A stretch of DNA of 53,375 nt from a virus, in the IMG/VR virus record IMGVR_UViG_3300048592_001369, positions 1-53,375 of that record; one strand, given 5' to 3'. Position 1 is the first letter of the stretch, and the number at the start of each line of letters is the position of its first letter. Position numbers and translations under genes: made by a program. Positions 1 to 53,375 of this stretch are shown here, in pieces. A model generated the notes under the pieces. It saw nothing but the letters and a program-made list of their open reading frames with translations, did no database searches and was not told the DNA's origin.

Positions 1-1284
1 CTACGCGGACTTACGCCGCCCCGTGACGGGGCTCAGTGTAGGGTTGCTGGCGCCCTGCTGGCGTGTTGCTGGCGTGGACGAGAGACGTGCCAGCAGGTCC
101 GCCGGAACCTCTCCCGGTAGCAGCGGAACGGGCGGCAGGTACTCACTCCCGCCGCACCACCGCGCGTAGTGCTCGGCTGTGACTGCGACGTCGGCGTGCC
201 CGAGCTGTTGGCTCAGATAGCCGAGCTGGACTCCTGCGGTCAGGAGCTGCGAGGCGAACGTGTCGCGAAGGTCCTTCGGGTTGCGCCGGCCGATGCCGGC
301 CCGCTCCCAGATCCTCCGCCACGCGCGCCGCCTCCAATTGTGCGGATCCACCCCCACGATTACCGTTCGGCTCGGCCTCGGCCGCAGCCGGCTCTCCTGC
401 AGATCGAGCAGCGCCGTGCGCAGCCTCCGCGAGAGGTGCACGTCTCTCGTCCGGCCCGACTTGGGGGCGCTGGGAGCGCCCCCGCGAGGGCGGTTGCTCT
501 CGCCGTCCAGGTGGAGGTGCCTCCCGCGATCGTTCGCGTCCGTGCCGAAAGCCACGCACTCCCACCGCAGGCCGAGCGCCTCGCCGAGCCGCAACCCGGA
601 GTCGAGGCAGAGCAGTACCAGCACGAGGTCTTGCAGGCTCTCCGCGCGCGCGGCCCAGACGAGCGCCGCGCATGCCTCGAGCGAGAGCGGGCGCACGTGC
701 CTCGCGCTCTCTGCCGCGCACCGGCCCTGCTTTGTGCGCGCGTGTCGCCGGAGGATCTGGCGAAACGCGGGCACGGGGCTGCTCTCGACGAGGCCGAGGT
801 CGATCGCGTACCCGTAGACGGCCTGCAGGACGTTGAGGTAGTGGCGGCCGGTCTGCAGGCTTCTGCGCGGCCTGGTCGTGACCTCGCTGCCGCGCGTGAC
901 CTCGACGGTCGCCTCCACCTCCTCGCCCCACCACGCGCGAAGCATCGCAGGCGTGATCTCATCCATCCGGTGAGATCCGAAGGCGCGGAGGATCGGTCCC
1001 GACTCCCGCAGATAGCCCGGGCGATCCCCGCGCGTCGTGGGCGCCAGGCGCGCGAGGTCCTCGCGCAGGTAGCGGCCGGCCATGTCGGCGAGCATCGGCG
1101 GTCGCCCATCGAGTCCGAGGGCGCCGTCCCGGGCCTGCTGGCGCCTGATCTCCGCGGCGATCTCCTCGGCCTCGGCCATGCCCTCGGGTGTGGCCTTGGC
1201 AACCTTGCGGCGATGCCTGCGCTGGCCCGGCCGCGTGACGACCACGTAGACCGTGTCTCGGATCCGCTCCGTCCATGCCGCCAT
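1..1284 (-). CDS. int: Tyrosine-recombinase integrase
   Basis: This 427-residue protein is a phage integrase that catalyses site-specific recombination between attP and attB through a covalent phosphotyrosine intermediate. The catalytic set can be read directly: R232 in SGLRLGEALGL, K275 in SAPKSGRTRD, R340 in PKDLRDTFAS, H363 in QQLGHAD, and the nucleophile Y373 in AEHYARW. A SAM-like core-binding region occupies roughly residues 65-175. The ATG at 1284 is chosen because GAGGAG lies 9 bases upstream; the frame stays open further upstream but overlaps the HTH gene. It is the last gene of the leftward operon and its stop codon is the first base triplet of the window. Identification is very secure; the attachment site is not visible. 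Confidence 0.95.
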   Translation of the reverse strand: MAAWTERIRDTVYVVVTRPGQRRHRRKVAKATPEGMAEAEEIAAEIRRQQARDGALGLDGRPPMLADMAGRYLREDLARLAPTTRGDRPGYLRESGPILRAFGSHRMDEITPAMLRAWWGEEVEATVEVTRGSEVTTRPRRSLQTGRHYLNVLQAVYGYAIDLGLVESSPVPAFRQILRRHARTKQGRCAAESARHVRPLSLEACAALVWAARAESLQDLVLVLLCLDSGLRLGEALGLRWECVAFGTDANDRGRHLHLDGESNRPRGGAPSAPKSGRTRDVHLSRRLRTALLDLQESRLRPRPSRTVIVGVDPHNWRRRAWRRIWERAGIGRRNPKDLRDTFASQLLTAGVQLGYLSQQLGHADVAVTAEHYARWCGGSEYLPPVPLLPGEVPADLLARLSSTPATRQQGASNPTLSPVTGRRKSA

Positions 1285-1309
1285 GGTGTTCGCTCCTCGG
1301 GACCTCATC

Positions 1310-1552
1310 CTACGCCAGGCTCTCGAGGATTCGGCGAGCCTTGTGCTCCACGGGCGAGAGGGGCTGCACGCTCGCAGCGGGCCGGGGCGGCAGGATGGTC
1401 TCCTGTGGGATCCTCCAATCTCGGCCATCCTTCCGCGCACCCGGGTAGTGCCCCTCCGCGCATCGCCGACGGATCGTGTAGACGCTCCGGCGCAGGATGG
1501 TCGCGACCTCGGAGGTGGTCAGGAACGGCGAGGTCCCGATCGGCACGCTCAT
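1310..1552 (-). CDS. Excisionase-like HTH_17 DNA-binding protein
   Basis: An 80-residue protein with a MerR/excisionase-type helix-turn-helix: LTTSEVATILRRSVYTIRRR followed by a short wing ending in DWRIPQETI. Proteins of this class next to a tyrosine integrase usually act as excisionases or small transcription regulators. The ATG at 1552 has GGAAGG upstream, and the start overlaps the stop of the preceding gene as ATGA. It lies 25 bp upstream of the integrase start, the usual xis-int arrangement. The HTH is clear from sequence; the excisionase role is inferred from position. A second HTH_17 gene lies at 17307-17555. Confidence 0.8.
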   Translation of the reverse strand: MSVPIGTSPFLTTSEVATILRRSVYTIRRRCAEGHYPGARKDGRDWRIPQETILPPRPAASVQPLSPVEHKARRILESLA

Positions 1553-1722
1553 TCGCCTTCCCACTCGTCGAGGCACTGGTCCTCTGGCGCGGCATGCACC
1601 CACCGCCCGTCGTCCGTGAGCGCGATCTGCGTGCCCACGTCGATCGTCTCCCCGCACGCCGGGCAGCGGCCCTCCATGCTCGCCAGGACGGCGTTGCGCG
1701 CGGCCGGCCCCGGCTTCTTCAT
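1549..1722 (-). CDS. Small zinc-ribbon-like phage protein
   Basis: A 57-residue protein starting at ATG 1722 (MKKPGPAARNAVL). It has a CPAC pair near residue 20 and a later single cysteine in APEDQCLDEW, with a conserved-looking WVHA segment between them. This resembles small phage and actinobacterial proteins with one incomplete zinc-binding knuckle. It overlaps the HerA-like ATPase upstream by 4 bp and the excisionase-like gene downstream by 4 bp, so all three are probably translationally coupled. No biochemical function can be assigned. Confidence 0.7.
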   Translation of the reverse strand: MKKPGPAARNAVLASMEGRCPACGETIDVGTQIALTDDGRWVHAAPEDQCLDEWEGE

Positions 1723-3398
1723 GCCTTGCCCAACAGCATCGCGCTCGCGCGGAGCTCCGAGCCGCGCTCCTCGAGGAGCCCATTCGTGCGGAGCCGCGAG
1801 AGGTACGCGGAGAACGTCCCGCCGGTGTGTGCGAGGTCGCAGGCCGCGGCGAGCTCGGCGCGTGGGACCCAGGCCGGGTACTGCGCGAGGAGGGCGTCGA
1901 GCACGCGGCCCGCCGCGCTCGGGCCAACCGCGCGGCGCCACATGGCCTGCACCTCCTCGGGCGAGCTCGGCGTCGGCGGCACCTCGCCGGCGGCATCGAG
2001 GCCCGCGGGGTTGCAGCCCAGGAGATCTCCGTCCTCCTCGAGCAGGCCGTGAGAGCGGAGCCGCGAGAGGTAGGTGCTGAACGTCCCGCCTGTGTACGCG
2101 AGGCCTGCCAGCGTCCCGAGCTGCGCGCGGGTGAAGCGCGCCGGGTGGCGCGACGCGAGGACCGCGAGCAGCCGGCGCTCGGCGCCGAGGTGGAGATCGA
2201 CGGAGCTCACACCGCGGACGGGCTGCATCGGGGGAGCTGCCGGTCGTGCTCGCGCGGGGCGTGTCGACAGGTCGATCTCGAGGGGCTCGCGCACGGCATC
2301 GGCGGCCTTCTGCACTGCGACCAGCGCGGCATCGAGCGCGTGCGCAGTCCGTCCGTCGCGTGCCTGCACGTGTGCGGCGAACCGAGAGAGCCGCGCCTCC
2401 GCCTCGCGCGCCCCCTCGGCCCGTCCGGCGTCGCGGGCCCGAGAGAGGGCCTTCGGGTCGCTCTCGCGGGTGCTCCGCTTGGCCGCGGCGAGCTCGCGCT
2501 GGAGATCGACGATCTGGCGCTGAGCCTCGTCGATCGTGCGGGCTTCGCGTTCGGCCTCATGGGGTAGGTCGGCCATCTGTGCGAGAACGCGCTGCACGGT
2601 CTCCCTCGGCGGCGCCGGTCGCGCACGCTGGCCGCGTCGCACCCCGTGGACCGTCTCCGTCTCGCCGACCTGCACGCGCACGACGAGATCCGAGAGCGCC
2701 GGCCCGAAGACGAAGAACTCCCCACGCGGGAGCTCGGCGAGCCGCCGGGCTTCTTCTCGGCCCGCGAACCCGAGCTCGTAGGCCGCGCGCTTCACGTCCG
2801 CGTCGAGCGTGGTGCGTCCGATCAGGCGGTTGCCGCACTGCGCAACCACGCTCTTGGCGAGATCCGAGATCCGCTGTGTGACGGCACAGAGCGCGAAGCC
2901 GCGCTTGCGTCCGCGGGTCGCGAGGTCGATCACGGCGGCCGCCGACTCGGCCTCGCGTCCCGATTGCGGCGCGAAGAGGTGGGACTCCTCGAGGACGACG
3001 AGCACGGGATGCCAGAGCGAGCGAGGCGCGGCCAGGAGCGACTCGAGCAGCGCCCGCACGAACCGGGTGCGATCGTGGGGGCGCAGCTCGGAGACGTTCA
3101 GGATTGCCGACGCGCCGAGCTCGAGCAGTCGGCGGGCGAGCAGGCTGGCGCTTCGCGGCTCGGCGGCGCAGTCGCCGTCGGCGCCGGCGAGGACGTAGTC
3201 GTACCGCTCGCGGAGCGAGACATACTCCCCTTCGACGTCGACGACCAGGTGCTGCACCCGGCCGTGGGTCTGCTCGAGGAGCCGCCGCACGGCGTAGCTC
3301 TTGCCGCTGCCGCTCGTGCCCTGGACGAGCAGCCGCGACTCCACCAAGCGCTCGAGGTCGATCGCGAGGGGCTGCGTGCCGGCGGCTCCGAGGATCAT
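1719..3398 (-). CDS. HerA/DUF87-like ATPase with two C-terminal winged helices
   Basis: A 559-residue P-loop ATPase of the HerA/FtsK type. Walker A is GTSGSGKS at residues 27-34. Walker B is VLVVLEESHLF with the acidic pair at E137-E138. ATRGRKRGFALCAVTQR carries the expected sensor/arginine region. A charged, coiled-coil-like linker (about 290-400) follows. The C-terminus holds two copies of a winged-helix-like unit, marked by AYTGGTFSTYLSRLRSHGLL and AHTGGTFSAYLSRLRTNGLL. Homologues are hexameric DNA translocases. The start at 3398 overlaps the upstream stop as ATGA; ATGs at 3410 and 3422 are alternatives. A role in phage DNA processing is inferred. Confidence 0.85.
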   Translation of the reverse strand: MILGAAGTQPLAIDLERLVESRLLVQGTSGSGKSYAVRRLLEQTHGRVQHLVVDVEGEYVSLRERYDYVLAGADGDCAAEPRSASLLARRLLELGASAILNVSELRPHDRTRFVRALLESLLAAPRSLWHPVLVVLEESHLFAPQSGREAESAAAVIDLATRGRKRGFALCAVTQRISDLAKSVVAQCGNRLIGRTTLDADVKRAAYELGFAGREEARRLAELPRGEFFVFGPALSDLVVRVQVGETETVHGVRRGQRARPAPPRETVQRVLAQMADLPHEAEREARTIDEAQRQIVDLQRELAAAKRSTRESDPKALSRARDAGRAEGAREAEARLSRFAAHVQARDGRTAHALDAALVAVQKAADAVREPLEIDLSTRPARARPAAPPMQPVRGVSSVDLHLGAERRLLAVLASRHPARFTRAQLGTLAGLAYTGGTFSTYLSRLRSHGLLEEDGDLLGCNPAGLDAAGEVPPTPSSPEEVQAMWRRAVGPSAAGRVLDALLAQYPAWVPRAELAAACDLAHTGGTFSAYLSRLRTNGLLEERGSELRASAMLLGKA

Positions 3399-3862
3399 GC
3401 GCGGGGCCATGCGCGGTCCCATCTCGAGCGCTTCGCGCCGCGCCGCATCGCGTCGACGAGCTCCGCCAGATCGGTCACGACACGATCCGCGCAGCCGTAC
3501 ATGAGCTCGGGCTCTTGAGCCTCGGTCGCCAGGATCACGGTGTACTTGCCGAACCCGATCCCCATACCGAGTTCGAGGTGGGCGCTGCGACCGCACGGCG
3601 TCACGAGCACCACGGCGTCGGCCTCGTGTAGCGCCACCTCATCCTGCACACGTCCCGAGATCGCGATCGGATTCGTGAGCGCATCGATGAACTGGCGCGT
3701 AGACCATTCGGTCCACGCCGGATCGATCGCGCTCCACTGGAACCCGGCGTCGCCTGGCTTCGGGTTCCGAAAGTCGTAGACGTCGTGCCCGGCGGCACGG
3801 AGCATGCGCACGACGTCGGGCTGCTGCTCGTTGCGCCACGACGAGGCGACGTACACCTTCAC
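3395..3862 (-). CDS. Nucleoside 2-deoxyribosyltransferase-like protein
   Basis: A 155-residue protein beginning KVYVASSWRNEQQ and containing the family signature GRSAHLELGMGIGFGK, where the glutamate lies in the usual nucleophile region. The fold is a Rossmann-like one seen in nucleoside 2-deoxyribosyltransferases and in related phage proteins. Family members cleave or exchange the base of deoxynucleosides, so the protein may act in nucleotide salvage or modified-base metabolism. The GTG start at 3862 has GGGAGG six bases upstream and overlaps the previous stop as GTGA. NAD- or nucleotide-cleaving relatives also share this fold, so the substrate is uncertain. Confidence 0.75.
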   Translation of the reverse strand: MKVYVASSWRNEQQPDVVRMLRAAGHDVYDFRNPKPGDAGFQWSAIDPAWTEWSTRQFIDALTNPIAISGRVQDEVALHEADAVVLVTPCGRSAHLELGMGIGFGKYTVILATEAQEPELMYGCADRVVTDLAELVDAMRRGAKRSRWDRAWPRA

Positions 3863-4731
3863 AGCGCCTCCCGTGTGAGGGCCGCCACCTCCACGGTCTT
3901 GAGAGCGCCGATCCCCACGAGGAAGTCCTTGTCGAGGAGACTCTCCAGGAACGCGACGGCGTCGCGCCGGGCCGCGTGGAGCGGGAGCTCGAGCCCCGGA
4001 CAGTCGAGCGTGAAGACGACGCCCTTGCCCGCGCCCGGATCCATGTTCACGAAGACCTCGAGCACGTAGGTCAGCTCGCTCCGTTCGTCCGCGCTGCCCA
4101 CGGCCTCGACGCCGGCGATGATGGGCGTGACCACGAGGAATTTCGGCGGCAGGCTCACGTTGATCGTGGTCTTGTCGGTACTGCCGAAGAGCCGCGGCGA
4201 GCCCGTCGCGTCGATCTCGCTGCGGAAGTCGCCACTGGTCACGACGGAAACCTGCTGCAGCTTCGCGAGCAGCGTCTCGGCCTGCTCGCCGAGGCTCTTT
4301 GCCTGACCGCGCACCAGGCGCAGCAGATCCCGCTGGGACAGAGGCCTGCCGATCGCGTCCATCCACGCCGCGAACGTCGGATGCCGCAGGAGCCGGCAGG
4401 TGATCTCGTCACTCGTGGGGCTGGCCGGAAAGAACCGGGCGCGGATCTCCGAGTGGTCGACGAGGATGTCGGTCGTCGCCGGGTAGGCGACGTGCGCGAC
4501 GAAGGCCGCGAACGTGCGCAGATCCTCGAAGACGTGTCGACGCACCACGCGCCGCGGCCCCGCGAGCCGCTCCAGGCGGTAGCCCTCGCGTACCACGGCG
4601 ACCTGGCCGTCGCCGTTCGGGCTCGGCGCGAGCCGGAGCTCCGGTGTCGGCTCTTGCGCCTCGATCAACGTGGCGTGTTGCGCCTGTACGGTACTCCCCT
4701 CGACCAGCAGATCGTCTCTCTCGTTCGTCAT
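3859..4731 (-). CDS. DUF2303 (YfdQ-like) phage protein
   Basis: A 290-residue protein matching the YfdQ/DUF2303 family, which is common in early regions of temperate phages of proteobacteria. Typical features include FEDLRTFAAFVAHV, DHSEIRARFFPASPTSDEIT and the C-terminal LDCPGLELPLHAARRDAVAF. Nothing suggests a membrane segment or signal peptide. The ATG at 4731 is the first in the frame and lies 4 bp after the preceding gene's stop, so the genes are co-transcribed. The molecular function of DUF2303 is unknown; early-operon context suggests a DNA or nucleotide-related role. Confidence 0.8.
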   Translation of the reverse strand: MTNERDDLLVEGSTVQAQHATLIEAQEPTPELRLAPSPNGDGQVAVVREGYRLERLAGPRRVVRRHVFEDLRTFAAFVAHVAYPATTDILVDHSEIRARFFPASPTSDEITCRLLRHPTFAAWMDAIGRPLSQRDLLRLVRGQAKSLGEQAETLLAKLQQVSVVTSGDFRSEIDATGSPRLFGSTDKTTINVSLPPKFLVVTPIIAGVEAVGSADERSELTYVLEVFVNMDPGAGKGVVFTLDCPGLELPLHAARRDAVAFLESLLDKDFLVGIGALKTVEVAALTREAL

Positions 4732-4735
4732 GGTC

Positions 4736-5095
4736 CTATTCCCCCCTCTGTGCGCCCGGGACGGGCAACGGGAAAAGCTTCTGCTGCTCGACCTCGGGCT
4801 GGACGAGCAGCACGCCGTCGCGCACGAAGACCGCTTCGCTCACCGTGCGCCGCCGCGGCCTCTTGAGCTCGCAGCCCACCTCGACGATCCGTGTGCGCGA
4901 CTCCAGGTCGTACGTCATCTCGACCGTGGCGGTGATCTTGGTCTTGATGCGGCCCTTCGATTCCTCGAACGCGTGTGCTTCGTCGAAGATCGCGAGCGTC
5001 TCCGTGAGGCACTCCTGGAAGCGTTCCTGCAGGGCGCCTTGCCCCGCGTTCATGAGCGTCATCTCTTCGAACTTGAACTCGGCCCCGTTCGCCAT
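4736..5095 (-). CDS. Conserved phage early protein of unknown function
   Basis: A 119-residue acidic protein starting at ATG 5095 with GAGGAGG upstream. The sequence alternates charged and hydrophobic residues in a beta-rich pattern: KGRIKTKITATVEMTYDLES, then a basic KRPRRR and a short VFVRDGVLLVQPE strand. It lies just upstream of the DUF2303 gene, where small proteins of this kind are often found in temperate phages. I do not recognise a named domain. The start is well supported by its ribosome-binding site. Confidence 0.65.
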   Translation of the reverse strand: MANGAEFKFEEMTLMNAGQGALQERFQECLTETLAIFDEAHAFEESKGRIKTKITATVEMTYDLESRTRIVEVGCELKRPRRRTVSEAVFVRDGVLLVQPEVEQQKLFPLPVPGAQRGE

Positions 5096-5109
5096 GCTCC
5101 CCCTCCTCG

Positions 5110-5406
5110 TTACCCCACCACCTCCCAGCGCACTTGCTGGGAGCCGTGCTCGATCCGCCGGACGAGCCCGCGCTGTGCGAGCTCGGGCAAGCGTCTCGCG
5201 ACCAGGTGCCGGTCGACGCCGTGGCGGGCCGCGAGCTCGCCGCTCGTGAGCCCCGGCGTTGCTCGGACGAGCTCGAGGACGCGCGCGGCCTGGCGGGCGC
5301 CGCGACCGCTGCGCTCGAGATCGTCGGCCGCTCGGTGACTCGCGAGCGGATCTCGTGTCGCCGCGCGAGGCAGCCGATCGAAGAGTCCGGGCTGGCCCGC
5401 CCTCAC
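5110..5406 (-). CDS. Winged-helix DNA-binding protein
   Basis: A 98-residue protein with a C-terminal winged helix: ARQAARVLELVRATPGLTSG, then ELAARHGVDRHLVARRLPEL, then a wing ending QQVRWEVV. This resembles MarR/LexA-type DNA-binding modules. The GTG at 5406 overlaps the stop of the upstream gene as GTGA. The 30 residues before the winged helix are basic and not recognised. It is probably a small phage regulator; its target cannot be inferred. Confidence 0.65.
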   Translation of the reverse strand: MRAGQPGLFDRLPRAATRDPLASHRAADDLERSGRGARQAARVLELVRATPGLTSGELAARHGVDRHLVARRLPELAQRGLVRRIEHGSQQVRWEVVG

Positions 5407-5585
5407 CACGCGTGCCAGAGCGCGAGGGCGCCGTACGCGGCGAGCCCGTAGAGGGTGAGCAGGTAGAGGGCGGCCGCGGGGTAGGTGGCGCGCCGGGCGC
5501 AGCGCCGGACGAACCCCTCGGCCCGCGACGGTCGCGGCGAGATGCGTTGGCCACTCAGGCACCGAAGTCGAGCTCGATCGTTCAT
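5403..5585 (-). CDS. Small single-pass membrane protein
   Basis: A 60-residue protein with a basic N-terminal half and a C-terminal hydrophobic helix (AALYLLTLYGLAAYGALAL). The ATG at 5585 has a strong GAGGAGGG ribosome-binding site and the 3' end overlaps the next gene as GTGA. It probably inserts in the inner membrane with a short tail outside. No family is recognised. Confidence 0.6.
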   Translation of the reverse strand: MNDRARLRCLSGQRISPRPSRAEGFVRRCARRATYPAAALYLLTLYGLAAYGALALWHAW

Positions 5586-5604
5586 CGTCACCCCCCTCCT
5601 CGGG

Positions 5605-5814
5605 TCAGCTCGCGTCGTCCTCGCGACCGAGGGCGTCGAGCGCCGCCCGCTCGCGGCGAAAGCAGTCGGGACACAGGCCATGGCTCGTGACGACCGCCGC
5701 GCCGCTCCACTCCCACCTCTCGCGCGCGTACTCGCGGCCGCACCCAGGGAGGAAGGCACCGCTGCACACGCGGATCGCGAGCGTGGTCGGGACGCACGTG
5801 GCGGCGGCCATCAC
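5605..5814 (-). CDS. Small cysteine-containing hypothetical protein
   Basis: A 69-residue protein with cysteines in the pattern CSGAFLPGC followed by CPDC near the C-terminus, which could bind one zinc ion. The GTG at 5814 overlaps the preceding stop as GTGA and has GGGAG eight bases upstream; the ATG at 5811 is the alternative. It reads like many small phage zinc-knuckle proteins, but no family name can be given. Confidence 0.55.
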   Translation of the reverse strand: MMAAATCVPTTLAIRVCSGAFLPGCGREYARERWEWSGAAVVTSHGLCPDCFRRERAALDALGREDDAS

Positions 5815-6080
5815 GCGCCGGCTCCCGCGGCCGACATCTCGCGGTCGCGCTCCGCCCTCGCCTCGAGCACCCGCTCCAACCGACGCCGGAGCCGGAACGT
5901 CTCGGCCTCCACGTCGGCGAGACGGAGTCGTGTCTCGGTCGACGGCCGTGCGCCACGCCCGGCCTCCGTGCGCACGAAGACGTCGATCTGCTTCATGCGG
6001 CTCTCGGCCTGCGCGAGCGTGCGGCGCACGTGGCGCTCCTCGATCTCGAGATCCGCGTACGCGCTCCAGTGCTTTGCCAC
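5811..6080 (-). CDS. Small coiled-coil protein
   Basis: An 89-residue, highly charged protein predicted to be almost all helix. Heptad-like stretches include EIEERHVRRTLAQAESRMKQ and RLRRRLERVLEARAERDREM. It starts at GTG 6080, three bases after the stop of the Gp3-like gene, with GAGGAC upstream. It may dimerise; no function is recognised. Confidence 0.55.
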   Translation of the reverse strand: MAKHWSAYADLEIEERHVRRTLAQAESRMKQIDVFVRTEAGRGARPSTETRLRLADVEAETFRLRRRLERVLEARAERDREMSAAGAGA

Positions 6081-6083
6081 CGC

Positions 6084-7424
6084 TCAGAAGTCCTCCGCGG
6101 AGACGCTCGGCGTGGCCGAGACGCCGAGCTCGAGGCAGGCCTGGCCGTACTCGTCGAGCGTGAGGTCGGGGACGTCGGTGACGTTGCGCTTGGCGAGGCG
6201 CCGGAGAAACGTCGTGCGCTTCGCCGGCGTCGCGAGGCCCGCCTGCGCCATCGCCTGCGAGAGGTGTCGCGCGTGGTCTGCGGTCAATCGCTCGCGTGCC
6301 GCGTCGGCCTCGATCTCGCGCGGTGCCGCCGCGAAGGGGTCCTCGGGCTCGGCCGAGGCCTCCGGAGCCGGTGCGTCATCTCCGGCTCCGGAGGCGACAG
6401 GCGCAACGTGCTTTGCGCCATGGTCCCGCGTCTCGGTGCGATCGATCACCGGCTCCTCGTCGAGGACCTCGCCCGTCGACGGATCGAACCGGATCTGCGA
6501 GAGGTCGTCCTCGGGGGTCGCCTGGTAGAACTCGGCATCGATCGCAGCCTCCGCAGCGGGGCCCGGCTCCGCGGTGGCATGGGCGATCGTCGCTTCGAGC
6601 CGCCGGATCTCGGCCCGCTGCGGGGCCACGACGGCGAGCGCACCGCGGGCCTCGCTCACGAGCTGGCGGTACGAGCCGGGGTAGTAGAGCCGAGCGATCT
6701 GCGCCTTGCCGGCCGGGGCTCCGTTTGCGGGCTGGACGCGCTGCGTGACGAGCTCGAAGACGAGCGGGACGAAGCGGATGGTTCCGGCCACGGCCTGGAC
6801 CTGCTGCAGGCCTCCCTCGATCGCGTGGATCGACGCCCAGCTCGAGGTCCGGAATTGGTAGAAGCCTCCTACGACGTGCTGGCCGTCGAGGACGAAGTTG
6901 AGGTGCGCGCTCGGCTTGCACTTGCGCTCGGCGAACTCGAGGCATGTCGCCCCGCACGGTGCGTGTTCGCGCTGCGGACCCACCGCGACCTTGTCGCCGG
7001 CGACCGTCACCTCGGTCCGGAGGGCCGTCTTGCCGTCGCCGTAGCACACGCGCCGGCGGCCCCGATACCACGCGAGGCTCGTCGGGAAGACCGTGTCGAG
7101 GTCGTCGCTCGGCAGATAGATGCCGAGACGCCGCGGCAGACCGCGAGGAAGCCGCACCTTCCAGCGCCGCTCGATCTCCTCGCACCGATCGCAACCTCCG
7201 CACGTGAGCATCGCGTCGCCCGCGCGCTCCATGAGCGCCAGCATGAGCGGGAGGTCGAGCTCGAGTACGTCCCCGGCGTCGCGCGAGGGACGCCGGATCT
7301 CCAGGTGGTCGAACTTGCGCGGGTGCTTCTCGCCGGGTTCGCCGATCACGACGTAGCCGAGCACCTGCGGGCGCGGATCGATCATCGCGAGGCGACCGGG
7401 GCGGCGAGGGGCGGTGGCGGTCAT
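6084..7424 (-). CDS. Gp3-like recombination directionality factor
   Basis: A 446-residue protein with the pattern of the phiC31 Gp3-like family. It opens with LGYVVIGEPGEKHPRKFDHL, then carries CGGCDRC, a YLPSDDLDTVFPTSLAWYRG segment, ERKCKPSAHLNFVLDG and FYQFRTSSWASIHAIEGGLQ. The C-terminal 130 residues are acidic and Ala/Pro-rich, ending in a helical domain. In phiC31 the homologue switches a serine integrase to excision. Here the integrase is of the tyrosine type, so the protein may bind DNA in another role. ATG 7424 has GGGAG upstream and overlaps the upstream stop as ATGA. Confidence 0.75.
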   Translation of the reverse strand: MTATAPRRPGRLAMIDPRPQVLGYVVIGEPGEKHPRKFDHLEIRRPSRDAGDVLELDLPLMLALMERAGDAMLTCGGCDRCEEIERRWKVRLPRGLPRRLGIYLPSDDLDTVFPTSLAWYRGRRRVCYGDGKTALRTEVTVAGDKVAVGPQREHAPCGATCLEFAERKCKPSAHLNFVLDGQHVVGGFYQFRTSSWASIHAIEGGLQQVQAVAGTIRFVPLVFELVTQRVQPANGAPAGKAQIARLYYPGSYRQLVSEARGALAVVAPQRAEIRRLEATIAHATAEPGPAAEAAIDAEFYQATPEDDLSQIRFDPSTGEVLDEEPVIDRTETRDHGAKHVAPVASGAGDDAPAPEASAEPEDPFAAAPREIEADAARERLTADHARHLSQAMAQAGLATPAKRTTFLRRLAKRNVTDVPDLTLDEYGQACLELGVSATPSVSAEDF

Positions 7425-7606
7425 CGGGTCTCCCTGATCGTGGTGGTGGGGCGAGCGCCGCGGATCCGCGCGAGTCGCTCTCTCCACTGCGCGCGCTGCT
7501 CTTCTCGCTCCCGGCGGGTGCGCTCGATGCGCCGCACGAGGTCGGCGCGGTCCGCGGGAGGGCGGGACGGCGACGGCGCCTTCGGGCCTTCCCGGTCGAG
7601 GTGCGG
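7421..7606 (-). pseudogene. 3' fragment of an early gene cut by the toxin-antitoxin cassette
   Basis: On the minus strand, a frame with high GC at third positions runs from about 7606 to the TGA at 7421, which overlaps the Gp3-like start as ATGA. It encodes a very basic helical segment (RRIERTRREREEQRAQWRER) but has no convincing start; a GTG at 7537 would give only 38 residues. The coding signature stops where the plus-strand cassette begins. I read it as the tail of a gene whose 5' part survives at 8743-8847. A short coupled ORF from 7537 is the alternative. Confidence 0.4.
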
Positions 7607-7684
7607 CCGATCGCCCCCGGGGCCACGCTGCGCGAGCGCCAGGCGGTGGTACGCTCTTGCTTCGACGAGAGGGAGCCCGTGGCG
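7607..7684 (+). promoter_or_regulatory. Candidate promoter of the toxin-antitoxin cassette
   Basis: This 78-bp divergent stretch carries an extended -10 element TGGTACGCT (TG at 7647-7648, TACGCT at 7650-7655) with no clear -35. A ribosome-binding site GAGGGAG follows at about 7669-7675, nine bases before ATG 7685. Binding and autoregulation by the antitoxin would be usual for such modules but is not shown by the sequence. Confidence 0.4.
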
Positions 7685-8347
7685 ATGCGTGACGACGGCC
7701 TCATCGGGCGCGGTGTCTATGGCATCGGGGACGCCGCCCGGCTCGCGCAGATCCCACGGCAGCGCGTGGCGCGGTGGGCGACGGGTCTGGTGCGAGCGCG
7801 CCGGGTCGAGGCGCACGCCCTGGCACTCAATTTTCTCGACCTCATGGAGCTGCGCGCGGTGGAGCAGTTCCGGCGGGCCGGCGTGAGCCTGCAGGCCATT
7901 CGCCGAGCGCACGAGCGAGCGAGCGAGGTCGTGGGTCACGAGCATCCGTTTTCCACGCGCACGTTCAAGACCGACGGCCGCACGATTCTGATGGAGCTCG
8001 CGAAGGAGCAGGCGCGGCGGGAGGCGGCGTTACTCGACCTGCTGCGCCAGCAGCTCGTCTTCGGTCGCATCCTCGAGCCGTACCTGCGCGGCGTTGAGTT
8101 CGGCCGCGAGAAGCTGCCAGTCCGCTGGTGGCCGCTCGATCGCGCGGGCGGCATCGTGCTGGACCCCGAGCGCTGCTTCGGACAGCCGATCGTTGCGCGC
8201 GAGGGGATCCCTGCGGCCGTGCTGGCGGCCACAGCTCGCGCCGAAGGCGGCGATGCCGCCTCGATTCGCCGCGCTGCGCACTGGTACGGTGTGCCGCCGG
8301 CCGCAGTGCGATCCGCTCTTCGCTTCGAGGAATCGCTCGCCGCTTGA
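7685..8347 (+). CDS. DUF433-type antitoxin with MerR-like N-terminus
   Basis: A 220-residue protein. The N-terminal 80 residues form a MerR-like HTH (YGIGDAARLAQIPRQRVARW). The C-terminal 65 residues match DUF433: DPERCFGQPIVAREGIPAAV, then a second helix-turn-helix AASIRRAAHWYGVPPAAVRS. DUF433 proteins are antitoxins paired with DUF5615 PIN-like toxins. The downstream gene is such a toxin and overlaps by 4 bp. It probably neutralises the toxin and represses its own promoter. It is one of few plus-strand genes in a leftward operon, which marks it as an independent cassette. Confidence 0.8.
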   Translation: MRDDGLIGRGVYGIGDAARLAQIPRQRVARWATGLVRARRVEAHALALNFLDLMELRAVEQFRRAGVSLQAIRRAHERASEVVGHEHPFSTRTFKTDGRTILMELAKEQARREAALLDLLRQQLVFGRILEPYLRGVEFGREKLPVRWWPLDRAGGIVLDPERCFGQPIVAREGIPAAVLAATARAEGGDAASIRRAAHWYGVPPAAVRSALRFEESLAA

Positions 8348-8742
8348 AGTTCTTCGTCGACGCATGCATCTCGCCAAAGCTCGCCCGTGCGATTAAGGCG
8401 CTCGACGACTCCGACGAAATCGTGCATCTGCACGATCGATTCCCGCAGGGCACGACGGACGCGCGCTGGCTCGGCGAGCTCGGGCGCGAGCGCGATTGGG
8501 TGGTCGTGTCGGCGGACCCGCGGATCTCGCGAGGGAGCGCCGAGCGCGCCGCATGGAAGGACGCTGGGCTCACGGCCTTCTTCTTCGCGAGCGGGTTCAC
8601 AAACATGAAGATCTGGAAGCAGGCGGAGACCCTGGTGAGATGCTGGCCGCTGATGAGAGCCCAGGCCCGCCTCGCAGCGCCGGGCTCCGGCTTCCTCGTG
8701 CCGATCCAGGGCAACAAGCTGAAGCCGATCATCGGCCCGTAG
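8344..8742 (+). CDS. DUF5615 PIN-like toxin
   Basis: A 132-residue protein opening LKFFVDACISPKLARAIKAL, the typical start of DUF5615 PIN-like nucleases with an acidic residue at position 6, followed by TTDARWLGELGRERDWVVVS and SADPRIS. PIN-like toxins cleave RNA with a metal ion held by acidic residues. The start is TTG 8344, which overlaps the antitoxin stop as TTGA; GAGGAA lies upstream. With the antitoxin it forms a complete two-gene module. The C-terminal tail (KLKPIIGP) is intact. Confidence 0.8.
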   Translation: MKFFVDACISPKLARAIKALDDSDEIVHLHDRFPQGTTDARWLGELGRERDWVVVSADPRISRGSAERAAWKDAGLTAFFFASGFTNMKIWKQAETLVRCWPLMRAQARLAAPGSGFLVPIQGNKLKPIIGP

Positions 8743-8847
8743 GATGAGAGCGCCCCTCGCATGGAAGTGCTCGCCGCCGGCGCCGATCTGGATATCCATG
8801 ATCAGCGCCGTCAACAGGGCCTCGTCGAGACGGGTGTCGCCGGTCAT
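8743..8847 (-). pseudogene. 5' fragment of an early gene cut by the toxin-antitoxin cassette
   Basis: ATG 8847 overlaps the preceding stop as ATGA, as in the rest of the operon. It starts MTGDTRLDEALLTALIMDIQ and keeps a strong coding signature for about 36 codons, up to the end of the plus-strand toxin at 8742. Beyond that the frame is only antisense to the toxin. It looks like the head of the gene whose tail is at 7421-7606. The product cannot be named. Confidence 0.45.
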
Positions 8848-9206
8848 CGCACGATCCACGCGATCACGTGCGCTGCGAAGTAGACCCAGGCGGCGGCCAA
8901 GAAGGCGCGCGTGCCCCAGTGCGCGCGCGGGGCCCGGTAGGGCCCCTCGAGCTGCGCGATCCGCAGCACGCGGCGGGGCGCGAGGAGCACGGCCGCCGGC
9001 GTCGAGGCCGGGTCGGAGGTGGTGCCCGCGCCGAGACTCGACGGGGTGCAGAAGGGCGCCTCGAGGCCCTCGCCGTCGGAGGTGAGCGTCGGAGCGGCCT
9101 CGGCCGCGGGCGAGCGTCGTTCGTCCGGTACGTCGAACTCGATCGTGAGCGGGTGCTCGGCCTCGATCCTCGCGATCTCGTCGGCGGTGAGCTCCGGGAG
9201 CGTCAT
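8844..9206 (-). CDS. C-terminally membrane-anchored hypothetical protein
   Basis: A 120-residue protein starting MTLPELTADEIARIEAEHPL at ATG 9206, with GGAGG eight bases upstream. A low-complexity Ala/Ser/Pro middle (60-80) leads to a single C-terminal helix, AFLAAAWVYFAAHVIAWIV. This is the layout of a tail-anchored inner-membrane protein. Both ends overlap neighbours by 4 bp. No family is recognised. Confidence 0.6.
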   Translation of the reverse strand: MTLPELTADEIARIEAEHPLTIEFDVPDERRSPAAEAAPTLTSDGEGLEAPFCTPSSLGAGTTSDPASTPAAVLLAPRRVLRIAQLEGPYRAPRAHWGTRAFLAAAWVYFAAHVIAWIVR

Positions 9207-9514
9207 GGCATCCTCCGCATGAGCACCGTGCAATGCGACGGCAGCACCGTCCGCGCGTACGCGGCGCCGCGCACGGCGACGGAAACGAGGACGGCAGGCT
9301 CGCCGTGGCGGACGCCTGCCTTGATCGCGGTCACCTCGCCGCAGAAGCTCTCCTGCCTCCCGGGCAGGAGCGCATGGCTGCGGTCGACGCGCACGCGTGC
9401 ACCGACATGGAGGCGGCACCCCGCGCGGTCGTAGACCTCGGGGTACGTCCGGGCGCAGGGCGGTTCGGCCGGCCCGCGCTTCGCCGGACGGGTGATGCGC
9501 CCGCCCGGCGTCAC
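9203..9514 (-). CDS. Hypothetical early protein, beta-rich
   Basis: A 103-residue basic protein starting at GTG 9514, with GAGG upstream. The middle (LHVGARVRVDRSHALLPGR, then GEVTAIKAGV) resembles a small SH3/KOW-like barrel seen in some RNA- or DNA-binding proteins, but this is only a visual impression. Its stop overlaps the next start as ATGA. Function unknown. Confidence 0.5.
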   Translation of the reverse strand: MTPGGRITRPAKRGPAEPPCARTYPEVYDRAGCRLHVGARVRVDRSHALLPGRQESFCGEVTAIKAGVRHGEPAVLVSVAVRGAAYARTVLPSHCTVLMRRMP

Positions 9515-9634
9515 CGGAGAGCCTCGACGATCGCGCGGTGGTGTAGACTGGCCGCGACGAGAAGTGGCGACAGCCCGCAGGCACGGGCTGCCGCCTTGTC
9601 CCCCTGCCCGTCCAAGGCAGACAGGAGGAGCACA
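9511..9634 (-). pseudogene. 3' fragment of an early gene next to the membrane-protein cassette
   Basis: A minus-strand frame ending TGA at 9511 overlaps the next start as GTGA. Its last 40 codons (from GTG about 9633) read as a helical, HTH-like segment: DKAAARACGLSPLLVAASLH. The same frame is open all the way to GTG 10425, but its middle is antisense to the plus-strand membrane gene. I interpret the two ends as one gene split by a cassette. A free-standing 40-residue ORF is also possible. Confidence 0.35.
9571..9590. other. Perfect 7-bp hairpin in the leader of the membrane-protein cassette
   Basis: CAGCCCG at 9571-9577 pairs with CGGGCTG at 9584-9590 around a 6-base loop. It lies 45 bases upstream of the first plus-strand start. 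There is no T-run, so it is more likely a leader structure or binding site than a terminator. Confidence 0.4.
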
Positions 9635-9781
9635 TTGGAGACGACATGGCGTGCAGGTTCGAAGGAGCCGAAGCCGGCGGCACCGCCGCCGAAACCGAAG
9701 CCGGAGCCGGAGACGCGGGAGGAACCCCCGCTGCCGCAGGCTCCGCCCCCGCCGAGGCCGAAGCCGCCCAGCGGCAGGTAG
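9635..9781 (+). CDS. Proline-rich leader ORF overlapping the membrane-protein gene
   Basis: A 48-codon frame from TTG 9635 with GGAGG seven bases upstream. It encodes a proline/lysine/glutamate-rich chain (for example PAAPPPKPKPEPETREEPP) and ends in TAG at 9779-9781. Third positions are almost all G or C, better than in the overlapping frame of the next gene. Either it is a separate small protein, or it is the true N-terminus of the downstream two-TM protein joined by a -1 frame change. Confidence 0.4.
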   Translation: METTWRAGSKEPKPAAPPPKPKPEPETREEPPLPQAPPPPRPKPPSGR

Positions 9782-10275
9782 ACGACTGCTGCACGGACGC
9801 CGAGCGGAGCGCGATCTACCACAAAGCGCGCGAGGGCTTCCTCGACGCGTGCCACCGCGCGACGATGTTCCTCGTGATCCTCTCGAGCAGCGCGGCCGTC
9901 GCGACCGCAGCGCCGGAGGGAGGCACCGCGGCGCGAGCCTTGCTCCTTGCGCCGGCGATCCTCGGTGCGCTCGACATGACCCTCGCCTTCGGCGTCCGCG
10001 CGCGCGAGCACGCGATCCTCGCGCGGCGCTTCCTCGAGCTCGCGGCCGAGTGCACGGCGCCCGATGCCGATGGCACCGCCCTGCGGGCCGCCTTCTACCG
10101 GCTCTGCTCCGAGGAGCCGCCGACGTACCGCGCTCTCGATGCGCTCGCCCACAACCAGGTCTGCGACGCCCTTCGCCAGCCCGGCGAAAAGCTCCGAGTC
10201 GGCGCCTGCGCGCGGTGCCTCCGCCACCTCGTCCGCTTCTCGTCGCGCGAGTTCAGAGCCACCGCAGGCGGCTGA
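9646..10275 (+). CDS. Two-TM membrane protein, SLATT-like
   Basis: From ATG 9646 (GGAG five bases upstream) this gives 209 residues. The first 45 are Ala/Gly-rich and may not be authentic. The body begins near DAERSAIYHKAREGFLDACH. Two hydrophobic helices follow, ATMFLVILSSSAAVATAA and ALLLAPAILGALDMTLAFGV, then a cytosolic helical region with PPTYRALDALAHNQVCDALR. This layout resembles SLATT-type and related phage membrane proteins. SLATT domains are proposed pore-forming effectors in conflict systems. No nucleotide-sensing partner is adjacent. It is convergent with the leftward operon and probably a lysogenic accessory gene. Confidence 0.6.
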   Translation: MACRFEGAEAGGTAAETEAGAGDAGGTPAAAGSAPAEAEAAQRQVDDCCTDAERSAIYHKAREGFLDACHRATMFLVILSSSAAVATAAPEGGTAARALLLAPAILGALDMTLAFGVRAREHAILARRFLELAAECTAPDADGTALRAAFYRLCSEEPPTYRALDALAHNQVCDALRQPGEKLRVGACARCLRHLVRFSSREFRATAGG

Positions 10276-10425
10276 GGGCGACTGGGCCGCGGGCGGATGG
10301 CCAGAGAGTTCGACCTCCCCGTCCGGGCGGCGCACCTCGAGCCCCGCAGCCGGCGAGCACGGGTCGACGACCGAGTGCACGGCCACTGCCAGGGCTGTCG
10401 CGAAGCTGGAGGGGCGAGCGGGCAC
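10276..10425 (-). pseudogene. First gene of the leftward operon, apparently truncated
   Basis: GTG 10425 has GGAGG four bases upstream and lies directly downstream of the strong leftward promoter, so it is the first translated start of the operon. It opens VPARPSSFATALAVAVHSVV and keeps a coding signature for about 50 codons to the end of the plus-strand membrane gene. The frame then continues open but antisense to that gene, down to 9511. A short intact protein is possible only if translation stops at 9511. Confidence 0.4.
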
Positions 10426-10439
10426 TGGGCCTCCGGCCG

Positions 10440-10491
10440 TAAACGTTACGTTTATAGCCGGAGTAATGGGTTGGTGTCAACGTGTCGTTGA
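10440..10491 (-). promoter_or_regulatory. Leftward early promoter with two operators
   Basis: Reading the minus strand, a near-consensus promoter is visible: -35 TTGACA (10480-10475), an 18-bp spacer, and -10 TATAAA (10456-10451). Two inverted repeats of the same design overlap these boxes: TAAACG-TTA-CGTTTA at 10440-10454 over the -10, and TCAACG-TGT-CGTTGA at 10477-10491 over the -35. Their centres are 37 bp apart. A dimeric repressor binding both would block the promoter, like lambda OL/PL. The ribosome-binding site and GTG 10425 follow. Confidence 0.8.
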
Positions 10492-10493
10492 TA

Positions 10494-11330
10494 TCACCTG
10501 GGCGCGCGGCGCTTCGCTCGGTCCGGAAGGGCTAGGGTCCACCACTCCTCGGAGACGATGCTGATAGGGGCTCCTTGGTTTCTCAGAGCCACACCGGCCT
10601 CGATCTTCCTGCCGAAGACCCCATGCACCCAGGACTCGCTCGCGATGGCGCCAACCACCAAGACGCTCGTCTTGCGCGAGACCGACGACGCAACCCGCGC
10701 TCCGGCCGCCCTCGTCGCGGCTTCGCAAGCCGATCGATCGCCGAAGATGAACTCGCCAGTCAGGACATAGACCCGCTCGGGAAATACGAGGGGAGGAGGC
10801 GGGTCGCAAAGGGGCAATGCGATGGACCTGGCCCGGCCGCCAGGAGTCGGGGGGTGACCTCCTGTGAGGCCGCCGAGGAGATCCAGCAGGCTCCGCCGTT
10901 CGCCGGCGTCGATTGTGCCGTCCTGAAAGATGGCCTCAAGCCTCTCCGCGAGCGTGCTTGCCGGCCAATGATCGGCGATATCCGGGTTGCCTCGCAGCCA
11001 CGCGCGCAAGGCTTGGGCTTCGAGATCGTGCAGGATGCCGTCCGCAACGAGGCCGCGGCATATTCCCAGCAGCTCGTGCAGGCAGCGGTCCATTCGGCGA
11101 CGAGAGAGCCATACCTCGGCTCCTGGATCGATCGCCGGCTTGGTGGACTGATGGGGCAGCGGCGCGACGCCTTCGCGTGCGAGCGCCTCGCTTGCTGCCT
11201 GCCATGCCGGCATCCCGTCGGTCCACACGTAACAGTCGCCCAGGGAAAGCACTCGCTCGAGCTGCGCATCGGAGACGGGCCCGTGGATCTGATTGAGCGG
11301 GTCGAGGTAGTGCCAAGCTCTCGCCTTCAT
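10494..11330 (-). CDS. GYF_2-BRCT fusion protein
   Basis: A 278-residue protein. The N-terminus (WHYLDPLNQIHGPVSDAQLE, then CYVWTDGMPAW) matches the GYF_2/DUF4339 module. The middle (80-165) is helical with SRRRMDRCLHELLGICRGLV. The C-terminus (about 188-270) is a BRCT domain of the DNA-ligase type: VYVLTGEFIFGDRSACEAAT, then GARVASSVSRKTSVLVVG and a final SEEWW. BRCT domains bind phosphoproteins or DNA ends. ATG 11330 is clear. The gene lies just downstream of the repressor and ends 3 bp before the OL-like operators, the place lambda uses for rexAB. An exclusion or DNA-damage-sensing role is only inferred. Confidence 0.8.
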   Translation of the reverse strand: MKARAWHYLDPLNQIHGPVSDAQLERVLSLGDCYVWTDGMPAWQAASEALAREGVAPLPHQSTKPAIDPGAEVWLSRRRMDRCLHELLGICRGLVADGILHDLEAQALRAWLRGNPDIADHWPASTLAERLEAIFQDGTIDAGERRSLLDLLGGLTGGHPPTPGGRARSIALPLCDPPPPLVFPERVYVLTGEFIFGDRSACEAATRAAGARVASSVSRKTSVLVVGAIASESWVHGVFGRKIEAGVALRNQGAPISIVSEEWWTLALPDRAKRRAPR

Positions 11331-11335
11331 TGCAG

Positions 11336-11797
11336 TTACACCCCTCTGATCACGGTCTCTGGGGCGCCTTTTCGGCGCCGCGCGATCTCCGGGCGGCTCG
11401 CTCTAGCCTCCACCCCAGCGGCCAACGCGGCAAGGAAGGGGAGGAGCGCGTTCACAACCGAGGCGAGGAGGTCGTATCCCGGCGTCCCTGGTTCGTACCA
11501 TGTGCCGGAGATCATGATCGCGAGGCGGTGGGGAGCCTCAATAACGGTGAAGGAGCGGCCTACCGCGCTCTCGAGCCTGCGAGCAATCTTGGCGTCGGGA
11601 TCTTTTCCCCCCGAGACATAGTTCCAGACGGATTGCGGGGTGATACCGAGTGCGGCGGCCATCGCGTCCCGGCTGCCGCCGAAGTGTCGCTCCAGGGCGA
11701 TCTTCATCGCCTGCTGGTTCAGCGTTAGACGCGGTCGGTCCTTCGCCGTGTGCTTACGGCGCTTTGCGACGCCAGGCTCAACGTGACGTGCGGGCAT
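11336..11797 (-). CDS. Phage repressor, Cro/CI-type HTH
   Basis: A 153-residue protein. The HTH is ALERHFGGSRDAMAAALGIT followed by PQSVWNYVSGGKDPDAKIAR. The C-terminal half includes a hydrophobic segment (LLASVVNALLPFLAALAAGV) that could mediate dimerisation. No LexA-type Ser-Lys protease signature is visible, so induction may not use RecA-dependent self-cleavage. ATG 11797 is chosen because a candidate promoter (TTGACG, TACGAT) would start transcription almost at this codon, as for lambda cI from PRM. A TTG at 11836 is the alternative. It lies between two sets of matching operators, which it probably binds. Confidence 0.75.
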   Translation of the reverse strand: MPARHVEPGVAKRRKHTAKDRPRLTLNQQAMKIALERHFGGSRDAMAAALGITPQSVWNYVSGGKDPDAKIARRLESAVGRSFTVIEAPHRLAIMISGTWYEPGTPGYDLLASVVNALLPFLAALAAGVEARASRPEIARRRKGAPETVIRGV

Positions 11798-11804
11798 CTC
11801 CCCA

Positions 11805-11886
11805 ATCGTAGGGGTGGGAGGTTGGTCGGGCGTCAACGGATCGTGTATTTCTGCTTGTGGCGTCGCGCGCGCGGTGGTAAACGTTT
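11805..11886. promoter_or_regulatory. Rightward control region with operators and two promoters
   Basis: Two degenerate copies of the operator seen at 10440-10491 occur here: TCAACG-GAT-CGTGTA at 11833-11847 and TAAACG-TTT-CGTGGA at 11878-11892. On the minus strand TTGACG (11836-11831) and TACGAT (11810-11805), 20 bp apart, may form the repressor promoter. On the plus strand TTGTGG (11855-11860), a 17-bp spacer and TAAACG (11878-11883) preceded by TG may form the rightward promoter, with transcription starting near the Cro-like ATG 11892. The layout resembles lambda OR. Confidence 0.6.
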
Positions 11887-11891
11887 CGTGG

Positions 11892-12293
11892 ATGACCGGC
11901 CGAGATCTACTCGAAATGTGGGTGTCAGGTCACCCGTCCCAGCGGGCTGCCGCACGTGCGCTTTCGGTAAGCCCTCAATGGCTCAGCCAATGGCTTGCCG
12001 ACCCACTGCGCGGGATCGAAAAGTTCGCAGCACGGCGGATCTCACGCAGGACGGGGATCCCTCTTGCAGCTCTCCTCTTCAAGAACGAGTCCGCGGCGAA
12101 GCTGGAGCGAGAGGCGCGCACCGCGAAGCGTTCGGCAGCCCCCCTCGCACGAGGGGGAGAAGCGGCAGCGTGTCGGCAATTGAGCCCCAAGGCTGTGCCC
12201 TCGATTTGCGGGGTGGGCCTCACAGCTCCGAGTACTTCGCCACGCACGACTCCTCCGCGCGTGGGCTGCCGTCCTTCGGCATCTCGCAGATGA
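11892..12293 (+). CDS. Cro-like HTH protein
   Basis: A 133-residue protein starting MTGRDLLEMWVSGHPSQRAA. The HTH is AAARALSVSPQWLSQWLADP, with IPLAALLFKN after it. It is divergent from the repressor and is the first gene of the rightward operon, the usual place of cro. The start has almost no leader. The last 40 codons have weaker third-position bias and overlap the antisense lipoprotein gene by 74 bp, so the native C-terminus could be disturbed. A role as second repressor is inferred from HTH and position. Confidence 0.6.
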   Translation: MTGRDLLEMWVSGHPSQRAAARALSVSPQWLSQWLADPLRGIEKFAARRISRRTGIPLAALLFKNESAAKLEREARTAKRSAAPLARGGEAAACRQLSPKAVPSICGVGLTAPSTSPRTTPPRVGCRPSASRR

Positions 12294-12576
12294 CGACGAT
12301 GGTCCAGCCGATCGAAATCGGGGCGACGATGCCCCCCGAGGCGAGATGCCAGGTCTCGCTGGATCCGCGGTTCCAGGTGCAGACCTGCTTGTCTTCCCCC
12401 GCAGGAACGCAAGAGGTCGGTCCGGTTTGGAGCAAGGCGCTGATCTCCATGATCGTCTTCGCGGATCGCAGCTTCGCGGCCAGCCTCAGATTGGTGTCGT
12501 CGATCCTGCGCTGCTGGACAGCGCAGCCACTGAGAAGGGCGAGGAGGGCGATCGAGGCGGTTTTCGTAGCCTTCAT
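12220..12576 (-). CDS. Small lipoprotein
   Basis: A 118-residue protein with a lipoprotein signal peptide: MKATKTASIALLALLSGCAV, lipobox LSGC with C18. The mature part has three further cysteines and a hydrophobic strand (GIVAPISIGWTIVVICEM). ATG 12576 has AAGGAG seven bases upstream. It is on the strand opposite to the rightward early genes, so it is probably expressed from the prophage as an accessory (lysogenic) gene. Possible roles include superinfection exclusion or surface change; none is shown. Confidence 0.65.
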   Translation of the reverse strand: MKATKTASIALLALLSGCAVQQRRIDDTNLRLAAKLRSAKTIMEISALLQTGPTSCVPAGEDKQVCTWNRGSSETWHLASGGIVAPISIGWTIVVICEMPKDGSPRAEESCVAKYSEL

Positions 12577-12620
12577 CAAGTTTCTCCTTCGGTTGGTGCC
12601 CGTCGACAAAGAGGCGCTTC

Positions 12621-12791
12621 ATGTGGCTGCGTGAGCTCGCAAAGCGCGTGCTGCGCGGCCTCCTCGCTCCGCTGATTCGTGAGATCGCGAGGGAGGAGAT
12701 CGGGCAACACTCGCGGAGGGAAGCGGCGGCGATCGCGCGGACAATCCGAGAGATCCCGGAAAAGCCATTGCCGAGGGAGCGACCGTGCTAG
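12621..12791 (+). CDS. 56-residue basic helical protein
   Basis: ATG 12621 with GAGG six bases upstream encodes MWLRELAKRVLRGLLAPLIR and then an Arg/Glu-rich helix, ending in TAG at 12789-12791. The N-terminal 22 residues are amphipathic and could associate with a membrane. It ends tail-to-tail with the minus-strand gene below, sharing bases 12788-12791. No family recognised. Confidence 0.5.
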   Translation: MWLRELAKRVLRGLLAPLIREIAREEIGQHSRREAAAIARTIREIPEKPLPRERPC

Positions 12792-13009
12792 CGCGGCGTG
12801 CGACCAATGGCTGCAACGATCGCGCGGGGAATCTCCTTTTCGGGATGGCCCTCGAGGCTCATCATCATCCGCACGAGGCGGTCGTTCACCCCTCGGATCA
12901 CGATCGGGTCCTCGATGCTGTCGAGGATGATGTTGATGACCGCGATCAGCGTCACGGTTGCCTGACCGACGGCGCCGCCGAGTGCGGTGACGATCTCTTC
13001 CGACCTCAT
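12788..13009 (-). CDS. Small membrane-associated protein
   Basis: A 73-residue protein from ATG 13009 with GGGAGGAA upstream. It carries one hydrophobic stretch (VGQATVTLIAVINIILDSIE) followed by a basic amphipathic tail. Convergent with the 56-residue gene. It may be a small inner-membrane protein. No family recognised. Confidence 0.5.
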   Translation of the reverse strand: MRSEEIVTALGGAVGQATVTLIAVINIILDSIEDPIVIRGVNDRLVRMMMSLEGHPEKEIPRAIVAAIGRTPR

Positions 13010-13112
13010 GGTCTTCCTCCCGGAGCCTCTCGGCTCCGCGCTGGTGGTGGTTGCACCCTCCAGTGTACGCCGGCGGGCTCCGGGGGATCACTTCGTCTCC
13101 TAGAGGGTGGTT

Positions 13113-13403
13113 ATGGAAGCTGACGCGAAGGTCACGATCAGCGCCGACGCCTCGCAGCTCGCGCCCGTGCTCGCCGAGTTGCGCGAGCTGGTCGAGCGGT
13201 CAACGGCGCGGGGTGAGCTTGCGCCGGCCGAACTCGACCTTCTCGATGAGCCGTCGCAGCTCGTCTGCTTTGACGTCGATGGAAGCGCCTCACCGGCAGG
13301 TGAGCTTCGAGTTCTGCTTCAGCCGACGGATCGGCTCCTCGAGCTCGTGGCCGCACTTCGGGCATGGGATCGGGATCGCTGCGGTGTCGAACATGACGTG
13401 TGA
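13113..13403 (+). CDS. Hypothetical early protein (5' half better supported)
   Basis: A 96-residue frame starting MEADAKVTISADASQLAPVL at ATG 13113 with GAGGGTGG upstream. The first 30 codons have strong third-position GC, then the bias drops where the frame becomes antisense to the zinc-ribbon gene at 13200-13394. The true product may therefore be shorter through a lost stop or frame change near 13200. Function unknown. Confidence 0.4.
   Translation: MEADAKVTISADASQLAPVLAELRELVERSTARGELAPAELDLLDEPSQLVCFDVDGSASPAGELRVLLQPTDRLLELVAALRAWDRDRCGVEHDV
13200..13394 (-). pseudogene. Zinc-ribbon protein gene with in-frame TGA at an expected cysteine
   Basis: ATG 13394 with GAGGAG upstream encodes MFDTAAIPIPCPKCGHELEE and LKQNSKLTCR, then TGA at 13292-13290, then GASIDVKADELRRLIEKVEF to a second TGA at 13202-13200. 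Codon bias is equally strong on both sides of the first TGA. In related small phage zinc ribbons the residue there is cysteine (a CxCG-type second knuckle). The simplest reading is a TGC-to-TGA nonsense change or sequence error. Readthrough or selenocysteine insertion is possible but unproven. Confidence 0.6.
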
Positions 13404-13580
13404 TCTCCTCGGGGTGCGGGGCTTCGGTGCTGTTCGCGACACCCGGCATGGTACGCCCTCCGCCCCGGGGAGATCCCGAGGATTTGCGCCGGCCCCGCGA
13501 GCCGTGGGGGGTGGTGAGCCTCCGTGCTGCTCGGAGGCCGATCTCGCGAGGCCGGCGCACCCTCTTTGTGCCGCGAGAGC

Positions 13581-13625
13581 ACCGTCAACAACGGTCAACA
13601 GTTCGCCGACCACCGTCAACAACGG
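13581..13625. repeat. Repeated GTCAACA elements upstream of an early gene
   Basis: The 14-mer ACCGTCAACAACGG occurs at 13581-13594 and 13612-13625, and an overlapping GGTCAACAG lies between them, giving three GTCAACA cores within 45 bp. Each 14-mer has CCGT/ACGG arms. The surrounding 13404-13659 has no convincing gene on either strand. These could be regulator sites for the gene at 13660, minus-strand promoter elements (they read TTGAC in reverse) or iterons. Confidence 0.5.
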
Positions 13626-13659
13626 GGGGTCGATGGGGGGTGAGCCGCGGAGGCTCACG

Positions 13660-14016
13660 ATGCAGCAGGAGATTCGAGAGGAGATCAGGATCGCGCTCTG
13701 GCGGATGCTCGATGAGGTCGACGGCTACGAGGCCTTCGCCTCCGCCATCGCAGCGGTGAAGGCGTGGGACTCGAGCCCTCGGACCTGGCTCTCCATCGTC
13801 TCGCGATGGACGAGCTCGTCGGATCCGCGCGACGTCCCGGGCTGGGCGCTCGCCGTCGCGCAGCGCACGCTCGTCCCTATGGGGGCGCGCGATCGGATCG
13901 CACCGATCCAGGCGCGCGTCGCCTACGAGGTGCAGCAGGCGGCCGAGGACTCGCCGCGTCGCGCTCCCATGGCGCGCGTACGACGGGGCGCGAGCTCGGC
14001 GAGGAGGCCGGCATGA
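13660..14016 (+). CDS. Hypothetical early protein, helical
   Basis: A 118-residue protein from ATG 13660 with GGAGG seven bases upstream (an ATG at 13633 is possible but poorer). It begins MQQEIREEIRIALWRMLDEV and is mostly helical, with a tryptophan-containing segment SPRTWLSIVSRWTSS and a basic tail. It is the first of a run of overlapping plus-strand genes. No domain recognised. Confidence 0.55.
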   Translation: MQQEIREEIRIALWRMLDEVDGYEAFASAIAAVKAWDSSPRTWLSIVSRWTSSSDPRDVPGWALAVAQRTLVPMGARDRIAPIQARVAYEVQQAAEDSPRRAPMARVRRGASSARRPA

Positions 14017-14105
14017 TGCTCGGGCACCGGCGCACAGGTCGCGCGAGCGCGCGCGGGGCGGGAAGTGGCGGCAGTCAGAGAGACTGCTGGAGGAAGAGAC
14101 GGTGA
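14013..14105 (+). CDS. Possible 30-residue coupled ORF
   Basis: ATG 14013 overlaps the preceding stop as ATGA, and its own stop overlaps the next start as GTGA. It encodes a short Arg/Gly/Ser-rich peptide. The perfect overlaps favour translation, but the composition is not protein-like. It also spans a small hairpin (CAGTC/GACTG near 14070). Confidence 0.35.
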   Translation: MMLGHRRTGRASARGAGSGGSQRDCWRKRR

Positions 14106-14326
14106 TCCGGGACCCGCGGCTCACGGACGTCGGCACCGAGCCTCGCCATGGTGATCGGTGCAACTGCGTGGTCTGCGACCTGCGTCGCGACCTCGATGGC
14201 CACGTGCGCTGCCGCGCGTGCGGGACATGGTTCCCGCGCTCGCCGGTCTCGGGTGAGGTCGCCGCGACGCACTGCCCGGAGTGCAGCGCGCCCGCCGAAA
14301 CCCGGCACCGGGGAGCGGACCGGTGA
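14102..14326 (+). CDS. Small zinc-finger-like protein
   Basis: A 74-residue protein from GTG 14102 with GGAGGAAG upstream. It has CNCVVC, CRACGTWFPRS and CPEC, enough cysteines for one or two zinc sites. Such proteins are frequent in phage early regions and may bind nucleic acid. Overlaps both neighbours by 4 bp. Specific role unknown. Confidence 0.6.
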   Translation: MIRDPRLTDVGTEPRHGDRCNCVVCDLRRDLDGHVRCRACGTWFPRSPVSGEVAATHCPECSAPAETRHRGADR

Positions 14327-14649
14327 GCGCCGGGGCCGCCCGCCAGGTGAGAATCGAGGGGATCGTCTCGGACGAGGTGACCCGCGCCCTCGAACGGCTC
14401 ACCGCGGAGAGCCCACGCGCGCAGGTGGAAATTCGCCTCGAGGACGGCTCGCGGCTGCTGAGAGCCGTGGCATCGCACGTCGCGGTTCTCGGCAGCGAAC
14501 GGACGAAGGCCGGGGTCATGATCGAGGTCATTTTGATCCTCTCGCCGCCGGCGCCATGCCCTGCGCGGAGTCCGGAGAGGGGGATGGCCGCGTTCGAGGA
14601 AGGGCTGCCGGAGATCGCGAAGCGGCAGCGTGTCGGGAGACGCCGGTGA
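14323..14649 (+). CDS. Hypothetical early protein
   Basis: A 108-residue protein from GTG 14323 (GGGAG upstream, GTGA overlap). The N-terminal two thirds look like a compact alpha/beta unit (ARQVRIEGIVSDEVTRALER, then VEIRLEDGSRLLRAV). No membrane segment is seen. No family recognised. Confidence 0.5.
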   Translation: MSAGAARQVRIEGIVSDEVTRALERLTAESPRAQVEIRLEDGSRLLRAVASHVAVLGSERTKAGVMIEVILILSPPAPCPARSPERGMAAFEEGLPEIAKRQRVGRRR

Positions 14650-15338
14650 CGAGGCGGCTCTCGCGAGTAGCGACCACCGATATCGACGTGATCGAGCTGT
14701 CCGTCGACGAGGCGGTGGCACTGCGCTGGGAGCGCGTGGAGGAGGCGTTCGAAGGTGAGTCGCTGCGCGAGCTTTACGCCTCGCTCATCGACGCGATCTG
14801 CTGCCTGCGGGAGACGCAGCGCCAGGGACACAGGCTGCGTCCGCTGCTGATCGAGACGCCGGCGGCAGTCCGGTTCGTGAGTGCGGAGCCGCTACTCGGG
14901 CCGGTGGACCTACTGATCGCAGCGTTGAATGGGACCGACTCATTCGCGGATATGGCCGGGATCCGCTGGGTGATCGTCGGCGGAGAATCGGGCCATCACG
15001 CGCGGCAGTGCGACGTCGCGTGGATCCGCCGAGTCGTCAATGACTGCCGACGCGCAAAGGTGCCGTGTTTCGTTAAGCAGCTCGGCGCTCGGCCATACGA
15101 GGAAGTACGCGACGACGAGGGGCCGCGCGAAGTCGCTGCGTGGTGGAACCTTGACGGATGGCCTGAGGATCGCGTCTTGTGGGATGACGCCGGGGAGTGC
15201 TGGCTGCCGCGCCTGCGCGACCTCAAAGGCGCGGACCCGTCCGAGTGGCCGGATGACCTTCGCGTCCGGGAGTCTCCTACGGGCAGGACGGAGGACGATC
15301 GCGGCGGTGTCCACGCGAGCGAAGAGGGCCTGATCTGA
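14646..15338 (+). CDS. DUF5131 (phage Gp37/Gp68-like) protein lacking its N-terminal half
   Basis: A 230-residue protein whose last 150 residues match the C-terminal half of DUF5131: ETPAAVRFVSAEPLLGPVDL, IRWVIVGGESGHHARQCDVA, KVPCFVKQLG and a closing DPSEWPDDLRVRE. Complete members begin with a cysteine-rich radical-SAM-like half (WNPxxGC and CYA motifs) that is absent here. Residues 1-70 instead hold an unrelated helical segment. GTG 14646 overlaps the previous stop. The function of DUF5131 is not established; without the cysteine half this copy may be non-catalytic. Confidence 0.7.
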   Translation: MTRRLSRVATTDIDVIELSVDEAVALRWERVEEAFEGESLRELYASLIDAICCLRETQRQGHRLRPLLIETPAAVRFVSAEPLLGPVDLLIAALNGTDSFADMAGIRWVIVGGESGHHARQCDVAWIRRVVNDCRRAKVPCFVKQLGARPYEEVRDDEGPREVAAWWNLDGWPEDRVLWDDAGECWLPRLRDLKGADPSEWPDDLRVRESPTGRTEDDRGGVHASEEGLI

Positions 15339-15368
15339 CGCGCGCGAGCGCTTGAAAGGGGGGGTGGG

Positions 15369-16352
15369 GTGCCGGCGAGAGTCATCCGCGGGGAGATCAA
15401 CGCGAGTCGCTCGCTTGCGCGTGTGAGCATGGAGGCGGAGTTGACTTTCCGCGCGCTCGTGACGGCCGTCGACGACTACGGACGCTACGACGCAGACCCC
15501 CTTATGTTGAAGGCGGCGCTGTTTCCGCGTAGGACGAACGTGACCCCGGAGCACGTCGCCACCTGGCTCGCAGAGCTCGGCGATGAAGGCTGCGTGCAGA
15601 TCTACACCGTGGACGGAGTCGCCTACCTCTGGCTCACGGGGTGGGAAAAACACCGGGGAAACGCGCGTCGGTCCGCCGTATCGCGTTTCCCCGCACCTCC
15701 AGCGGATTCAGCGGTATCCCCGGGAAATCCGAGAGACTACGATCCGCAGCTGGAGGACACTCCGGAGCTTCTGGGAGATTCTGGGAGCTTCCCGGAGGTC
15801 TCCGGAGCTTCCGGGATATTCCCGGAAATCCGGGAGATTCCCGGAGATCCGTCCGAGAATCGGGAATCGGGAATCGGGAATCGGGAATCGAGAGTGTCCG
15901 GGAAGGAGCGCGCTGCCGCGCGCTCGCCGGCTGGCCGCTCCGCGGCTGCGCCGGCCGAGTGGGCTCTGGAGGCAGCCGGAAGCCTGAGGCAGAGCGTCGA
16001 GCGGCGTTGTCGCGGCGCACCGTTGCCGGAGTCCCTCGTCTCGTGGGCGCGGGAGCTGGAGCGCATCCGTGCGCCGACCGAGGCCGTGCAGGAGGCCCTG
16101 CGCTGGTACGTGGCGGAGGCTCGCGACGGGGACCGCTACTTGCCCGAGTGCCGCAGCGGTCGCGCGTTTCGAGCGAAGTACGACCAGGTGCTGGCCGCAC
16201 GTCGACGCGAGCGGCTGCCGGAGGGACCGACGAAACCCGGGCCGAAGGGCGCAGCGTACCAGCCGTTCAAGGCCGCGCCGCGGGAGGGGGGCATTGCGAA
16301 CGTGGGGGGGGCCATCAAGAACCTGCTGCGCGATGCAGCAGAAGGCCGATGA
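15369..16352 (+). CDS. Replication initiator, lambda O-like
   Basis: A 327-residue protein. The N-terminus is the winged-helix fold typical of phage replisome organisers: INASRSLARVSMEAELTFRA, DDYGRYDADPLMLKAALFPR, then a YLWLTGWEKHRG motif. A low-complexity middle (110-185) is encoded by DNA repeats, and a conserved C-terminal helical region follows (200-327). Initiators of this type bind origin repeats, often inside their own gene, and recruit helicase. GTG 15369 has AGGGGGG upstream. No helicase or loader gene is recognisable nearby, so host replication proteins are probably recruited directly. Confidence 0.75.
   Translation: MPARVIRGEINASRSLARVSMEAELTFRALVTAVDDYGRYDADPLMLKAALFPRRTNVTPEHVATWLAELGDEGCVQIYTVDGVAYLWLTGWEKHRGNARRSAVSRFPAPPADSAVSPGNPRDYDPQLEDTPELLGDSGSFPEVSGASGIFPEIREIPGDPSENRESGIGNRESRVSGKERAAARSPAGRSAAAPAEWALEAAGSLRQSVERRCRGAPLPESLVSWARELERIRAPTEAVQEALRWYVAEARDGDRYLPECRSGRAFRAKYDQVLAARRRERLPEGPTKPGPKGAAYQPFKAAPREGGIANVGGAIKNLLRDAAEGR
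15761..15890. repeat. Decamer and heptamer repeat array inside the initiator gene (candidate origin)
   Basis: From 15761 to about 15850 the DNA repeats with a 10-bp period; units resemble YCSGGAGMTT (for example TCCGGAGCTT, CTGGGAGATT, CTGGGAGCTT). At 15857-15890 follows GAATCGG in nearly five head-to-tail copies. Neither period is a multiple of three over the decamer part, so the protein sequence is not periodic there, which points to selection on the DNA. Lambda-type origins sit in the same place, between the two halves of O. The region is also locally less GC-rich. Confidence 0.65.
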
Positions 16353-16452
16353 GAAGCGGGAGACCCGCGAGGGGGGTCGCGGGATGGACGTGGCGCGCGG
16401 CATCGTGCGTGGACTCGGATCGAGGCTGACGGGGGAGGGAGGCGCGGCGTGA
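16333..16452 (+). CDS. Possible 39-residue coupled ORF
   Basis: A basic peptide frame from ATG 16333, overlapping the initiator's 3' end, with its stop overlapping the next start as GTGA. A later ATG at 16384 has a good GAGGGGG site and would give 22 residues. No domain recognised; kept because of the coupling. Confidence 0.35.
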   Translation: MQQKADEKRETREGGRGMDVARGIVRGLGSRLTGEGGAA

Positions 16453-16964
16453 GGTTCACCGACGCGAACCGTGCTGCGCAGGCCTATCTGCGCCTCTGGG
16501 GGCGTGTCGCGTCGCCTGCGGCGCAGCGATTGACGGTGACAGCTGGCGAGAGGCCGGCTGACGAGTGCCCTCGATGCCATGGAGTGGATTCCTTCCTCTC
16601 GCGAGATCGGCGGACCGCAATGCCTCTCTTGCGCTGTCACCGATGCGGAACCCCGTGGCCTATCGAACTCGCCGAGGTGCCGCGGCAACGCATCGCGGGA
16701 GGCCGCGCGATCAGCTACGAAGCGGCGCTGCTCAACCTCGCGACCCTCGGCGCGATCTTTGGACGGCTCGGGATCTGGGAGAGGCGTGTTCTGCTGCTCG
16801 CGGCGGTGGGGGACCTCTCGCTCGCGGCGATCGTCGAGGAGTGCGCGCGCCGCTGGCCGTGGCGCACGCAGGCTTGGACGCTCTACCGCGTGCGCTCGGA
16901 CTTGCGCGATGCGCGGTCTCGGCTCGAAGATCTCCTGCGCAGGCGCGGCATGCTCGAGACGTGA
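16449..16964 (+). CDS. Zinc-ribbon helical protein, possible late regulator
   Basis: A 171-residue protein from GTG 16449. It has a zinc ribbon (ECPRCHG, then LRCHRCGTPW) followed by helices including LLLAAVGDLSLAAIVEECAR and TLYRVRSDLRDARSRLEDLL, which could form a sigma-region-4-like HTH. Its place near the end of the early region matches where lambda-like phages keep Q-type antiterminators or other late activators. Q identity is not demonstrated by sequence. Confidence 0.5.
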   Translation: MRFTDANRAAQAYLRLWGRVASPAAQRLTVTAGERPADECPRCHGVDSFLSRDRRTAMPLLRCHRCGTPWPIELAEVPRQRIAGGRAISYEAALLNLATLGAIFGRLGIWERRVLLLAAVGDLSLAAIVEECARRWPWRTQAWTLYRVRSDLRDARSRLEDLLRRRGMLET

Positions 16965-16977
16965 GTGGGGGGGGGCG

Positions 16978-17304
16978 ATGCGGGTTCGCTGGGAGGATCC
17001 GAAGGCGAGAGACGAGATCAGCCGCCGGGTCGCGACGGTAATCGGTGAGAGGCGCGACCTCGCGGGTTGGGCTCCAACCGAGAACGTCGCGCAGGCAGTG
17101 TCGGCGGCGCAGCAGATTGCACTTCGATGGGGAGCCTCCTTCCTGCTCGAACTCGGACGGGATAACTGGTGGCGCGCCGTCTTCGCGGTGGAGGAGGCAG
17201 GTGTCAGGGTTGCTGCTGGCGGCGCCACCCCGTGCCATGAGATCTGCGAGGCGATCCTGCGTCTGCACGAGACGCCGCTCGTGCCCAAGGAGCCCGAGGA
17301 GTGA
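16978..17304 (+). CDS. Hypothetical protein
   Basis: A 108-residue protein from ATG 16978, just after a G-rich run that provides the ribosome-binding site. It is helical (ENVAQAVSAAQQIALRWGAS) with a C-terminal CHEICEAILRLHE segment. Its stop overlaps a GTG of the next gene. No family recognised. Confidence 0.5.
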   Translation: MRVRWEDPKARDEISRRVATVIGERRDLAGWAPTENVAQAVSAAQQIALRWGASFLLELGRDNWWRAVFAVEEAGVRVAAGGATPCHEICEAILRLHETPLVPKEPEE

Positions 17305-17306
17305 CA

Positions 17307-17555
17307 ATGAGCGAGGCGCATGCGCCCCATGCGCGGAAGCGAGACATCCGCAGGCGGAAGGTGGAGGCGGTCATCATCGAGGGGCGAGACCTGTCCCCGA
17401 TCGAGGCCTCGGCCTTGCTCGGCGTGTCGGTTAAGACCGTGTACCGACTCCTCGACGCGGGGAAGCTCGAGTCGTACGCCATCGGTAGGCGGCTCATCCG
17501 CATCCGGCGCGAGAGCCTCGACGACTACCGGCGCGGTGGAAGACCGAGCAAGTAG
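17307..17555 (+). CDS. HTH_17 excisionase-family DNA-binding protein
   Basis: An 82-residue protein with a basic N-terminus and a clear HTH_17: LSPIEASALLGVSVKTVYRL, then LDAGKLESYAIGRRLIRIRR and ESLDDYRR. ATG 17307 is preceded by GAGGAG at five bases; GTG 17301 is also possible. It is the last gene before the repeat-rich gap in front of the late genes, so it may regulate that junction. Confidence 0.7.
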   Translation: MSEAHAPHARKRDIRRRKVEAVIIEGRDLSPIEASALLGVSVKTVYRLLDAGKLESYAIGRRLIRIRRESLDDYRRGGRPSK

Positions 17556-17560
17556 GAAAT

Positions 17561-17650
17561 GTCCACTCGTGGGGGCGCGAGTCCACTCCTGGGTGTTCCC
17601 GCGCGGCGTTGCTGTCCACTCCTGTCCACTCCTGGGTATTCCCGCGCGGG
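17561..17650. repeat. Direct repeats between early and late regions
   Basis: GTCCACT occurs at 17561, 17581, 17614 and 17624. The copies at 17581-17606 and 17624-17649 extend to 26-bp repeats that differ at one base and end in GCGCGG. The palindrome CCCGCGCGGG closes the array at 17641-17650. No gene fits here. Candidates are a packaging-protein binding site, a late-regulator site or an origin. Confidence 0.65.
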
Positions 17651-17659
17651 CGCTACCAG

Positions 17660-17689
17660 TTGACGGCTCGAAGCGACTTCAGGTAGGAC
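17660..17689 (+). promoter_or_regulatory. Candidate late promoter
   Basis: TTGACG at 17660-17665, an 18-bp spacer and TAGGAC at 17684-17689 form a plausible sigma70-type promoter pointing into the morphogenesis genes. It lies 10 bp after the direct repeats and 21 bp before the first late gene. The -10 match is only moderate. Confidence 0.45.
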
Positions 17690-17710
17690 TCCCCACGATG
17701 GGGGACGCTC

Positions 17711-18277
17711 ATGCGAGTGTCGGTCGCCATCGAGGCGCAGCGGGTCCGGCGGGCGCTGGCGGGTCTTTCGCAAGCCACGTCGAACCGGGCGATCGTCCGC
17801 GCGCTCAACCGCGCGGTCAGGTCGACGCGGACGGAAGGGGCGCGCATCGCCGGTGGGAGCAAGGGCGAGCTGATGCTCCCGTACAAACGCGCGCTCCAAG
17901 CGTTCCAGGTGAAGAAGGTGACACCTGGCGGGCATCTCGCGCAAGCCGAGATCATCGTAGAACCGCGGCCACAGGAGATCTTCTTCTTCCAGGCACGGGC
18001 GACCCCTCGATACGGCGGGGTGACGTTCAAGATCAAGCGCGGTGGCCGGCGGAGCCTCGTGAAGGGCGCGTTCATCGCGACACTCGGCCCGAAGACGACC
18101 GTCTTCCGACGCGTTGGGTCGGCGCGGTTGCCGGTCCAAATGCTCTTCACCTCGAGCGTCTTGCAGCTCTTCAAGCGCGAGCAGCTGAGAGAGCGACTCA
18201 AGGCGGCGGCGGTGAAGGGGTTCACCCGCGAGGCCCAGCATCAGGTGCGCCGCGCACTCCAAGGCCAAGCGCCGTGA
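17711..18277 (+). CDS. Minor tail protein Z-like
   Basis: A 188-residue basic protein matching the prophage minor tail protein Z family: NRAIVRALNRAVRSTRTEGA, then FKIKRGGRRSLVKGAFIATL and VFRRVGSARLPVQMLF. In lambda, gpZ acts in tail completion. ATG 17711 has GGGGGA upstream. Here the gene precedes the terminase genes instead of lying after the head-joining genes, an unusual position. It is separated from terminase by about 170 bp. Confidence 0.75.
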   Translation: MRVSVAIEAQRVRRALAGLSQATSNRAIVRALNRAVRSTRTEGARIAGGSKGELMLPYKRALQAFQVKKVTPGGHLAQAEIIVEPRPQEIFFFQARATPRYGGVTFKIKRGGRRSLVKGAFIATLGPKTTVFRRVGSARLPVQMLFTSSVLQLFKREQLRERLKAAAVKGFTREAQHQVRRALQGQAP

Positions 18278-18447
18278 CGGCACGGCGACGCATGCACGCG
18301 CTCAGAAAATCCGTGGTACGGCGGACAGTTAGCCTTAGGCCGCGGTGTGTCTGGGTCCTACCCACCACAATTCCCCGCGGGTGCCCATGGAGCGCAAGAA
18401 ACGCCTAGTTTCAGAGGGGCGTAGGGCTTCCGAAAGTCGGGGGCGGA
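18278..18447. other. Non-coding stretch before terminase (possible cos region)
   Basis: No ORF is credible in these 170 bp. Two CCGCGG sites (18340-18345, 18375-18380) bracket a small GGGT-CCT-ACCC hairpin at 18353-18363, giving an imperfect stem-loop. A second short inverted repeat (CCTA/TAGG) follows around 18400. In lambda-type genomes cos lies directly in front of the small terminase gene, so this is the most likely packaging site. No cleavage sequence can be recognised by eye. Confidence 0.35.
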
Positions 18448-19074
18448 ATGCCCACACACAAGGCCGACCTCTCCCGACTCTCCATCACGCAGATCGCGGA
18501 ACTGACGGGTCGCGCGAAAGAGACCGTCTCCCGGTTGCTGCGCGCGGCGGGAGTCTCGCCAGCAGACCAAGACGGCCGGACCCTCTACTTCGACCCCCGG
18601 GTCGCGTTGCCCGTGGTGTTCGAGGTCGGCCAAGGCCTGAGTCTCGACGCCGAGCGCGCGCGGCTCGCCAAGGAGCAGGCAGACGCGAAGGCGATGGAGA
18701 ACGCCGTCACGCGCGGCGAACTCCTCTCGCGGACCGAGCAGGAGGGGCTTCTCGTCGCGGTCGCAACCACGATTCGCGGCGCACTGCTCGCGTTTGAAGC
18801 GCGCCTCGCCCCGGCACTCGACGGCGCCGCGACGATCGCGCAGCGAGCTGTCGTGATCCGAGAGCACGTCCATGAAGCGCTTTCCGCACTGGCCGGACTG
18901 GGCGGCGTCGCTCACGGCGTTGGCGGCGCCGCAGAATCTCTCGACGGCATTGACGGCGTTGGCGGCGATGCGCCCGCCGCCGAAGAGGACAGCGAGCGAG
19001 TGGGCCGACGCCGAGCGCGTGCTCAGCCCCGAGGCCAGCGCCGAACGCGGCCCGTGGAGAACGAGCCGGGCTGA
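18448..19074 (+). CDS. Terminase small subunit, Nu1-like
   Basis: A 208-residue protein with an N-terminal HTH (LSITQIAELTGRAKETVSRL, then LRAAGVSPADQDGRTLYFDP) and a helical dimerisation/TerL-binding region, LSLDAERARLAKEQADAKAM. Nu1-type subunits bind cos and recruit the large subunit. ATG 18448 is supported by the family start. The last 68 codons overlap the large-subunit gene in another frame, and their codon bias is weaker, so the conserved part ends near residue 145. Confidence 0.75.
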   Translation: MPTHKADLSRLSITQIAELTGRAKETVSRLLRAAGVSPADQDGRTLYFDPRVALPVVFEVGQGLSLDAERARLAKEQADAKAMENAVTRGELLSRTEQEGLLVAVATTIRGALLAFEARLAPALDGAATIAQRAVVIREHVHEALSALAGLGGVAHGVGGAAESLDGIDGVGGDAPAAEEDSERVGRRRARAQPRGQRRTRPVENEPG

Positions 19075-20881
19075 GTATCTGCGCGAGTTCATGGATGCCA
19101 TCTCCGACCCAGAGATTCCCGAGGTGATTGGGATCTTCGCGTCGCAGATGGGCAAGACCGAGGCAGTGAACTGCTGCATCGGCCACAACATCACGGACGA
19201 TCCGGCTCCCACGCTGGTCGTTCACCCGACCGTGGACGCGGCGGAGACATGGTCGAAGGACCGGCTCGCCCCAATGCTGCGCGACACGCCATGCCTGCGC
19301 GGAAAGGTCCGCGATCCGAAGTCACGCGACAGCGGGAACACGATCCTTCACAAGGTCTTCGATGGCGGTCACCTGACGGCGGTGGGAGCGAACGCGCCAA
19401 TCGGGCTTTCGGCGCGGCCGATCCGCAGGGTCTACGGAGATGAGCTCGATCGCTTCCCGCAAAGTGCGGGTCCAGAAGGGGACCCTGCCGCGCTCGCGCG
19501 CCGGCGAACGGCGAAGTTCTGGAACCGGAAGATCGTCTGGACGACGTCGCCTGGAATCAAGGCGACGTCGAGGTCATGGAGGCTCTGGGAGAAGTCCGAC
19601 CAGCGGTACTACTTCGTCCCGTGCCCTGATTGCGGCCAAGAACAGACGCTCCGTTGGGAACGGGTGATCTGGGAGAAGAGCCCGGGCGGCGAGCACAGGC
19701 CGGAGACGGCGGTCTACGCCTGCGAGCAGTGCGGCTCCGCGTGGTCCGACGTCAAGCGCCGCGCGTCGGTGCGTTGGGGCAGATGGCGCGCGACGAAGCC
19801 CTTTCGTGGGATCGCAGGCTTTCGGATCAACTGCCTCTACGACCCGTTCGAGAGTCGCTCCCTCGCGGACTTCGTCCAGGAATGGCTCGACTGCCAGGGG
19901 GATCCACAGCTCCTCAAGGTCTTCGTCACCACTATGCTCGCCGAATGGTGGGAGGGCGACGATGGCGAGATCGCCGAGGAAGAAGCCCTCCTCGCTCGAA
20001 GGGAGGCATATCCGCACGACAGCGAGGGGCCCATGGTGCCGGCGGGGGCGGCGATCCTCACCGCGAGCGCCGACGTTCAGGACGATCGGATTGAAGTCAA
20101 GTGTGTGGGGTGGGGCCGCGGCCAGGAGTGCTGGGTCCTCGAGCGCCAGGTTCTATACGGCGACCCGTCGACGGACGCGGTCTGGGACGCGGTGGACGAG
20201 TTCTTTCTCCGGGAGCGGCGCAGTGCGGCGGGCTTCCCGCTCTTCGTTCGGGCATGGTGTCTCGATACCGGAGGACACCACACGCTCCAAGCGTATGCGT
20301 TCGTCCGCAAGCGCGGTCGTGCGCTCCGAACGATGCCCGATGGCACTCGGCAGATGGGCTTCGCGGTGCGCGGCGCCGGGGGGCCCGGCAAGGTGTGGCC
20401 CGACTCGGCAAGCACGAAGAACAAGGGCAAGGTCCCGCTCTACACGCTGCGGGTCGATGCCGCAAAGGACACGCTGGCCAAGCGCCTCGGCATCGAGGAG
20501 CCGAGCGCGGGTTTCATCCACTTCGGGCTCGATTTCGATCCGGAGTATTTCAAGGGGCTCACGGCCGAGCGGCCGATCACGAAGTACCGGCGCGGCTTCC
20601 CGTTTCGCGAGTGGATCAAGGTGCACGCGCGAAACGAGCCGTGGGACTTGCTCGTCTACGCCTACGCAGCGCTACTCGGTCTCATCGCGAAGGGCCTGCG
20701 GTTCGAGCACGAGGTCGAATCACACGCGGCACGGCTGGCGGCATCGAGCGCCCCAGGCGCAGCTCCGGTGAGGTCGAGGGTCCCCGCCGGTGCCGAGCCT
20801 CCGCCGGCAGCCGCGGCGCCTCCGTCTTCACCGGGAGCCTCATGGATGGGCCGACGCACACAGGGCTGGTGGCGGAGGTGA
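18872..20881 (+). CDS. Terminase large subunit, GpA family
   Basis: A 669-residue packaging ATPase-nuclease. Residues 40-75 carry the family opening RTASEWADAERVLSPEASAE. Walker A is SQMGKTE (91-97), Walker B VYGDE (187-191). A zinc-binding pair CPDC/CEQC follows (about 250-290). The nuclease domain shows SADVQDDRIEV and WCLDTGGHHTLQAYA. Length matches lambda gpA (641). It cuts concatemers at cos and pumps DNA into the prohead. ATG 18872 keeps strong codon bias; a later ATG at 18968 is possible. The C-terminal 60 residues are Ala/Pro-rich. Confidence 0.93.
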   Translation: MKRFPHWPDWAASLTALAAPQNLSTALTALAAMRPPPKRTASEWADAERVLSPEASAERGPWRTSRAEYLREFMDAISDPEIPEVIGIFASQMGKTEAVNCCIGHNITDDPAPTLVVHPTVDAAETWSKDRLAPMLRDTPCLRGKVRDPKSRDSGNTILHKVFDGGHLTAVGANAPIGLSARPIRRVYGDELDRFPQSAGPEGDPAALARRRTAKFWNRKIVWTTSPGIKATSRSWRLWEKSDQRYYFVPCPDCGQEQTLRWERVIWEKSPGGEHRPETAVYACEQCGSAWSDVKRRASVRWGRWRATKPFRGIAGFRINCLYDPFESRSLADFVQEWLDCQGDPQLLKVFVTTMLAEWWEGDDGEIAEEEALLARREAYPHDSEGPMVPAGAAILTASADVQDDRIEVKCVGWGRGQECWVLERQVLYGDPSTDAVWDAVDEFFLRERRSAAGFPLFVRAWCLDTGGHHTLQAYAFVRKRGRALRTMPDGTRQMGFAVRGAGGPGKVWPDSASTKNKGKVPLYTLRVDAAKDTLAKRLGIEEPSAGFIHFGLDFDPEYFKGLTAERPITKYRRGFPFREWIKVHARNEPWDLLVYAYAALLGLIAKGLRFEHEVESHAARLAASSAPGAAPVRSRVPAGAEPPPAAAAPPSSPGASWMGRRTQGWWRR

Positions 20882-20884
20882 TCG

Positions 20885-21097
20885 ATGGCGGATGCCTCAA
20901 CTGTTCAGGGTGAGATCGAGGCACTGCGCGCAGCCTACGCGAAGGGGATCCGCCGCGTCTCATACCAGGGGAATACGGTCGAGTACACCGATGGCGCGGA
21001 CATGCTGCAGAGGATCCGCTACCTCGAGCGCCTCCTCGCCGAGCTCTTGTCGGCGCCGAAACCCCGGGTTGGCTATCTCCAGCACGGTCGCGGCTAG
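20885..21097 (+). CDS. Head-tail joining protein, gpW-like
   Basis: A 70-residue protein of the gpW type: EIEALRAAYAKGIRRVSYQG, then VEYTDGADMLQRIRYLERLL. In lambda gpW plugs the portal after packaging. The start is set by a perfect ribosome-binding sequence GGAGGTGATC just upstream. It lies between terminase and portal, the conserved place for gpW. Confidence 0.85.
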   Translation: MADASTVQGEIEALRAAYAKGIRRVSYQGNTVEYTDGADMLQRIRYLERLLAELLSAPKPRVGYLQHGRG

Positions 21098-21100
21098 GCC

Positions 21101-22615
21101 ATGAACTTCGTCGATCGCGTGATCGGATTCGTTGATCCGGCGCGCGGAGCGAGGCGTGCAGCCGCTCGCCTAACGATGGAACGGATGCGGCGCCTCCACA
21201 CTCACCTCGCGTACGAGGGCGCGAAGACGGGGCGGCGCACTGCGGGCTGGCGGGCGGTGGGAACCTCTGCGGATGCAGAGCTCCTCTCCGCACGCGATCT
21301 TCTCATCCATCGCTCACGCGAACAGGTCCAGAACAACCCGTACGCAGCGAAGGCACTCCGGGGGATCACGGCCGCGACGATCGGTACGGGGATCATCGGT
21401 CAGCCTCAGGACCGCTCAGTAAAGAAAGTCTTCGATCGCTGGGTCGAATATGCGGATGCGGACGGACATCTCGACTTCTACGGCCTCCAGAGTCTGTGCG
21501 CGCGGACGATCGTCGAGAGTGGAGCGATTCTCGTCCGGTTTCGGTGGCGGCGCGCCGACGATGGCCTCGAGGTGCCGCTTCAAATCCAGGCCCTCGAGCC
21601 GGATCACCTCGATTTCCAGAAGTCGGGGCGCACCGCCGCCGGGTACATCCGTGCCGGGATCGAATACGACCTGATCGGCCGTGTCGTCGCCTATTGGCTT
21701 TTTCCTGAACACCCTGGCGATTCCGGGCTCCCATCGGTACGCGACCGCTCGTTCGCGAGCAAGCGCGTACCGGCGTCCGAGGTTGTCTACGCCTTCGACA
21801 AGTGGCGCCCGGGGCAGACGCACGGGGTCCCTTGGTTTTCGCCGTCCCTGCTCAAGATGCGCGACCTTGACGACTACGACGACGCGGACATGGTCCGGAA
21901 GAAGGCCGAGGCATGCTTTGCTGCCTTCGTGCAGGCGCCGGAGGGAGCGGAGACCGCACCCGTCGCGCAGCTGATCACGGGTGCGAATGGCCAGCGGATC
22001 GAGGCCGTTGAACCCGGGATGGTGGCCTACCTCGCCCCTGGCGAAGAAGTGACGTTCTCCGACCCCAAGCCATCGCAGGGGTATGCGGAGTACGTGCGCG
22101 AAAAGCTCCACGCGATCGCGGCGGGCGTCGGCGTCCCGTACTCGCTCATGACCGGGGACCACTCTTCGGCGACCTACATGAATAAGCGCGCGGAGCGCCT
22201 CGAGTTCCGTTCCCTGGTCGAGGAGTACCGCTGGAAGACCCTCATCCCGATGGTCTTTACGCGCGTGTACCGCGAGTTCCTCGTCGGGGCCTTCGGTGCC
22301 GGGTTGATCCGGCGGATGGACGTACCGATCTCCTGGACGCCGCCGCGGTGGGAGTACGTCGATCCGTACAAGGATGCGCTCGCCGACCAGCTCGACGTGA
22401 GAAATGGCTTCGAGCTTTGGGAGGAGATCGTCCGGCGCCGCGGCAACGATCCCGAATCCCAGATCGAGGCGATCGCTCTGCACAACACGAGCCTCGATGA
22501 GAGGGACATCGTACTCGATACCGATCCGCGCCGGGTCACGAAGTCCGGCGCGGGGCAGTCGAGCGATCCATTGCAGACGCCGGCGGGCGAGCCGGCGAAG
22601 CCTGCTGGAGGGTAG
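21101..22615 (+). CDS. Portal protein, lambda gpB family
   Basis: A 504-residue portal protein. It shows the family landmarks SARDLLIHRSREQVQNNPYA near residues 65-85, LQIQALEPDHLDFQ and GVPYSLMTGDHSSATYMNKR. The dodecameric portal forms the DNA channel and the connector to the tail. ATG 21101 lies three bases after the gpW stop. Length is close to lambda gpB (533). Confidence 0.92.
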   Translation: MNFVDRVIGFVDPARGARRAAARLTMERMRRLHTHLAYEGAKTGRRTAGWRAVGTSADAELLSARDLLIHRSREQVQNNPYAAKALRGITAATIGTGIIGQPQDRSVKKVFDRWVEYADADGHLDFYGLQSLCARTIVESGAILVRFRWRRADDGLEVPLQIQALEPDHLDFQKSGRTAAGYIRAGIEYDLIGRVVAYWLFPEHPGDSGLPSVRDRSFASKRVPASEVVYAFDKWRPGQTHGVPWFSPSLLKMRDLDDYDDADMVRKKAEACFAAFVQAPEGAETAPVAQLITGANGQRIEAVEPGMVAYLAPGEEVTFSDPKPSQGYAEYVREKLHAIAAGVGVPYSLMTGDHSSATYMNKRAERLEFRSLVEEYRWKTLIPMVFTRVYREFLVGAFGAGLIRRMDVPISWTPPRWEYVDPYKDALADQLDVRNGFELWEEIVRRRGNDPESQIEAIALHNTSLDERDIVLDTDPRRVTKSGAGQSSDPLQTPAGEPAKPAGG

Positions 22616-24694
22616 ATGAAGGACCAGGGCTACGTGGAGATTCCGTCGACGATCCACCTGAGTGGTCAATTCGCGCCGGAGACGGCAGACCCCGAGGCTC
22701 GCACCATAGAGGTGATCTGGAGCACGGGGCAGCGGGTCGAGCGGTACGACTACTGGAACGACGAGCGCTGGTATCTCCAGCTCTCGCTCGACCCGGCGCA
22801 CGTCGACCTGCATCGACTCAACCACGGCGCCCCGGTCCTCGACAGCCATGCCCGGTACAGCATCAAGAACCAGATCGGTGTGAGTCTCAAGGCGAGTGTC
22901 GACGGACGGCTCGGTCGCGCGACGCTGATGTTCAGCAAGCGCCCCGACGTGGAACCGTACTGGCAGGACATTCTCGCTGGTGTGATTCGCAACATCTCGC
23001 CCGGCGTCGCCATCCGGAAGCTCGAGGACATCTCGGAGAGCGACGACAAGATCCCGACGCGGCTCGCGGTGCAGTACGAGGTCGTCGAGCTCTCGTTCCT
23101 ACCGGTGCAAGCGGATGCGGGCGCGCAGGTGCTCGCATCCGCAGATCGGCAGGTGCAGCGCGTGCGCTGCGAGATCGTGAAACCGAACGGCGCGGAACAC
23201 GCGCACAAGGAGAACGCCATGCAGAAGGGCGAAGAGACCGTTCGCGGCGGCAGTGGTGCGCCGGAGGACGCGACGCATCAGGCAGGAGGCGCGGAAGCTC
23301 TGGGACTCGAGGCGGGAGACGTCACCGCGGCGGGAGTGGCGGGTCGTGCAGCGGTCGTGCCGACGGGCACGGAGCTCGGGGACGACGAGCGGCGCGTGCT
23401 CCGCGTGGAGGGCGAGCGGACCGAGCGCAAGCGGCAGCGCGAGATCCGGGCGGCCGGCGCCGCGCTCGGGATCGACGCGCGGGTCGTGGATCACGCGATC
23501 GAGCAGGGGCTCGCGATCGAGCAGGTGCGCGAGCAGTTCATCAACCTCAAGGCGCAGCAGGGCAACCAGGTGAGCATCACGTCGCACGTGACGATGGGCG
23601 GGATGAACGAGGTCGACACCTTCCGATCGGCCGTGGAGCTCGCGGTGCTGAACCGGGCCGACCACGCCCGCTACCCGCTCACGGAGCCGGCCCGGCGGTT
23701 CATGGGGCTCTCGCTGCTCGAGATCGCGCGAGAGTGCCTCGAGATGCGCGGCATTCCGCATCGGGGCGTGTCGCGCGTGCGGGTGGCGGAGCTCGCGTTT
23801 CACACGTCGAGCGATTTCCCGGCCATCCTCGCGAACGTGGTGAACCGGTCCCTGCGGGCGGCCTACGAGGCGCAGGCCTCGGAATGGAAGAAGTTCTGCC
23901 GACAGCAGAACGCGACCGACTTCAAGGACCAGATGCGGGTGCAGCTGGGCGATGCGCCGGCCCTCAAGAAGGTGAACGAGCACGGAGAGTTCACGAGGGG
24001 CACGGTGAGCGAGGGGAAGGAGACCTATCGCATCGCGACCTACGGTCGCGTGCTCGGCCTCTCGCGGCAGTCCGTGATCAACGACGACCTCGGGGCGTTC
24101 ACGCGGATTCCGGGCCTGTTCGGAATCTCCGCCGCGAATCTCGAGGCGGACACCGTGTACGGGATCCTGATCGCGAACCCGGTGATGGCCGACGGAAGCG
24201 CAATCTTCCACGCGACGCACGGCAACCTCGCCGGTTCGGGCGCTGCGATCAGCGACATGACGCTCGGCGCGGCCCTCGCGGCGATGCGAAAGCAGAAGAG
24301 CCTCGACGGGCAGTACATCAACGTCGTTCCGAAGTGGCTGATCGTGCAGCCGGACCACGAGGGCGTCGCGAAGAAGTACACCACGCAGCTCGGTCCGACG
24401 GTCGTCGTCGCGGGGAAGGCGAGCGACGTGAACGCCTTCAACGTGCCGGGCATGGTCCCGGGCCTCGAGGTGATCGTGGAGCCGCGGCTCGTGGCGACAA
24501 CGACGGCCTGGTATCTCTCGGCCGACGCCGCGCAGATCGACACGGTCGAGTACGCCTACCTGGAGGGCCAGGAGGGCGTGTACACCGAGACGCGCATGGG
24601 CTTCGACGTCGACGGCATGGAGATCAAGGCCCGCCTCGATTTCGGCGCCAAGGCGCTCGACTTCCGGGGCCTCTACAAGAACCCCGGCGCCTAG
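22616..24694 (+). CDS. Prohead protease-major capsid protein fusion
   Basis: A 692-residue fusion. Residues 1-200 form a prohead protease with candidate catalytic H78 (VLDSHARYS) and S128 (VIRNISPGVAI). Residues 200-330 are charged and helical, like a scaffold (RVEGERTERKRQREIRAAGA). Residues 330-692 are a capsid protein related to the Mu gpT type (EWKKFCRQQNATDFKDQMRV, GRVLGLSRQSVINDDLGAFT, KKYTTQLGPTVVVAG). Such fusions are known; the protease presumably cuts itself and the scaffold away during maturation. ATG 22616 follows the portal stop directly, with GGAGGG upstream. No separate capsid gene exists. Confidence 0.9.
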   Translation: MKDQGYVEIPSTIHLSGQFAPETADPEARTIEVIWSTGQRVERYDYWNDERWYLQLSLDPAHVDLHRLNHGAPVLDSHARYSIKNQIGVSLKASVDGRLGRATLMFSKRPDVEPYWQDILAGVIRNISPGVAIRKLEDISESDDKIPTRLAVQYEVVELSFLPVQADAGAQVLASADRQVQRVRCEIVKPNGAEHAHKENAMQKGEETVRGGSGAPEDATHQAGGAEALGLEAGDVTAAGVAGRAAVVPTGTELGDDERRVLRVEGERTERKRQREIRAAGAALGIDARVVDHAIEQGLAIEQVREQFINLKAQQGNQVSITSHVTMGGMNEVDTFRSAVELAVLNRADHARYPLTEPARRFMGLSLLEIARECLEMRGIPHRGVSRVRVAELAFHTSSDFPAILANVVNRSLRAAYEAQASEWKKFCRQQNATDFKDQMRVQLGDAPALKKVNEHGEFTRGTVSEGKETYRIATYGRVLGLSRQSVINDDLGAFTRIPGLFGISAANLEADTVYGILIANPVMADGSAIFHATHGNLAGSGAAISDMTLGAALAAMRKQKSLDGQYINVVPKWLIVQPDHEGVAKKYTTQLGPTVVVAGKASDVNAFNVPGMVPGLEVIVEPRLVATTTAWYLSADAAQIDTVEYAYLEGQEGVYTETRMGFDVDGMEIKARLDFGAKALDFRGLYKNPGA

Positions 24695-24727
24695 TCCCTG
24701 ACGGCGGCGCGGGGCTCACCAACACCC

Positions 24728-24757
24728 AGAAGCGGCGCCGACGAGGGCGCCGCTTCT
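24728..24757 (+). terminator. Perfect 12-bp hairpin after the capsid gene
   Basis: Bases 24728-24739 pair perfectly with 24746-24757 around the loop GACGAG, a very stable GC-rich stem. No U-run follows, and late genes continue downstream. It is more likely an attenuator or mRNA-stabilising processing site that sets capsid mRNA level than a full stop. Confidence 0.5.
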
Positions 24758-24786
24758 GACTCGCCAGCACGCGAAGGAGAGAGACG

Positions 24787-25125
24787 ATGAAGACGTACGT
24801 TCAGCCCGGCAAGACGATCACTCACACCGTGGGCGCGGACATCACGGCCGGCACCGGGCTCCTGATCGGTGCCGCACTCTTCGGCGTCGCGACGGCCGAC
24901 GCGAAGAATGGAGAGGAGTGCGAGTTCCTGACCGAGGGGGTCGTCGAGATCGGGAAGACCTCTGCGCTCGCGATCACGAAGGGTGACGTCCTCTACTGGG
25001 ACGCCACGAACAAGGTCGTGAACAAGACCGCCGCGTCCCAGGCCCTCGTCGGAGTCGCGGTCGAAGCCGCCGCGAACCCGAGTGCGACGGTCAAGATGAA
25101 GCTTCGGCCCGTGACACCGGCCTAG
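24787..25125 (+). CDS. DUF2190 capsid decoration/cement protein
   Basis: A 112-residue beta-rich protein of the DUF2190 type: ITAGTGLLIGAALFGVATAD, then VVEIGKTSALAITKGDVLYW and LVGVAVEAA. Members sit beside capsid genes and decorate or stabilise the head. ATG 24787 has GGAGAG upstream. Confidence 0.85.
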   Translation: MKTYVQPGKTITHTVGADITAGTGLLIGAALFGVATADAKNGEECEFLTEGVVEIGKTSALAITKGDVLYWDATNKVVNKTAASQALVGVAVEAAANPSATVKMKLRPVTPA

Positions 25126-25175
25126 TCGCCAGACCGACCACGGCCGCGAGCACGACCAGGGGAACGGGGGGGACC

Positions 25176-25490
25176 GTGAGCATGCCGCCGTTCTCCTGGG
25201 TCTTCGCCGATGCCGCAGCGCCCTTTCTCGAGGACGCGCAGTACGCGGAGGCGGGCGCCGCACCCGTGGCGCTGCGCGGCGTCTTTCTCGAGACGCCCCA
25301 GATCGTCGCCGTGGGCGATGTCGAGGCCTTCGGTGTGCTCCCCGTGTTCGACGTGGCGGCGCAGGACCTGCCAGATCCCGCGCAGGGTGCCGTCGTCACA
25401 GTCCGAGGTCTTGCCTACCAGGTGCGACGGTGGGAGCCTACGGGGGGGAGCGGACTTCGCCTCACGCTCGAGCGGAAGGCGGGACCGTGA
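25176..25490 (+). CDS. Head-tail joining protein, gpFII-like
   Basis: A 104-residue protein (MPPFSWVFADAAAPFLEDAQ) with the beta-barrel pattern of lambda gpFII-type joining proteins, ending in YQVRRWEPTGGSGLRLTLER. It would sit at the head-tail interface. GTG 25176 and ATG 25182 are both possible; the G-rich site favours either. Order (decoration protein, FII-like, tail terminator) is conserved. Confidence 0.7.
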   Translation: MSMPPFSWVFADAAAPFLEDAQYAEAGAAPVALRGVFLETPQIVAVGDVEAFGVLPVFDVAAQDLPDPAQGAVVTVRGLAYQVRRWEPTGGSGLRLTLERKAGP

Positions 25491-25894
25491 CACCGCCGGC
25501 GGCGCGCGTGCTCTATCGGGCGATCGTCGAGTCGCTCGAGCGCCTTGGCTACCAGAGACTCAAGACGACGTGGTCATTTCGGGACGTGCCGGAGGGGGCC
25601 GCGGACCGCCTCTTTCAGGTGCTTCCCGGGGACGTCGAGGAGCAGAGCCGCTCGGCTCGAGGGATCTGTGTCTCGACGACCCGTCGGTTGCACGTCGCGG
25701 TGCTCTTCGGCGTCCTCCAGCACCCGAACATCATCGAGGAGCGGGTACTGCCGGAGGAGGAGCGCATCACGGACGCGCTGCTCGATCTTCGGGACGTGGA
25801 CGGAGTGCGTGTGACCTACGCGGACACCGACGAGCTTGGCGGCCGGATCGTGGCCGTGTTCGTGGTGACGAGTTCCTACGAGCGGCCGGCGTAG
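25487..25894 (+). CDS. Tail terminator-like protein (gpU position)
   Basis: A 135-residue protein from GTG 25487, overlapping the previous stop as GTGA. It has an alpha/beta pattern: VLYRAIVESLERLGYQRLKT, EERVLPEEERITDALLDLRD and a final strand GRIVAVFVVTSSYE. Its position directly before the major tail protein fits the tail terminator that caps the tail tube. Sequence similarity to gpU itself is not obvious. Confidence 0.6.
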   Translation: MTPPAARVLYRAIVESLERLGYQRLKTTWSFRDVPEGAADRLFQVLPGDVEEQSRSARGICVSTTRRLHVAVLFGVLQHPNIIEERVLPEEERITDALLDLRDVDGVRVTYADTDELGGRIVAVFVVTSSYERPA

Positions 25895-25924
25895 ACGGCC
25901 TCCTTCCCACCATCCGCAAGCCCC

Positions 25925-25948
25925 GATCGTGCGCTGGCGCGAACGATC
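25925..25948. other. Hairpin upstream of the major tail gene
   Basis: GATCGT (25925-25930) pairs with ACGATC (25943-25948), extended by an inner CGC/GCG pair, around TGGC. It lies 15 bases before the ribosome-binding site of the major tail gene. It may tune translation or protect the mRNA end. Confidence 0.4.
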
Positions 25949-25963
25949 GAAAGAGGGGTGCAC

Positions 25964-27277
25964 ATGGCTCTCGATCGCAAGGTAAAGGGCGACGCGATCG
26001 CCGTCTCGGGGCTTCGGCAGAGTGCCCTCGGGATCGCTGCGACGCTCGACAAGGTGATCTACTTCTCGGAGGACTCGCAGCTCAACGTCGTGGAGGAGCG
26101 CGAGGGGAACGCCGGCGAGAAGACCGGTCACGTCGAGGCGACGGACGTAGACGTGCGCGATCGCTCGGCGGAGGGCACGCTCACGATCGAGAAGGCCACC
26201 CCCGACTCGATCCTCTGGATGGCGGCCTTCGCGTTCGGCAACCACGCCGTGACGACGCCGGCCGGCGGGGTCTACCGGCACACTTCGAAGGTGGCGAGCT
26301 ATCCCGATCACCCGGACTACTTCACGGCGGCGCATCGCAAGGGTGGGGCCTCGGGTGCGGCCGCGATCGACTTCCGGCGTCACGTGAACCTCGCCCTCTC
26401 GACGCTCGAGCTCTCCGTGCAGAAGGGGGAGTTCCTGCGCGCGTCGTCGGGGATCCTCGGCACGGGCAAGAGCGACGATGGCATCCGCACCGAGGCGATC
26501 TCCGCGGCAAATGACGCCACGTCGATCGCTCTCGGCGAGGACCCCCTCGGCGACGATCCCGCCAACGTCACGGTCTGGGCCGATCTCGATGGGGACGGGA
26601 TCTACGAGACCGAGGTGTTTGCAAGCGCGTACAGCGCCGGGACGAATGCCCTCACGATCACGAGCCTCGGCGGCGACGGATCGACCATCTCCTACCGCGC
26701 GAGCTATGCGCCGAAGTCCAGCGTATCGGGATACGGCTGGACGGACCTCTCCGCGCTTGCCCCGGCGGAGGAGTTCAAGATCAAGGTCGGGAACATCCAG
26801 TTCCGGATTGGGGGCAAGTACACCGAGCCCGCCGGGGTGCCGACCTTCACCGGAGGCCAGCTCGCAGGGTGCGAGATCGAGTCGTTCCAGTACCGCCTCG
26901 AGCGGGGTGCCGAGGTCGGCCGGTGTTGGCGGCAGGGGGACACGGAGACTGCTGAAGCGACGAGCGTCGATCTCGGCGACGTCGTGCAGACAATCACCCT
27001 CACGCGCGAGGTGCGCGACTACCTCCTCCGACAGAAGTTCGACGCGAACGAGGCGCTCGCCCTCTACTTCGACGCGCTCGGCCCGGTCATCACGGGCGCC
27101 GAGAAGTTCTTCGTGAAGGGCTACTTCCCGCGCTGCAAGCTCCTGACGAAGCCCTTCCAGGCGAACGACGGGAAGTGGGTGGAGGAGGGCAACCTGCTCG
27201 TCCTGAAGGATGCGGTCAACAACTGGCCGACGGCCGTGATCGTCGGCCAGAACGAGGTGGCGACCTACCTCGCGTAG
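25964..27277 (+). CDS. Major tail protein
   Basis: A 437-residue protein from ATG 25964 (GAGGGG six bases upstream). It opens LDRKVKGDAIAVSGLRQSAL and contains a tail-tube-like domain with KIKVGNIQFRIGGKYTEPAG. An inserted beta domain at about 185-245 (VTVWADLDGDGIYETEVFAS) resembles a surface-exposed decoration. It precedes the G/GT genes, which fixes its identity as the tube subunit. It is longer than lambda gpV (246). Confidence 0.8.
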   Translation: MALDRKVKGDAIAVSGLRQSALGIAATLDKVIYFSEDSQLNVVEEREGNAGEKTGHVEATDVDVRDRSAEGTLTIEKATPDSILWMAAFAFGNHAVTTPAGGVYRHTSKVASYPDHPDYFTAAHRKGGASGAAAIDFRRHVNLALSTLELSVQKGEFLRASSGILGTGKSDDGIRTEAISAANDATSIALGEDPLGDDPANVTVWADLDGDGIYETEVFASAYSAGTNALTITSLGGDGSTISYRASYAPKSSVSGYGWTDLSALAPAEEFKIKVGNIQFRIGGKYTEPAGVPTFTGGQLAGCEIESFQYRLERGAEVGRCWRQGDTETAEATSVDLGDVVQTITLTREVRDYLLRQKFDANEALALYFDALGPVITGAEKFFVKGYFPRCKLLTKPFQANDGKWVEEGNLLVLKDAVNNWPTAVIVGQNEVATYLA

Positions 27278-27290
27278 CGGAGGCGGACCC

Positions 27291-27698
27291 ATGGTGAAGC
27301 TCGGCCGCTCACACCGGCTGGTGGCGGCGCTGATCGACGGCGAGACGGAGCACGAGGTCGTGCTCTTGTACCGCGACCCGAAGACGTCGGAGATCGAGGA
27401 GCTCGAGAGGAATCTCATCCTTCTCCGGGCGGAGATTCCTGGCGCGCAGGAGCGCGCGAGCCAGCCCGGCGAGCTCGACCCGACCCTGGTCGTGCAGATC
27501 ACGAAGCTGCATCGGGAGTTTGGTGCCAAGCTCCTCGAGGGGGCGGAGAACGTCGAGCCCCGCGAGGGGATGGACATCGTCGAATCCATCCGCGAGTTCG
27601 AGCCGGATCTGCTCCTCATCCTCGGGACGCACGTCGCGACGACCCGCCGGAGGGCGTCGCTTCCGGGAAAATCCGAGAGCAGATCCGCCTCTGCCTGA
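27291..27698 (+). CDS. Tail assembly chaperone, gpG-like
   Basis: A 135-residue protein from ATG 27291 (GRSHRLVAALIDGETEHEVV). It is mostly helical and acidic. It corresponds to lambda gpG, which with its frameshifted product GT coats the tape measure during tail assembly. A slippery heptamer lies ten codons before its stop. Confidence 0.8.
   Translation: MVKLGRSHRLVAALIDGETEHEVVLLYRDPKTSEIEELERNLILLRAEIPGAQERASQPGELDPTLVVQITKLHREFGAKLLEGAENVEPREGMDIVESIREFEPDLLLILGTHVATTRRRASLPGKSESRSASA
27665..27671 (+). other. Programmed -1 frameshift site GGGAAAA
   Basis: The heptamer G-GGA-AAA lies in the gpG frame exactly as X-XXY-YYZ. Lambda uses GGGAAAG at the same point. After slippage the reading continues at 27671 into the downstream frame, which is open to 28018. 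Confidence 0.85.
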
Positions 27699-28018
27699 CC
27701 GGGGCGATCTGCTCGAGGGAGCGGGCAGCGTGCCCACATCTCGTGGGGGTGAAGGCCTCGCTCTGGCACCTCCAATGCGAGACGGCATGTCCGGCGAAGC
27801 GGGTCAGGTCGGAGTCCGTGCAGATCCATCCCCTGGTCGAGGCGTCCCTCTTCGCGGAGGCGCTCCTGCGGGGCGGCTACCGCTACGAGCGGGACGACCT
27901 TTCGCTCGATGAGTGGATCGTGATCGGAATGATCGCGGACGAGCGGGAGGCGCTGCGGTGGCAGAAGAGCGACTCCGGATCATCCTCTCCGCCCAGGACC
28001 TCGCGTCGAGAACCCTGA
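27671..28018 (+). CDS. gpT part of the GT frameshift product
   Basis: This is the -1 frame extension that joins gpG to form GT. It reads IREQIRLCLTGAICSRERAA and on to ERDDLSLDEWIVIGMIADER and stops at 28018. There is no good independent start before 27743, which supports expression by frameshift. T-domain residues bind the major tail protein in lambda. The fusion would be about 242 residues. Its end overlaps the tape-measure gene by 61 bp. Confidence 0.75.
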   Translation: MREQIRLCLTGAICSRERAACPHLVGVKASLWHLQCETACPAKRVRSESVQIHPLVEASLFAEALLRGGYRYERDDLSLDEWIVIGMIADEREALRWQKSDSGSSSPPRTSRREP

Positions 28019-30498
28019 GGTCGGCGCAGACGACTCTGTCACGCCTCGAGACATCTGCGGTGCGTGTTGGCGCGGCGGTTGCCGGGGCGCTCGGGGTGGG
28101 TGGCTTCGCCGTCGTGCTCCGTGCCGCGGAGGAATCCGACAAGACGATCGCGCAGTTCAACCAGGCGCTCGTCCAGTCCGGACGGTTCTCTGAAGAGACG
28201 TCGAAGGGCTACCAGGATCTCGCCACGAGCCTGCAGCTCGCCACCGCCGAGTCGGACGAGGCCATCCTCGACGTCATGCGGCGACTCGTCTCGTTCGGCA
28301 ACGTGGCGGAGGATCAGATTCCTCGTGCCACGCGGGTGGCACTCGACCTTGCCGCGGCACTTGGAACGGACGGGGCGCAGGCGGCCCAGCAGCTCGCGCG
28401 AGCCTTGGCGGATCCGGCGCAGGGGCTGACGGCGCTCCGCCGGGCTGGCATCACCTTCAGCGCAGGCCAGAAGGAGGTGATCCGGCAGCTCGTCGAGTCC
28501 GGCAACCGCGCCCAGGCCCTGGACGTCATCCTGGGCGCGCTCGAGAGCCGCGTGGGTGGGCAGGCTGCGATCCGGACCCTCGGCGACCGGTTCCGTCTCC
28601 TCCAGCAGGTCGTCGGCGACGTCCTCGAGGTGTACGGCAAGCTCCTCACGCAGAGCCCGCTCGTGAACGCGGCCTTCGAAGCCGGAGCGGGGCGCCTCGC
28701 AGAGTTCGCCGCCTCGGGCGCCGGGGTCGCGGAGCAACAGGCCGCACTCGAAGGCACCCTTCGCGATGCGGCCCTGGCCGCGTCCGACCTCGTGGATCGG
28801 GTGCGCCCTGCCTACGACATCGTCGTTCGGTTCCTCGGGACCGTGGTCGCGGGCTACGAGACGCTCCCCTCTCCGCTCCGAGAGCTCGGTCTCATCGGGA
28901 TCCTGGCGCTCGGCACGCGGGGGCGCGTTGCCGTCGTCGCGGGGCTCTCGCTCGTCGACACCCTTTCGGACAGCTACCGAGGCCTGCAGGAAACGCTCCG
29001 TGGACGTCTCGACTTCGGCGACTTCGCCACCTCGAACAAGGAGGAGCTCCAGTCCCTCCTCGAAGACCTCGACCGGCTCGACGGACGAGCGAAGTCCCTC
29101 GGAACGTCGATCATCACCACCGCCGAGAACTTCCGATCGACGGGCGATGCGTTTCGTGATCTGCAGCGCGAAGGCAAGGCGATCGAGGACACGTTCAAGC
29201 TCCTGCCTGGCGAGTTCGCCGGGCTGTCGGAGGAGGACCGAGAAGATCTCCGAGCGGAGTACATCGAGATCGCACGGCAGGCCACGAGCGATGCCGCCGA
29301 GGGAGCCCGAGGAGCCGCGCGTACTGCGGTCGAGACGTTCCTCTCGGAGGTGGCCTCCCTCCAGAAGAGGATTCAGATCGGTGGCGCGCCCGGTGCTGCC
29401 ATCGGTCCCGGTGGCGACCCGCAGACTCGAGAGAACACCCGCCTGGCTACGAAGGACGCCGGGGAGTACCGGCGCGTGATCGAGAGTATCGGAGAGAGCG
29501 CGCAGCGTGCAGCCGAGAGAACGGCGCTTCTTCGCATCCCGGAGACCGATCGTTCGCGCGCACAGGCCGCCATCGACTTGGCAGGCTCGATCCGCGAGAT
29601 CGAAGAGGCAGAGCTCCGTGCGGTCGAAGCGGCGAGAGGGCATCAGGACAAGCTCGTCGAGGCGCACCGACTGGCCGGCGAGGCCATCAAACAGATCACG
29701 CTCGAATACCAAGCGAAGCTCGTCGGGATCGATCGCGATGCAACGGACGAGCGCGCGCGGATCGAAAGGGATCGAGGCGACGCACTCCGTCAGCTCCAGC
29801 TCGATCTTCTGCCGGCGCAGGCACGGACCCAGGCCGAAGCGATTCTGGCGGCCCAGGATCTGTTCGCAGAGCGCCAGAAGCTCTTTCGTGACAACCCGGC
29901 AGCGCTGGCCCTGAGCCAAGATGCGCTGAACCTCGCGACCGAGAGGATCGTCAAAGCCAAGGATGCGACCGTCGACTGGGCGAAGGTGATGGAATCGGCG
30001 ACCGGAACGATCATCGCCGACTTCGCCGGCGGGATCAGCGACGCATTCATGAGCTTCATCGACGGCACGCAGAGCGCGGGCGAGGCCTTCGAGAGCTTCG
30101 CGGCCGACGTGCTTCGCAGCGTGGAGCAGATCGTCGTCAAGATGCTCGTGCTGGCGGGCCTCAAGGCCGCGGCCGGGTTCTTCGGCTTCACGCTGCCGAC
30201 GATGGCAGAGGGTGGGGTCGTGACGCGGCCGACGCTTCTGCTCGCGGGCGAGGGCGGAGAGCCCGAGGCCATCGTCCCGCTCTCGAAGTCGAAGCAGTAC
30301 GGATTTGGCGAGGGGGGGGGCCTGAACGTCACCACGATCGTGAATGTCACTGGTGCTGGCGTGGCGACTACCGCGCGACAGGATCGCCCGGAGGGCAGCG
30401 GTGCCGAGCTCGGACGGGTCATCACGGCCAAGGTGATCGAGGTCATCCGCCAGGAGCAGCGACCGGGAGGGATCCTCGCCGGCAGCGGCCGGGGGTAG
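27958..30498 (+). CDS. Tail tape measure protein
   Basis: An 846-residue protein from GTG 27958 (GGGAGG eight bases upstream). It starts AEERLRIILSAQDLASRTLR, has a hydrophobic patch (VGAAVAGALGVGGFAVVLRA), long helical stretches, and a C-terminal region with LVLAGLKAAAGFFGFTLPTM then a glycine-rich GEGGEPEAIVPLSKSK motif common in tape measures. It sets tail length; at the usual 0.15 nm per residue the tail would be about 125 nm. Helical spacing and gene order leave little doubt. Confidence 0.9.
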   Translation: MAEERLRIILSAQDLASRTLRSAQTTLSRLETSAVRVGAAVAGALGVGGFAVVLRAAEESDKTIAQFNQALVQSGRFSEETSKGYQDLATSLQLATAESDEAILDVMRRLVSFGNVAEDQIPRATRVALDLAAALGTDGAQAAQQLARALADPAQGLTALRRAGITFSAGQKEVIRQLVESGNRAQALDVILGALESRVGGQAAIRTLGDRFRLLQQVVGDVLEVYGKLLTQSPLVNAAFEAGAGRLAEFAASGAGVAEQQAALEGTLRDAALAASDLVDRVRPAYDIVVRFLGTVVAGYETLPSPLRELGLIGILALGTRGRVAVVAGLSLVDTLSDSYRGLQETLRGRLDFGDFATSNKEELQSLLEDLDRLDGRAKSLGTSIITTAENFRSTGDAFRDLQREGKAIEDTFKLLPGEFAGLSEEDREDLRAEYIEIARQATSDAAEGARGAARTAVETFLSEVASLQKRIQIGGAPGAAIGPGGDPQTRENTRLATKDAGEYRRVIESIGESAQRAAERTALLRIPETDRSRAQAAIDLAGSIREIEEAELRAVEAARGHQDKLVEAHRLAGEAIKQITLEYQAKLVGIDRDATDERARIERDRGDALRQLQLDLLPAQARTQAEAILAAQDLFAERQKLFRDNPAALALSQDALNLATERIVKAKDATVDWAKVMESATGTIIADFAGGISDAFMSFIDGTQSAGEAFESFAADVLRSVEQIVVKMLVLAGLKAAAGFFGFTLPTMAEGGVVTRPTLLLAGEGGEPEAIVPLSKSKQYGFGEGGGLNVTTIVNVTGAGVATTARQDRPEGSGAELGRVITAKVIEVIRQEQRPGGILAGSGRG

Positions 30499-30501
30499 TC
30501 C

Positions 30502-30852
30502 ATGGCGGACGGCAGTGTGTGGCGATGGCCCGTCACGCTCGGCTCCTCCCAGACCGTGGACCTCTCACCGCTCGAGGTTCGCTTCGGGGAGGGCTACGCG
30601 CAGCGCGTGAAGCAGCCGAACGCGGCGCGGAAGCGGACCTTCGAGGTGCGGTGCGAGCGACGGCCGGTTTCGGAGATCCAGGCCATGAAGGCGTTCCTCG
30701 ATTCTCATGGGGGCGCCGACTCGTTCGACTTCGTCGAACGAGACTCGGGCCAGCCGTACCGCGTGGTCTGCAAGGGGTACACGATTGCCTACAGCGGCCA
30801 CGTGTACGGAGATCTGTCGGCGACGTTCGAGGTGGTGAGGGAGTACCCGTAG
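30502..30852 (+). CDS. Minor tail protein M-like
   Basis: A 116-residue protein matching the lambda gpM family: VWRWPVTLGSSQTVDLSPLE, RVKQPNAARKRTFEVRCERR, DSFDFVERDSGQPYRVVCKG. It acts at the tail tip. ATG 30502 lies just after the tape-measure stop. Confidence 0.88.
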   Translation: MADGSVWRWPVTLGSSQTVDLSPLEVRFGEGYAQRVKQPNAARKRTFEVRCERRPVSEIQAMKAFLDSHGGADSFDFVERDSGQPYRVVCKGYTIAYSGHVYGDLSATFEVVREYP

Positions 30853-30855
30853 CCC

Positions 30856-31560
30856 ATGCCGAGCATCGAGCGACAGATCCAGCGCCTCAATCCTGGAGCC
30901 CTCGTCGAGCTCTTCGTTCTCGACGCCACCCGTATCGCGCCGTCCGTTGCGCCCGTACGTCTTCACAACTTCGTCTCGCGCCGGGATCGGCCGATCGTCT
31001 TCCAGGGAGAGACGTATACACCGTTCCCGATCGAGGCGAGCGGCTTCGAGGTGGCGTCGAACGGCCGCCTTCCCCGGCCCCACATCCGCGTGGCCAATCT
31101 GGACGGTGCGCTCCAGGCTGCGCTCGAGCAGCTCGACGACCTGGTCGGTGCGCTCGTGATCCGCAAGCGCACCTTCGAGCACTACCTCGACGGAGAGCCC
31201 AAGGCCGATCCTCTCGCAGAGTTTCCCGAGGACGTCTACGTGGTCGAGCGCAAGGTGCAGGAGAATCGGCTCCTGATCGAATGGGAGCTTGCGACCCGAG
31301 CCGACGTCGAGACGGCGAAGATTCCTCGGCGGCAGATCGTCGCGGGCGTGTGTGGTTGGAGTTACGGCGGCGAGGCCTGCGAATGGGTCGCGAGCGAGCA
31401 CGCCTCGCTCTGGTTCGACGAGGACGATCTCCCGGTCTCGCTCATCTCCGAGGATCGGTGCGGGAAGCGACTCGCGAGCTGCCGCGCCCGCTGGGGGCAG
31501 GTGGCCGACAAGTCCCTCCGTTTCGGCGGGTTCCCGGGCTCGGCGCGGGTGCTGCGGTGA
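30856..31560 (+). CDS. Minor tail protein L-like with a four-cysteine C-terminus
   Basis: A 234-residue protein of the lambda gpL family (SIERQIQRLNPGALVELFVL; NFVSRRDRPIVFQGETYTPF). The C-terminus has C166, C175, C202 and C209, the spacing expected for the Fe-S-binding domain described for lambda gpL. It is part of the tail tip. Neighbours M, K, I and J are all present in lambda order. Confidence 0.9.
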   Translation: MPSIERQIQRLNPGALVELFVLDATRIAPSVAPVRLHNFVSRRDRPIVFQGETYTPFPIEASGFEVASNGRLPRPHIRVANLDGALQAALEQLDDLVGALVIRKRTFEHYLDGEPKADPLAEFPEDVYVVERKVQENRLLIEWELATRADVETAKIPRRQIVAGVCGWSYGGEACEWVASEHASLWFDEDDLPVSLISEDRCGKRLASCRARWGQVADKSLRFGGFPGSARVLR

Positions 31561-32288
31561 ACGGAGCTCATGTGCGGGAGATGGTGGCGATCGCGCGAGC
31601 GAGAGCGCCGCTCGAAGCGTGTGGCTTTCTCGTGGACGTAGAGGGGGAGGAGCGGCTCATCGTCGCCGAGAACGCGAGCGACGAGCCGGAGGACTCCTTC
31701 GTGATCCACCCTCGGGACTACGCTCGCGCCGAGGACACGGGTCGGATCCTCGCGGTCTGGCACTCCCATGCCGAGCGGCCGGATCCGAGTGAGGCCGACC
31801 GGGCCTTCTGCGAACGCTACGCGCTGCCGTATGTGATCGTCTCGGCGGCCTACGGGAACTGGATACGGATCGAGCCCACGGGGTGGCAGGCGCCGCTCGA
31901 AGGCCGAGAGTGGGTGGCTGGCGCGCAGGACTGTGTCGATCTGGCGCGCGACTACTACGCACGCATCCTCGGCATCGAGGTGCTCCTCCCCGAGCGCGGC
32001 CCGTACTCGTGGCGCGACGGTGGAGACCCGATCGCAGCGCACTGCGGCTCGCTCGGGTTCGTCTGGGTTCCGCCGCGCGCGTTGCGCGAACACGACGTGC
32101 TCGTCTTCCGGCGCGAGGGCCCGATCGCTCACCACGTTGGCATCTACCTCGGGGGAAACGAGATGCTGCATCATCCGCGCGGACAGCTCTCGAGGAGAGC
32201 GACGTACCACGACGAGTGGAGGCGCTACACGGTGGGCGTCCTGCGCCATCGCTCGTTGCTCCGGCCGGAGGACGGCTTTCGTGAGTAG
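31557..32288 (+). CDS. Tail tip peptidase, gpK-like (JAMM plus NlpC/P60)
   Basis: A 243-residue, two-domain protein from GTG 31557 (GTGA overlap). The N-terminal JAMM/MPN domain has E20, then H69 and H71 in AVWHSHAERPDPSEAD with S78 and D81. The NlpC/P60 domain has nucleophile C126 (AQDCVDLARDYY) and H193 (HHVGIYLG). In lambda gpK both domains occur and NlpC/P60 members cut peptidoglycan. All catalytic residues are present, so it is probably active in cell-wall penetration. Confidence 0.9.
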   Translation: MNGAHVREMVAIARARAPLEACGFLVDVEGEERLIVAENASDEPEDSFVIHPRDYARAEDTGRILAVWHSHAERPDPSEADRAFCERYALPYVIVSAAYGNWIRIEPTGWQAPLEGREWVAGAQDCVDLARDYYARILGIEVLLPERGPYSWRDGGDPIAAHCGSLGFVWVPPRALREHDVLVFRREGPIAHHVGIYLGGNEMLHHPRGQLSRRATYHDEWRRYTVGVLRHRSLLRPEDGFRE

Positions 32289-32922
32289 CGGCTACCTCCG
32301 TTGCGTCCGGCTGCGGGGCGAGCTCGGCGAGCGGTTCGGGCGCGAGCACTGGATCGCGGTCGAGACGCCGGGCGAGGCGGTGCGCGCCATCGAGGCGCGC
32401 CGCCCGGGATTCTTCGACTACCTCCGCTCCGTGAACGGCCTCGTGGACTTCGCTGTGATCGCGGGCGGAGAATCGCTCGGGGAGACCGACGGGGACCACC
32501 CGCTCGGCCGCCGCGATCTCGAGTTCGTGCCGGTCGTCCGGGGGGCGGGGGACAACACGAACACGCTCACCCTCGTGATCGGGGCCGTGCTGCTCGTTGC
32601 GGCGGTCGTGCTCACGTGGGGCGCCGCCACCCCAGCGATCGCAGGGTTTCTCGGCGTCGCGGAAGCGACCGTCGGAAGCGCCCTCTTCTCGATCGGGGCT
32701 ATTGGCTTCGCGATGGTGGCGAGTGGTGTCGCGGGGCTCATCGCCGGTACGCCGAAGACCGGCGACCTCGACGTCGCTCGGTCGCAGGACGCCGAGAAGC
32801 TCGCCTCGTACCAGTTCTCGGGCCCGGTCAACACGGCGGGCCAGGGACTCCCGGTGCCGATTGTCTACGGCGAGCTCATCGTCGGCTCGCACGTCGTCAG
32901 CATGGGCATCTACTCCGCATGA
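32281..32922 (+). CDS. Tail assembly protein I-like
   Basis: A 213-residue protein with the gpI pattern: YLRCVRLRGELGERFGREHW, RRPGFFDYLRSVNGLVDFAV, then a central hydrophobic region of two segments (TLVIGAVLLVAAVVLTWGAA, IGAIGFAMVASGVAGLIAG) and a C-terminal GQGLPVPIVYGELIVGS. It assists tip assembly. GTG 32281 overlaps the gpK gene by 8 bp. Confidence 0.88.
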   Translation: MSSGYLRCVRLRGELGERFGREHWIAVETPGEAVRAIEARRPGFFDYLRSVNGLVDFAVIAGGESLGETDGDHPLGRRDLEFVPVVRGAGDNTNTLTLVIGAVLLVAAVVLTWGAATPAIAGFLGVAEATVGSALFSIGAIGFAMVASGVAGLIAGTPKTGDLDVARSQDAEKLASYQFSGPVNTAGQGLPVPIVYGELIVGSHVVSMGIYSA

Positions 32923-35900
32923 GGCTCGCGGGCCCGCGTCCGGCGCTCGCGGGCCGCGGCGGCAAGAAGCAGAAGAAGCAAAGCGTCCGAACGCCGGTCG
33001 AGTACCCCGACAGCATCTCCTCGATTCAGTACGGAACGATCGTCGACGTGCTCAGTGAGGGGCCGATCGTCGGGCTCCTTCATGGTGCGCAGTCGATCTA
33101 TCTCGACGAGACACCGGTCCAGAATCCCGACGGCTCCTACAACTTCCAGGAGGTCTCCTACGAGCAGGCGACGGGGTCCGCCGAGCAGGCTCCGATCGGC
33201 TTTGGCGAGGGCGTGCTTTCGGAGGTGCCGGTCAACGTCCGGATCAAGGCCGGCGCGTGGCCCACGCGGCTCGTGAGCACCCCGGACGTGGATCGCGTTC
33301 GGGTAACGATTGGATTTGCGGGACTCCTCGAGCAGGACCCGGCCACGCACGACATCACCGGATCGGCGATCGCACTCGACGTCCAGGTGGCGACATCGAC
33401 CGGCTCCTGGATCACGGCGTACGAGATTCGATTCACGGCGAAGTCACGCAATCGGTTCACGCAAAGCTACACCGTGCACCGGCCGTCCTCGTCGTCCGAG
33501 GCCTGGCGAGTGCGCATCGTGCGGCACACCCCGGACGCGACCGATTCGAGCAAGCAGAACGACACCTACTGGGACAGCTACACCGAGATCACGTCGAGTC
33601 GGCTCTCCATGCCTCTTTCGTCCGCGGTGGCAATCCGGCTGCGCGCGGACGAGTTCTCGCAGATTCCATCGCGTGCCTATCACGTGCGCGGGCGGTTGCT
33701 CAAGGTGCCTTCCAACTATCACCCGGAGGACGCGGACTCTCTCGGGACCGGGGCCTACTCGGGCGACTGGGACGGGACGTTCCAGATCGCGTACGCGAAC
33801 AATCCGGCCTGGGTCTTCTTCGACCTGCTCTCGAACAGCCGCTATGGCCTCGGCCAGTACGTGCCGGAGTCGTCCGTCGACAAGTGGTCGCTCTACGCGA
33901 TCGCTCGCTACTGCGACGAGCTCGTGCCCTCGGGGCAGCAGGACATTTACGGAAACGATCTTCACGAGCGGCGCTTCACCTTCAACAGCGTGATCCAGAC
34001 CCGCGAACAGGCCTACAAGGTGATGGCCGACCTCGCGTCCGTGTTTCGGGGCATGGTCTACTGGTCGACGGGCCTCATCACGTTTTCGCAGGATTCTCCG
34101 AAGTCGGCCATCCACCAGTTCACGCCATCGAACGTGCGAGATGGGATCTTCTCCTACGGGAGCTCCTCGCGGACGGCACGGCATACGGTCGCGCTCGTAC
34201 GGTGGAACAACCCCGAGAACTACTTCCTCCCCGAAGTCGAGTACGTCGAGGATGAGGACGGGATCAAGCGCTTCGGCGTGAACGAGACCGAGGTGACGGC
34301 CTTCGGCTGTACGTCACGCGGGCAGGCGATCCGAGCCGGACGTTGGTTGCTCGTCACCGAGCGTCTCGAGAAGGAGATGGTCACGTTCCAGACGGGGCTC
34401 GAGGCGGCGGCGCTCCGCCCCGGGGACGTGGTGAACGTGGTCGATCCGATGCGCGGCGGCAAGCGGCGCGGAGGGAGAATCGTCTCCGCGGGCCCTTCTC
34501 ACGTCGAGATCGACGAGCCCGTGGCTCTCGAACCCGGCATCACCTACGACGTCACGGTGATGCAGGGATCGCGCACCGAGTACGTGGACGGCACGACGAC
34601 CGACGCGACGCTAACGCTCGGTGCCCCGCTCGCGGGCGAGGATCTCACGCGGGTCTTCGTGTCGGCAGACCTCGATGGCGACGGCGGGTTCGAGACCAAG
34701 GTCGAGGTGCGAGGGTACACGGCCGACCTCCGGGAGGTCCGGATCGGGCCGCTCGAAGAGGGCGGCGGTGGCACGGCGGTCCGATTCCGCGTGGACTACC
34801 TGCTCGGGCTCGTGACCCGCATGGTGACGTCGGACCCCGGCGAAGGGGCGCTGCTCACGGTCGCTCCGCCCTTCGATGTGGTTCCAGACCCTGGACAGGT
34901 GTTCATCCTCCGCGAACCCAACTATGAACCGCGACCGTATCGGGTCATCTCGATCGTCGAGAACGAGAAGCACCTCCATGAGGTCCAGGCGCTCGAGTAT
35001 CACGCGAGCAAGTACGAAGAGATCGAGAGCGGGATCCGGATCGAGGAGCCGCCCGACGACCTCGTGCCGCCGTCGGATCTGCTGGTCTCCCCGCCCACGA
35101 ACCTGCGGATCACGCCCGAGGTTCGGACCGGCGCAACCGGGATTCGCGCGTTTCTCTCTGTCGAATGGAGCCCTCCGGCGGGCGCCCGCGTCCGTGCCTA
35201 CGAGGTGCGCTACCGGCTGAACCTCGGCAACTGGCACACCTTGCCCGAGATCTTTGGCCTCGAGGCATCGATCCCAGATGCGCGGCCGGGCTCGTACGAT
35301 GTCGCCGTCTACGCCCTCGGGATCTCCGGGCAGCGAAGCACCGCGGCTTCGGCCTCCTATGCCTACGACGAGGCGGCCACGGTTGCCCTTGCTCGCGTGA
35401 CCGGGCTCGAGATCGAGGGGCAGGGCAACGACGCGATGTTCACGGGGCGCTCGGTTCGGTTGGCATGGCGCTGGAACCACCCCGATCGTGAGGTTCCGTA
35501 CGGATCCGAGGTGGGAGGGGCCGGCTCGCTGGCGATCCCCGCCTGGTTCGATGGCTTCGTCGTGCGGGTCTACGACCCGGCGACGAACGCTCTCGTGCGC
35601 GAGGAACAATCAGTTCCAGACCCGCGGTACACCTACGACCTCGACAAGAACCTGGCGGACGGTGGGCCGCGCCGGAGGCTTCGGTTCGAGGTGGCGGTCC
35701 GCGACCTCTTCGGGAGAGCGTCTCCGTATTCGCAGATCACCGTCGAAAACCCGCCTCCGCCGGCGCTCGAGCTCGTGCGGGTGAGCGGGGGCTTTCGTGA
35801 GGTCTGGCTGGAGTTCCGGGCGCCGGGGGATGCAGATTTCGCCGGCGTGCTCGTGTGGGCATCGACCTCGGAGTCGTTCACTCTCAGTGACACGAATCTC

Positions 35901-36938
35901 GTGTCGGACACCGTCGGCTCGCCGGTCGTCTTCAGTGCAGAGCCCGGCACGCGCTACTATTTGCAGGCGGCCGCCTACGATGCCTTCGGTCGAGACCCGG
36001 AGCTGCTGAACGTCTCGCCCCTCGTATCGGTCGACACGGTGCGCGTGGGGCAGACCGACCTCGATGGTCTGGTCGCGGTGCGTGCGGTGATCGACGATGC
36101 GTCGATCACGACGGCCAAGATCCGGGATCTCGCGGTCGAGACGATCAAGATTGCGGGAAACGCGGTCACGCTCTTCGAAACGTCTCAGATCACCACGCGC
36201 CGCACGATCATTGCGGGCAATGGCACGGGCGAGGTCGGTCAAGGGGCGTGGGCGCCGGTGCTCACCGTGCGATTGGCGACGACGGGAGGGCCCGTCTCGA
36301 TCACGGGCCTCCTCTTCGCGCAGGCGGTCGAGGTCGGCCCGAACGCACTCGTGTCGTTTCCCACCCCGGTCGTGTATGGACAGCTGAGCCCGCTCGTCCG
36401 ATACCGGGTGGTGCGAACGAGCGTCACGCCGCCGGGCGCTCCGGTCGAGATCTTCGGCTCTGCGAGGCAGTCCATCTCGGCGCCGGGCTACGCGCTCGCC
36501 GGCGTCGTCTCGCGCATGGACTCGCCGCCGCCTGGACTCTGGGACTTCCAGCTTCAGTTGCGGTGGGAGCCCGACGTCTACGACACGGGCCTCGTCTATT
36601 TCGAGGGTTCGGTCGTGGAATCGGCGGGCACGTACTACCGGCGGGTGTTCTCCACGGGGGGCACCCGGTGGGTGGCTCACTCGGGAGTCAGCACCTCGCG
36701 AGGCCCTGCGGTGCTCTTCGTCCTGCCGGAGGGCTACGGCAGCTGGCAGGAATGCGGTCAGGTAGGGAGCTACTGGGGCCAATACATCACGGACACGGTC
36801 GTCAACATCTTCAAGGCGGGGGCTCATCCTCCCTATTTCGCGGGTACGATGCCCTACGAGCTCCGGTATTCGGCCTCTCAGCTGGTGCTCGATCTCGAGC
36901 CCGGAGGGTTTCTGACGGCGGCGGAGTTTCGGCGGTGA
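32919..36938 (+). CDS. Tail tip attachment protein, gpJ-like
   Basis: A 1339-residue protein from ATG 32919 (ATGA overlap). The N-terminal 600 residues match the gpJ core (SVRTPVEYPDSISSIQYGTI, SEGPIVGLLHGAQSIYLDET, AYANNPAWVFFDLLSNSRYG). Fibronectin-III-like segments follow (about 710-1010). A short helix (DASITTAKIRDLAVETIKIA) leads into an unrelated C-terminal beta region, the likely receptor-facing part. It is larger than lambda gpJ (1132). It is the central host-recognition protein of the tip. Confidence 0.9.
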   Translation: MRLAGPRPALAGRGGKKQKKQSVRTPVEYPDSISSIQYGTIVDVLSEGPIVGLLHGAQSIYLDETPVQNPDGSYNFQEVSYEQATGSAEQAPIGFGEGVLSEVPVNVRIKAGAWPTRLVSTPDVDRVRVTIGFAGLLEQDPATHDITGSAIALDVQVATSTGSWITAYEIRFTAKSRNRFTQSYTVHRPSSSSEAWRVRIVRHTPDATDSSKQNDTYWDSYTEITSSRLSMPLSSAVAIRLRADEFSQIPSRAYHVRGRLLKVPSNYHPEDADSLGTGAYSGDWDGTFQIAYANNPAWVFFDLLSNSRYGLGQYVPESSVDKWSLYAIARYCDELVPSGQQDIYGNDLHERRFTFNSVIQTREQAYKVMADLASVFRGMVYWSTGLITFSQDSPKSAIHQFTPSNVRDGIFSYGSSSRTARHTVALVRWNNPENYFLPEVEYVEDEDGIKRFGVNETEVTAFGCTSRGQAIRAGRWLLVTERLEKEMVTFQTGLEAAALRPGDVVNVVDPMRGGKRRGGRIVSAGPSHVEIDEPVALEPGITYDVTVMQGSRTEYVDGTTTDATLTLGAPLAGEDLTRVFVSADLDGDGGFETKVEVRGYTADLREVRIGPLEEGGGGTAVRFRVDYLLGLVTRMVTSDPGEGALLTVAPPFDVVPDPGQVFILREPNYEPRPYRVISIVENEKHLHEVQALEYHASKYEEIESGIRIEEPPDDLVPPSDLLVSPPTNLRITPEVRTGATGIRAFLSVEWSPPAGARVRAYEVRYRLNLGNWHTLPEIFGLEASIPDARPGSYDVAVYALGISGQRSTAASASYAYDEAATVALARVTGLEIEGQGNDAMFTGRSVRLAWRWNHPDREVPYGSEVGGAGSLAIPAWFDGFVVRVYDPATNALVREEQSVPDPRYTYDLDKNLADGGPRRRLRFEVAVRDLFGRASPYSQITVENPPPPALELVRVSGGFREVWLEFRAPGDADFAGVLVWASTSESFTLSDTNLVSDTVGSPVVFSAEPGTRYYLQAAAYDAFGRDPELLNVSPLVSVDTVRVGQTDLDGLVAVRAVIDDASITTAKIRDLAVETIKIAGNAVTLFETSQITTRRTIIAGNGTGEVGQGAWAPVLTVRLATTGGPVSITGLLFAQAVEVGPNALVSFPTPVVYGQLSPLVRYRVVRTSVTPPGAPVEIFGSARQSISAPGYALAGVVSRMDSPPPGLWDFQLQLRWEPDVYDTGLVYFEGSVVESAGTYYRRVFSTGGTRWVAHSGVSTSRGPAVLFVLPEGYGSWQECGQVGSYWGQYITDTVVNIFKAGAHPPYFAGTMPYELRYSASQLVLDLEPGGFLTAAEFRR

Positions 36939-37408
36939 CGGCCGCCGTGAACCAGCTGCGATGCTTCTATCGCTGTGGCGAGAACGGCTCGATCCTAGAC
37001 GTGGTGCAAACGCATCTCCTGCGCGGAGAGGGTTGGTTCGAGGCAACGGACGACGAGACGCTCGGCCGCGTGCTTCGCGAGACAGAGAGGTGGCGCGCGG
37101 ACCCGGAGACGGGAGAGCTGTCGCGCAAGCCTCACATCAGGCTTCGTGTGAACGACCCGGTATTCAAGGCCGACGGCATTGACGAGGCGGTCTGGATCGT
37201 GACGGCGCTCGATGCTGTACCCGAGGGGGCCGCGGTCCGCGTGACCGTCAACGGAGACGCTCAGGAGTGGCGCTTTGGCGAGCTCCACGCGATCGCGTCC
37301 TCGGTGCCCGGCACGTGGATCGTGGCGCTTGCCGACGGGCGCTACTGGGCGGAACACCGGGTCGCGGTTGCGACCGCGCACCCGACGGAGGCATTCGGCG
37401 ATGTCTGA
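36935..37408 (+). CDS. Hypothetical tail-region protein
   Basis: A 157-residue protein from GTG 36935, overlapping the gpJ stop as GTGA. It opens QLRCFYRCGENGSILDVVQT and is beta-rich at the end (AAVRVTVNGDAQEWRFGELH). No signal peptide. Its coupling to gpJ suggests a tip-associated or fibre-chaperone role, which is inference. Confidence 0.5.
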   Translation: MTAAVNQLRCFYRCGENGSILDVVQTHLLRGEGWFEATDDETLGRVLRETERWRADPETGELSRKPHIRLRVNDPVFKADGIDEAVWIVTALDAVPEGAAVRVTVNGDAQEWRFGELHAIASSVPGTWIVALADGRYWAEHRVAVATAHPTEAFGDV

Positions 37409-37775
37409 CCCGGTCCGGATCTCGGTGCCGCCGCTCGGCGCGCAGACGGCCCTCGGCGCGGACTCGGCGTTTTCGCCGGCGCTCGTGGCGAAGATGCTCT
37501 GCTCGGTGCAGGCGGACTTGCAGGGCGTTCGCGCGGAGAGCGCGAAGGCGGCCGGGGCAACGGGAGATCTCGTGGCGCGGCTCGACACCGTGCTCACCAC
37601 CCTCGAGCGGATTGCGTCGGGGATCGAGGCCAGCGCCGAGCGCATGGCGCAGGCGACGGAGACGCTCAACCTGCGCGGCTGGGCGATCGAGCACCGGCTC
37701 GAAACGATGCGGCCGGTCGTCGAGGCGGCGAAGGCGGCGGTCGAGGCCGACACGGCGGCCCGCTCGTCTGGATAG
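37401..37775 (+). CDS. Coiled-coil tail-region protein
   Basis: A 124-residue protein from ATG 37401. Residues 35-120 are an uninterrupted helical, heptad-like stretch (VQADLQGVRAESAKAAGATG, LVARLDTVLTTLERIASGIE). Such proteins often form trimeric stalks or assembly factors. It overlaps the previous gene by 8 bp. No family name. Confidence 0.55.
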   Translation: MSDPVRISVPPLGAQTALGADSAFSPALVAKMLCSVQADLQGVRAESAKAAGATGDLVARLDTVLTTLERIASGIEASAERMAQATETLNLRGWAIEHRLETMRPVVEAAKAAVEADTAARSSG

Positions 37776-37797
37776 GCCCCTTCTGCGGGCCGCCGAT

Positions 37798-38724
37798 GTG
37801 CGGCTGCTCGCAACGATCCTCTCACCCGGCTACGTCCGGGAGGCGGCACGGGAGTACGGGCTCGGCGATCTGGTCCTGGGGGCGGAGGCGGCTTACCACG
37901 AGGCCCGCGGCGCGATCCGGGCCTACTTGAGGCACGTGATCTCGCGCGAGCGGCGCGCAATCGTGCGCGAGGTGCCGGAGGGTCCCCGCCGCGAGGCGGC
38001 GATCTTGGCGGCAAAGCGCGAGGCACGACGCGCGCTCGCGGCACTCGGCTACCGCTTCCACTTCCAGCGGCTGTCGCGTCAGATCTGGACGCCCTGGCGC
38101 AAACTCGCGTTCTCATGCTTCGATCCGGCGGGTGCCGGGATCGACGGCTTCTGCCGTCTCGTCTTCGACCGCGACGTTTCCGAGAACCCGGCGCTCATCG
38201 TGCGCTCCGTGCTCCGAGCCCTCGCCGATCTGCTTCGCGACGAGCCCGCGCTCAATCGGGCCATACTCGACGGCCGTGTCTGGGAGCGCACGAGTCCCGA
38301 GGTGATGGTCCACGCCGAGCTGGCGCCGGACCAGATCGAGCCCGTCGTGGTCAGCGTCGCGGGGTGCTCGGACGAGGAGGTGGGCCGGGCGCTTCGCGCA
38401 CAGCTCCGGGCGGCACTCGAATCGGCTCGCCACGAGCTCGCGCCGATCGGCCACGCGCTCATGGGGGCATGGGTTGAGGCCGGATTCCTCGCCTCGCCGG
38501 CGGGCGCGATGATGAGTGACGCCACGCGGAGCGGAATCACGCACCCGAGGCCGGCTCTGGTGCCCGGCAACGGTGTCCCGCTCGCGGTTGCCGTGGGCAC
38601 TCCGATCGGCCGCGAAGTCTGGGTCGGGATCGTTGCGGATCACCGGGCTGGCGACGCGAGCCTTTGGGGGAGGGTCCACAAGGAGCTGCGCTGTCGCGTG
38701 CCGGCACTCGTCATGCGCAGGTGA
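37798..38724 (+). CDS. Unrecognised 308-residue protein in the tail operon
   Basis: From GTG 37798 the protein begins RLLATILSPGYVREAAREYG and is helical for 120 residues with many charged residues (HVISRERRAIVREVPEGPRR). The second half is more mixed (PEVMVHAELAPDQIEPVVVS). No clear ribosome-binding site supports the start; CTG codons upstream are possible. Two residues of interest are the repeated Arg/Trp in RQIWTPWRKLAF. I cannot assign a family. It lies between the coiled-coil protein and the SDR enzyme and may work with the latter. Confidence 0.5.
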   Translation: MRLLATILSPGYVREAAREYGLGDLVLGAEAAYHEARGAIRAYLRHVISRERRAIVREVPEGPRREAAILAAKREARRALAALGYRFHFQRLSRQIWTPWRKLAFSCFDPAGAGIDGFCRLVFDRDVSENPALIVRSVLRALADLLRDEPALNRAILDGRVWERTSPEVMVHAELAPDQIEPVVVSVAGCSDEEVGRALRAQLRAALESARHELAPIGHALMGAWVEAGFLASPAGAMMSDATRSGITHPRPALVPGNGVPLAVAVGTPIGREVWVGIVADHRAGDASLWGRVHKELRCRVPALVMRR

Positions 38725-38734
38725 GGGGGGAGCT

Positions 38735-39448
38735 GTGCGGAGCGTTCTCGTGGTTGGAGGCAGCAGCGGGATCGGCGCCGCGATCGCGGACGAGTGCCGC
38801 GCGCGCGGACACGCCGTCCTGACGGCGCAGCGGCGAGAGCCGCAGGCCCCTGGCGAGTGGGTGCCGCTCGATCTTCGCTGGTCCATCGATACGATCCGAG
38901 GAGCGATCGACGAGTGCCACCGTCGGCTTGGGCGGATCGATTGGCTCGTGATTGCCGGCGGCACCGGCGCTTATATGCGCCCGCTGTTTGGAAAGAAGGA
39001 CCTGGAGGTCCACGCGTCGCAGGCCTCCGAGCAGATCGCCACGAACCTCCTTGGCCCGGCGTTCGTATTCGAGGCCGCTGCTCAGCACCTCATGCGCACG
39101 GATGGCGAGCCCACGTCTCGCGTGCTCTATATCGGCTCGACGATCGTGCGACAGCCCCCGAAGGCGCTCGCGTACTACGCGGCGAGCAAGGCCGGCGCCG
39201 AGGCGTTCTTCCGCAGCGAGGCGCGACGGTGGGCCTCGCACGGTGTGCGGGTGAACGTGCTCGCGACGGGCTGGATTCACTCGCCGATGACGCGCGAGAT
39301 CGACCAGCGGATCGTGGACAAGATCCTGCGGGCCACGGCAACCGGTCGAATGGGGAGCGCCCAGGAGGCCGCCGAGATGGCGCTCTCCATCCTCGATGGC
39401 CCGGACTTCATCTGCGGCGATGTCATCCCCATGAGCGGCGGGATCTGA
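38735..39448 (+). CDS. SDR-family NAD(P)-dependent oxidoreductase
   Basis: A 237-residue short-chain dehydrogenase. The cofactor motif is GGSSGIG (8-14). Active-site residues are N104 in ATNLLGPAF, S135 in LYIGSTIVRQ and Y148/K152 in ALAYYAASKAG. The C-terminus has the family GDVIPMSGGI ending. GTG 38735 has GGGGGGAG upstream. All catalytic residues are intact, so the enzyme is probably active on a sugar, lipid or alcohol substrate. Such enzymes are rare inside phage tail operons. It could modify a virion or surface glycan or be a passenger gene. Confidence 0.85.
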   Translation: MRSVLVVGGSSGIGAAIADECRARGHAVLTAQRREPQAPGEWVPLDLRWSIDTIRGAIDECHRRLGRIDWLVIAGGTGAYMRPLFGKKDLEVHASQASEQIATNLLGPAFVFEAAAQHLMRTDGEPTSRVLYIGSTIVRQPPKALAYYAASKAGAEAFFRSEARRWASHGVRVNVLATGWIHSPMTREIDQRIVDKILRATATGRMGSAQEAAEMALSILDGPDFICGDVIPMSGGI

Positions 39449-39519
39449 TGGCCCCGACGTTGGACGCGCGCAAGCGGACCAGGACTGCGGAGCAGTTGCT
39501 GCGGTCAAGGGGGCGGTGA
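39448..39519 (+). CDS. Possible 23-residue coupled ORF
   Basis: ATG 39448 overlaps the SDR stop (TGATG), and its stop overlaps the next start. It encodes a short basic peptide, MAPTLDARKRTRTAEQLLRS and three more residues. It may be a coupling device rather than a functional protein. Confidence 0.35.
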   Translation: MAPTLDARKRTRTAEQLLRSRGR

Positions 39520-40610
39520 TGCAGGTCCGAAGTGGCCGGGTTTCTCTCACGAACGGATCGAACACCGTCTTTGGCGTGTACGACCTTCTCCTCGTGGGGG
39601 TCTCCGGGAGCTTTGTCGCTGGCGAGAGCCTGGGCTTCTCGCCGACCGGCGCGGCCGGCGTAGTGACGAGCTGGGATCCCGGAGCAGGGCGCCTCTCGTG
39701 CCGGATCACGTCCACCGCACAGCCCGCGGCGGAGGACGCGGTGTCCCAGACGCCAACCCTCGGCGAGGGCACGGTTTCGGATGTCGCATTCGCCCCCGCG
39801 CTCTCGACCTCGGGCATCGCCCCCGGGGCCGTGTTCACGCGGCGCAGAAGTGGCGTGACCTACGAGGTCCAATCGGTGGAGGGCGCGGGGAGGCTCACGC
39901 TCGCCGGGCCCTACGCCGGAGCGACAGAAGCCGAGGCGGAGTACTCGATCACGACCTCGTTCACACCGAATGCGGGGATTCCGTACGTCGAGGATGGAGA
40001 CGTCGACGTCGGCGCAATTACACGGCGGGCCGCCTTGCGGCTCGACGCGCTGCTACAGGATGTCCTCGGGATCGGCCTCGGCGGGACGTTCTCGGGCAAT
40101 GCGCGCAAGAGCGTTCGTGTGCGCGCGGACGAGAACGGGCTCGAGCTCTTCTCGGCGGCGGACCGCAATGCCCCGTCGGAGCAGTTCACGGGCAATCTGG
40201 CCGTGGGACTGCAGCTCGCGGTGATTGGGCTCATCACCCCGTACGGCGGCATCTACGCCGAGCCGGTTCGCGTGGTTGGGGCCCCGACGCAGCCCGCTTT
40301 CGAGAACGGGTGGACCAACCACGACGATGCGGCTGCCTTGCGCTACGCGGCAGGCTTCTGGAAGCAGGCCGACGGCATGACGCACCTTCGCGGGTGCGTG
40401 ACCAAGGCGAACCTCCCCGACGGCGAGACGATCTTCACGTTGCCAGCCGGCTACCGACCGGCGCGTCTGATGGTCTTTGCGGCCAGTGAGGGTGCGGGGA
40501 ACCTGATCTTGGTCGGCGTCGCCGCGGACGGGGCCGTCCGGAAGATCTCCGGCCCCACGACTGCGGGCGCGGTCCTGCTCGACGGCATCTCGCTTCGCGC
40601 GGAGACCTGA
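39519..40610 (+). CDS. Tail fibre/baseplate-like structural protein
   Basis: A 363-residue beta-rich protein from ATG 39519. Its N-terminus has a unit VAGESLGFSPTGAAGVVTSW that recurs in the next gene. The C-terminus contains VTKANLPDGETIFTLPAGYR and a jelly-roll-like end typical of phage appendage proteins. Position after gpJ fits a side fibre or tip accessory. No catalytic motif seen. Confidence 0.6.
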   Translation: MQVRSGRVSLTNGSNTVFGVYDLLLVGVSGSFVAGESLGFSPTGAAGVVTSWDPGAGRLSCRITSTAQPAAEDAVSQTPTLGEGTVSDVAFAPALSTSGIAPGAVFTRRRSGVTYEVQSVEGAGRLTLAGPYAGATEAEAEYSITTSFTPNAGIPYVEDGDVDVGAITRRAALRLDALLQDVLGIGLGGTFSGNARKSVRVRADENGLELFSAADRNAPSEQFTGNLAVGLQLAVIGLITPYGGIYAEPVRVVGAPTQPAFENGWTNHDDAAALRYAAGFWKQADGMTHLRGCVTKANLPDGETIFTLPAGYRPARLMVFAASEGAGNLILVGVAADGAVRKISGPTTAGAVLLDGISLRAET

Positions 40611-40670
40611 TCGAGCCACGCGAATCGAGTCGGTCCACAACGCGCTCGCCGAACGCGGAAGGGGGGAGTC

Positions 40671-41225
40671 TTGTCCGAGCTCGCCGTACAGGACATGGCC
40701 GGTGCTGCGCTGGCCATCGGTTACGTGAATCACAACCCCTTGCGCAAGGCCCGGTTCTCGTCCTCGTCGGGCACCTGGCTCCCTGGCGACGTCGCCCTCT
40801 TTTCGCCCTCCGGTGCGAGCGGCCAGGTCGTGGCCCTCGATACCGGCAGTCACGAGCTCACCTACTACCTGCTCGAGGGACTTCCTGCGCTCGGTGATGG
40901 GGCGACAACCTCCTCGGGGACGGCGACGGCATGCAGTCTGCTCGAGGCGGAGGGCGACACGTTCGTCAACGATGGCCGCACCTTCCTCTTCGTCGACAAC
41001 CAGGGTGCTCAGGCCATCACGCTGCGCTTCCTCGCGCAGGCCGAGTGCTCGGATGGCTACCTGCATGACCTCGCGATCACGATCGGTCCGGGTGTCTCGG
41101 GGCCAATTGGCCCGTTCAATCGGCGGCGCTTCAACGATGGCGGTCGAGTCCGCGTGGTTTACGCCGGGACCGTGACCCCCGTCGAGTGCGGTGTTGCGGC
41201 GGTCCGCATGTTCCCGAACCAGTAG
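40671..41225 (+). CDS. Structural protein with shared beta unit
   Basis: A 184-residue protein from TTG 40671, chosen for the strong GGGGGGAG site upstream. It contains LPGDVALFSPSGASGQVVAL, similar to the unit in the previous gene. The C-terminus (GDTFVNDGRTFLFVDNQGAQ, then SGPIGPFNRRRFNDGGRVRV) resembles a phage-head or tail decoration barrel seen in many siphoviruses. Probably a virion surface protein. Confidence 0.6.
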   Translation: MSELAVQDMAGAALAIGYVNHNPLRKARFSSSSGTWLPGDVALFSPSGASGQVVALDTGSHELTYYLLEGLPALGDGATTSSGTATACSLLEAEGDTFVNDGRTFLFVDNQGAQAITLRFLAQAECSDGYLHDLAITIGPGVSGPIGPFNRRRFNDGGRVRVVYAGTVTPVECGVAAVRMFPNQ

Positions 41226-41236
41226 GAGAGCCTCGC

Positions 41237-44200
41237 ATGAAGCTTGCGCGTGTCGCCTCAATCCTCGCACTCTTGACGCGCGGATGTTCGCCTGAACCTG
41301 CGACGGCCGCCGACTCCACGGGCGGCGCCTTCACGCTGAGCGGTCTCGCCTCCTCGATCTGCCGCATCGGCTCGGCAGAAGGGGCCGCCAAGCGTCTCGC
41401 CGGGGTGGGGGCGCCGGCAGGTCGGTGCGGGAGTGCCACGAATGGCGCGCTCGCTCCTGTGATCGATGCGATCTCGAAGTCCGACTGCTCGGTCGGAGGC
41501 GGATCCACCGTGGCGGTCTGCCAGTACGACGCTGCACAGCCCGGTGCCAACAAGTGGGTGCCGGCGATCGGGAGCGGATCGGGCGACCAGATCCGCGTGA
41601 ACGGCGCGGAACAGACCGACCCGACGCTGAACGACTCGGCGCAGATCGCATTTTCGGCGTCCTCGAACACGATCACCGCGGCGATCGCCGCAGACTCGGT
41701 TGCGCTCGGCACGCACACCTCCGGAGCCTTCGTCGGCGGCGCCACTTCGGGAGGGGGCCTCGCGCTTACGGGCAGCGAGCCGGGCACGCTCGGGCTTCTC
41801 GCGTGCAGTTCCGGGCAGGTGCTCAAGCACAACGGCTCGGCCTGGGCCTGCTCCGCGGACTCCGGCGGCGATTCGTTCAGCACTTTCGCAGCGTCCTCGG
41901 GCACGAATCCGGTGGCCGACGGTTCCGCGGATACGCTTCAGATCCTCGCGGGCACGGGCGTCACGGTGACGGGCGACGCTGCTGCGGACTCGCTCACGAT
42001 CGCCTCGACGCTCGGTACGACGGTCGGACCGACCGAGATGGCGGCGAGCGATTTTGGACCCTTCTCGTGCAACGGGACGACCTGCTCGATCGACGCCGCG
42101 GCCGTCGGCGACTCGGCGGTGGCCTCGGGCGTCGACGCCGCGAAGCTTGCGAACGGCACGGTCTCGAACGCCGAGTTCCAGCGCCTGGACGGCGTCTCGT
42201 CGGCGATCCAGTCGCAGCTCGACGCGAAGGTGCCGCTTGCCGGCGGGACGATGAGCGGCCAGCTCAACATGGGCTCGCAGAAGATCACAGGTCTCGCGCC
42301 AGGGAGCGCGGCCACCGACGCCGTGCGCTACGACCAGATGATCGACGGCGCGTCGGTGGTGATGCGCGACGGAAGTCAAGCGTTCACGGCCGCGCAGAGC
42401 ATGGGCGGCAACCGAATCACGTCGCTCGGCTCGGGCACGGCGCTCACCGACGCGGCGTCCATGCGCGAGGCCGCGTCGTGCGTCGGCAACGCGGCCTGCG
42501 TGCGCGTGGCCGACGACAACGGCAACGCCGATCTCACCGCCGAGCTTCAGGCGGCGTTGAACGCCCTGCTCTGGCCGAGCGGAACGCTCACGACGGCCAC
42601 GGAGGTCGTGCTCGTGGCGCCGCCGGCCCGGACCTACACGATCAGCTCGCGGATCGTTATCTGCGGCGATACGAGTCCCCCGTCGGGGTCGACGGCGCCC
42701 GATTGCACCGGCACGCAACAGCTCCCGCGGATTCGATTCGCGGGAGCGTGGTCGTCGGCCGTCTTGAAGTGCGAGCTCGCGGCCCTCTCGAACGTCGTGC
42801 AGAACATGACGCCGTGCATTCAGATCGGCGACGCCTGGGCCGATACGTCCTTCGCGAACAAGGTGCCTCTCGCATTCGACACGCCGCTCGCCATCGAGAT
42901 GGCGACGACCTCGGACTTCGCGAACACGCTCATGGGGATCTGGTGCAACGGCTGCACGGAGGATCTCAAGGTCCGCGTTCCGGACACGAAGGCATCCTCC
43001 TTCCCTGGCCCCGCCGCCGTAGTGGCCGGAGGGGGCCTGCGCACGACGCTCGTCGTGGAAAAGAACAGCGGGAGCCTCGCCACCGTCATCTTCGACGGCG
43101 AGCAACAGGGCTCGTCGGCCTCCGTGCGCGGCTCGATCTACGGGCTCTTCATCGGATCGACGGTATCCACGGCGCTTGCGACTTGGGGCCCCGCCGACGG
43201 ATGCGACTACAACGGGCTCACGCTCTCGTGCGCGGACTTCCACCTCTTGCCGGAGACCAACGTCGCGCTCACCTCGTTTTCCGTGGAGGTCGCGGACACG
43301 GAGGGCGCCGTGATCGAGGGGGTCATGAAGGGCGGGACGGGCACCTCGAAACCGACGATCGACGTGCGGACGGGGCTCGGTGCCAACTCGATCCGCAGCC
43401 TCGCGATCCGCGCGACGTGCATTTTGAACGCGGGATCGTCCAACTCGTGCGTGCGCCTGGGGGGCGATACGGCGCCCGGCTGGACGCCGCGCGTCGCGTT
43501 TGACGGCCACGTCGAGTCGTACATCTCCGTGAACGAGCCCGACAAGGGCGGAATCGGCTGCAACTACAACAGCGCCAACTACGCGGAGATCGTGCTCGGA
43601 CCGAGCGCCTCGATGCGGAACACCGCCGGCGGGTACTCGTATCTGCTGAACAGCGTGAACCTCTATGCGCCGCATCAGGAGCCGTGCAACTACTCCGCGC
43701 CGGACACGGATACGGTGCGCGTCCGCGTCGCGGCGCAGACCCTCGGCGCGAGCCCGCCCTACTGCGCGGACCTCGTCGACGGGACGTGGCGCGCCTGCTC
43801 GGACGAGCGCACGCGGCTTCGGCGGCGGGACTGGGCCGCGTCCTGGATGCAGCGCGCGGAGGTGACACTCCACGGCGCGGCGGGAAGCGGGACGGCTTGC
43901 AACGTGCGGGTCATGAAGAATGGCACCGACCCGGCCGGCAACGAGAACAACTACTTCCCGCAGGGCTTCTCCTATCTCGTAGGCTCGGACGAGCTCGACG
44001 CCGACGGCGAAGCGGTCGCCCACAACGTGGCCGACGGCGCAGTGGCGAGCGACTACTGGCAGATTCAGGTCGACGATGACTACGCGACGTCCGGAGGCGA
44101 GGAGGCGTGCCTCACGACCCACGCTTCGGGGTACGCGACCGCAAGCGGCACGACGACATCGCTCGTCGACGGGACGAAGGCGTGGACGACGAACGAGCAC

Positions 44201-44437
44201 GTCGGGCGGCGCATCGTGTTCGATGGCGGTCGCGGCGCCTACAACATCCGTACCATCACGGCGAATACGGCGACCTCCGTCACTTGGAGCGGTGCGCTCG
44301 CGCAGGCGCCTTACTACGTCGACAACTCGCAGCGGACGAGGTATCGGATCGTCCCGAGCAGCGGGGCCTGCGCATGCGCGAGCGAGTCGCTGCCGGAGAT
44401 GACGGCCGAGCTCCGCGCGTTCCGGGTGTCGCAGTGA
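41237..44437 (+). CDS. Tail-fibre-like protein with export signal (A)
   Basis: A 1066-residue protein from ATG 41237 (GGAGAG upstream). It begins with a signal-like sequence, MKLARVASILALLTRGCSPE, with a possible lipobox cysteine at C17. Residues 28-111 form a four-cysteine unit shared with the next protein. The middle shows tail-fibre repeats such as VPLAGGTMSGQLNMGSQKIT. Residues 430-820 look like a parallel beta-helix, and the rest is cysteine-containing and beta-rich. Fibre repeats indicate an appendage; the signal would send it to the envelope, which is unusual for a virion part. Confidence 0.7.
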   Translation: MKLARVASILALLTRGCSPEPATAADSTGGAFTLSGLASSICRIGSAEGAAKRLAGVGAPAGRCGSATNGALAPVIDAISKSDCSVGGGSTVAVCQYDAAQPGANKWVPAIGSGSGDQIRVNGAEQTDPTLNDSAQIAFSASSNTITAAIAADSVALGTHTSGAFVGGATSGGGLALTGSEPGTLGLLACSSGQVLKHNGSAWACSADSGGDSFSTFAASSGTNPVADGSADTLQILAGTGVTVTGDAAADSLTIASTLGTTVGPTEMAASDFGPFSCNGTTCSIDAAAVGDSAVASGVDAAKLANGTVSNAEFQRLDGVSSAIQSQLDAKVPLAGGTMSGQLNMGSQKITGLAPGSAATDAVRYDQMIDGASVVMRDGSQAFTAAQSMGGNRITSLGSGTALTDAASMREAASCVGNAACVRVADDNGNADLTAELQAALNALLWPSGTLTTATEVVLVAPPARTYTISSRIVICGDTSPPSGSTAPDCTGTQQLPRIRFAGAWSSAVLKCELAALSNVVQNMTPCIQIGDAWADTSFANKVPLAFDTPLAIEMATTSDFANTLMGIWCNGCTEDLKVRVPDTKASSFPGPAAVVAGGGLRTTLVVEKNSGSLATVIFDGEQQGSSASVRGSIYGLFIGSTVSTALATWGPADGCDYNGLTLSCADFHLLPETNVALTSFSVEVADTEGAVIEGVMKGGTGTSKPTIDVRTGLGANSIRSLAIRATCILNAGSSNSCVRLGGDTAPGWTPRVAFDGHVESYISVNEPDKGGIGCNYNSANYAEIVLGPSASMRNTAGGYSYLLNSVNLYAPHQEPCNYSAPDTDTVRVRVAAQTLGASPPYCADLVDGTWRACSDERTRLRRRDWAASWMQRAEVTLHGAAGSGTACNVRVMKNGTDPAGNENNYFPQGFSYLVGSDELDADGEAVAHNVADGAVASDYWQIQVDDDYATSGGEEACLTTHASGYATASGTTTSLVDGTKAWTTNEHVGRRIVFDGGRGAYNIRTITANTATSVTWSGALAQAPYYVDNSQRTRYRIVPSSGACACASESLPEMTAELRAFRVSQ

Positions 44438-47130
44438 CGAGACACGTGGTGGCCCTGCTCGTTGTCGCGGCATCGGTGGCGACGGCTCAAGAGTCGAGCA
44501 CGCCCGGCGCCGCCTTCTCGGTGAGTGGGGTCGCGGCACCGATCTGCCGAATCGGAGCCGCAGAGGGAGTCGCGAGACAACTCCGCGGTGTCGGTGCGCC
44601 ACCGGGGATTTGCGGCGAAGCGCGAGACGGCGCGATGGTCTCGGTGATCGACGCCGCGTCGAAGGGAGACTGTGAGATCGGCGGAGGGTCGGTCGTCACA
44701 TCCTGCCAGTACGATGCGGATCTCCCGGGGCCGAATCGCTGGACGCCGCTCGTGGGGCCGACCGCCGGAGCGACGGGATTCGACACGCTCGTGGACGGCA
44801 CGGTCGTAAACCGAACGGGACTCCGCGTGGGCTCGGGAAGCCAGCTCCGACCGATCGCCACGGGGGTAATCGAGGCGACCGAGCAGAAGTACACGCCGGC
44901 CACTGCGGCCGACTGGCCCGGCGCGACGTGGCTGCCCACGGGCCAGGTGGCGCAGGCGCTCGACGAGCTCGCGAGCTGGGGCCGGTACTACCTCGGCCTC
45001 TACGACCAGGTCGTGGACGTGACGGGGGACGCCGATGCTTGTGCCACGATTCAGCGGCTCGCCATCCACCCGGTGCTCTCGGGTCCGGCGAAGACCTACC
45101 GCGTGTGGGTGCGAGGCACGCAGCGAAACGTGGCCTCGCTCAAGGAGTACGCGAACCATCGCGCGTGCATCGTCTTCGCCGCCTCCTCGGCCTACGACGC
45201 GAACGGGTATCCCGACGAGGCCGCCTTCCAGATCCTCAGTGACCGGAAGGTTTACCTCGACACCTACGGCCTCGATATCGGCGTCACTCAGTCGGGGCAG
45301 ACGAAGACGACGGTGGTCTTCCAGGCCGGCGGAACGCCCTCGTCGTGGTTCTCCGAGTTCCTCGGGGTCGTCTCGACCGTGCTCCACATGCGGGGGCACC
45401 CCACCTTCTCGTGCGACGGGACGGCCCCCGCTGGGTGGGAGGACAGTCGCCTCAACTCGATGAGCGGCTCGGGGCGGCTTTTTTCCGGGGGGCAGTGGGC
45501 TTCGACCTCGTGTATCGGGCTGCTCGAGAGCAACCACAAGCGGGCCGATTGGACCGACTTCCATCCGCACTTGACGAGCTCGAAGGCGAACAAGGCGAAC
45601 GTCGGCTGGGTCGCCGTGAACTCGTGGATCGTCGACCGCGGGCGGTTCTCGGTCACGGGCTTCCATACCGCCGCGCAGGTCTTTGGCAACGTGATCGGCT
45701 CGGTCACGATCCGAGCCGAGGGAGTCGGGTTTGGTCTGGTCTGCGGGGATCGACACGGCAACCGGTGCTGGGGGTTGCACGTGCGGGGGGCGCAGCTCGA
45801 AGGGGCACGGTTCTCGGAGCTCGTCGCGACCAATCCGACCGACGTGACGATCGACGGCGTGCACATCGAGTCCGAGGGGGTCTTCAGCTCGAGCGATCCC
45901 CACCACAAGGCCGCGCACGTGCTGATCGGAGCCGGGTTCGGCGAGGCCGCCGATGGCTATCGCCCGTGCTACCGGGACGAGGACCTCCCGAGCGGCGGGT
46001 CGTGCAGCTGCGCGGTGCCCGAGGCCGACCGGCGGATCGAGATCCGCTTCGTCGGGTCGACGCTACCCGGCGATCGCGGCTTTAAGAGCTTCGAGCTCGG
46101 GAACTACAGCAACCGGTCGAGCTTCGCGACGTGCGCGAGCCAGGGGAACAACACCGTCGCCTTCTCGGGCGGCGAATCGGCCACGTCGAAGAAGTTCGAC
46201 GATGCGTACTACGGCACGGATCGCATGCTGGTGGAGATGACGGGGAATCTCCTGGATCAGCCGGACGTGGGCGACACGGTGACCTGTGCCACGGCGACGG
46301 CAGAGGTCGTCGGCTATGGCGCGCTCCCGGCGGGCGTCGCCCTCGGCCCGTGCACGGTGATGAGCGACACGTACAAGAACAACCGGCTTTCCTCGAGCGT
46401 GTCGTTCACGGCGTCGGACCCGGGCTACACGTCGATGGCCGACGCCGAGGACCGGGACGCCCGCACGACGAGCGTGCTCTTCGTCTCGCACCCGGACGCC
46501 GCGATCCCGGTGGTCTTCGAATCGACGGCGATCCCCGCGTCCCAGGGCCCTCCGGTGCGATACCCGAGGAGCCTCGTCTCGGGATCAATGCTCCCGGCCT
46601 GGGAGACGCTGCGGGTCCCGATCGGCGCCTGCGACGGCACCGCGGTCGTGGGCAGCAACTTCTCCTCGGCAACCGGCATCGGTCCGACGCGCACGTGTTC
46701 GAGCGGGGCGTACAACTCGGTCCCCATGCTCTCGTTTCCGGACGGAGCGACACGCTACGCGAAGGTCGTCGTCCCCTGGCCGAACGAGATCGCGGCCTAC
46801 AACACGGAGACCGTCGACGCGGTCCTCTACTGGAAGTCGGAGGAGTCCTCGGGCGAGGCGCGGCTCGGCGTATTCCTCGACTGCGTGGGGCCGGGCGACG
46901 CACTCGATCGGGCGAACGGGAACCTGTACGCGCAGAACGTCGCGCCGAGCGCGACGCCGGGCCGTCTCGTTCGCACGGTGCTCACGCAGGCTGGCGTCGG
47001 AAACGGATGCAGCGATGGCGAGCTCTTCTATCTCGGCGTCGTCCGCTACGGGGGCGATGGCGCGGACACGCTCGCGGGGAGCGCCGAGGTGGTGGCCGTC
47101 GAGATCGCCTACCCGAGGTGGGCGCGGTGA
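44434..47130 (+). CDS. Exported beta-helix-like protein (B), paralogue of A at its N-terminus
   Basis: An 898-residue protein from GTG 44434 (GTGA overlap). It starts TRHVVALLVVAASVATAQES, a classic Sec signal with cleavage expected after ATA. Residues 25-108 match protein A: GAAFSVSGVAAPICRIGAAE with conserved cysteines, ending in TSCQYDA. The long middle is beta-helix-like (SVTIRAEGVGFGLVCGDRHG, VTIDGVHIESEGVFSSSDPH), the fold of many phage depolymerases and fibres. No clear catalytic triad is visible. It is probably an exported glycan-binding or glycan-cleaving protein. Confidence 0.7.
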   Translation: MTRHVVALLVVAASVATAQESSTPGAAFSVSGVAAPICRIGAAEGVARQLRGVGAPPGICGEARDGAMVSVIDAASKGDCEIGGGSVVTSCQYDADLPGPNRWTPLVGPTAGATGFDTLVDGTVVNRTGLRVGSGSQLRPIATGVIEATEQKYTPATAADWPGATWLPTGQVAQALDELASWGRYYLGLYDQVVDVTGDADACATIQRLAIHPVLSGPAKTYRVWVRGTQRNVASLKEYANHRACIVFAASSAYDANGYPDEAAFQILSDRKVYLDTYGLDIGVTQSGQTKTTVVFQAGGTPSSWFSEFLGVVSTVLHMRGHPTFSCDGTAPAGWEDSRLNSMSGSGRLFSGGQWASTSCIGLLESNHKRADWTDFHPHLTSSKANKANVGWVAVNSWIVDRGRFSVTGFHTAAQVFGNVIGSVTIRAEGVGFGLVCGDRHGNRCWGLHVRGAQLEGARFSELVATNPTDVTIDGVHIESEGVFSSSDPHHKAAHVLIGAGFGEAADGYRPCYRDEDLPSGGSCSCAVPEADRRIEIRFVGSTLPGDRGFKSFELGNYSNRSSFATCASQGNNTVAFSGGESATSKKFDDAYYGTDRMLVEMTGNLLDQPDVGDTVTCATATAEVVGYGALPAGVALGPCTVMSDTYKNNRLSSSVSFTASDPGYTSMADAEDRDARTTSVLFVSHPDAAIPVVFESTAIPASQGPPVRYPRSLVSGSMLPAWETLRVPIGACDGTAVVGSNFSSATGIGPTRTCSSGAYNSVPMLSFPDGATRYAKVVVPWPNEIAAYNTETVDAVLYWKSEESSGEARLGVFLDCVGPGDALDRANGNLYAQNVAPSATPGRLVRTVLTQAGVGNGCSDGELFYLGVVRYGGDGADTLAGSAEVVAVEIAYPRWAR

Positions 47131-48380
47131 GATGGCGAGCGGTGGTCTTGGTCCTTCTCGTTGCGATGCGCGCCGAGGCCGAGTCGTTTTGCTCATGCGC
47201 GACGGACTCCGGGACCTCGGTCGGTGCCTTCAAGAACTCCGAATGCGCATCGCTCGGGGTGCCAAGGTTCTCCGGCGAGCTCGACTGCGACGACGCCGAG
47301 GCGGCGGAATACGGGGCGCTAAGCGGCGCGGGCTCGCTCACCGATGTGAACGGCTTCGGGTGTCGAGGCGCCGGGTCGCTCCTCGCGCAGCGCTACGGGG
47401 CCACGGCCGCCGGCTGCGGATGGGCGGCCGGAGAGCCTGCGTCTCCGACCTACGGCGCCGCGTGTCCAAATCCGGCAGGAGTCTGCGGCGGCGAGTGCGA
47501 GCCCGCGGTCTGGCTCGCCGGGAACCCGCTCCAAGCCCCGGGAAACTTTTGCCTCGCGATGCTCTCCGGGGCAGGCGATGCGGCGGCCATCTTCGGCGGT
47601 GCGAGCGAGCCAAGTGCAGCGCTCGCCGGGAGCCGGAGCCTCGTGCTCGTCGTGCAGGCGGGGCAGACGAACGGCCTCTGGGCGAGTGGATCCGCGCCGC
47701 TCGCCTTCGAGACGCACACGTTCGCGATCTCGAAGCTCGTGGCTTTCCCCGCGAACATCGAGAGCTCCGGCGTGCTCGCGCATCCGTGGAAAGGCGATCA
47801 GTGCGGAGACTCGAACCACTGCACCGATACCTGGCTCGGGCTCGACTCCGGGGCCTCGCTCAGCCACTTCCCGTTCGTTGGCACGTCGATCTACACGCTC
47901 GACAACTGCGAGGCCGCGCGCACGGGCGCGACCTACGTCGTTGGCTCGGCCGCCTCGCTCGCGTGCAACGGATCACAGATCCGCCTGGTGGCGCCGTCCA
48001 ACTACACGCGATCGACCGATTGGCCGTTCGGGGCAGAGGGCCTCGTGCAGGTCGCGTACAAGGGATTCGGTACGGCGTCGATGGAGTGGATCGTGCTCTT
48101 CACGCCGGCCGGCGGAGCGCGCAAGACGCTTTTCCACGCCACGGGATTCGATGCACGCGGGGCGAGTCCACCGAGCCCCTACAACCCGAACGCCTACGCG
48201 AACGCGAATCAGGGCGGCGGAGAAACGCCGACAACAGTCGATACGGGGCGCGTCGTCGACAACCTGCTCATCCAATCGTGGACCGCGGGGCAAGAGCCGG
48301 CCGACGTGGTGGCGGCGATGCCGACGGCGAGTCAGATGGAGCTCGGCGCCGCGTCGGTGCCGACGCTCTGTTGCCGATGA
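47127..48380 (+). CDS. Secreted cysteine-rich protein (C)
   Basis: A 417-residue protein from GTG 47127 (GTGA overlap). The signal peptide is RWRAVVLVLLVAMRAEAESF. The mature chain has many cysteines in its first 170 residues (SFCSCATDSG, NPAGVCGGECEPAVWLAGNP), suggesting disulfides and an extracytoplasmic location. The last 200 residues look like a lectin-like beta sandwich (LVQVAYKGFGTASMEWIVLF). It shares the operon and export signal with A and B but not their N-terminal unit. Function unknown. Confidence 0.65.
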   Translation: MRWRAVVLVLLVAMRAEAESFCSCATDSGTSVGAFKNSECASLGVPRFSGELDCDDAEAAEYGALSGAGSLTDVNGFGCRGAGSLLAQRYGATAAGCGWAAGEPASPTYGAACPNPAGVCGGECEPAVWLAGNPLQAPGNFCLAMLSGAGDAAAIFGGASEPSAALAGSRSLVLVVQAGQTNGLWASGSAPLAFETHTFAISKLVAFPANIESSGVLAHPWKGDQCGDSNHCTDTWLGLDSGASLSHFPFVGTSIYTLDNCEAARTGATYVVGSAASLACNGSQIRLVAPSNYTRSTDWPFGAEGLVQVAYKGFGTASMEWIVLFTPAGGARKTLFHATGFDARGASPPSPYNPNAYANANQGGGETPTTVDTGRVVDNLLIQSWTAGQEPADVVAAMPTASQMELGAASVPTLCCR

Positions 48381-48393
48381 GGGGGAGGGCGAC

Positions 48394-48753
48394 GTGTCGG
48401 CATTCGCGCAGTGGCTCCTCGACCACCTCGAGGGGGCCGTGGCGCTAGCCGGTGGCGCCGCAGGGGTGCTCGCTCTGGTGGGCCGGAGGATCCGCGCCGC
48501 ACTCCGCGCGCGACGCGACGGCGAACGCGCCAAGCTCCTCACGGCGATCGAGTCCGTGACGCGGCAGATCGACGAGGCCGAGACGCGCCACGACGAGCGG
48601 CACCGCCGCGTGACGGCACGGCTCGAGGACCTCGGGCGCGACGTGAAGCGGGTCGATGCACGCACCCACCGCCTGGTGGCGAGCGTCTCCCACATCAAGG
48701 GGCGACTCGGCCTGCCCAATGGCGATCACCTCGCCGAGCACCCGAGTGAATGA
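48394..48753 (+). CDS. One-TM coiled-coil protein, possible lysis factor
   Basis: A 119-residue protein from GTG 48394 (GGGGGAGGG upstream). One hydrophobic helix near the N-terminus (GAVALAGGAAGVLALVGRRI) is followed by a long charged coiled coil (VTRQIDEAETRHDERHRRVT). Directly upstream of the endolysin, it fits a holin-accessory or spanin-like position. Spanin identity cannot be shown. Confidence 0.5.
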   Translation: MSAFAQWLLDHLEGAVALAGGAAGVLALVGRRIRAALRARRDGERAKLLTAIESVTRQIDEAETRHDERHRRVTARLEDLGRDVKRVDARTHRLVASVSHIKGRLGLPNGDHLAEHPSE

Positions 48754-48763
48754 GGAGGGCTCC

Positions 48764-49138
48764 ATGTCCCCGGCGTCACCGCTCGAGCCGCAGCTCCGGC
48801 TCCTCGAGCGTCAATTCCTCTTCGCACGGCTCCTGGCTCGGCTCCTCGACCGTGCTCACGAGCTCGGCTTCGACGTGACGCTCGGGGAGGCATGGCGCTC
48901 GCTCGAGACAGCGCGCGTTCTCGCGGCTCAGGGCAAGGGTTCGGCGAACACACTGCACGCGGTCCGGCTCGCCGTCGACCTGAACCTCTTCCGCGGTGGC
49001 CACTACTGCCGCGAGACCGAGGATCACCGCCCGCTCGGCGAGTGGTGGGAGAGCCAACACGAGCTCTGCGCCTGGGGAGGGCGCTTCTCGCGGCCCGACG
49101 GCAATCACTACTCCCTGCGCTGGGACGGTCGGGCGTAG
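48764..49138 (+). CDS. Endolysin, peptidase M15 family
   Basis: A 124-residue protein of the M15/VanY-like type, which cleaves peptide bonds of peptidoglycan with zinc. GEAWRSLETA (41-50) contains the family arginine. Zinc ligands are H65 and D72 in NTLHAVRLAVDLNLF and H115 in DGNHYSLRW. It has no signal peptide, so it needs a holin for release. ATG 48764 has GGAGGG upstream. Confidence 0.85.
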   Translation: MSPASPLEPQLRLLERQFLFARLLARLLDRAHELGFDVTLGEAWRSLETARVLAAQGKGSANTLHAVRLAVDLNLFRGGHYCRETEDHRPLGEWWESQHELCAWGGRFSRPDGNHYSLRWDGRA

Positions 49139-49190
49139 CCTCAAGGCCCAGCATCCACCCGCGCGCTGCGGCGCGCAGAAGGAGCACTGC

Positions 49191-49787
49191 ATGAGCAGCT
49201 CGCAAGCCGGGGGGACTCCCCCGGACGGGACGGGACCGTCCGAAATCACGGGCGCGATGGCGTGGGTCTGGGTCCGGCGCCTCGTGGCCGTCGCGATCGC
49301 CTACGGAGCTGGGTGGCTCACCACTCACACGGGGTTCACGGTCGACCTCGAAACGCAGGCCGCGGTCTCGGGCCTCGTGCTCCTCGGGATCTGGATCGGC
49401 TACGCGCGTGCGAAGCGTGCCGGGTGGCTCGGCGCGCTGGCGATCCTGGCGACGGTGCACCTCGCGTGCGCGGGATCGTGGACGGGCAGCGAAGCCGGGT
49501 CGTCGCCGAGCCTCTCGCAGCGCCAGTCCTACCAGGTGGCATGGTTCACGTACGCGATCCTGCGCTCGGGAGCACTCGCGTACTGCGGGCTTCCAGGCAA
49601 CGCCGAGACGTCGACGTGTGTCGAGGTCGAGGCCGCGATTCGTGTCGCGGACGCTGCGATCGAGGCCACGCGCCTTCTCGCCGCGGACGGGACCGCCGTC
49701 TCGCCGACGGTCGCCTACGCGGAGGGCCAGCGAGTGCTCGAGGGGGCGGTGCCCGTCCTCGAGCGCGCGCAGGCCGCCGCGCCGTGA
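49191..49787 (+). CDS. Holin-like protein with lipoprotein-like middle
   Basis: A 198-residue protein from ATG 49191 (GAAGGAG upstream). It has two TM helices (residues about 29-45 and 55-72) and a third hydrophobic segment GALAILATVHLACAGS with C93, which looks like a lipoprotein signal. The last 100 residues are soluble and helical (CVEVEAAIRVADAAIEATRL). The first half fits a holin next to the endolysin. The join of holin-like and lipoprotein-like parts in one frame is odd; it may be a fusion. Confidence 0.6.
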   Translation: MSSSQAGGTPPDGTGPSEITGAMAWVWVRRLVAVAIAYGAGWLTTHTGFTVDLETQAAVSGLVLLGIWIGYARAKRAGWLGALAILATVHLACAGSWTGSEAGSSPSLSQRQSYQVAWFTYAILRSGALAYCGLPGNAETSTCVEVEAAIRVADAAIEATRLLAADGTAVSPTVAYAEGQRVLEGAVPVLERAQAAAP

Positions 49788-50074
49788 AGGCGATCACGGT
49801 GGCCGCCGAGGCCGAGTCCGACGGCATGCCTCCGGGAGCGCTGCAGCCCATCGAGCGCGAGGGGCGGATCGCGATGCTCGCCGTCGCGTGCCCCGGCTGT
49901 GGGTCGATCTCGGCCATCGACATTCGGCCCCACGGAGTGCCGGGGCGGGCGGCGTGGGATCTTCTCGGATGGCCGGGTTCGCCGAGCCTTCAGCCGAGTC
50001 TCCACCACGCGCGCGATCTCGGAGGCTGCGGCTGGCACGGCTGGCTCGAGCAGGGCGAATGGCGCGCCGTGTAG
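49784..50074 (+). CDS. DUF6527-like small protein
   Basis: A 96-residue protein from GTG 49784 (GTGA overlap). It has CPGCGSISAIDIRP, then SPSLQPSLHHARDLGGCGWH, similar to the cysteine/histidine and PSL-x-PS pattern of DUF6527. The four Cys/His groups could bind zinc. Such proteins accompany phage lysis or late accessory genes; their role is unknown. Confidence 0.6.
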   Translation: MKAITVAAEAESDGMPPGALQPIEREGRIAMLAVACPGCGSISAIDIRPHGVPGRAAWDLLGWPGSPSLQPSLHHARDLGGCGWHGWLEQGEWRAV

Positions 50075-50331
50075 TCCCGGGTGCCGTGCTGGCGATCGTG
50101 CTCGGATCGGGCGCCGGGTGCGCGGGGCTCGTGACCGACCACGAAGGGCGCGGTGCCGCTTTCGCGGTGGGCGACGCGCGCGTCGAATGGTGCCCACGGA
50201 CCGAGTACGCGTGCGAGCCCAATCCCCCGTGTTCGCTCGTCAAGGGCGGGACCCTGTCGTCGAACTTCGGCGACGTGCTCGCGGCGGCCGCCGCTGCGTT
50301 CGCGGCATGGTTCGGTGGTGGGATCCTATGA
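50059..50331 (+). CDS. Small lipoprotein-like or membrane protein
   Basis: A 90-residue protein from ATG 50059. It begins MARRVVPGAVLAIVLGSGAG followed by C21, a weak lipobox, and ends with a second hydrophobic stretch (VLAAAAAAFAAWFGGG). It overlaps both neighbours. It could be an outer-membrane spanin component or an anchored lysis protein; no decisive motif is visible. Confidence 0.55.
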   Translation: MARRVVPGAVLAIVLGSGAGCAGLVTDHEGRGAAFAVGDARVEWCPRTEYACEPNPPCSLVKGGTLSSNFGDVLAAAAAAFAAWFGGGIL

Positions 50332-50618
50332 GGATCACGCTCACTGACCTCCTCGTGAGGCGCGGGCAATCCGACTCCGTCCTCCGCGAGCTCGTCGAGC
50401 GCGAGCTCCGCCGCAAGCGCTGGTCTCGGGTCTACTGGGCGCGCCCCGAGAACGCAGCACGCGCACGCGCGGGCCGAACCACGCCCGAGGCGAAGGCGCG
50501 AGCACGGGAGTACGCCAAGCGTCCCGAGGTCGTCGCCGCGCGCCGCGAGTACGAGAGCGCGCCCGAGACGCGCGAGAAGCGACGCCTCCGGGCGCAGGAG
50601 AGGAGGGCCGCACGATGA
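50328..50618 (+). CDS. Small, very basic protein
   Basis: A 96-residue Arg-rich protein from ATG 50328 (ATGA overlap). It contains repeated stretches such as KARAREYAKRPEVVAARREY. It may bind nucleic acid, for instance as a phage HNH-lacking relative or histone-like protein, but no domain is certain. Confidence 0.5.
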   Translation: MRITLTDLLVRRGQSDSVLRELVERELRRKRWSRVYWARPENAARARAGRTTPEAKARAREYAKRPEVVAARREYESAPETREKRRLRAQERRAAR

Positions 50619-51250
50619 GACAGGCTCGAGTGATTCTCGCGATCCTGCTGGGGGCGCTCGCGGCAAGTGGTGCCCACGCCGAGGAGTGCCACGCGAAGAC
50701 GGCCATTTGGCCGGAGGCCTCGGGGCCCGTGGCGGGCTACGAGGTCGAGGTCTCGCGCGACGGCGGTGCGTTTGCGCCGGCCGGCGATGCGGCGGCCACG
50801 ACGGCGACGATCGAGGCCTCGGTCGGCCAGGTCGTGCGGGTGAGGGTGCGAGCCTTCGCGACGGATGCGACGCCCCGGCGCACGGGGCCGTGGTCCCCCG
50901 AGAGCGAGGCCGTCGTCTTCTGCCCTCCGCTCGGCGCGCCCGGTGCTCCGACGTGGAGTGCCGGCGAATCGGCCGTCTTACTGACCGAGCCCTCGCAGGA
51001 TTCCGCTGGGACGCCGCTCTCCGCCGCGAACCCACTCTGGGCGTGTGTCGCGTGGTCGCCCGGCGAGCCCGCGGACTGGAGGCGGCCGACGTCGAGTGCA
51101 GGCGGGGGGACGCACGTGGTGGCCTATCCCACGCTCGTCGCCGATCTCCCGCGGCGCTACGTCGCGCGCTGCATCTTCGCTGCCGGATGGGGGCCCGAGG
51201 CGACGGCCGTGGCTTCCGTCGCGTTCGCGCCAGACGCGGCCGGGCCGTGA
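50615..51250 (+). CDS. Secreted fibronectin-III-like protein
   Basis: A 211-residue protein from ATG 50615 (ATGA overlap). Signal peptide RQARVILAILLGALAASGAH with cleavage expected after AHA. The mature part resembles one Fn3-like beta sandwich (VAGYEVEVSRDGGAFAPAGD, TIEASVGQVVRVRVRAFATD) plus a second cysteine-containing region. It is the fourth exported protein encoded by the late operon. Possibly binds the cell surface. Function unknown. Confidence 0.6.
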   Translation: MRQARVILAILLGALAASGAHAEECHAKTAIWPEASGPVAGYEVEVSRDGGAFAPAGDAAATTATIEASVGQVVRVRVRAFATDATPRRTGPWSPESEAVVFCPPLGAPGAPTWSAGESAVLLTEPSQDSAGTPLSAANPLWACVAWSPGEPADWRRPTSSAGGGTHVVAYPTLVADLPRRYVARCIFAAGWGPEATAVASVAFAPDAAGP

Positions 51251-51342
51251 CCCCGCGCACCTTCGCGGCCGCTCTCCTCGCAGCCGCGTGTCTTCTGGCG
51301 CTCACCGCGCTCGTTGCTCTCGCCCTCGCGTCGCTCGGATAA
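51247..51342 (+). CDS. 31-residue hydrophobic peptide
   Basis: GTG 51247 overlaps the previous stop as GTGA. The peptide is one hydrophobic helix, FAAALLAAACLLALTALVAL. It could be an inner-membrane lysis or toxin-like peptide. Composition strongly supports a membrane helix; function is open. Confidence 0.5.
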   Translation: MTPRTFAAALLAAACLLALTALVALALASLG

Positions 51343-51373
51343 GGCGACCGCCAAAGCGCAGACAGGAGGTCAG

Positions 51374-51646
51374 GTGTCGACGTTCCAGCCGTTCGAGGCA
51401 GGGCAGGTTTGGCGCCCCTCGTACTACCGACCCGTGCGGCGCAACGCGCGCATCGCACCGGACGCCGACGTCTGGGACATCGCGCACGGATTCGAGCTCG
51501 ATCCGATGATCGCGATGGCGCTCAAGTACCTGCTGCGCGCGGGCAAGAAGCCCGGCGAGCCCCTCGAGAAGGACCTCACGAAGGCGCTCGAGTGCATTCA
51601 GCGTCGGCTCCTCCTCGCGCACGAGGCGAGCGAGGCCAACGAGTAG
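51374..51646 (+). CDS. DUF3310 (SaV-like) protein
   Basis: A 90-residue protein from GTG 51374 with AGGAGGT upstream. It matches DUF3310: VWDIAHGFELDPMIAMALKY, then LLRAGKKPGEPLEKDLTKAL. DUF3310 is found in many phages, usually beside nucleotide-metabolism genes; the function is unknown. Here it is far from the early genes. Confidence 0.75.
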   Translation: MSTFQPFEAGQVWRPSYYRPVRRNARIAPDADVWDIAHGFELDPMIAMALKYLLRAGKKPGEPLEKDLTKALECIQRRLLLAHEASEANE

Positions 51647-51672
51647 CCGCGCGGACGGCGAGAGGGGCGCGT

Positions 51673-52206
51673 ATGCCGGACTTCGTGGCGCCCCGAGCGG
51701 GTGACGTCCTGCTCACGGCCGACGACTCGCGCACGTCGCGCTTCATCCGCTGGTGGACCGCGTCCCGGTGGTCTCATGCCGCGCTCGTCCTCGGCGTCGT
51801 CCGAGACCCGACGCCCGGCTACCTGACGCTCGAGGTCTCCCCTCCCGCCCTGCGCCTCGTCGACGACGGCTTCTACGCCGGGCGCTGGCGGGCGCTTGTC
51901 CGCCCGCCGATCACGGAGGCGCAGGGGAGGGCCGCAGCGCGCGCCGCGACGTACCTCCTCGGCGACCCATATCCCTTGATCGCGCTCGCGGGCTACGCGC
52001 TCGTCCGTCCACTTCGCGGATGGCTTCGCCGCGCAAACGGATCGGTCTGCTCCGCGGCCATCGCCTCGCTCCTCTCCGCGCACGCTGGCATCGTCTGGCG
52101 CGACGCCGCGGGCGAGGCCCTCCATCCACGGTCCGACGTGTCCCCCGACACGATCTCCGACCAGGCCGAGCGCGAAGGATGGGCGTACGCCGAGATCGGT
52201 CCGTAG
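51673..52206 (+). CDS. YiiX/permuted NlpC-P60 papain-like hydrolase
   Basis: A 177-residue protein with the permuted papain-like order: H35 in RFIRWWTASRWSHAALVLG and C126 in NGSVCSAAIASLL, with GDVLLTADD at the N-terminus. YiiX/YebB-type enzymes act as amidases or thioesterases on lipids or peptidoglycan. It has one moderately hydrophobic helix (PLIALAGYALV). ATG 51673 is the only good start. It is the last gene of the rightward operon. Substrate unknown. Confidence 0.75.
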   Translation: MPDFVAPRAGDVLLTADDSRTSRFIRWWTASRWSHAALVLGVVRDPTPGYLTLEVSPPALRLVDDGFYAGRWRALVRPPITEAQGRAAARAATYLLGDPYPLIALAGYALVRPLRGWLRRANGSVCSAAIASLLSAHAGIVWRDAAGEALHPRSDVSPDTISDQAEREGWAYAEIGP

Positions 52207-52315
52207 CAGCCGGGCCCCCTCGCCTGCGCGCCCGCTCTCCCCCGCCTGAAGCAGCTCGTTGAGCGTCGTCGTACTCGTTGTCGGGGATCCGAGTTTCGAC
52301 GTTGTCGATGTTCAT
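52207..52315 (-). pseudogene. Possible 5' gene fragment at the right border
   Basis: ATG 52315 on the minus strand has GAGG about eight bases upstream and encodes a protein-like start, MNIDNVETRIPDNEYDDAQR. After about 35 codons the frame runs antisense to the YiiX-like gene. It may be the head of a host or phage gene cut at the phage border. Confidence 0.25.
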
Positions 52316-52329
52316 CAAGGTCCTCAGCA

Positions 52330-52572
52330 GTGAGTCGGCATTGTGCCAACGGGCGGATTCTGTTGCCGGGACCGCCCCGGACCCCGCTTGCCCCAGGCAG
52401 CTGGGCGCTGAACCACTACGTGTGGATCGGCGTGCGGCGACCGTTGATCGTGCGGATCACGATCGGACGGCCGCAGCAGCAGCTCTTCGCGGTGCACACC
52501 ATGGCGTGGCCCTCCGCACCGGGCGGTGAGCCGCTCAACTCCGTACCCAGGCAACCCGATCTTCAGGTATGA
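52330..52572 (+). CDS. Doubtful small ORF in the right non-coding stretch
   Basis: An 80-codon plus-strand frame from GTG 52330 has fair third-position bias and includes WALNHYVWIGVRRPLIVRIT. It has no ribosome-binding site. The remaining bases of 52316-52685 hold only hairpins. It could be a remnant. Confidence 0.25.
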   Translation: MSRHCANGRILLPGPPRTPLAPGSWALNHYVWIGVRRPLIVRITIGRPQQQLFAVHTMAWPSAPGGEPLNSVPRQPDLQV

Positions 52573-52609
52573 TCGAGCAGCCCGCTGCGAAGGGCAGGAG
52601 TCGTGACAC

Positions 52610-52628
52610 CACGCCCCCGGTGGGCGTG
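52610..52628. other. Hairpin at the right end
   Basis: CACGCCC (52610-52616) pairs with GGGCGTG (52622-52628) around CCGGT. It lies 16 bases before the larger terminator-like hairpin, so the two form a structured block. Confidence 0.45.
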
Positions 52629-52644
52629 ACGTCGCGGCGCCGTC

Positions 52645-52676
52645 GGGGGGCTGGCAGCACCAACTGCTAGCCCCCC
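52645..52676. terminator. Bidirectional terminator-like hairpin
   Basis: Bases 52645-52657 pair with 52664-52676 over 13 positions with one G-T-type mismatch, around CACCAA. The sequence GTTCTCATCTAAGAAC just after it forms a second small stem. The block sits between the end of the rightward late operon and the end of the leftward ImmA-like gene, the right place for a two-way terminator. Confidence 0.65.
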
Positions 52677-52685
52677 GGTTCTCAT

Positions 52686-53375
52686 CTAAGAACAGGTCAG
52701 AATCTGAGTCCTCCCAATCAATCTAGAGTTGCACATCCTCTTAATGTGTGACGCAGCCATCCGCTCGCTTACCTCGTAGCGATTCGCAATCTCCTCGAGG
52801 GAGGCGGTGCCCAAGTTGCGCATGGTGCGGATGGGCATCAGCACGCAGCCGGCGAACGTCCAGGCTTGCCATTCCGACTGCTCAAAGACCTGAATCTCGG
52901 ACTCAAATCTCCTCTGCAGCAAGTGGATCCTCCCGGGGTGCTCCAGTTGGCGACGAATTACCGGGACGTGGAGAAGGGCGTGACCAAGCTCGTGCGGCAG
53001 GGTTGCCCGATGGCGGAGCGCAGTTCGCCCGCCTTCAACCAGCTCGTCGAAGGCACTCTCGCGGATGCGTATCGTGATGCGGTCGCCTCGCTGCCCGTCT
53101 GGGTTGGTGACAGCCTCCGCGTCCGGTAACTCGTCGTCCGCGACTGGGTAGGTGTCGATGCCGAAGTTCTGAAGGATCTCCTCGAACACCTCAAGGACCG
53201 GAAACGGACGGGGCGAGAGGAGACACTCGGGAGAGACGTGTTCAAGGACCGCCTCTGCCAGTCGGCTGATCGCAGCAATCGAGAGCGGCGGCATTCGGAG
53301 GACGGGCTGATCCCCGGACCTACTCACGCGACGATCCTTCCAGAACGCGAAGGATCTTCTTGATCTCACGCGCAT
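52686..53375 (-). CDS. ImmA/IrrE-family metallopeptidase
   Basis: A 229-residue frame reaching the right edge, where ATG is the last codon; the true start may lie outside or internal. The zinc-protease motif HELGHALLH has H128, E129 and H132. LEEIANRYEVSERMAASHIK near the C-terminus is the usual HTH-like end. ImmA-type proteases cut phage-type repressors, often from an adjacent XRE gene; none is in the window, so a partner may lie to the right. The sequence is visibly less GC-rich than the phage genes, which suggests a different origin. Confidence 0.8.
   Translation of the reverse strand: MRVRSRRSFAFWKDRRVSRSGDQPVLRMPPLSIAAISRLAEAVLEHVSPECLLSPRPFPVLEVFEEILQNFGIDTYPVADDELPDAEAVTNPDGQRGDRITIRIRESAFDELVEGGRTALRHRATLPHELGHALLHVPVIRRQLEHPGRIHLLQRRFESEIQVFEQSEWQAWTFAGCVLMPIRTMRNLGTASLEEIANRYEVSERMAASHIKRMCNSRLIGRTQILTCS

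Follow-up and report, generated by a model that had tools for sequence, protein, structure and literature searches.

Three consecutive genes for predicted exported, cysteine-rich and partly fibre-like proteins in the late operon of a lambda-like siphophage

Introduction

The tails of tailed phages are assembled in the cytoplasm, and their fibres are generally taken to be parts of the particle that are assembled there as well. A group of three consecutive genes in the virus record IMGVR_UViG_3300048592_001369 raises the question of whether a tailed phage may also send fibre-like proteins out of the cytoplasm, and what such proteins would do there. The initial annotation of this locus had described three exported, cysteine-rich proteins in a phage late operon, one of them with tail-fibre repeats, and had named them as a candidate for an undescribed system. 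As possible readings it had listed released decoys, surface proteins of a lysogen, envelope-stage assembly and fibre genes converted into secreted effectors. Here, we analysed the record at its full length of 53,375 bases (GC 69%; hereafter the window) and compared the three proteins, A, B and C, with other phage sequences and with known exported fibres and receptor-blocking proteins.

Methods

Export leaders were scored with a home-made rule that takes in the charge of the n-region, the hydrophobicity of the h-region and the signal-peptidase site. By this rule, known leaders from E. coli, seven in all, score between 5.0 and 7.4. The window-wide scan covered the 1878 start codons that are followed by 60 or more codons before the stop. 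A sample from IMG/VR provided 119 open reading frames (ORFs) with the L.GGTM.G.LNM repeat, 98 of them with an intact 5′ end, and leaders were counted at scores of 6 or more. For comparison, five annotated phages with a related capsid or gpJ were scored with their own annotated starts.

Results

Judged by its gene content, the phage is a tailed, lambda-like siphophage. Its lambda-type head and tail genes include a GpA-type terminase, a lambda portal, a protease-capsid fusion, a tape measure gene and gpJ. The gpJ-like central tail tip protein is encoded at 32301-36938 (+ strand), with a true start that is probably downstream of 32301. It is followed, in order, by an SDR/FabG-like gene, two tail/fibre genes that lack a signal peptide (SP), A, B, C, an M15 endolysin gene and a membrane protein gene, all on the + strand. 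The first of the SP-less genes (39516-40610, +) is a conventional minor tail/fibre gene without a leader that matches phrog_5339 (E 1.4e-7) and phrog_11445 (E 1.8e-7); the second (40671-41225, +) encodes a conventional tail protein (phrog_16194, E 1.5e-4). Their products have an N-terminal region in common (local score 78, against 55 or less for shuffles), and the two genes look like a duplication pair. On the other side of the trio, the M15 peptidase endolysin gene (48764-49138, +) was recognised by a family match, its start being inferred from sequence, and the membrane protein (49191-49787, +), possibly a holin, shows as many as three TM segments on inspection by eye and has no family match. 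A scan for promoter-like sites between 36.9 and 51.5 kb found none with the E. coli-type consensus, a result of little weight when the host is rich in GC. An RDF-like gene and an M78/IrrE-like gene in the record hint at a temperate phage.

Several other genes of the record were recorded in passing. The SDR/FabG-like oxidoreductase gene within the tail module (38735-39448; phrog_3142 E 8.5e-35, Pfam adh_short_C2 E 8e-27) is preceded by a 316-aa ORF at about 37774-38724 that is without a clear family. A HerA/FtsK-like AAA protein at 1719-3596 (- strand) has a terminase-like match (phrog_2666, E 4e-21), the real terminase being at 18872, and a product encoded at 10494-11330 (- strand) combines a GYF_2 domain with a weak match to BRCT, which is odd for a phage.

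The trio occupies the + strand exactly where the initial annotation had placed it: A (1066 aa) at 41237-44437, B (898 aa) at 44434-47130 and C (417 aa) at 47127-48380. A starts with an ATG that has an AGGAG ribosome site, and the GTG starts of B and C overlap the stops of A and B, respectively, as GTGA. Such overlaps are a common sign of translational coupling. Since each GTG overlaps the previous stop, a true start downstream of the hydrophobic segment is unlikely in B and C, and the ribosome site argues against one in A. On this evidence, A, B and C are real, coupled late genes, flanked by the conventional fibre genes on one side and by the endolysin/holin region on the other.

Sec export of B and C is strongly supported by their predicted leaders. 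The leader of B (44434-44487, +) reads MTRHVVALLVVAASVATA, with cleavage before QESS, and scores 6.9; that of C (47127-47180, +) reads MRWRAVVLVLLVAMRAEA, with cleavage before ESFC, and scores 6.2. Neither protein has a Cys at the cleavage site. Not one of 6762 pseudo-starts placed inside phage proteins reached a score of 6. The leader of A (41237-41308, +; MKLARVASILALLTRGCSPEPATA, with cleavage before ADS) has a plausible ATA|A cleavage site after a long c-region and scores 4.1, a value that is reached by 2.4% of internal pseudo-starts, so it is unproven when taken alone. No canonical lipobox is present at C17 of A, which is preceded by T-R-G. A and B are, however, 53% identical over residues 9-116 (E 2e-32), a stretch that takes in part of the leader. 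The Sec signal peptides that had been assigned to all three proteins are thus strong in B and C, while that of A, weak on its own, rests on paralogy with B and on the plausible cleavage site.

Start codons scoring at least 5.8 all fall in 44.4-51.3 kb of the window. They are those of B and C, one in a TM segment of the membrane protein (49377) and two that belong to ORFs beyond the lysis genes. One of these, at 50059-50331 (+), encodes a small Cys-rich, lipoprotein-like product (MARRVVPGAVLAIVLGSGAG followed by C) that may be a further exported protein. The other (50615-51250, +) encodes protein D, of 211 aa, with a strong leader (MRQARVILAILLGALAASGAHA followed by EECH; score 7.2). By eye, the sequence of D has the look of fibronectin type III repeats.

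The initial annotation had also judged the chains of A, B and C to suit the periplasm or the outside, and their Cys content agrees with this. After the leader there are 28 Cys in A, 20 in B, 16 (3.8%) in C and 4 in D, all even numbers. Cys makes up 2.76% of mature A-C, whereas the SP-less late genes reach 0.66% (Fisher P 1.3e-12), and four Cys are conserved in an N-terminal domain that A and B have in common. This enrichment and the even numbers fit an oxidising compartment, and we infer that A-C are disulphide-bonded. A placement of Cys in close pairs was also considered and found unsupported (P 0.47, 0.94 and 0.07), so that the enrichment alone holds. Further, a fibre ORF in the L066 sequence (6813-10790) has repeated Cys-rich segments and 2.8% Cys yet is without a leader, which makes Cys content a support for export and not a proof of it.

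The domain common to A (41321-41572, +) and B (44506-44757, +) directly follows the leader and covers about 84-90 aa; C has no clear share in it. In A it is followed by a Cys-flanked linker with the motif CSSGQVLKHNGSAWAC at aa 190-205 (41804-41851, +), by the tail-fibre repeat VPLAGGTMSGQLNMGS at aa 332-347 (42230-42277, +), which is of the L.GGTM.G.LNM type, and by a long body. The repeat is present as had been reported, with tail-fibre PHROGs matching A beside it (E 1.6e-5), but in a single copy, so the plural "repeats" was overstated. Annotated phages match A in the repeat part only (tblastn). Searches of Pfam, PHROGs, NCBIfam and PDB sequences gave no family match to A-C as a whole or to their bodies, and neither family nor sequence database searches gave a convincing match to B or C. 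Degenerate scans of IMG/VR and tblastn against phages and plasmids returned no convincing homologue of A, B or C beyond the fibre repeat. Single-sequence AF2 models of B and C, made with no homologues, had a pLDDT of 31-33, too low for a usable structure. B is counted as fibre-type only because it has the leader and N-terminal domain in common with A, and C, which does not clearly have either of these in common with A, is called fibre-like from its position only.

Several candidate relationships were discarded. The similarity between A and C (equalled by 35 of 1000 shuffles), that between B and the fibre gene at 39516 (1 of 1000 shuffles as good) and that between B and the middle protein of the L128 trio described below are compositional or unconvincing. 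Five Bacteroidales matches from a degenerate scan of genome contigs proved to be ferredoxin-type Cys motifs, and a beta-helix that was suspected by eye in A is backed by no family.

How rare is a leader on such a protein? In the IMG/VR sample, just two of the 98 5′-complete repeat ORFs (L072 and L128) scored at least 6, the other 96 being without a clear leader, and the median Cys content of the sampled repeat ORFs was 0.14% versus 2.7% in A. The L072 ORF encodes a tail-collar fibre of 364 aa (PHROG match at E 7e-19), lies inside a tail module and has the leader MRNHLGRRLALLAMLVLATFGVARA followed by Q. The ORF of L128 (IMGVR_UViG_3300024518_002683) encodes an 899-aa protein with a leader, the GGTM repeat and 15 Cys, and it is the middle member of a trio of adjacent genes that all have strong leaders (scores of 7.25, 6.62 and 7.3) and that directly follows the tail genes at the end of the tail module. 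The portal of L128 is different from that of the window phage, and such relatives as it has in cultured phages are distant. The DA-x4-D-x3-GGGS spacing of A and B recurs in the first L128 protein, the only such match in 2.9 million residues outside the window, and the middle L128 protein contains a segment loosely similar to the Cys-flanked motif of A. Outside the repeat and these motifs the overall similarity of the two trios is not significant; their homology is therefore possible but unproven. Between the head and tail genes of L128, an ORF at 6115-6768 appears glycosyltransferase-like by eye.

An independent phage contig thus holds an analogous trio, which suggests that the arrangement is recurrent and not a one-off. 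Leader scoring of the five annotated relatives found no trio, and no large exported protein between gpJ and the lysis genes. The one strong leader in that region of the relatives belongs to a small lipoprotein-like ORF beside a peptidoglycan hydrolase gene, and serves as a positive control.

Discussion

The interpretation offered by the initial annotation is partly supported by our analysis. Export of fibre-like proteins from the late operon is well supported. It is also unusual, given the scarcity of leaders among repeat ORFs and the lack of a trio in the five relatives, but the L128 trio makes it rare and recurrent; what the proteins do can be proposed from sequence and from analogy. We tentatively favour a reading in which the trio encodes adhesins of the fibre type, secreted and rich in disulphides, that are made late in infection and shield progeny from debris and superinfection. 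The three would be co-translated from the late operon, as the sequence supports, and moved out of the cytoplasm by Sec, a step that is strongly supported for B and C and leans on paralogy for A. By this export they would escape cytoplasmic tail assembly. They would then fold in the periplasm with disulphides, A and B probably as trimers on their short common N-terminal domain with distal bodies that differ, and would reach the cell surface or be freed at lysis. Their distal parts may bind glycans or receptors of the host surface. With the receptors or glycans of a dying cell occupied by such fibres, whether released or surface-bound, fewer progeny would be lost on debris and superinfection would be reduced, a role like that of T5 Llp. 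Our reason for favouring an action around lysis is the proximity of the lysis genes.

The leaders, coupled starts, Cys enrichment, fibre repeat in A and L128 trio are all consistent with secreted adhesins. So are the presence of separate SP-less fibre genes upstream and the position of the trio between fibres and endolysin. By analogy, support also comes from the anatomy of A and B, which have leader and N-terminal domain in common and bodies that differ, like the MAT fibres of Bdellovibrio, and from phage T5, where the gene for the receptor-blocking protein Llp adjoins that for the receptor-binding protein. Against this reading stand the small size, lipoprotein nature and early expression of Llp, all unlike A-C, as well as the lack of a family match to the bodies of A-C, the low pLDDT and the weakness of the leader of A when taken alone. 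In more general terms, it is possible, and we suggest it with still more reserve, that some tailed phages carry a dedicated module of exported fibres, with Sec leaders and disulphides, that is placed between virion fibres and lysis genes and acts outside the particle. Fibre function would then be divided over two pools, one in the cytoplasm and one in the periplasm, the latter forming a receptor or debris shield or attaching to virions after lysis.

Alternatively, A-C could be virion fibres that mature in the periplasm, being exported and disulphide-bonded there and joining the tails once the inner membrane has collapsed. We consider this unlikely, although it is the alternative that survives best. 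The repeat of A is one of virion fibres and the L128 trio directly follows tail genes. Moreover, L072 joins a leader to an ordinary tail-collar fibre encoded within a tail module; this suits a virion role equally well and counts against secreted adhesins. On the other hand, the window phage has SP-less fibre genes as well, and the cytoplasmic assembly of tails speaks against such a late addition.

Slightly less probable still is lysogenic conversion, in which a temperate phage would give its lysogen new fibres on the surface, used for attachment, as phage-borne counterparts of MAT. A and B follow the MAT plan of signal peptide, common domain and diverse, phage-fibre-like tips, and the RDF-like and M78/IrrE-like genes agree with a temperate phage. 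Nevertheless, A-C lie inside the late operon with no promoter-like site of the E. coli-type consensus nearby, and no YadA anchor was found. It is improbable that A-C are instead secreted effectors or depolymerases that act on neighbouring cells or extracellular polymer and have no part in adsorption. Such a role would suit secreted proteins with large bodies rich in Cys, one of which has a fibre repeat, and tailspikes are often depolymerases; however, no enzyme family matched in Pfam, PHROGs, NCBIfam or PDB sequences. Finally, that the leaders are spurious, with true starts downstream or uncleaved hydrophobic stretches on ordinary cytoplasmic fibres, is very improbable: the low score of A would allow it, but the GTGA-coupled starts, the ribosome site of A, the strong scores of B and C, the Cys enrichment (P 1e-12) and the independent L128 trio all speak against it.

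A recurrent module of exported fibres rich in disulphides would give the biology of phage adsorption a second compartment, and a new, testable means of guarding progeny against debris. It would also offer a route from phage fibres to bacterial surface adhesins such as MAT. For host-range inference the trio calls for caution, as fibre-like genes in metagenomic phages may not encode receptor-binding proteins of the virion.

Comparison with known systems

Our search of open-access literature turned up no account of tailed phages whose tail-fibre modules bear signal peptides, so the initial annotation's term "undescribed" holds within that scope, although parts of the system have precedents in Llp and MAT. 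A resembles conventional L.GGTM.G.LNM tail fibres in its repeat and local tail-fibre PHROG matches, and differs from them in its leader and its Cys content. Within the trio, repeat and tail PHROG match occur in A only, and the three proteins depart from virion tail fibres in carrying predicted signals for leaving the cytoplasm. Trimeric autotransporter adhesins of the YadA family were considered as well, since the repeat of A gave a weak YadA_stalk match (E 0.034) that does not reach the cut-off. This reading was rejected because the YadA anchor barrel is lacking; A, B and C have no Pfam match.

The Llp proteins of T5 and BF23 are small, exported, receptor-blocking lipoproteins whose genes adjoin receptor-binding or tail genes, and the role proposed for them is to keep progeny from binding receptor on debris and to prevent superinfection (PMC9586334, PMC4728585). 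Similarly, A-C are predicted to be exported and their genes lie directly downstream of the fibre genes at 39516-41225. In contrast to Llp, A-C are 417-1066 aa long, partly fibre-like, encoded in the late operon and without a canonical lipobox. Superinfection-exclusion proteins are expressed early (PMC9586334, PMC4728585), so the timing probably differs too.

The MAT proteins of Bdellovibrio bacteriovorus are exported, phage-tail-fibre-like proteins in which a signal peptide is followed by a conserved, beta-rich N-terminal domain of ~130 aa and by differing distal parts, and they form an intertwined trimeric beta-prism fibre with an adhesive tip (PMC10769870). In 13 of the 21 MATs the C-terminus carries an S74 chaperone-protease, which the other eight lack (PMC10769870). 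A-C differ in being encoded in a phage late operon and, unlike most MATs, in that PF13884 (S74) is absent from the record. Since eight MATs also do without S74, its absence does not exclude kinship. We nevertheless do not claim MAT membership, because S74 is absent and the N-terminal domains, of ~130 aa in MAT and about 84-90 aa in common between A and B, are compared by description only. In the order of their parts A and B resemble MAT, with a predicted signal peptide, a common domain directly after it and different distal parts, and they likewise have a relationship to phage fibres.
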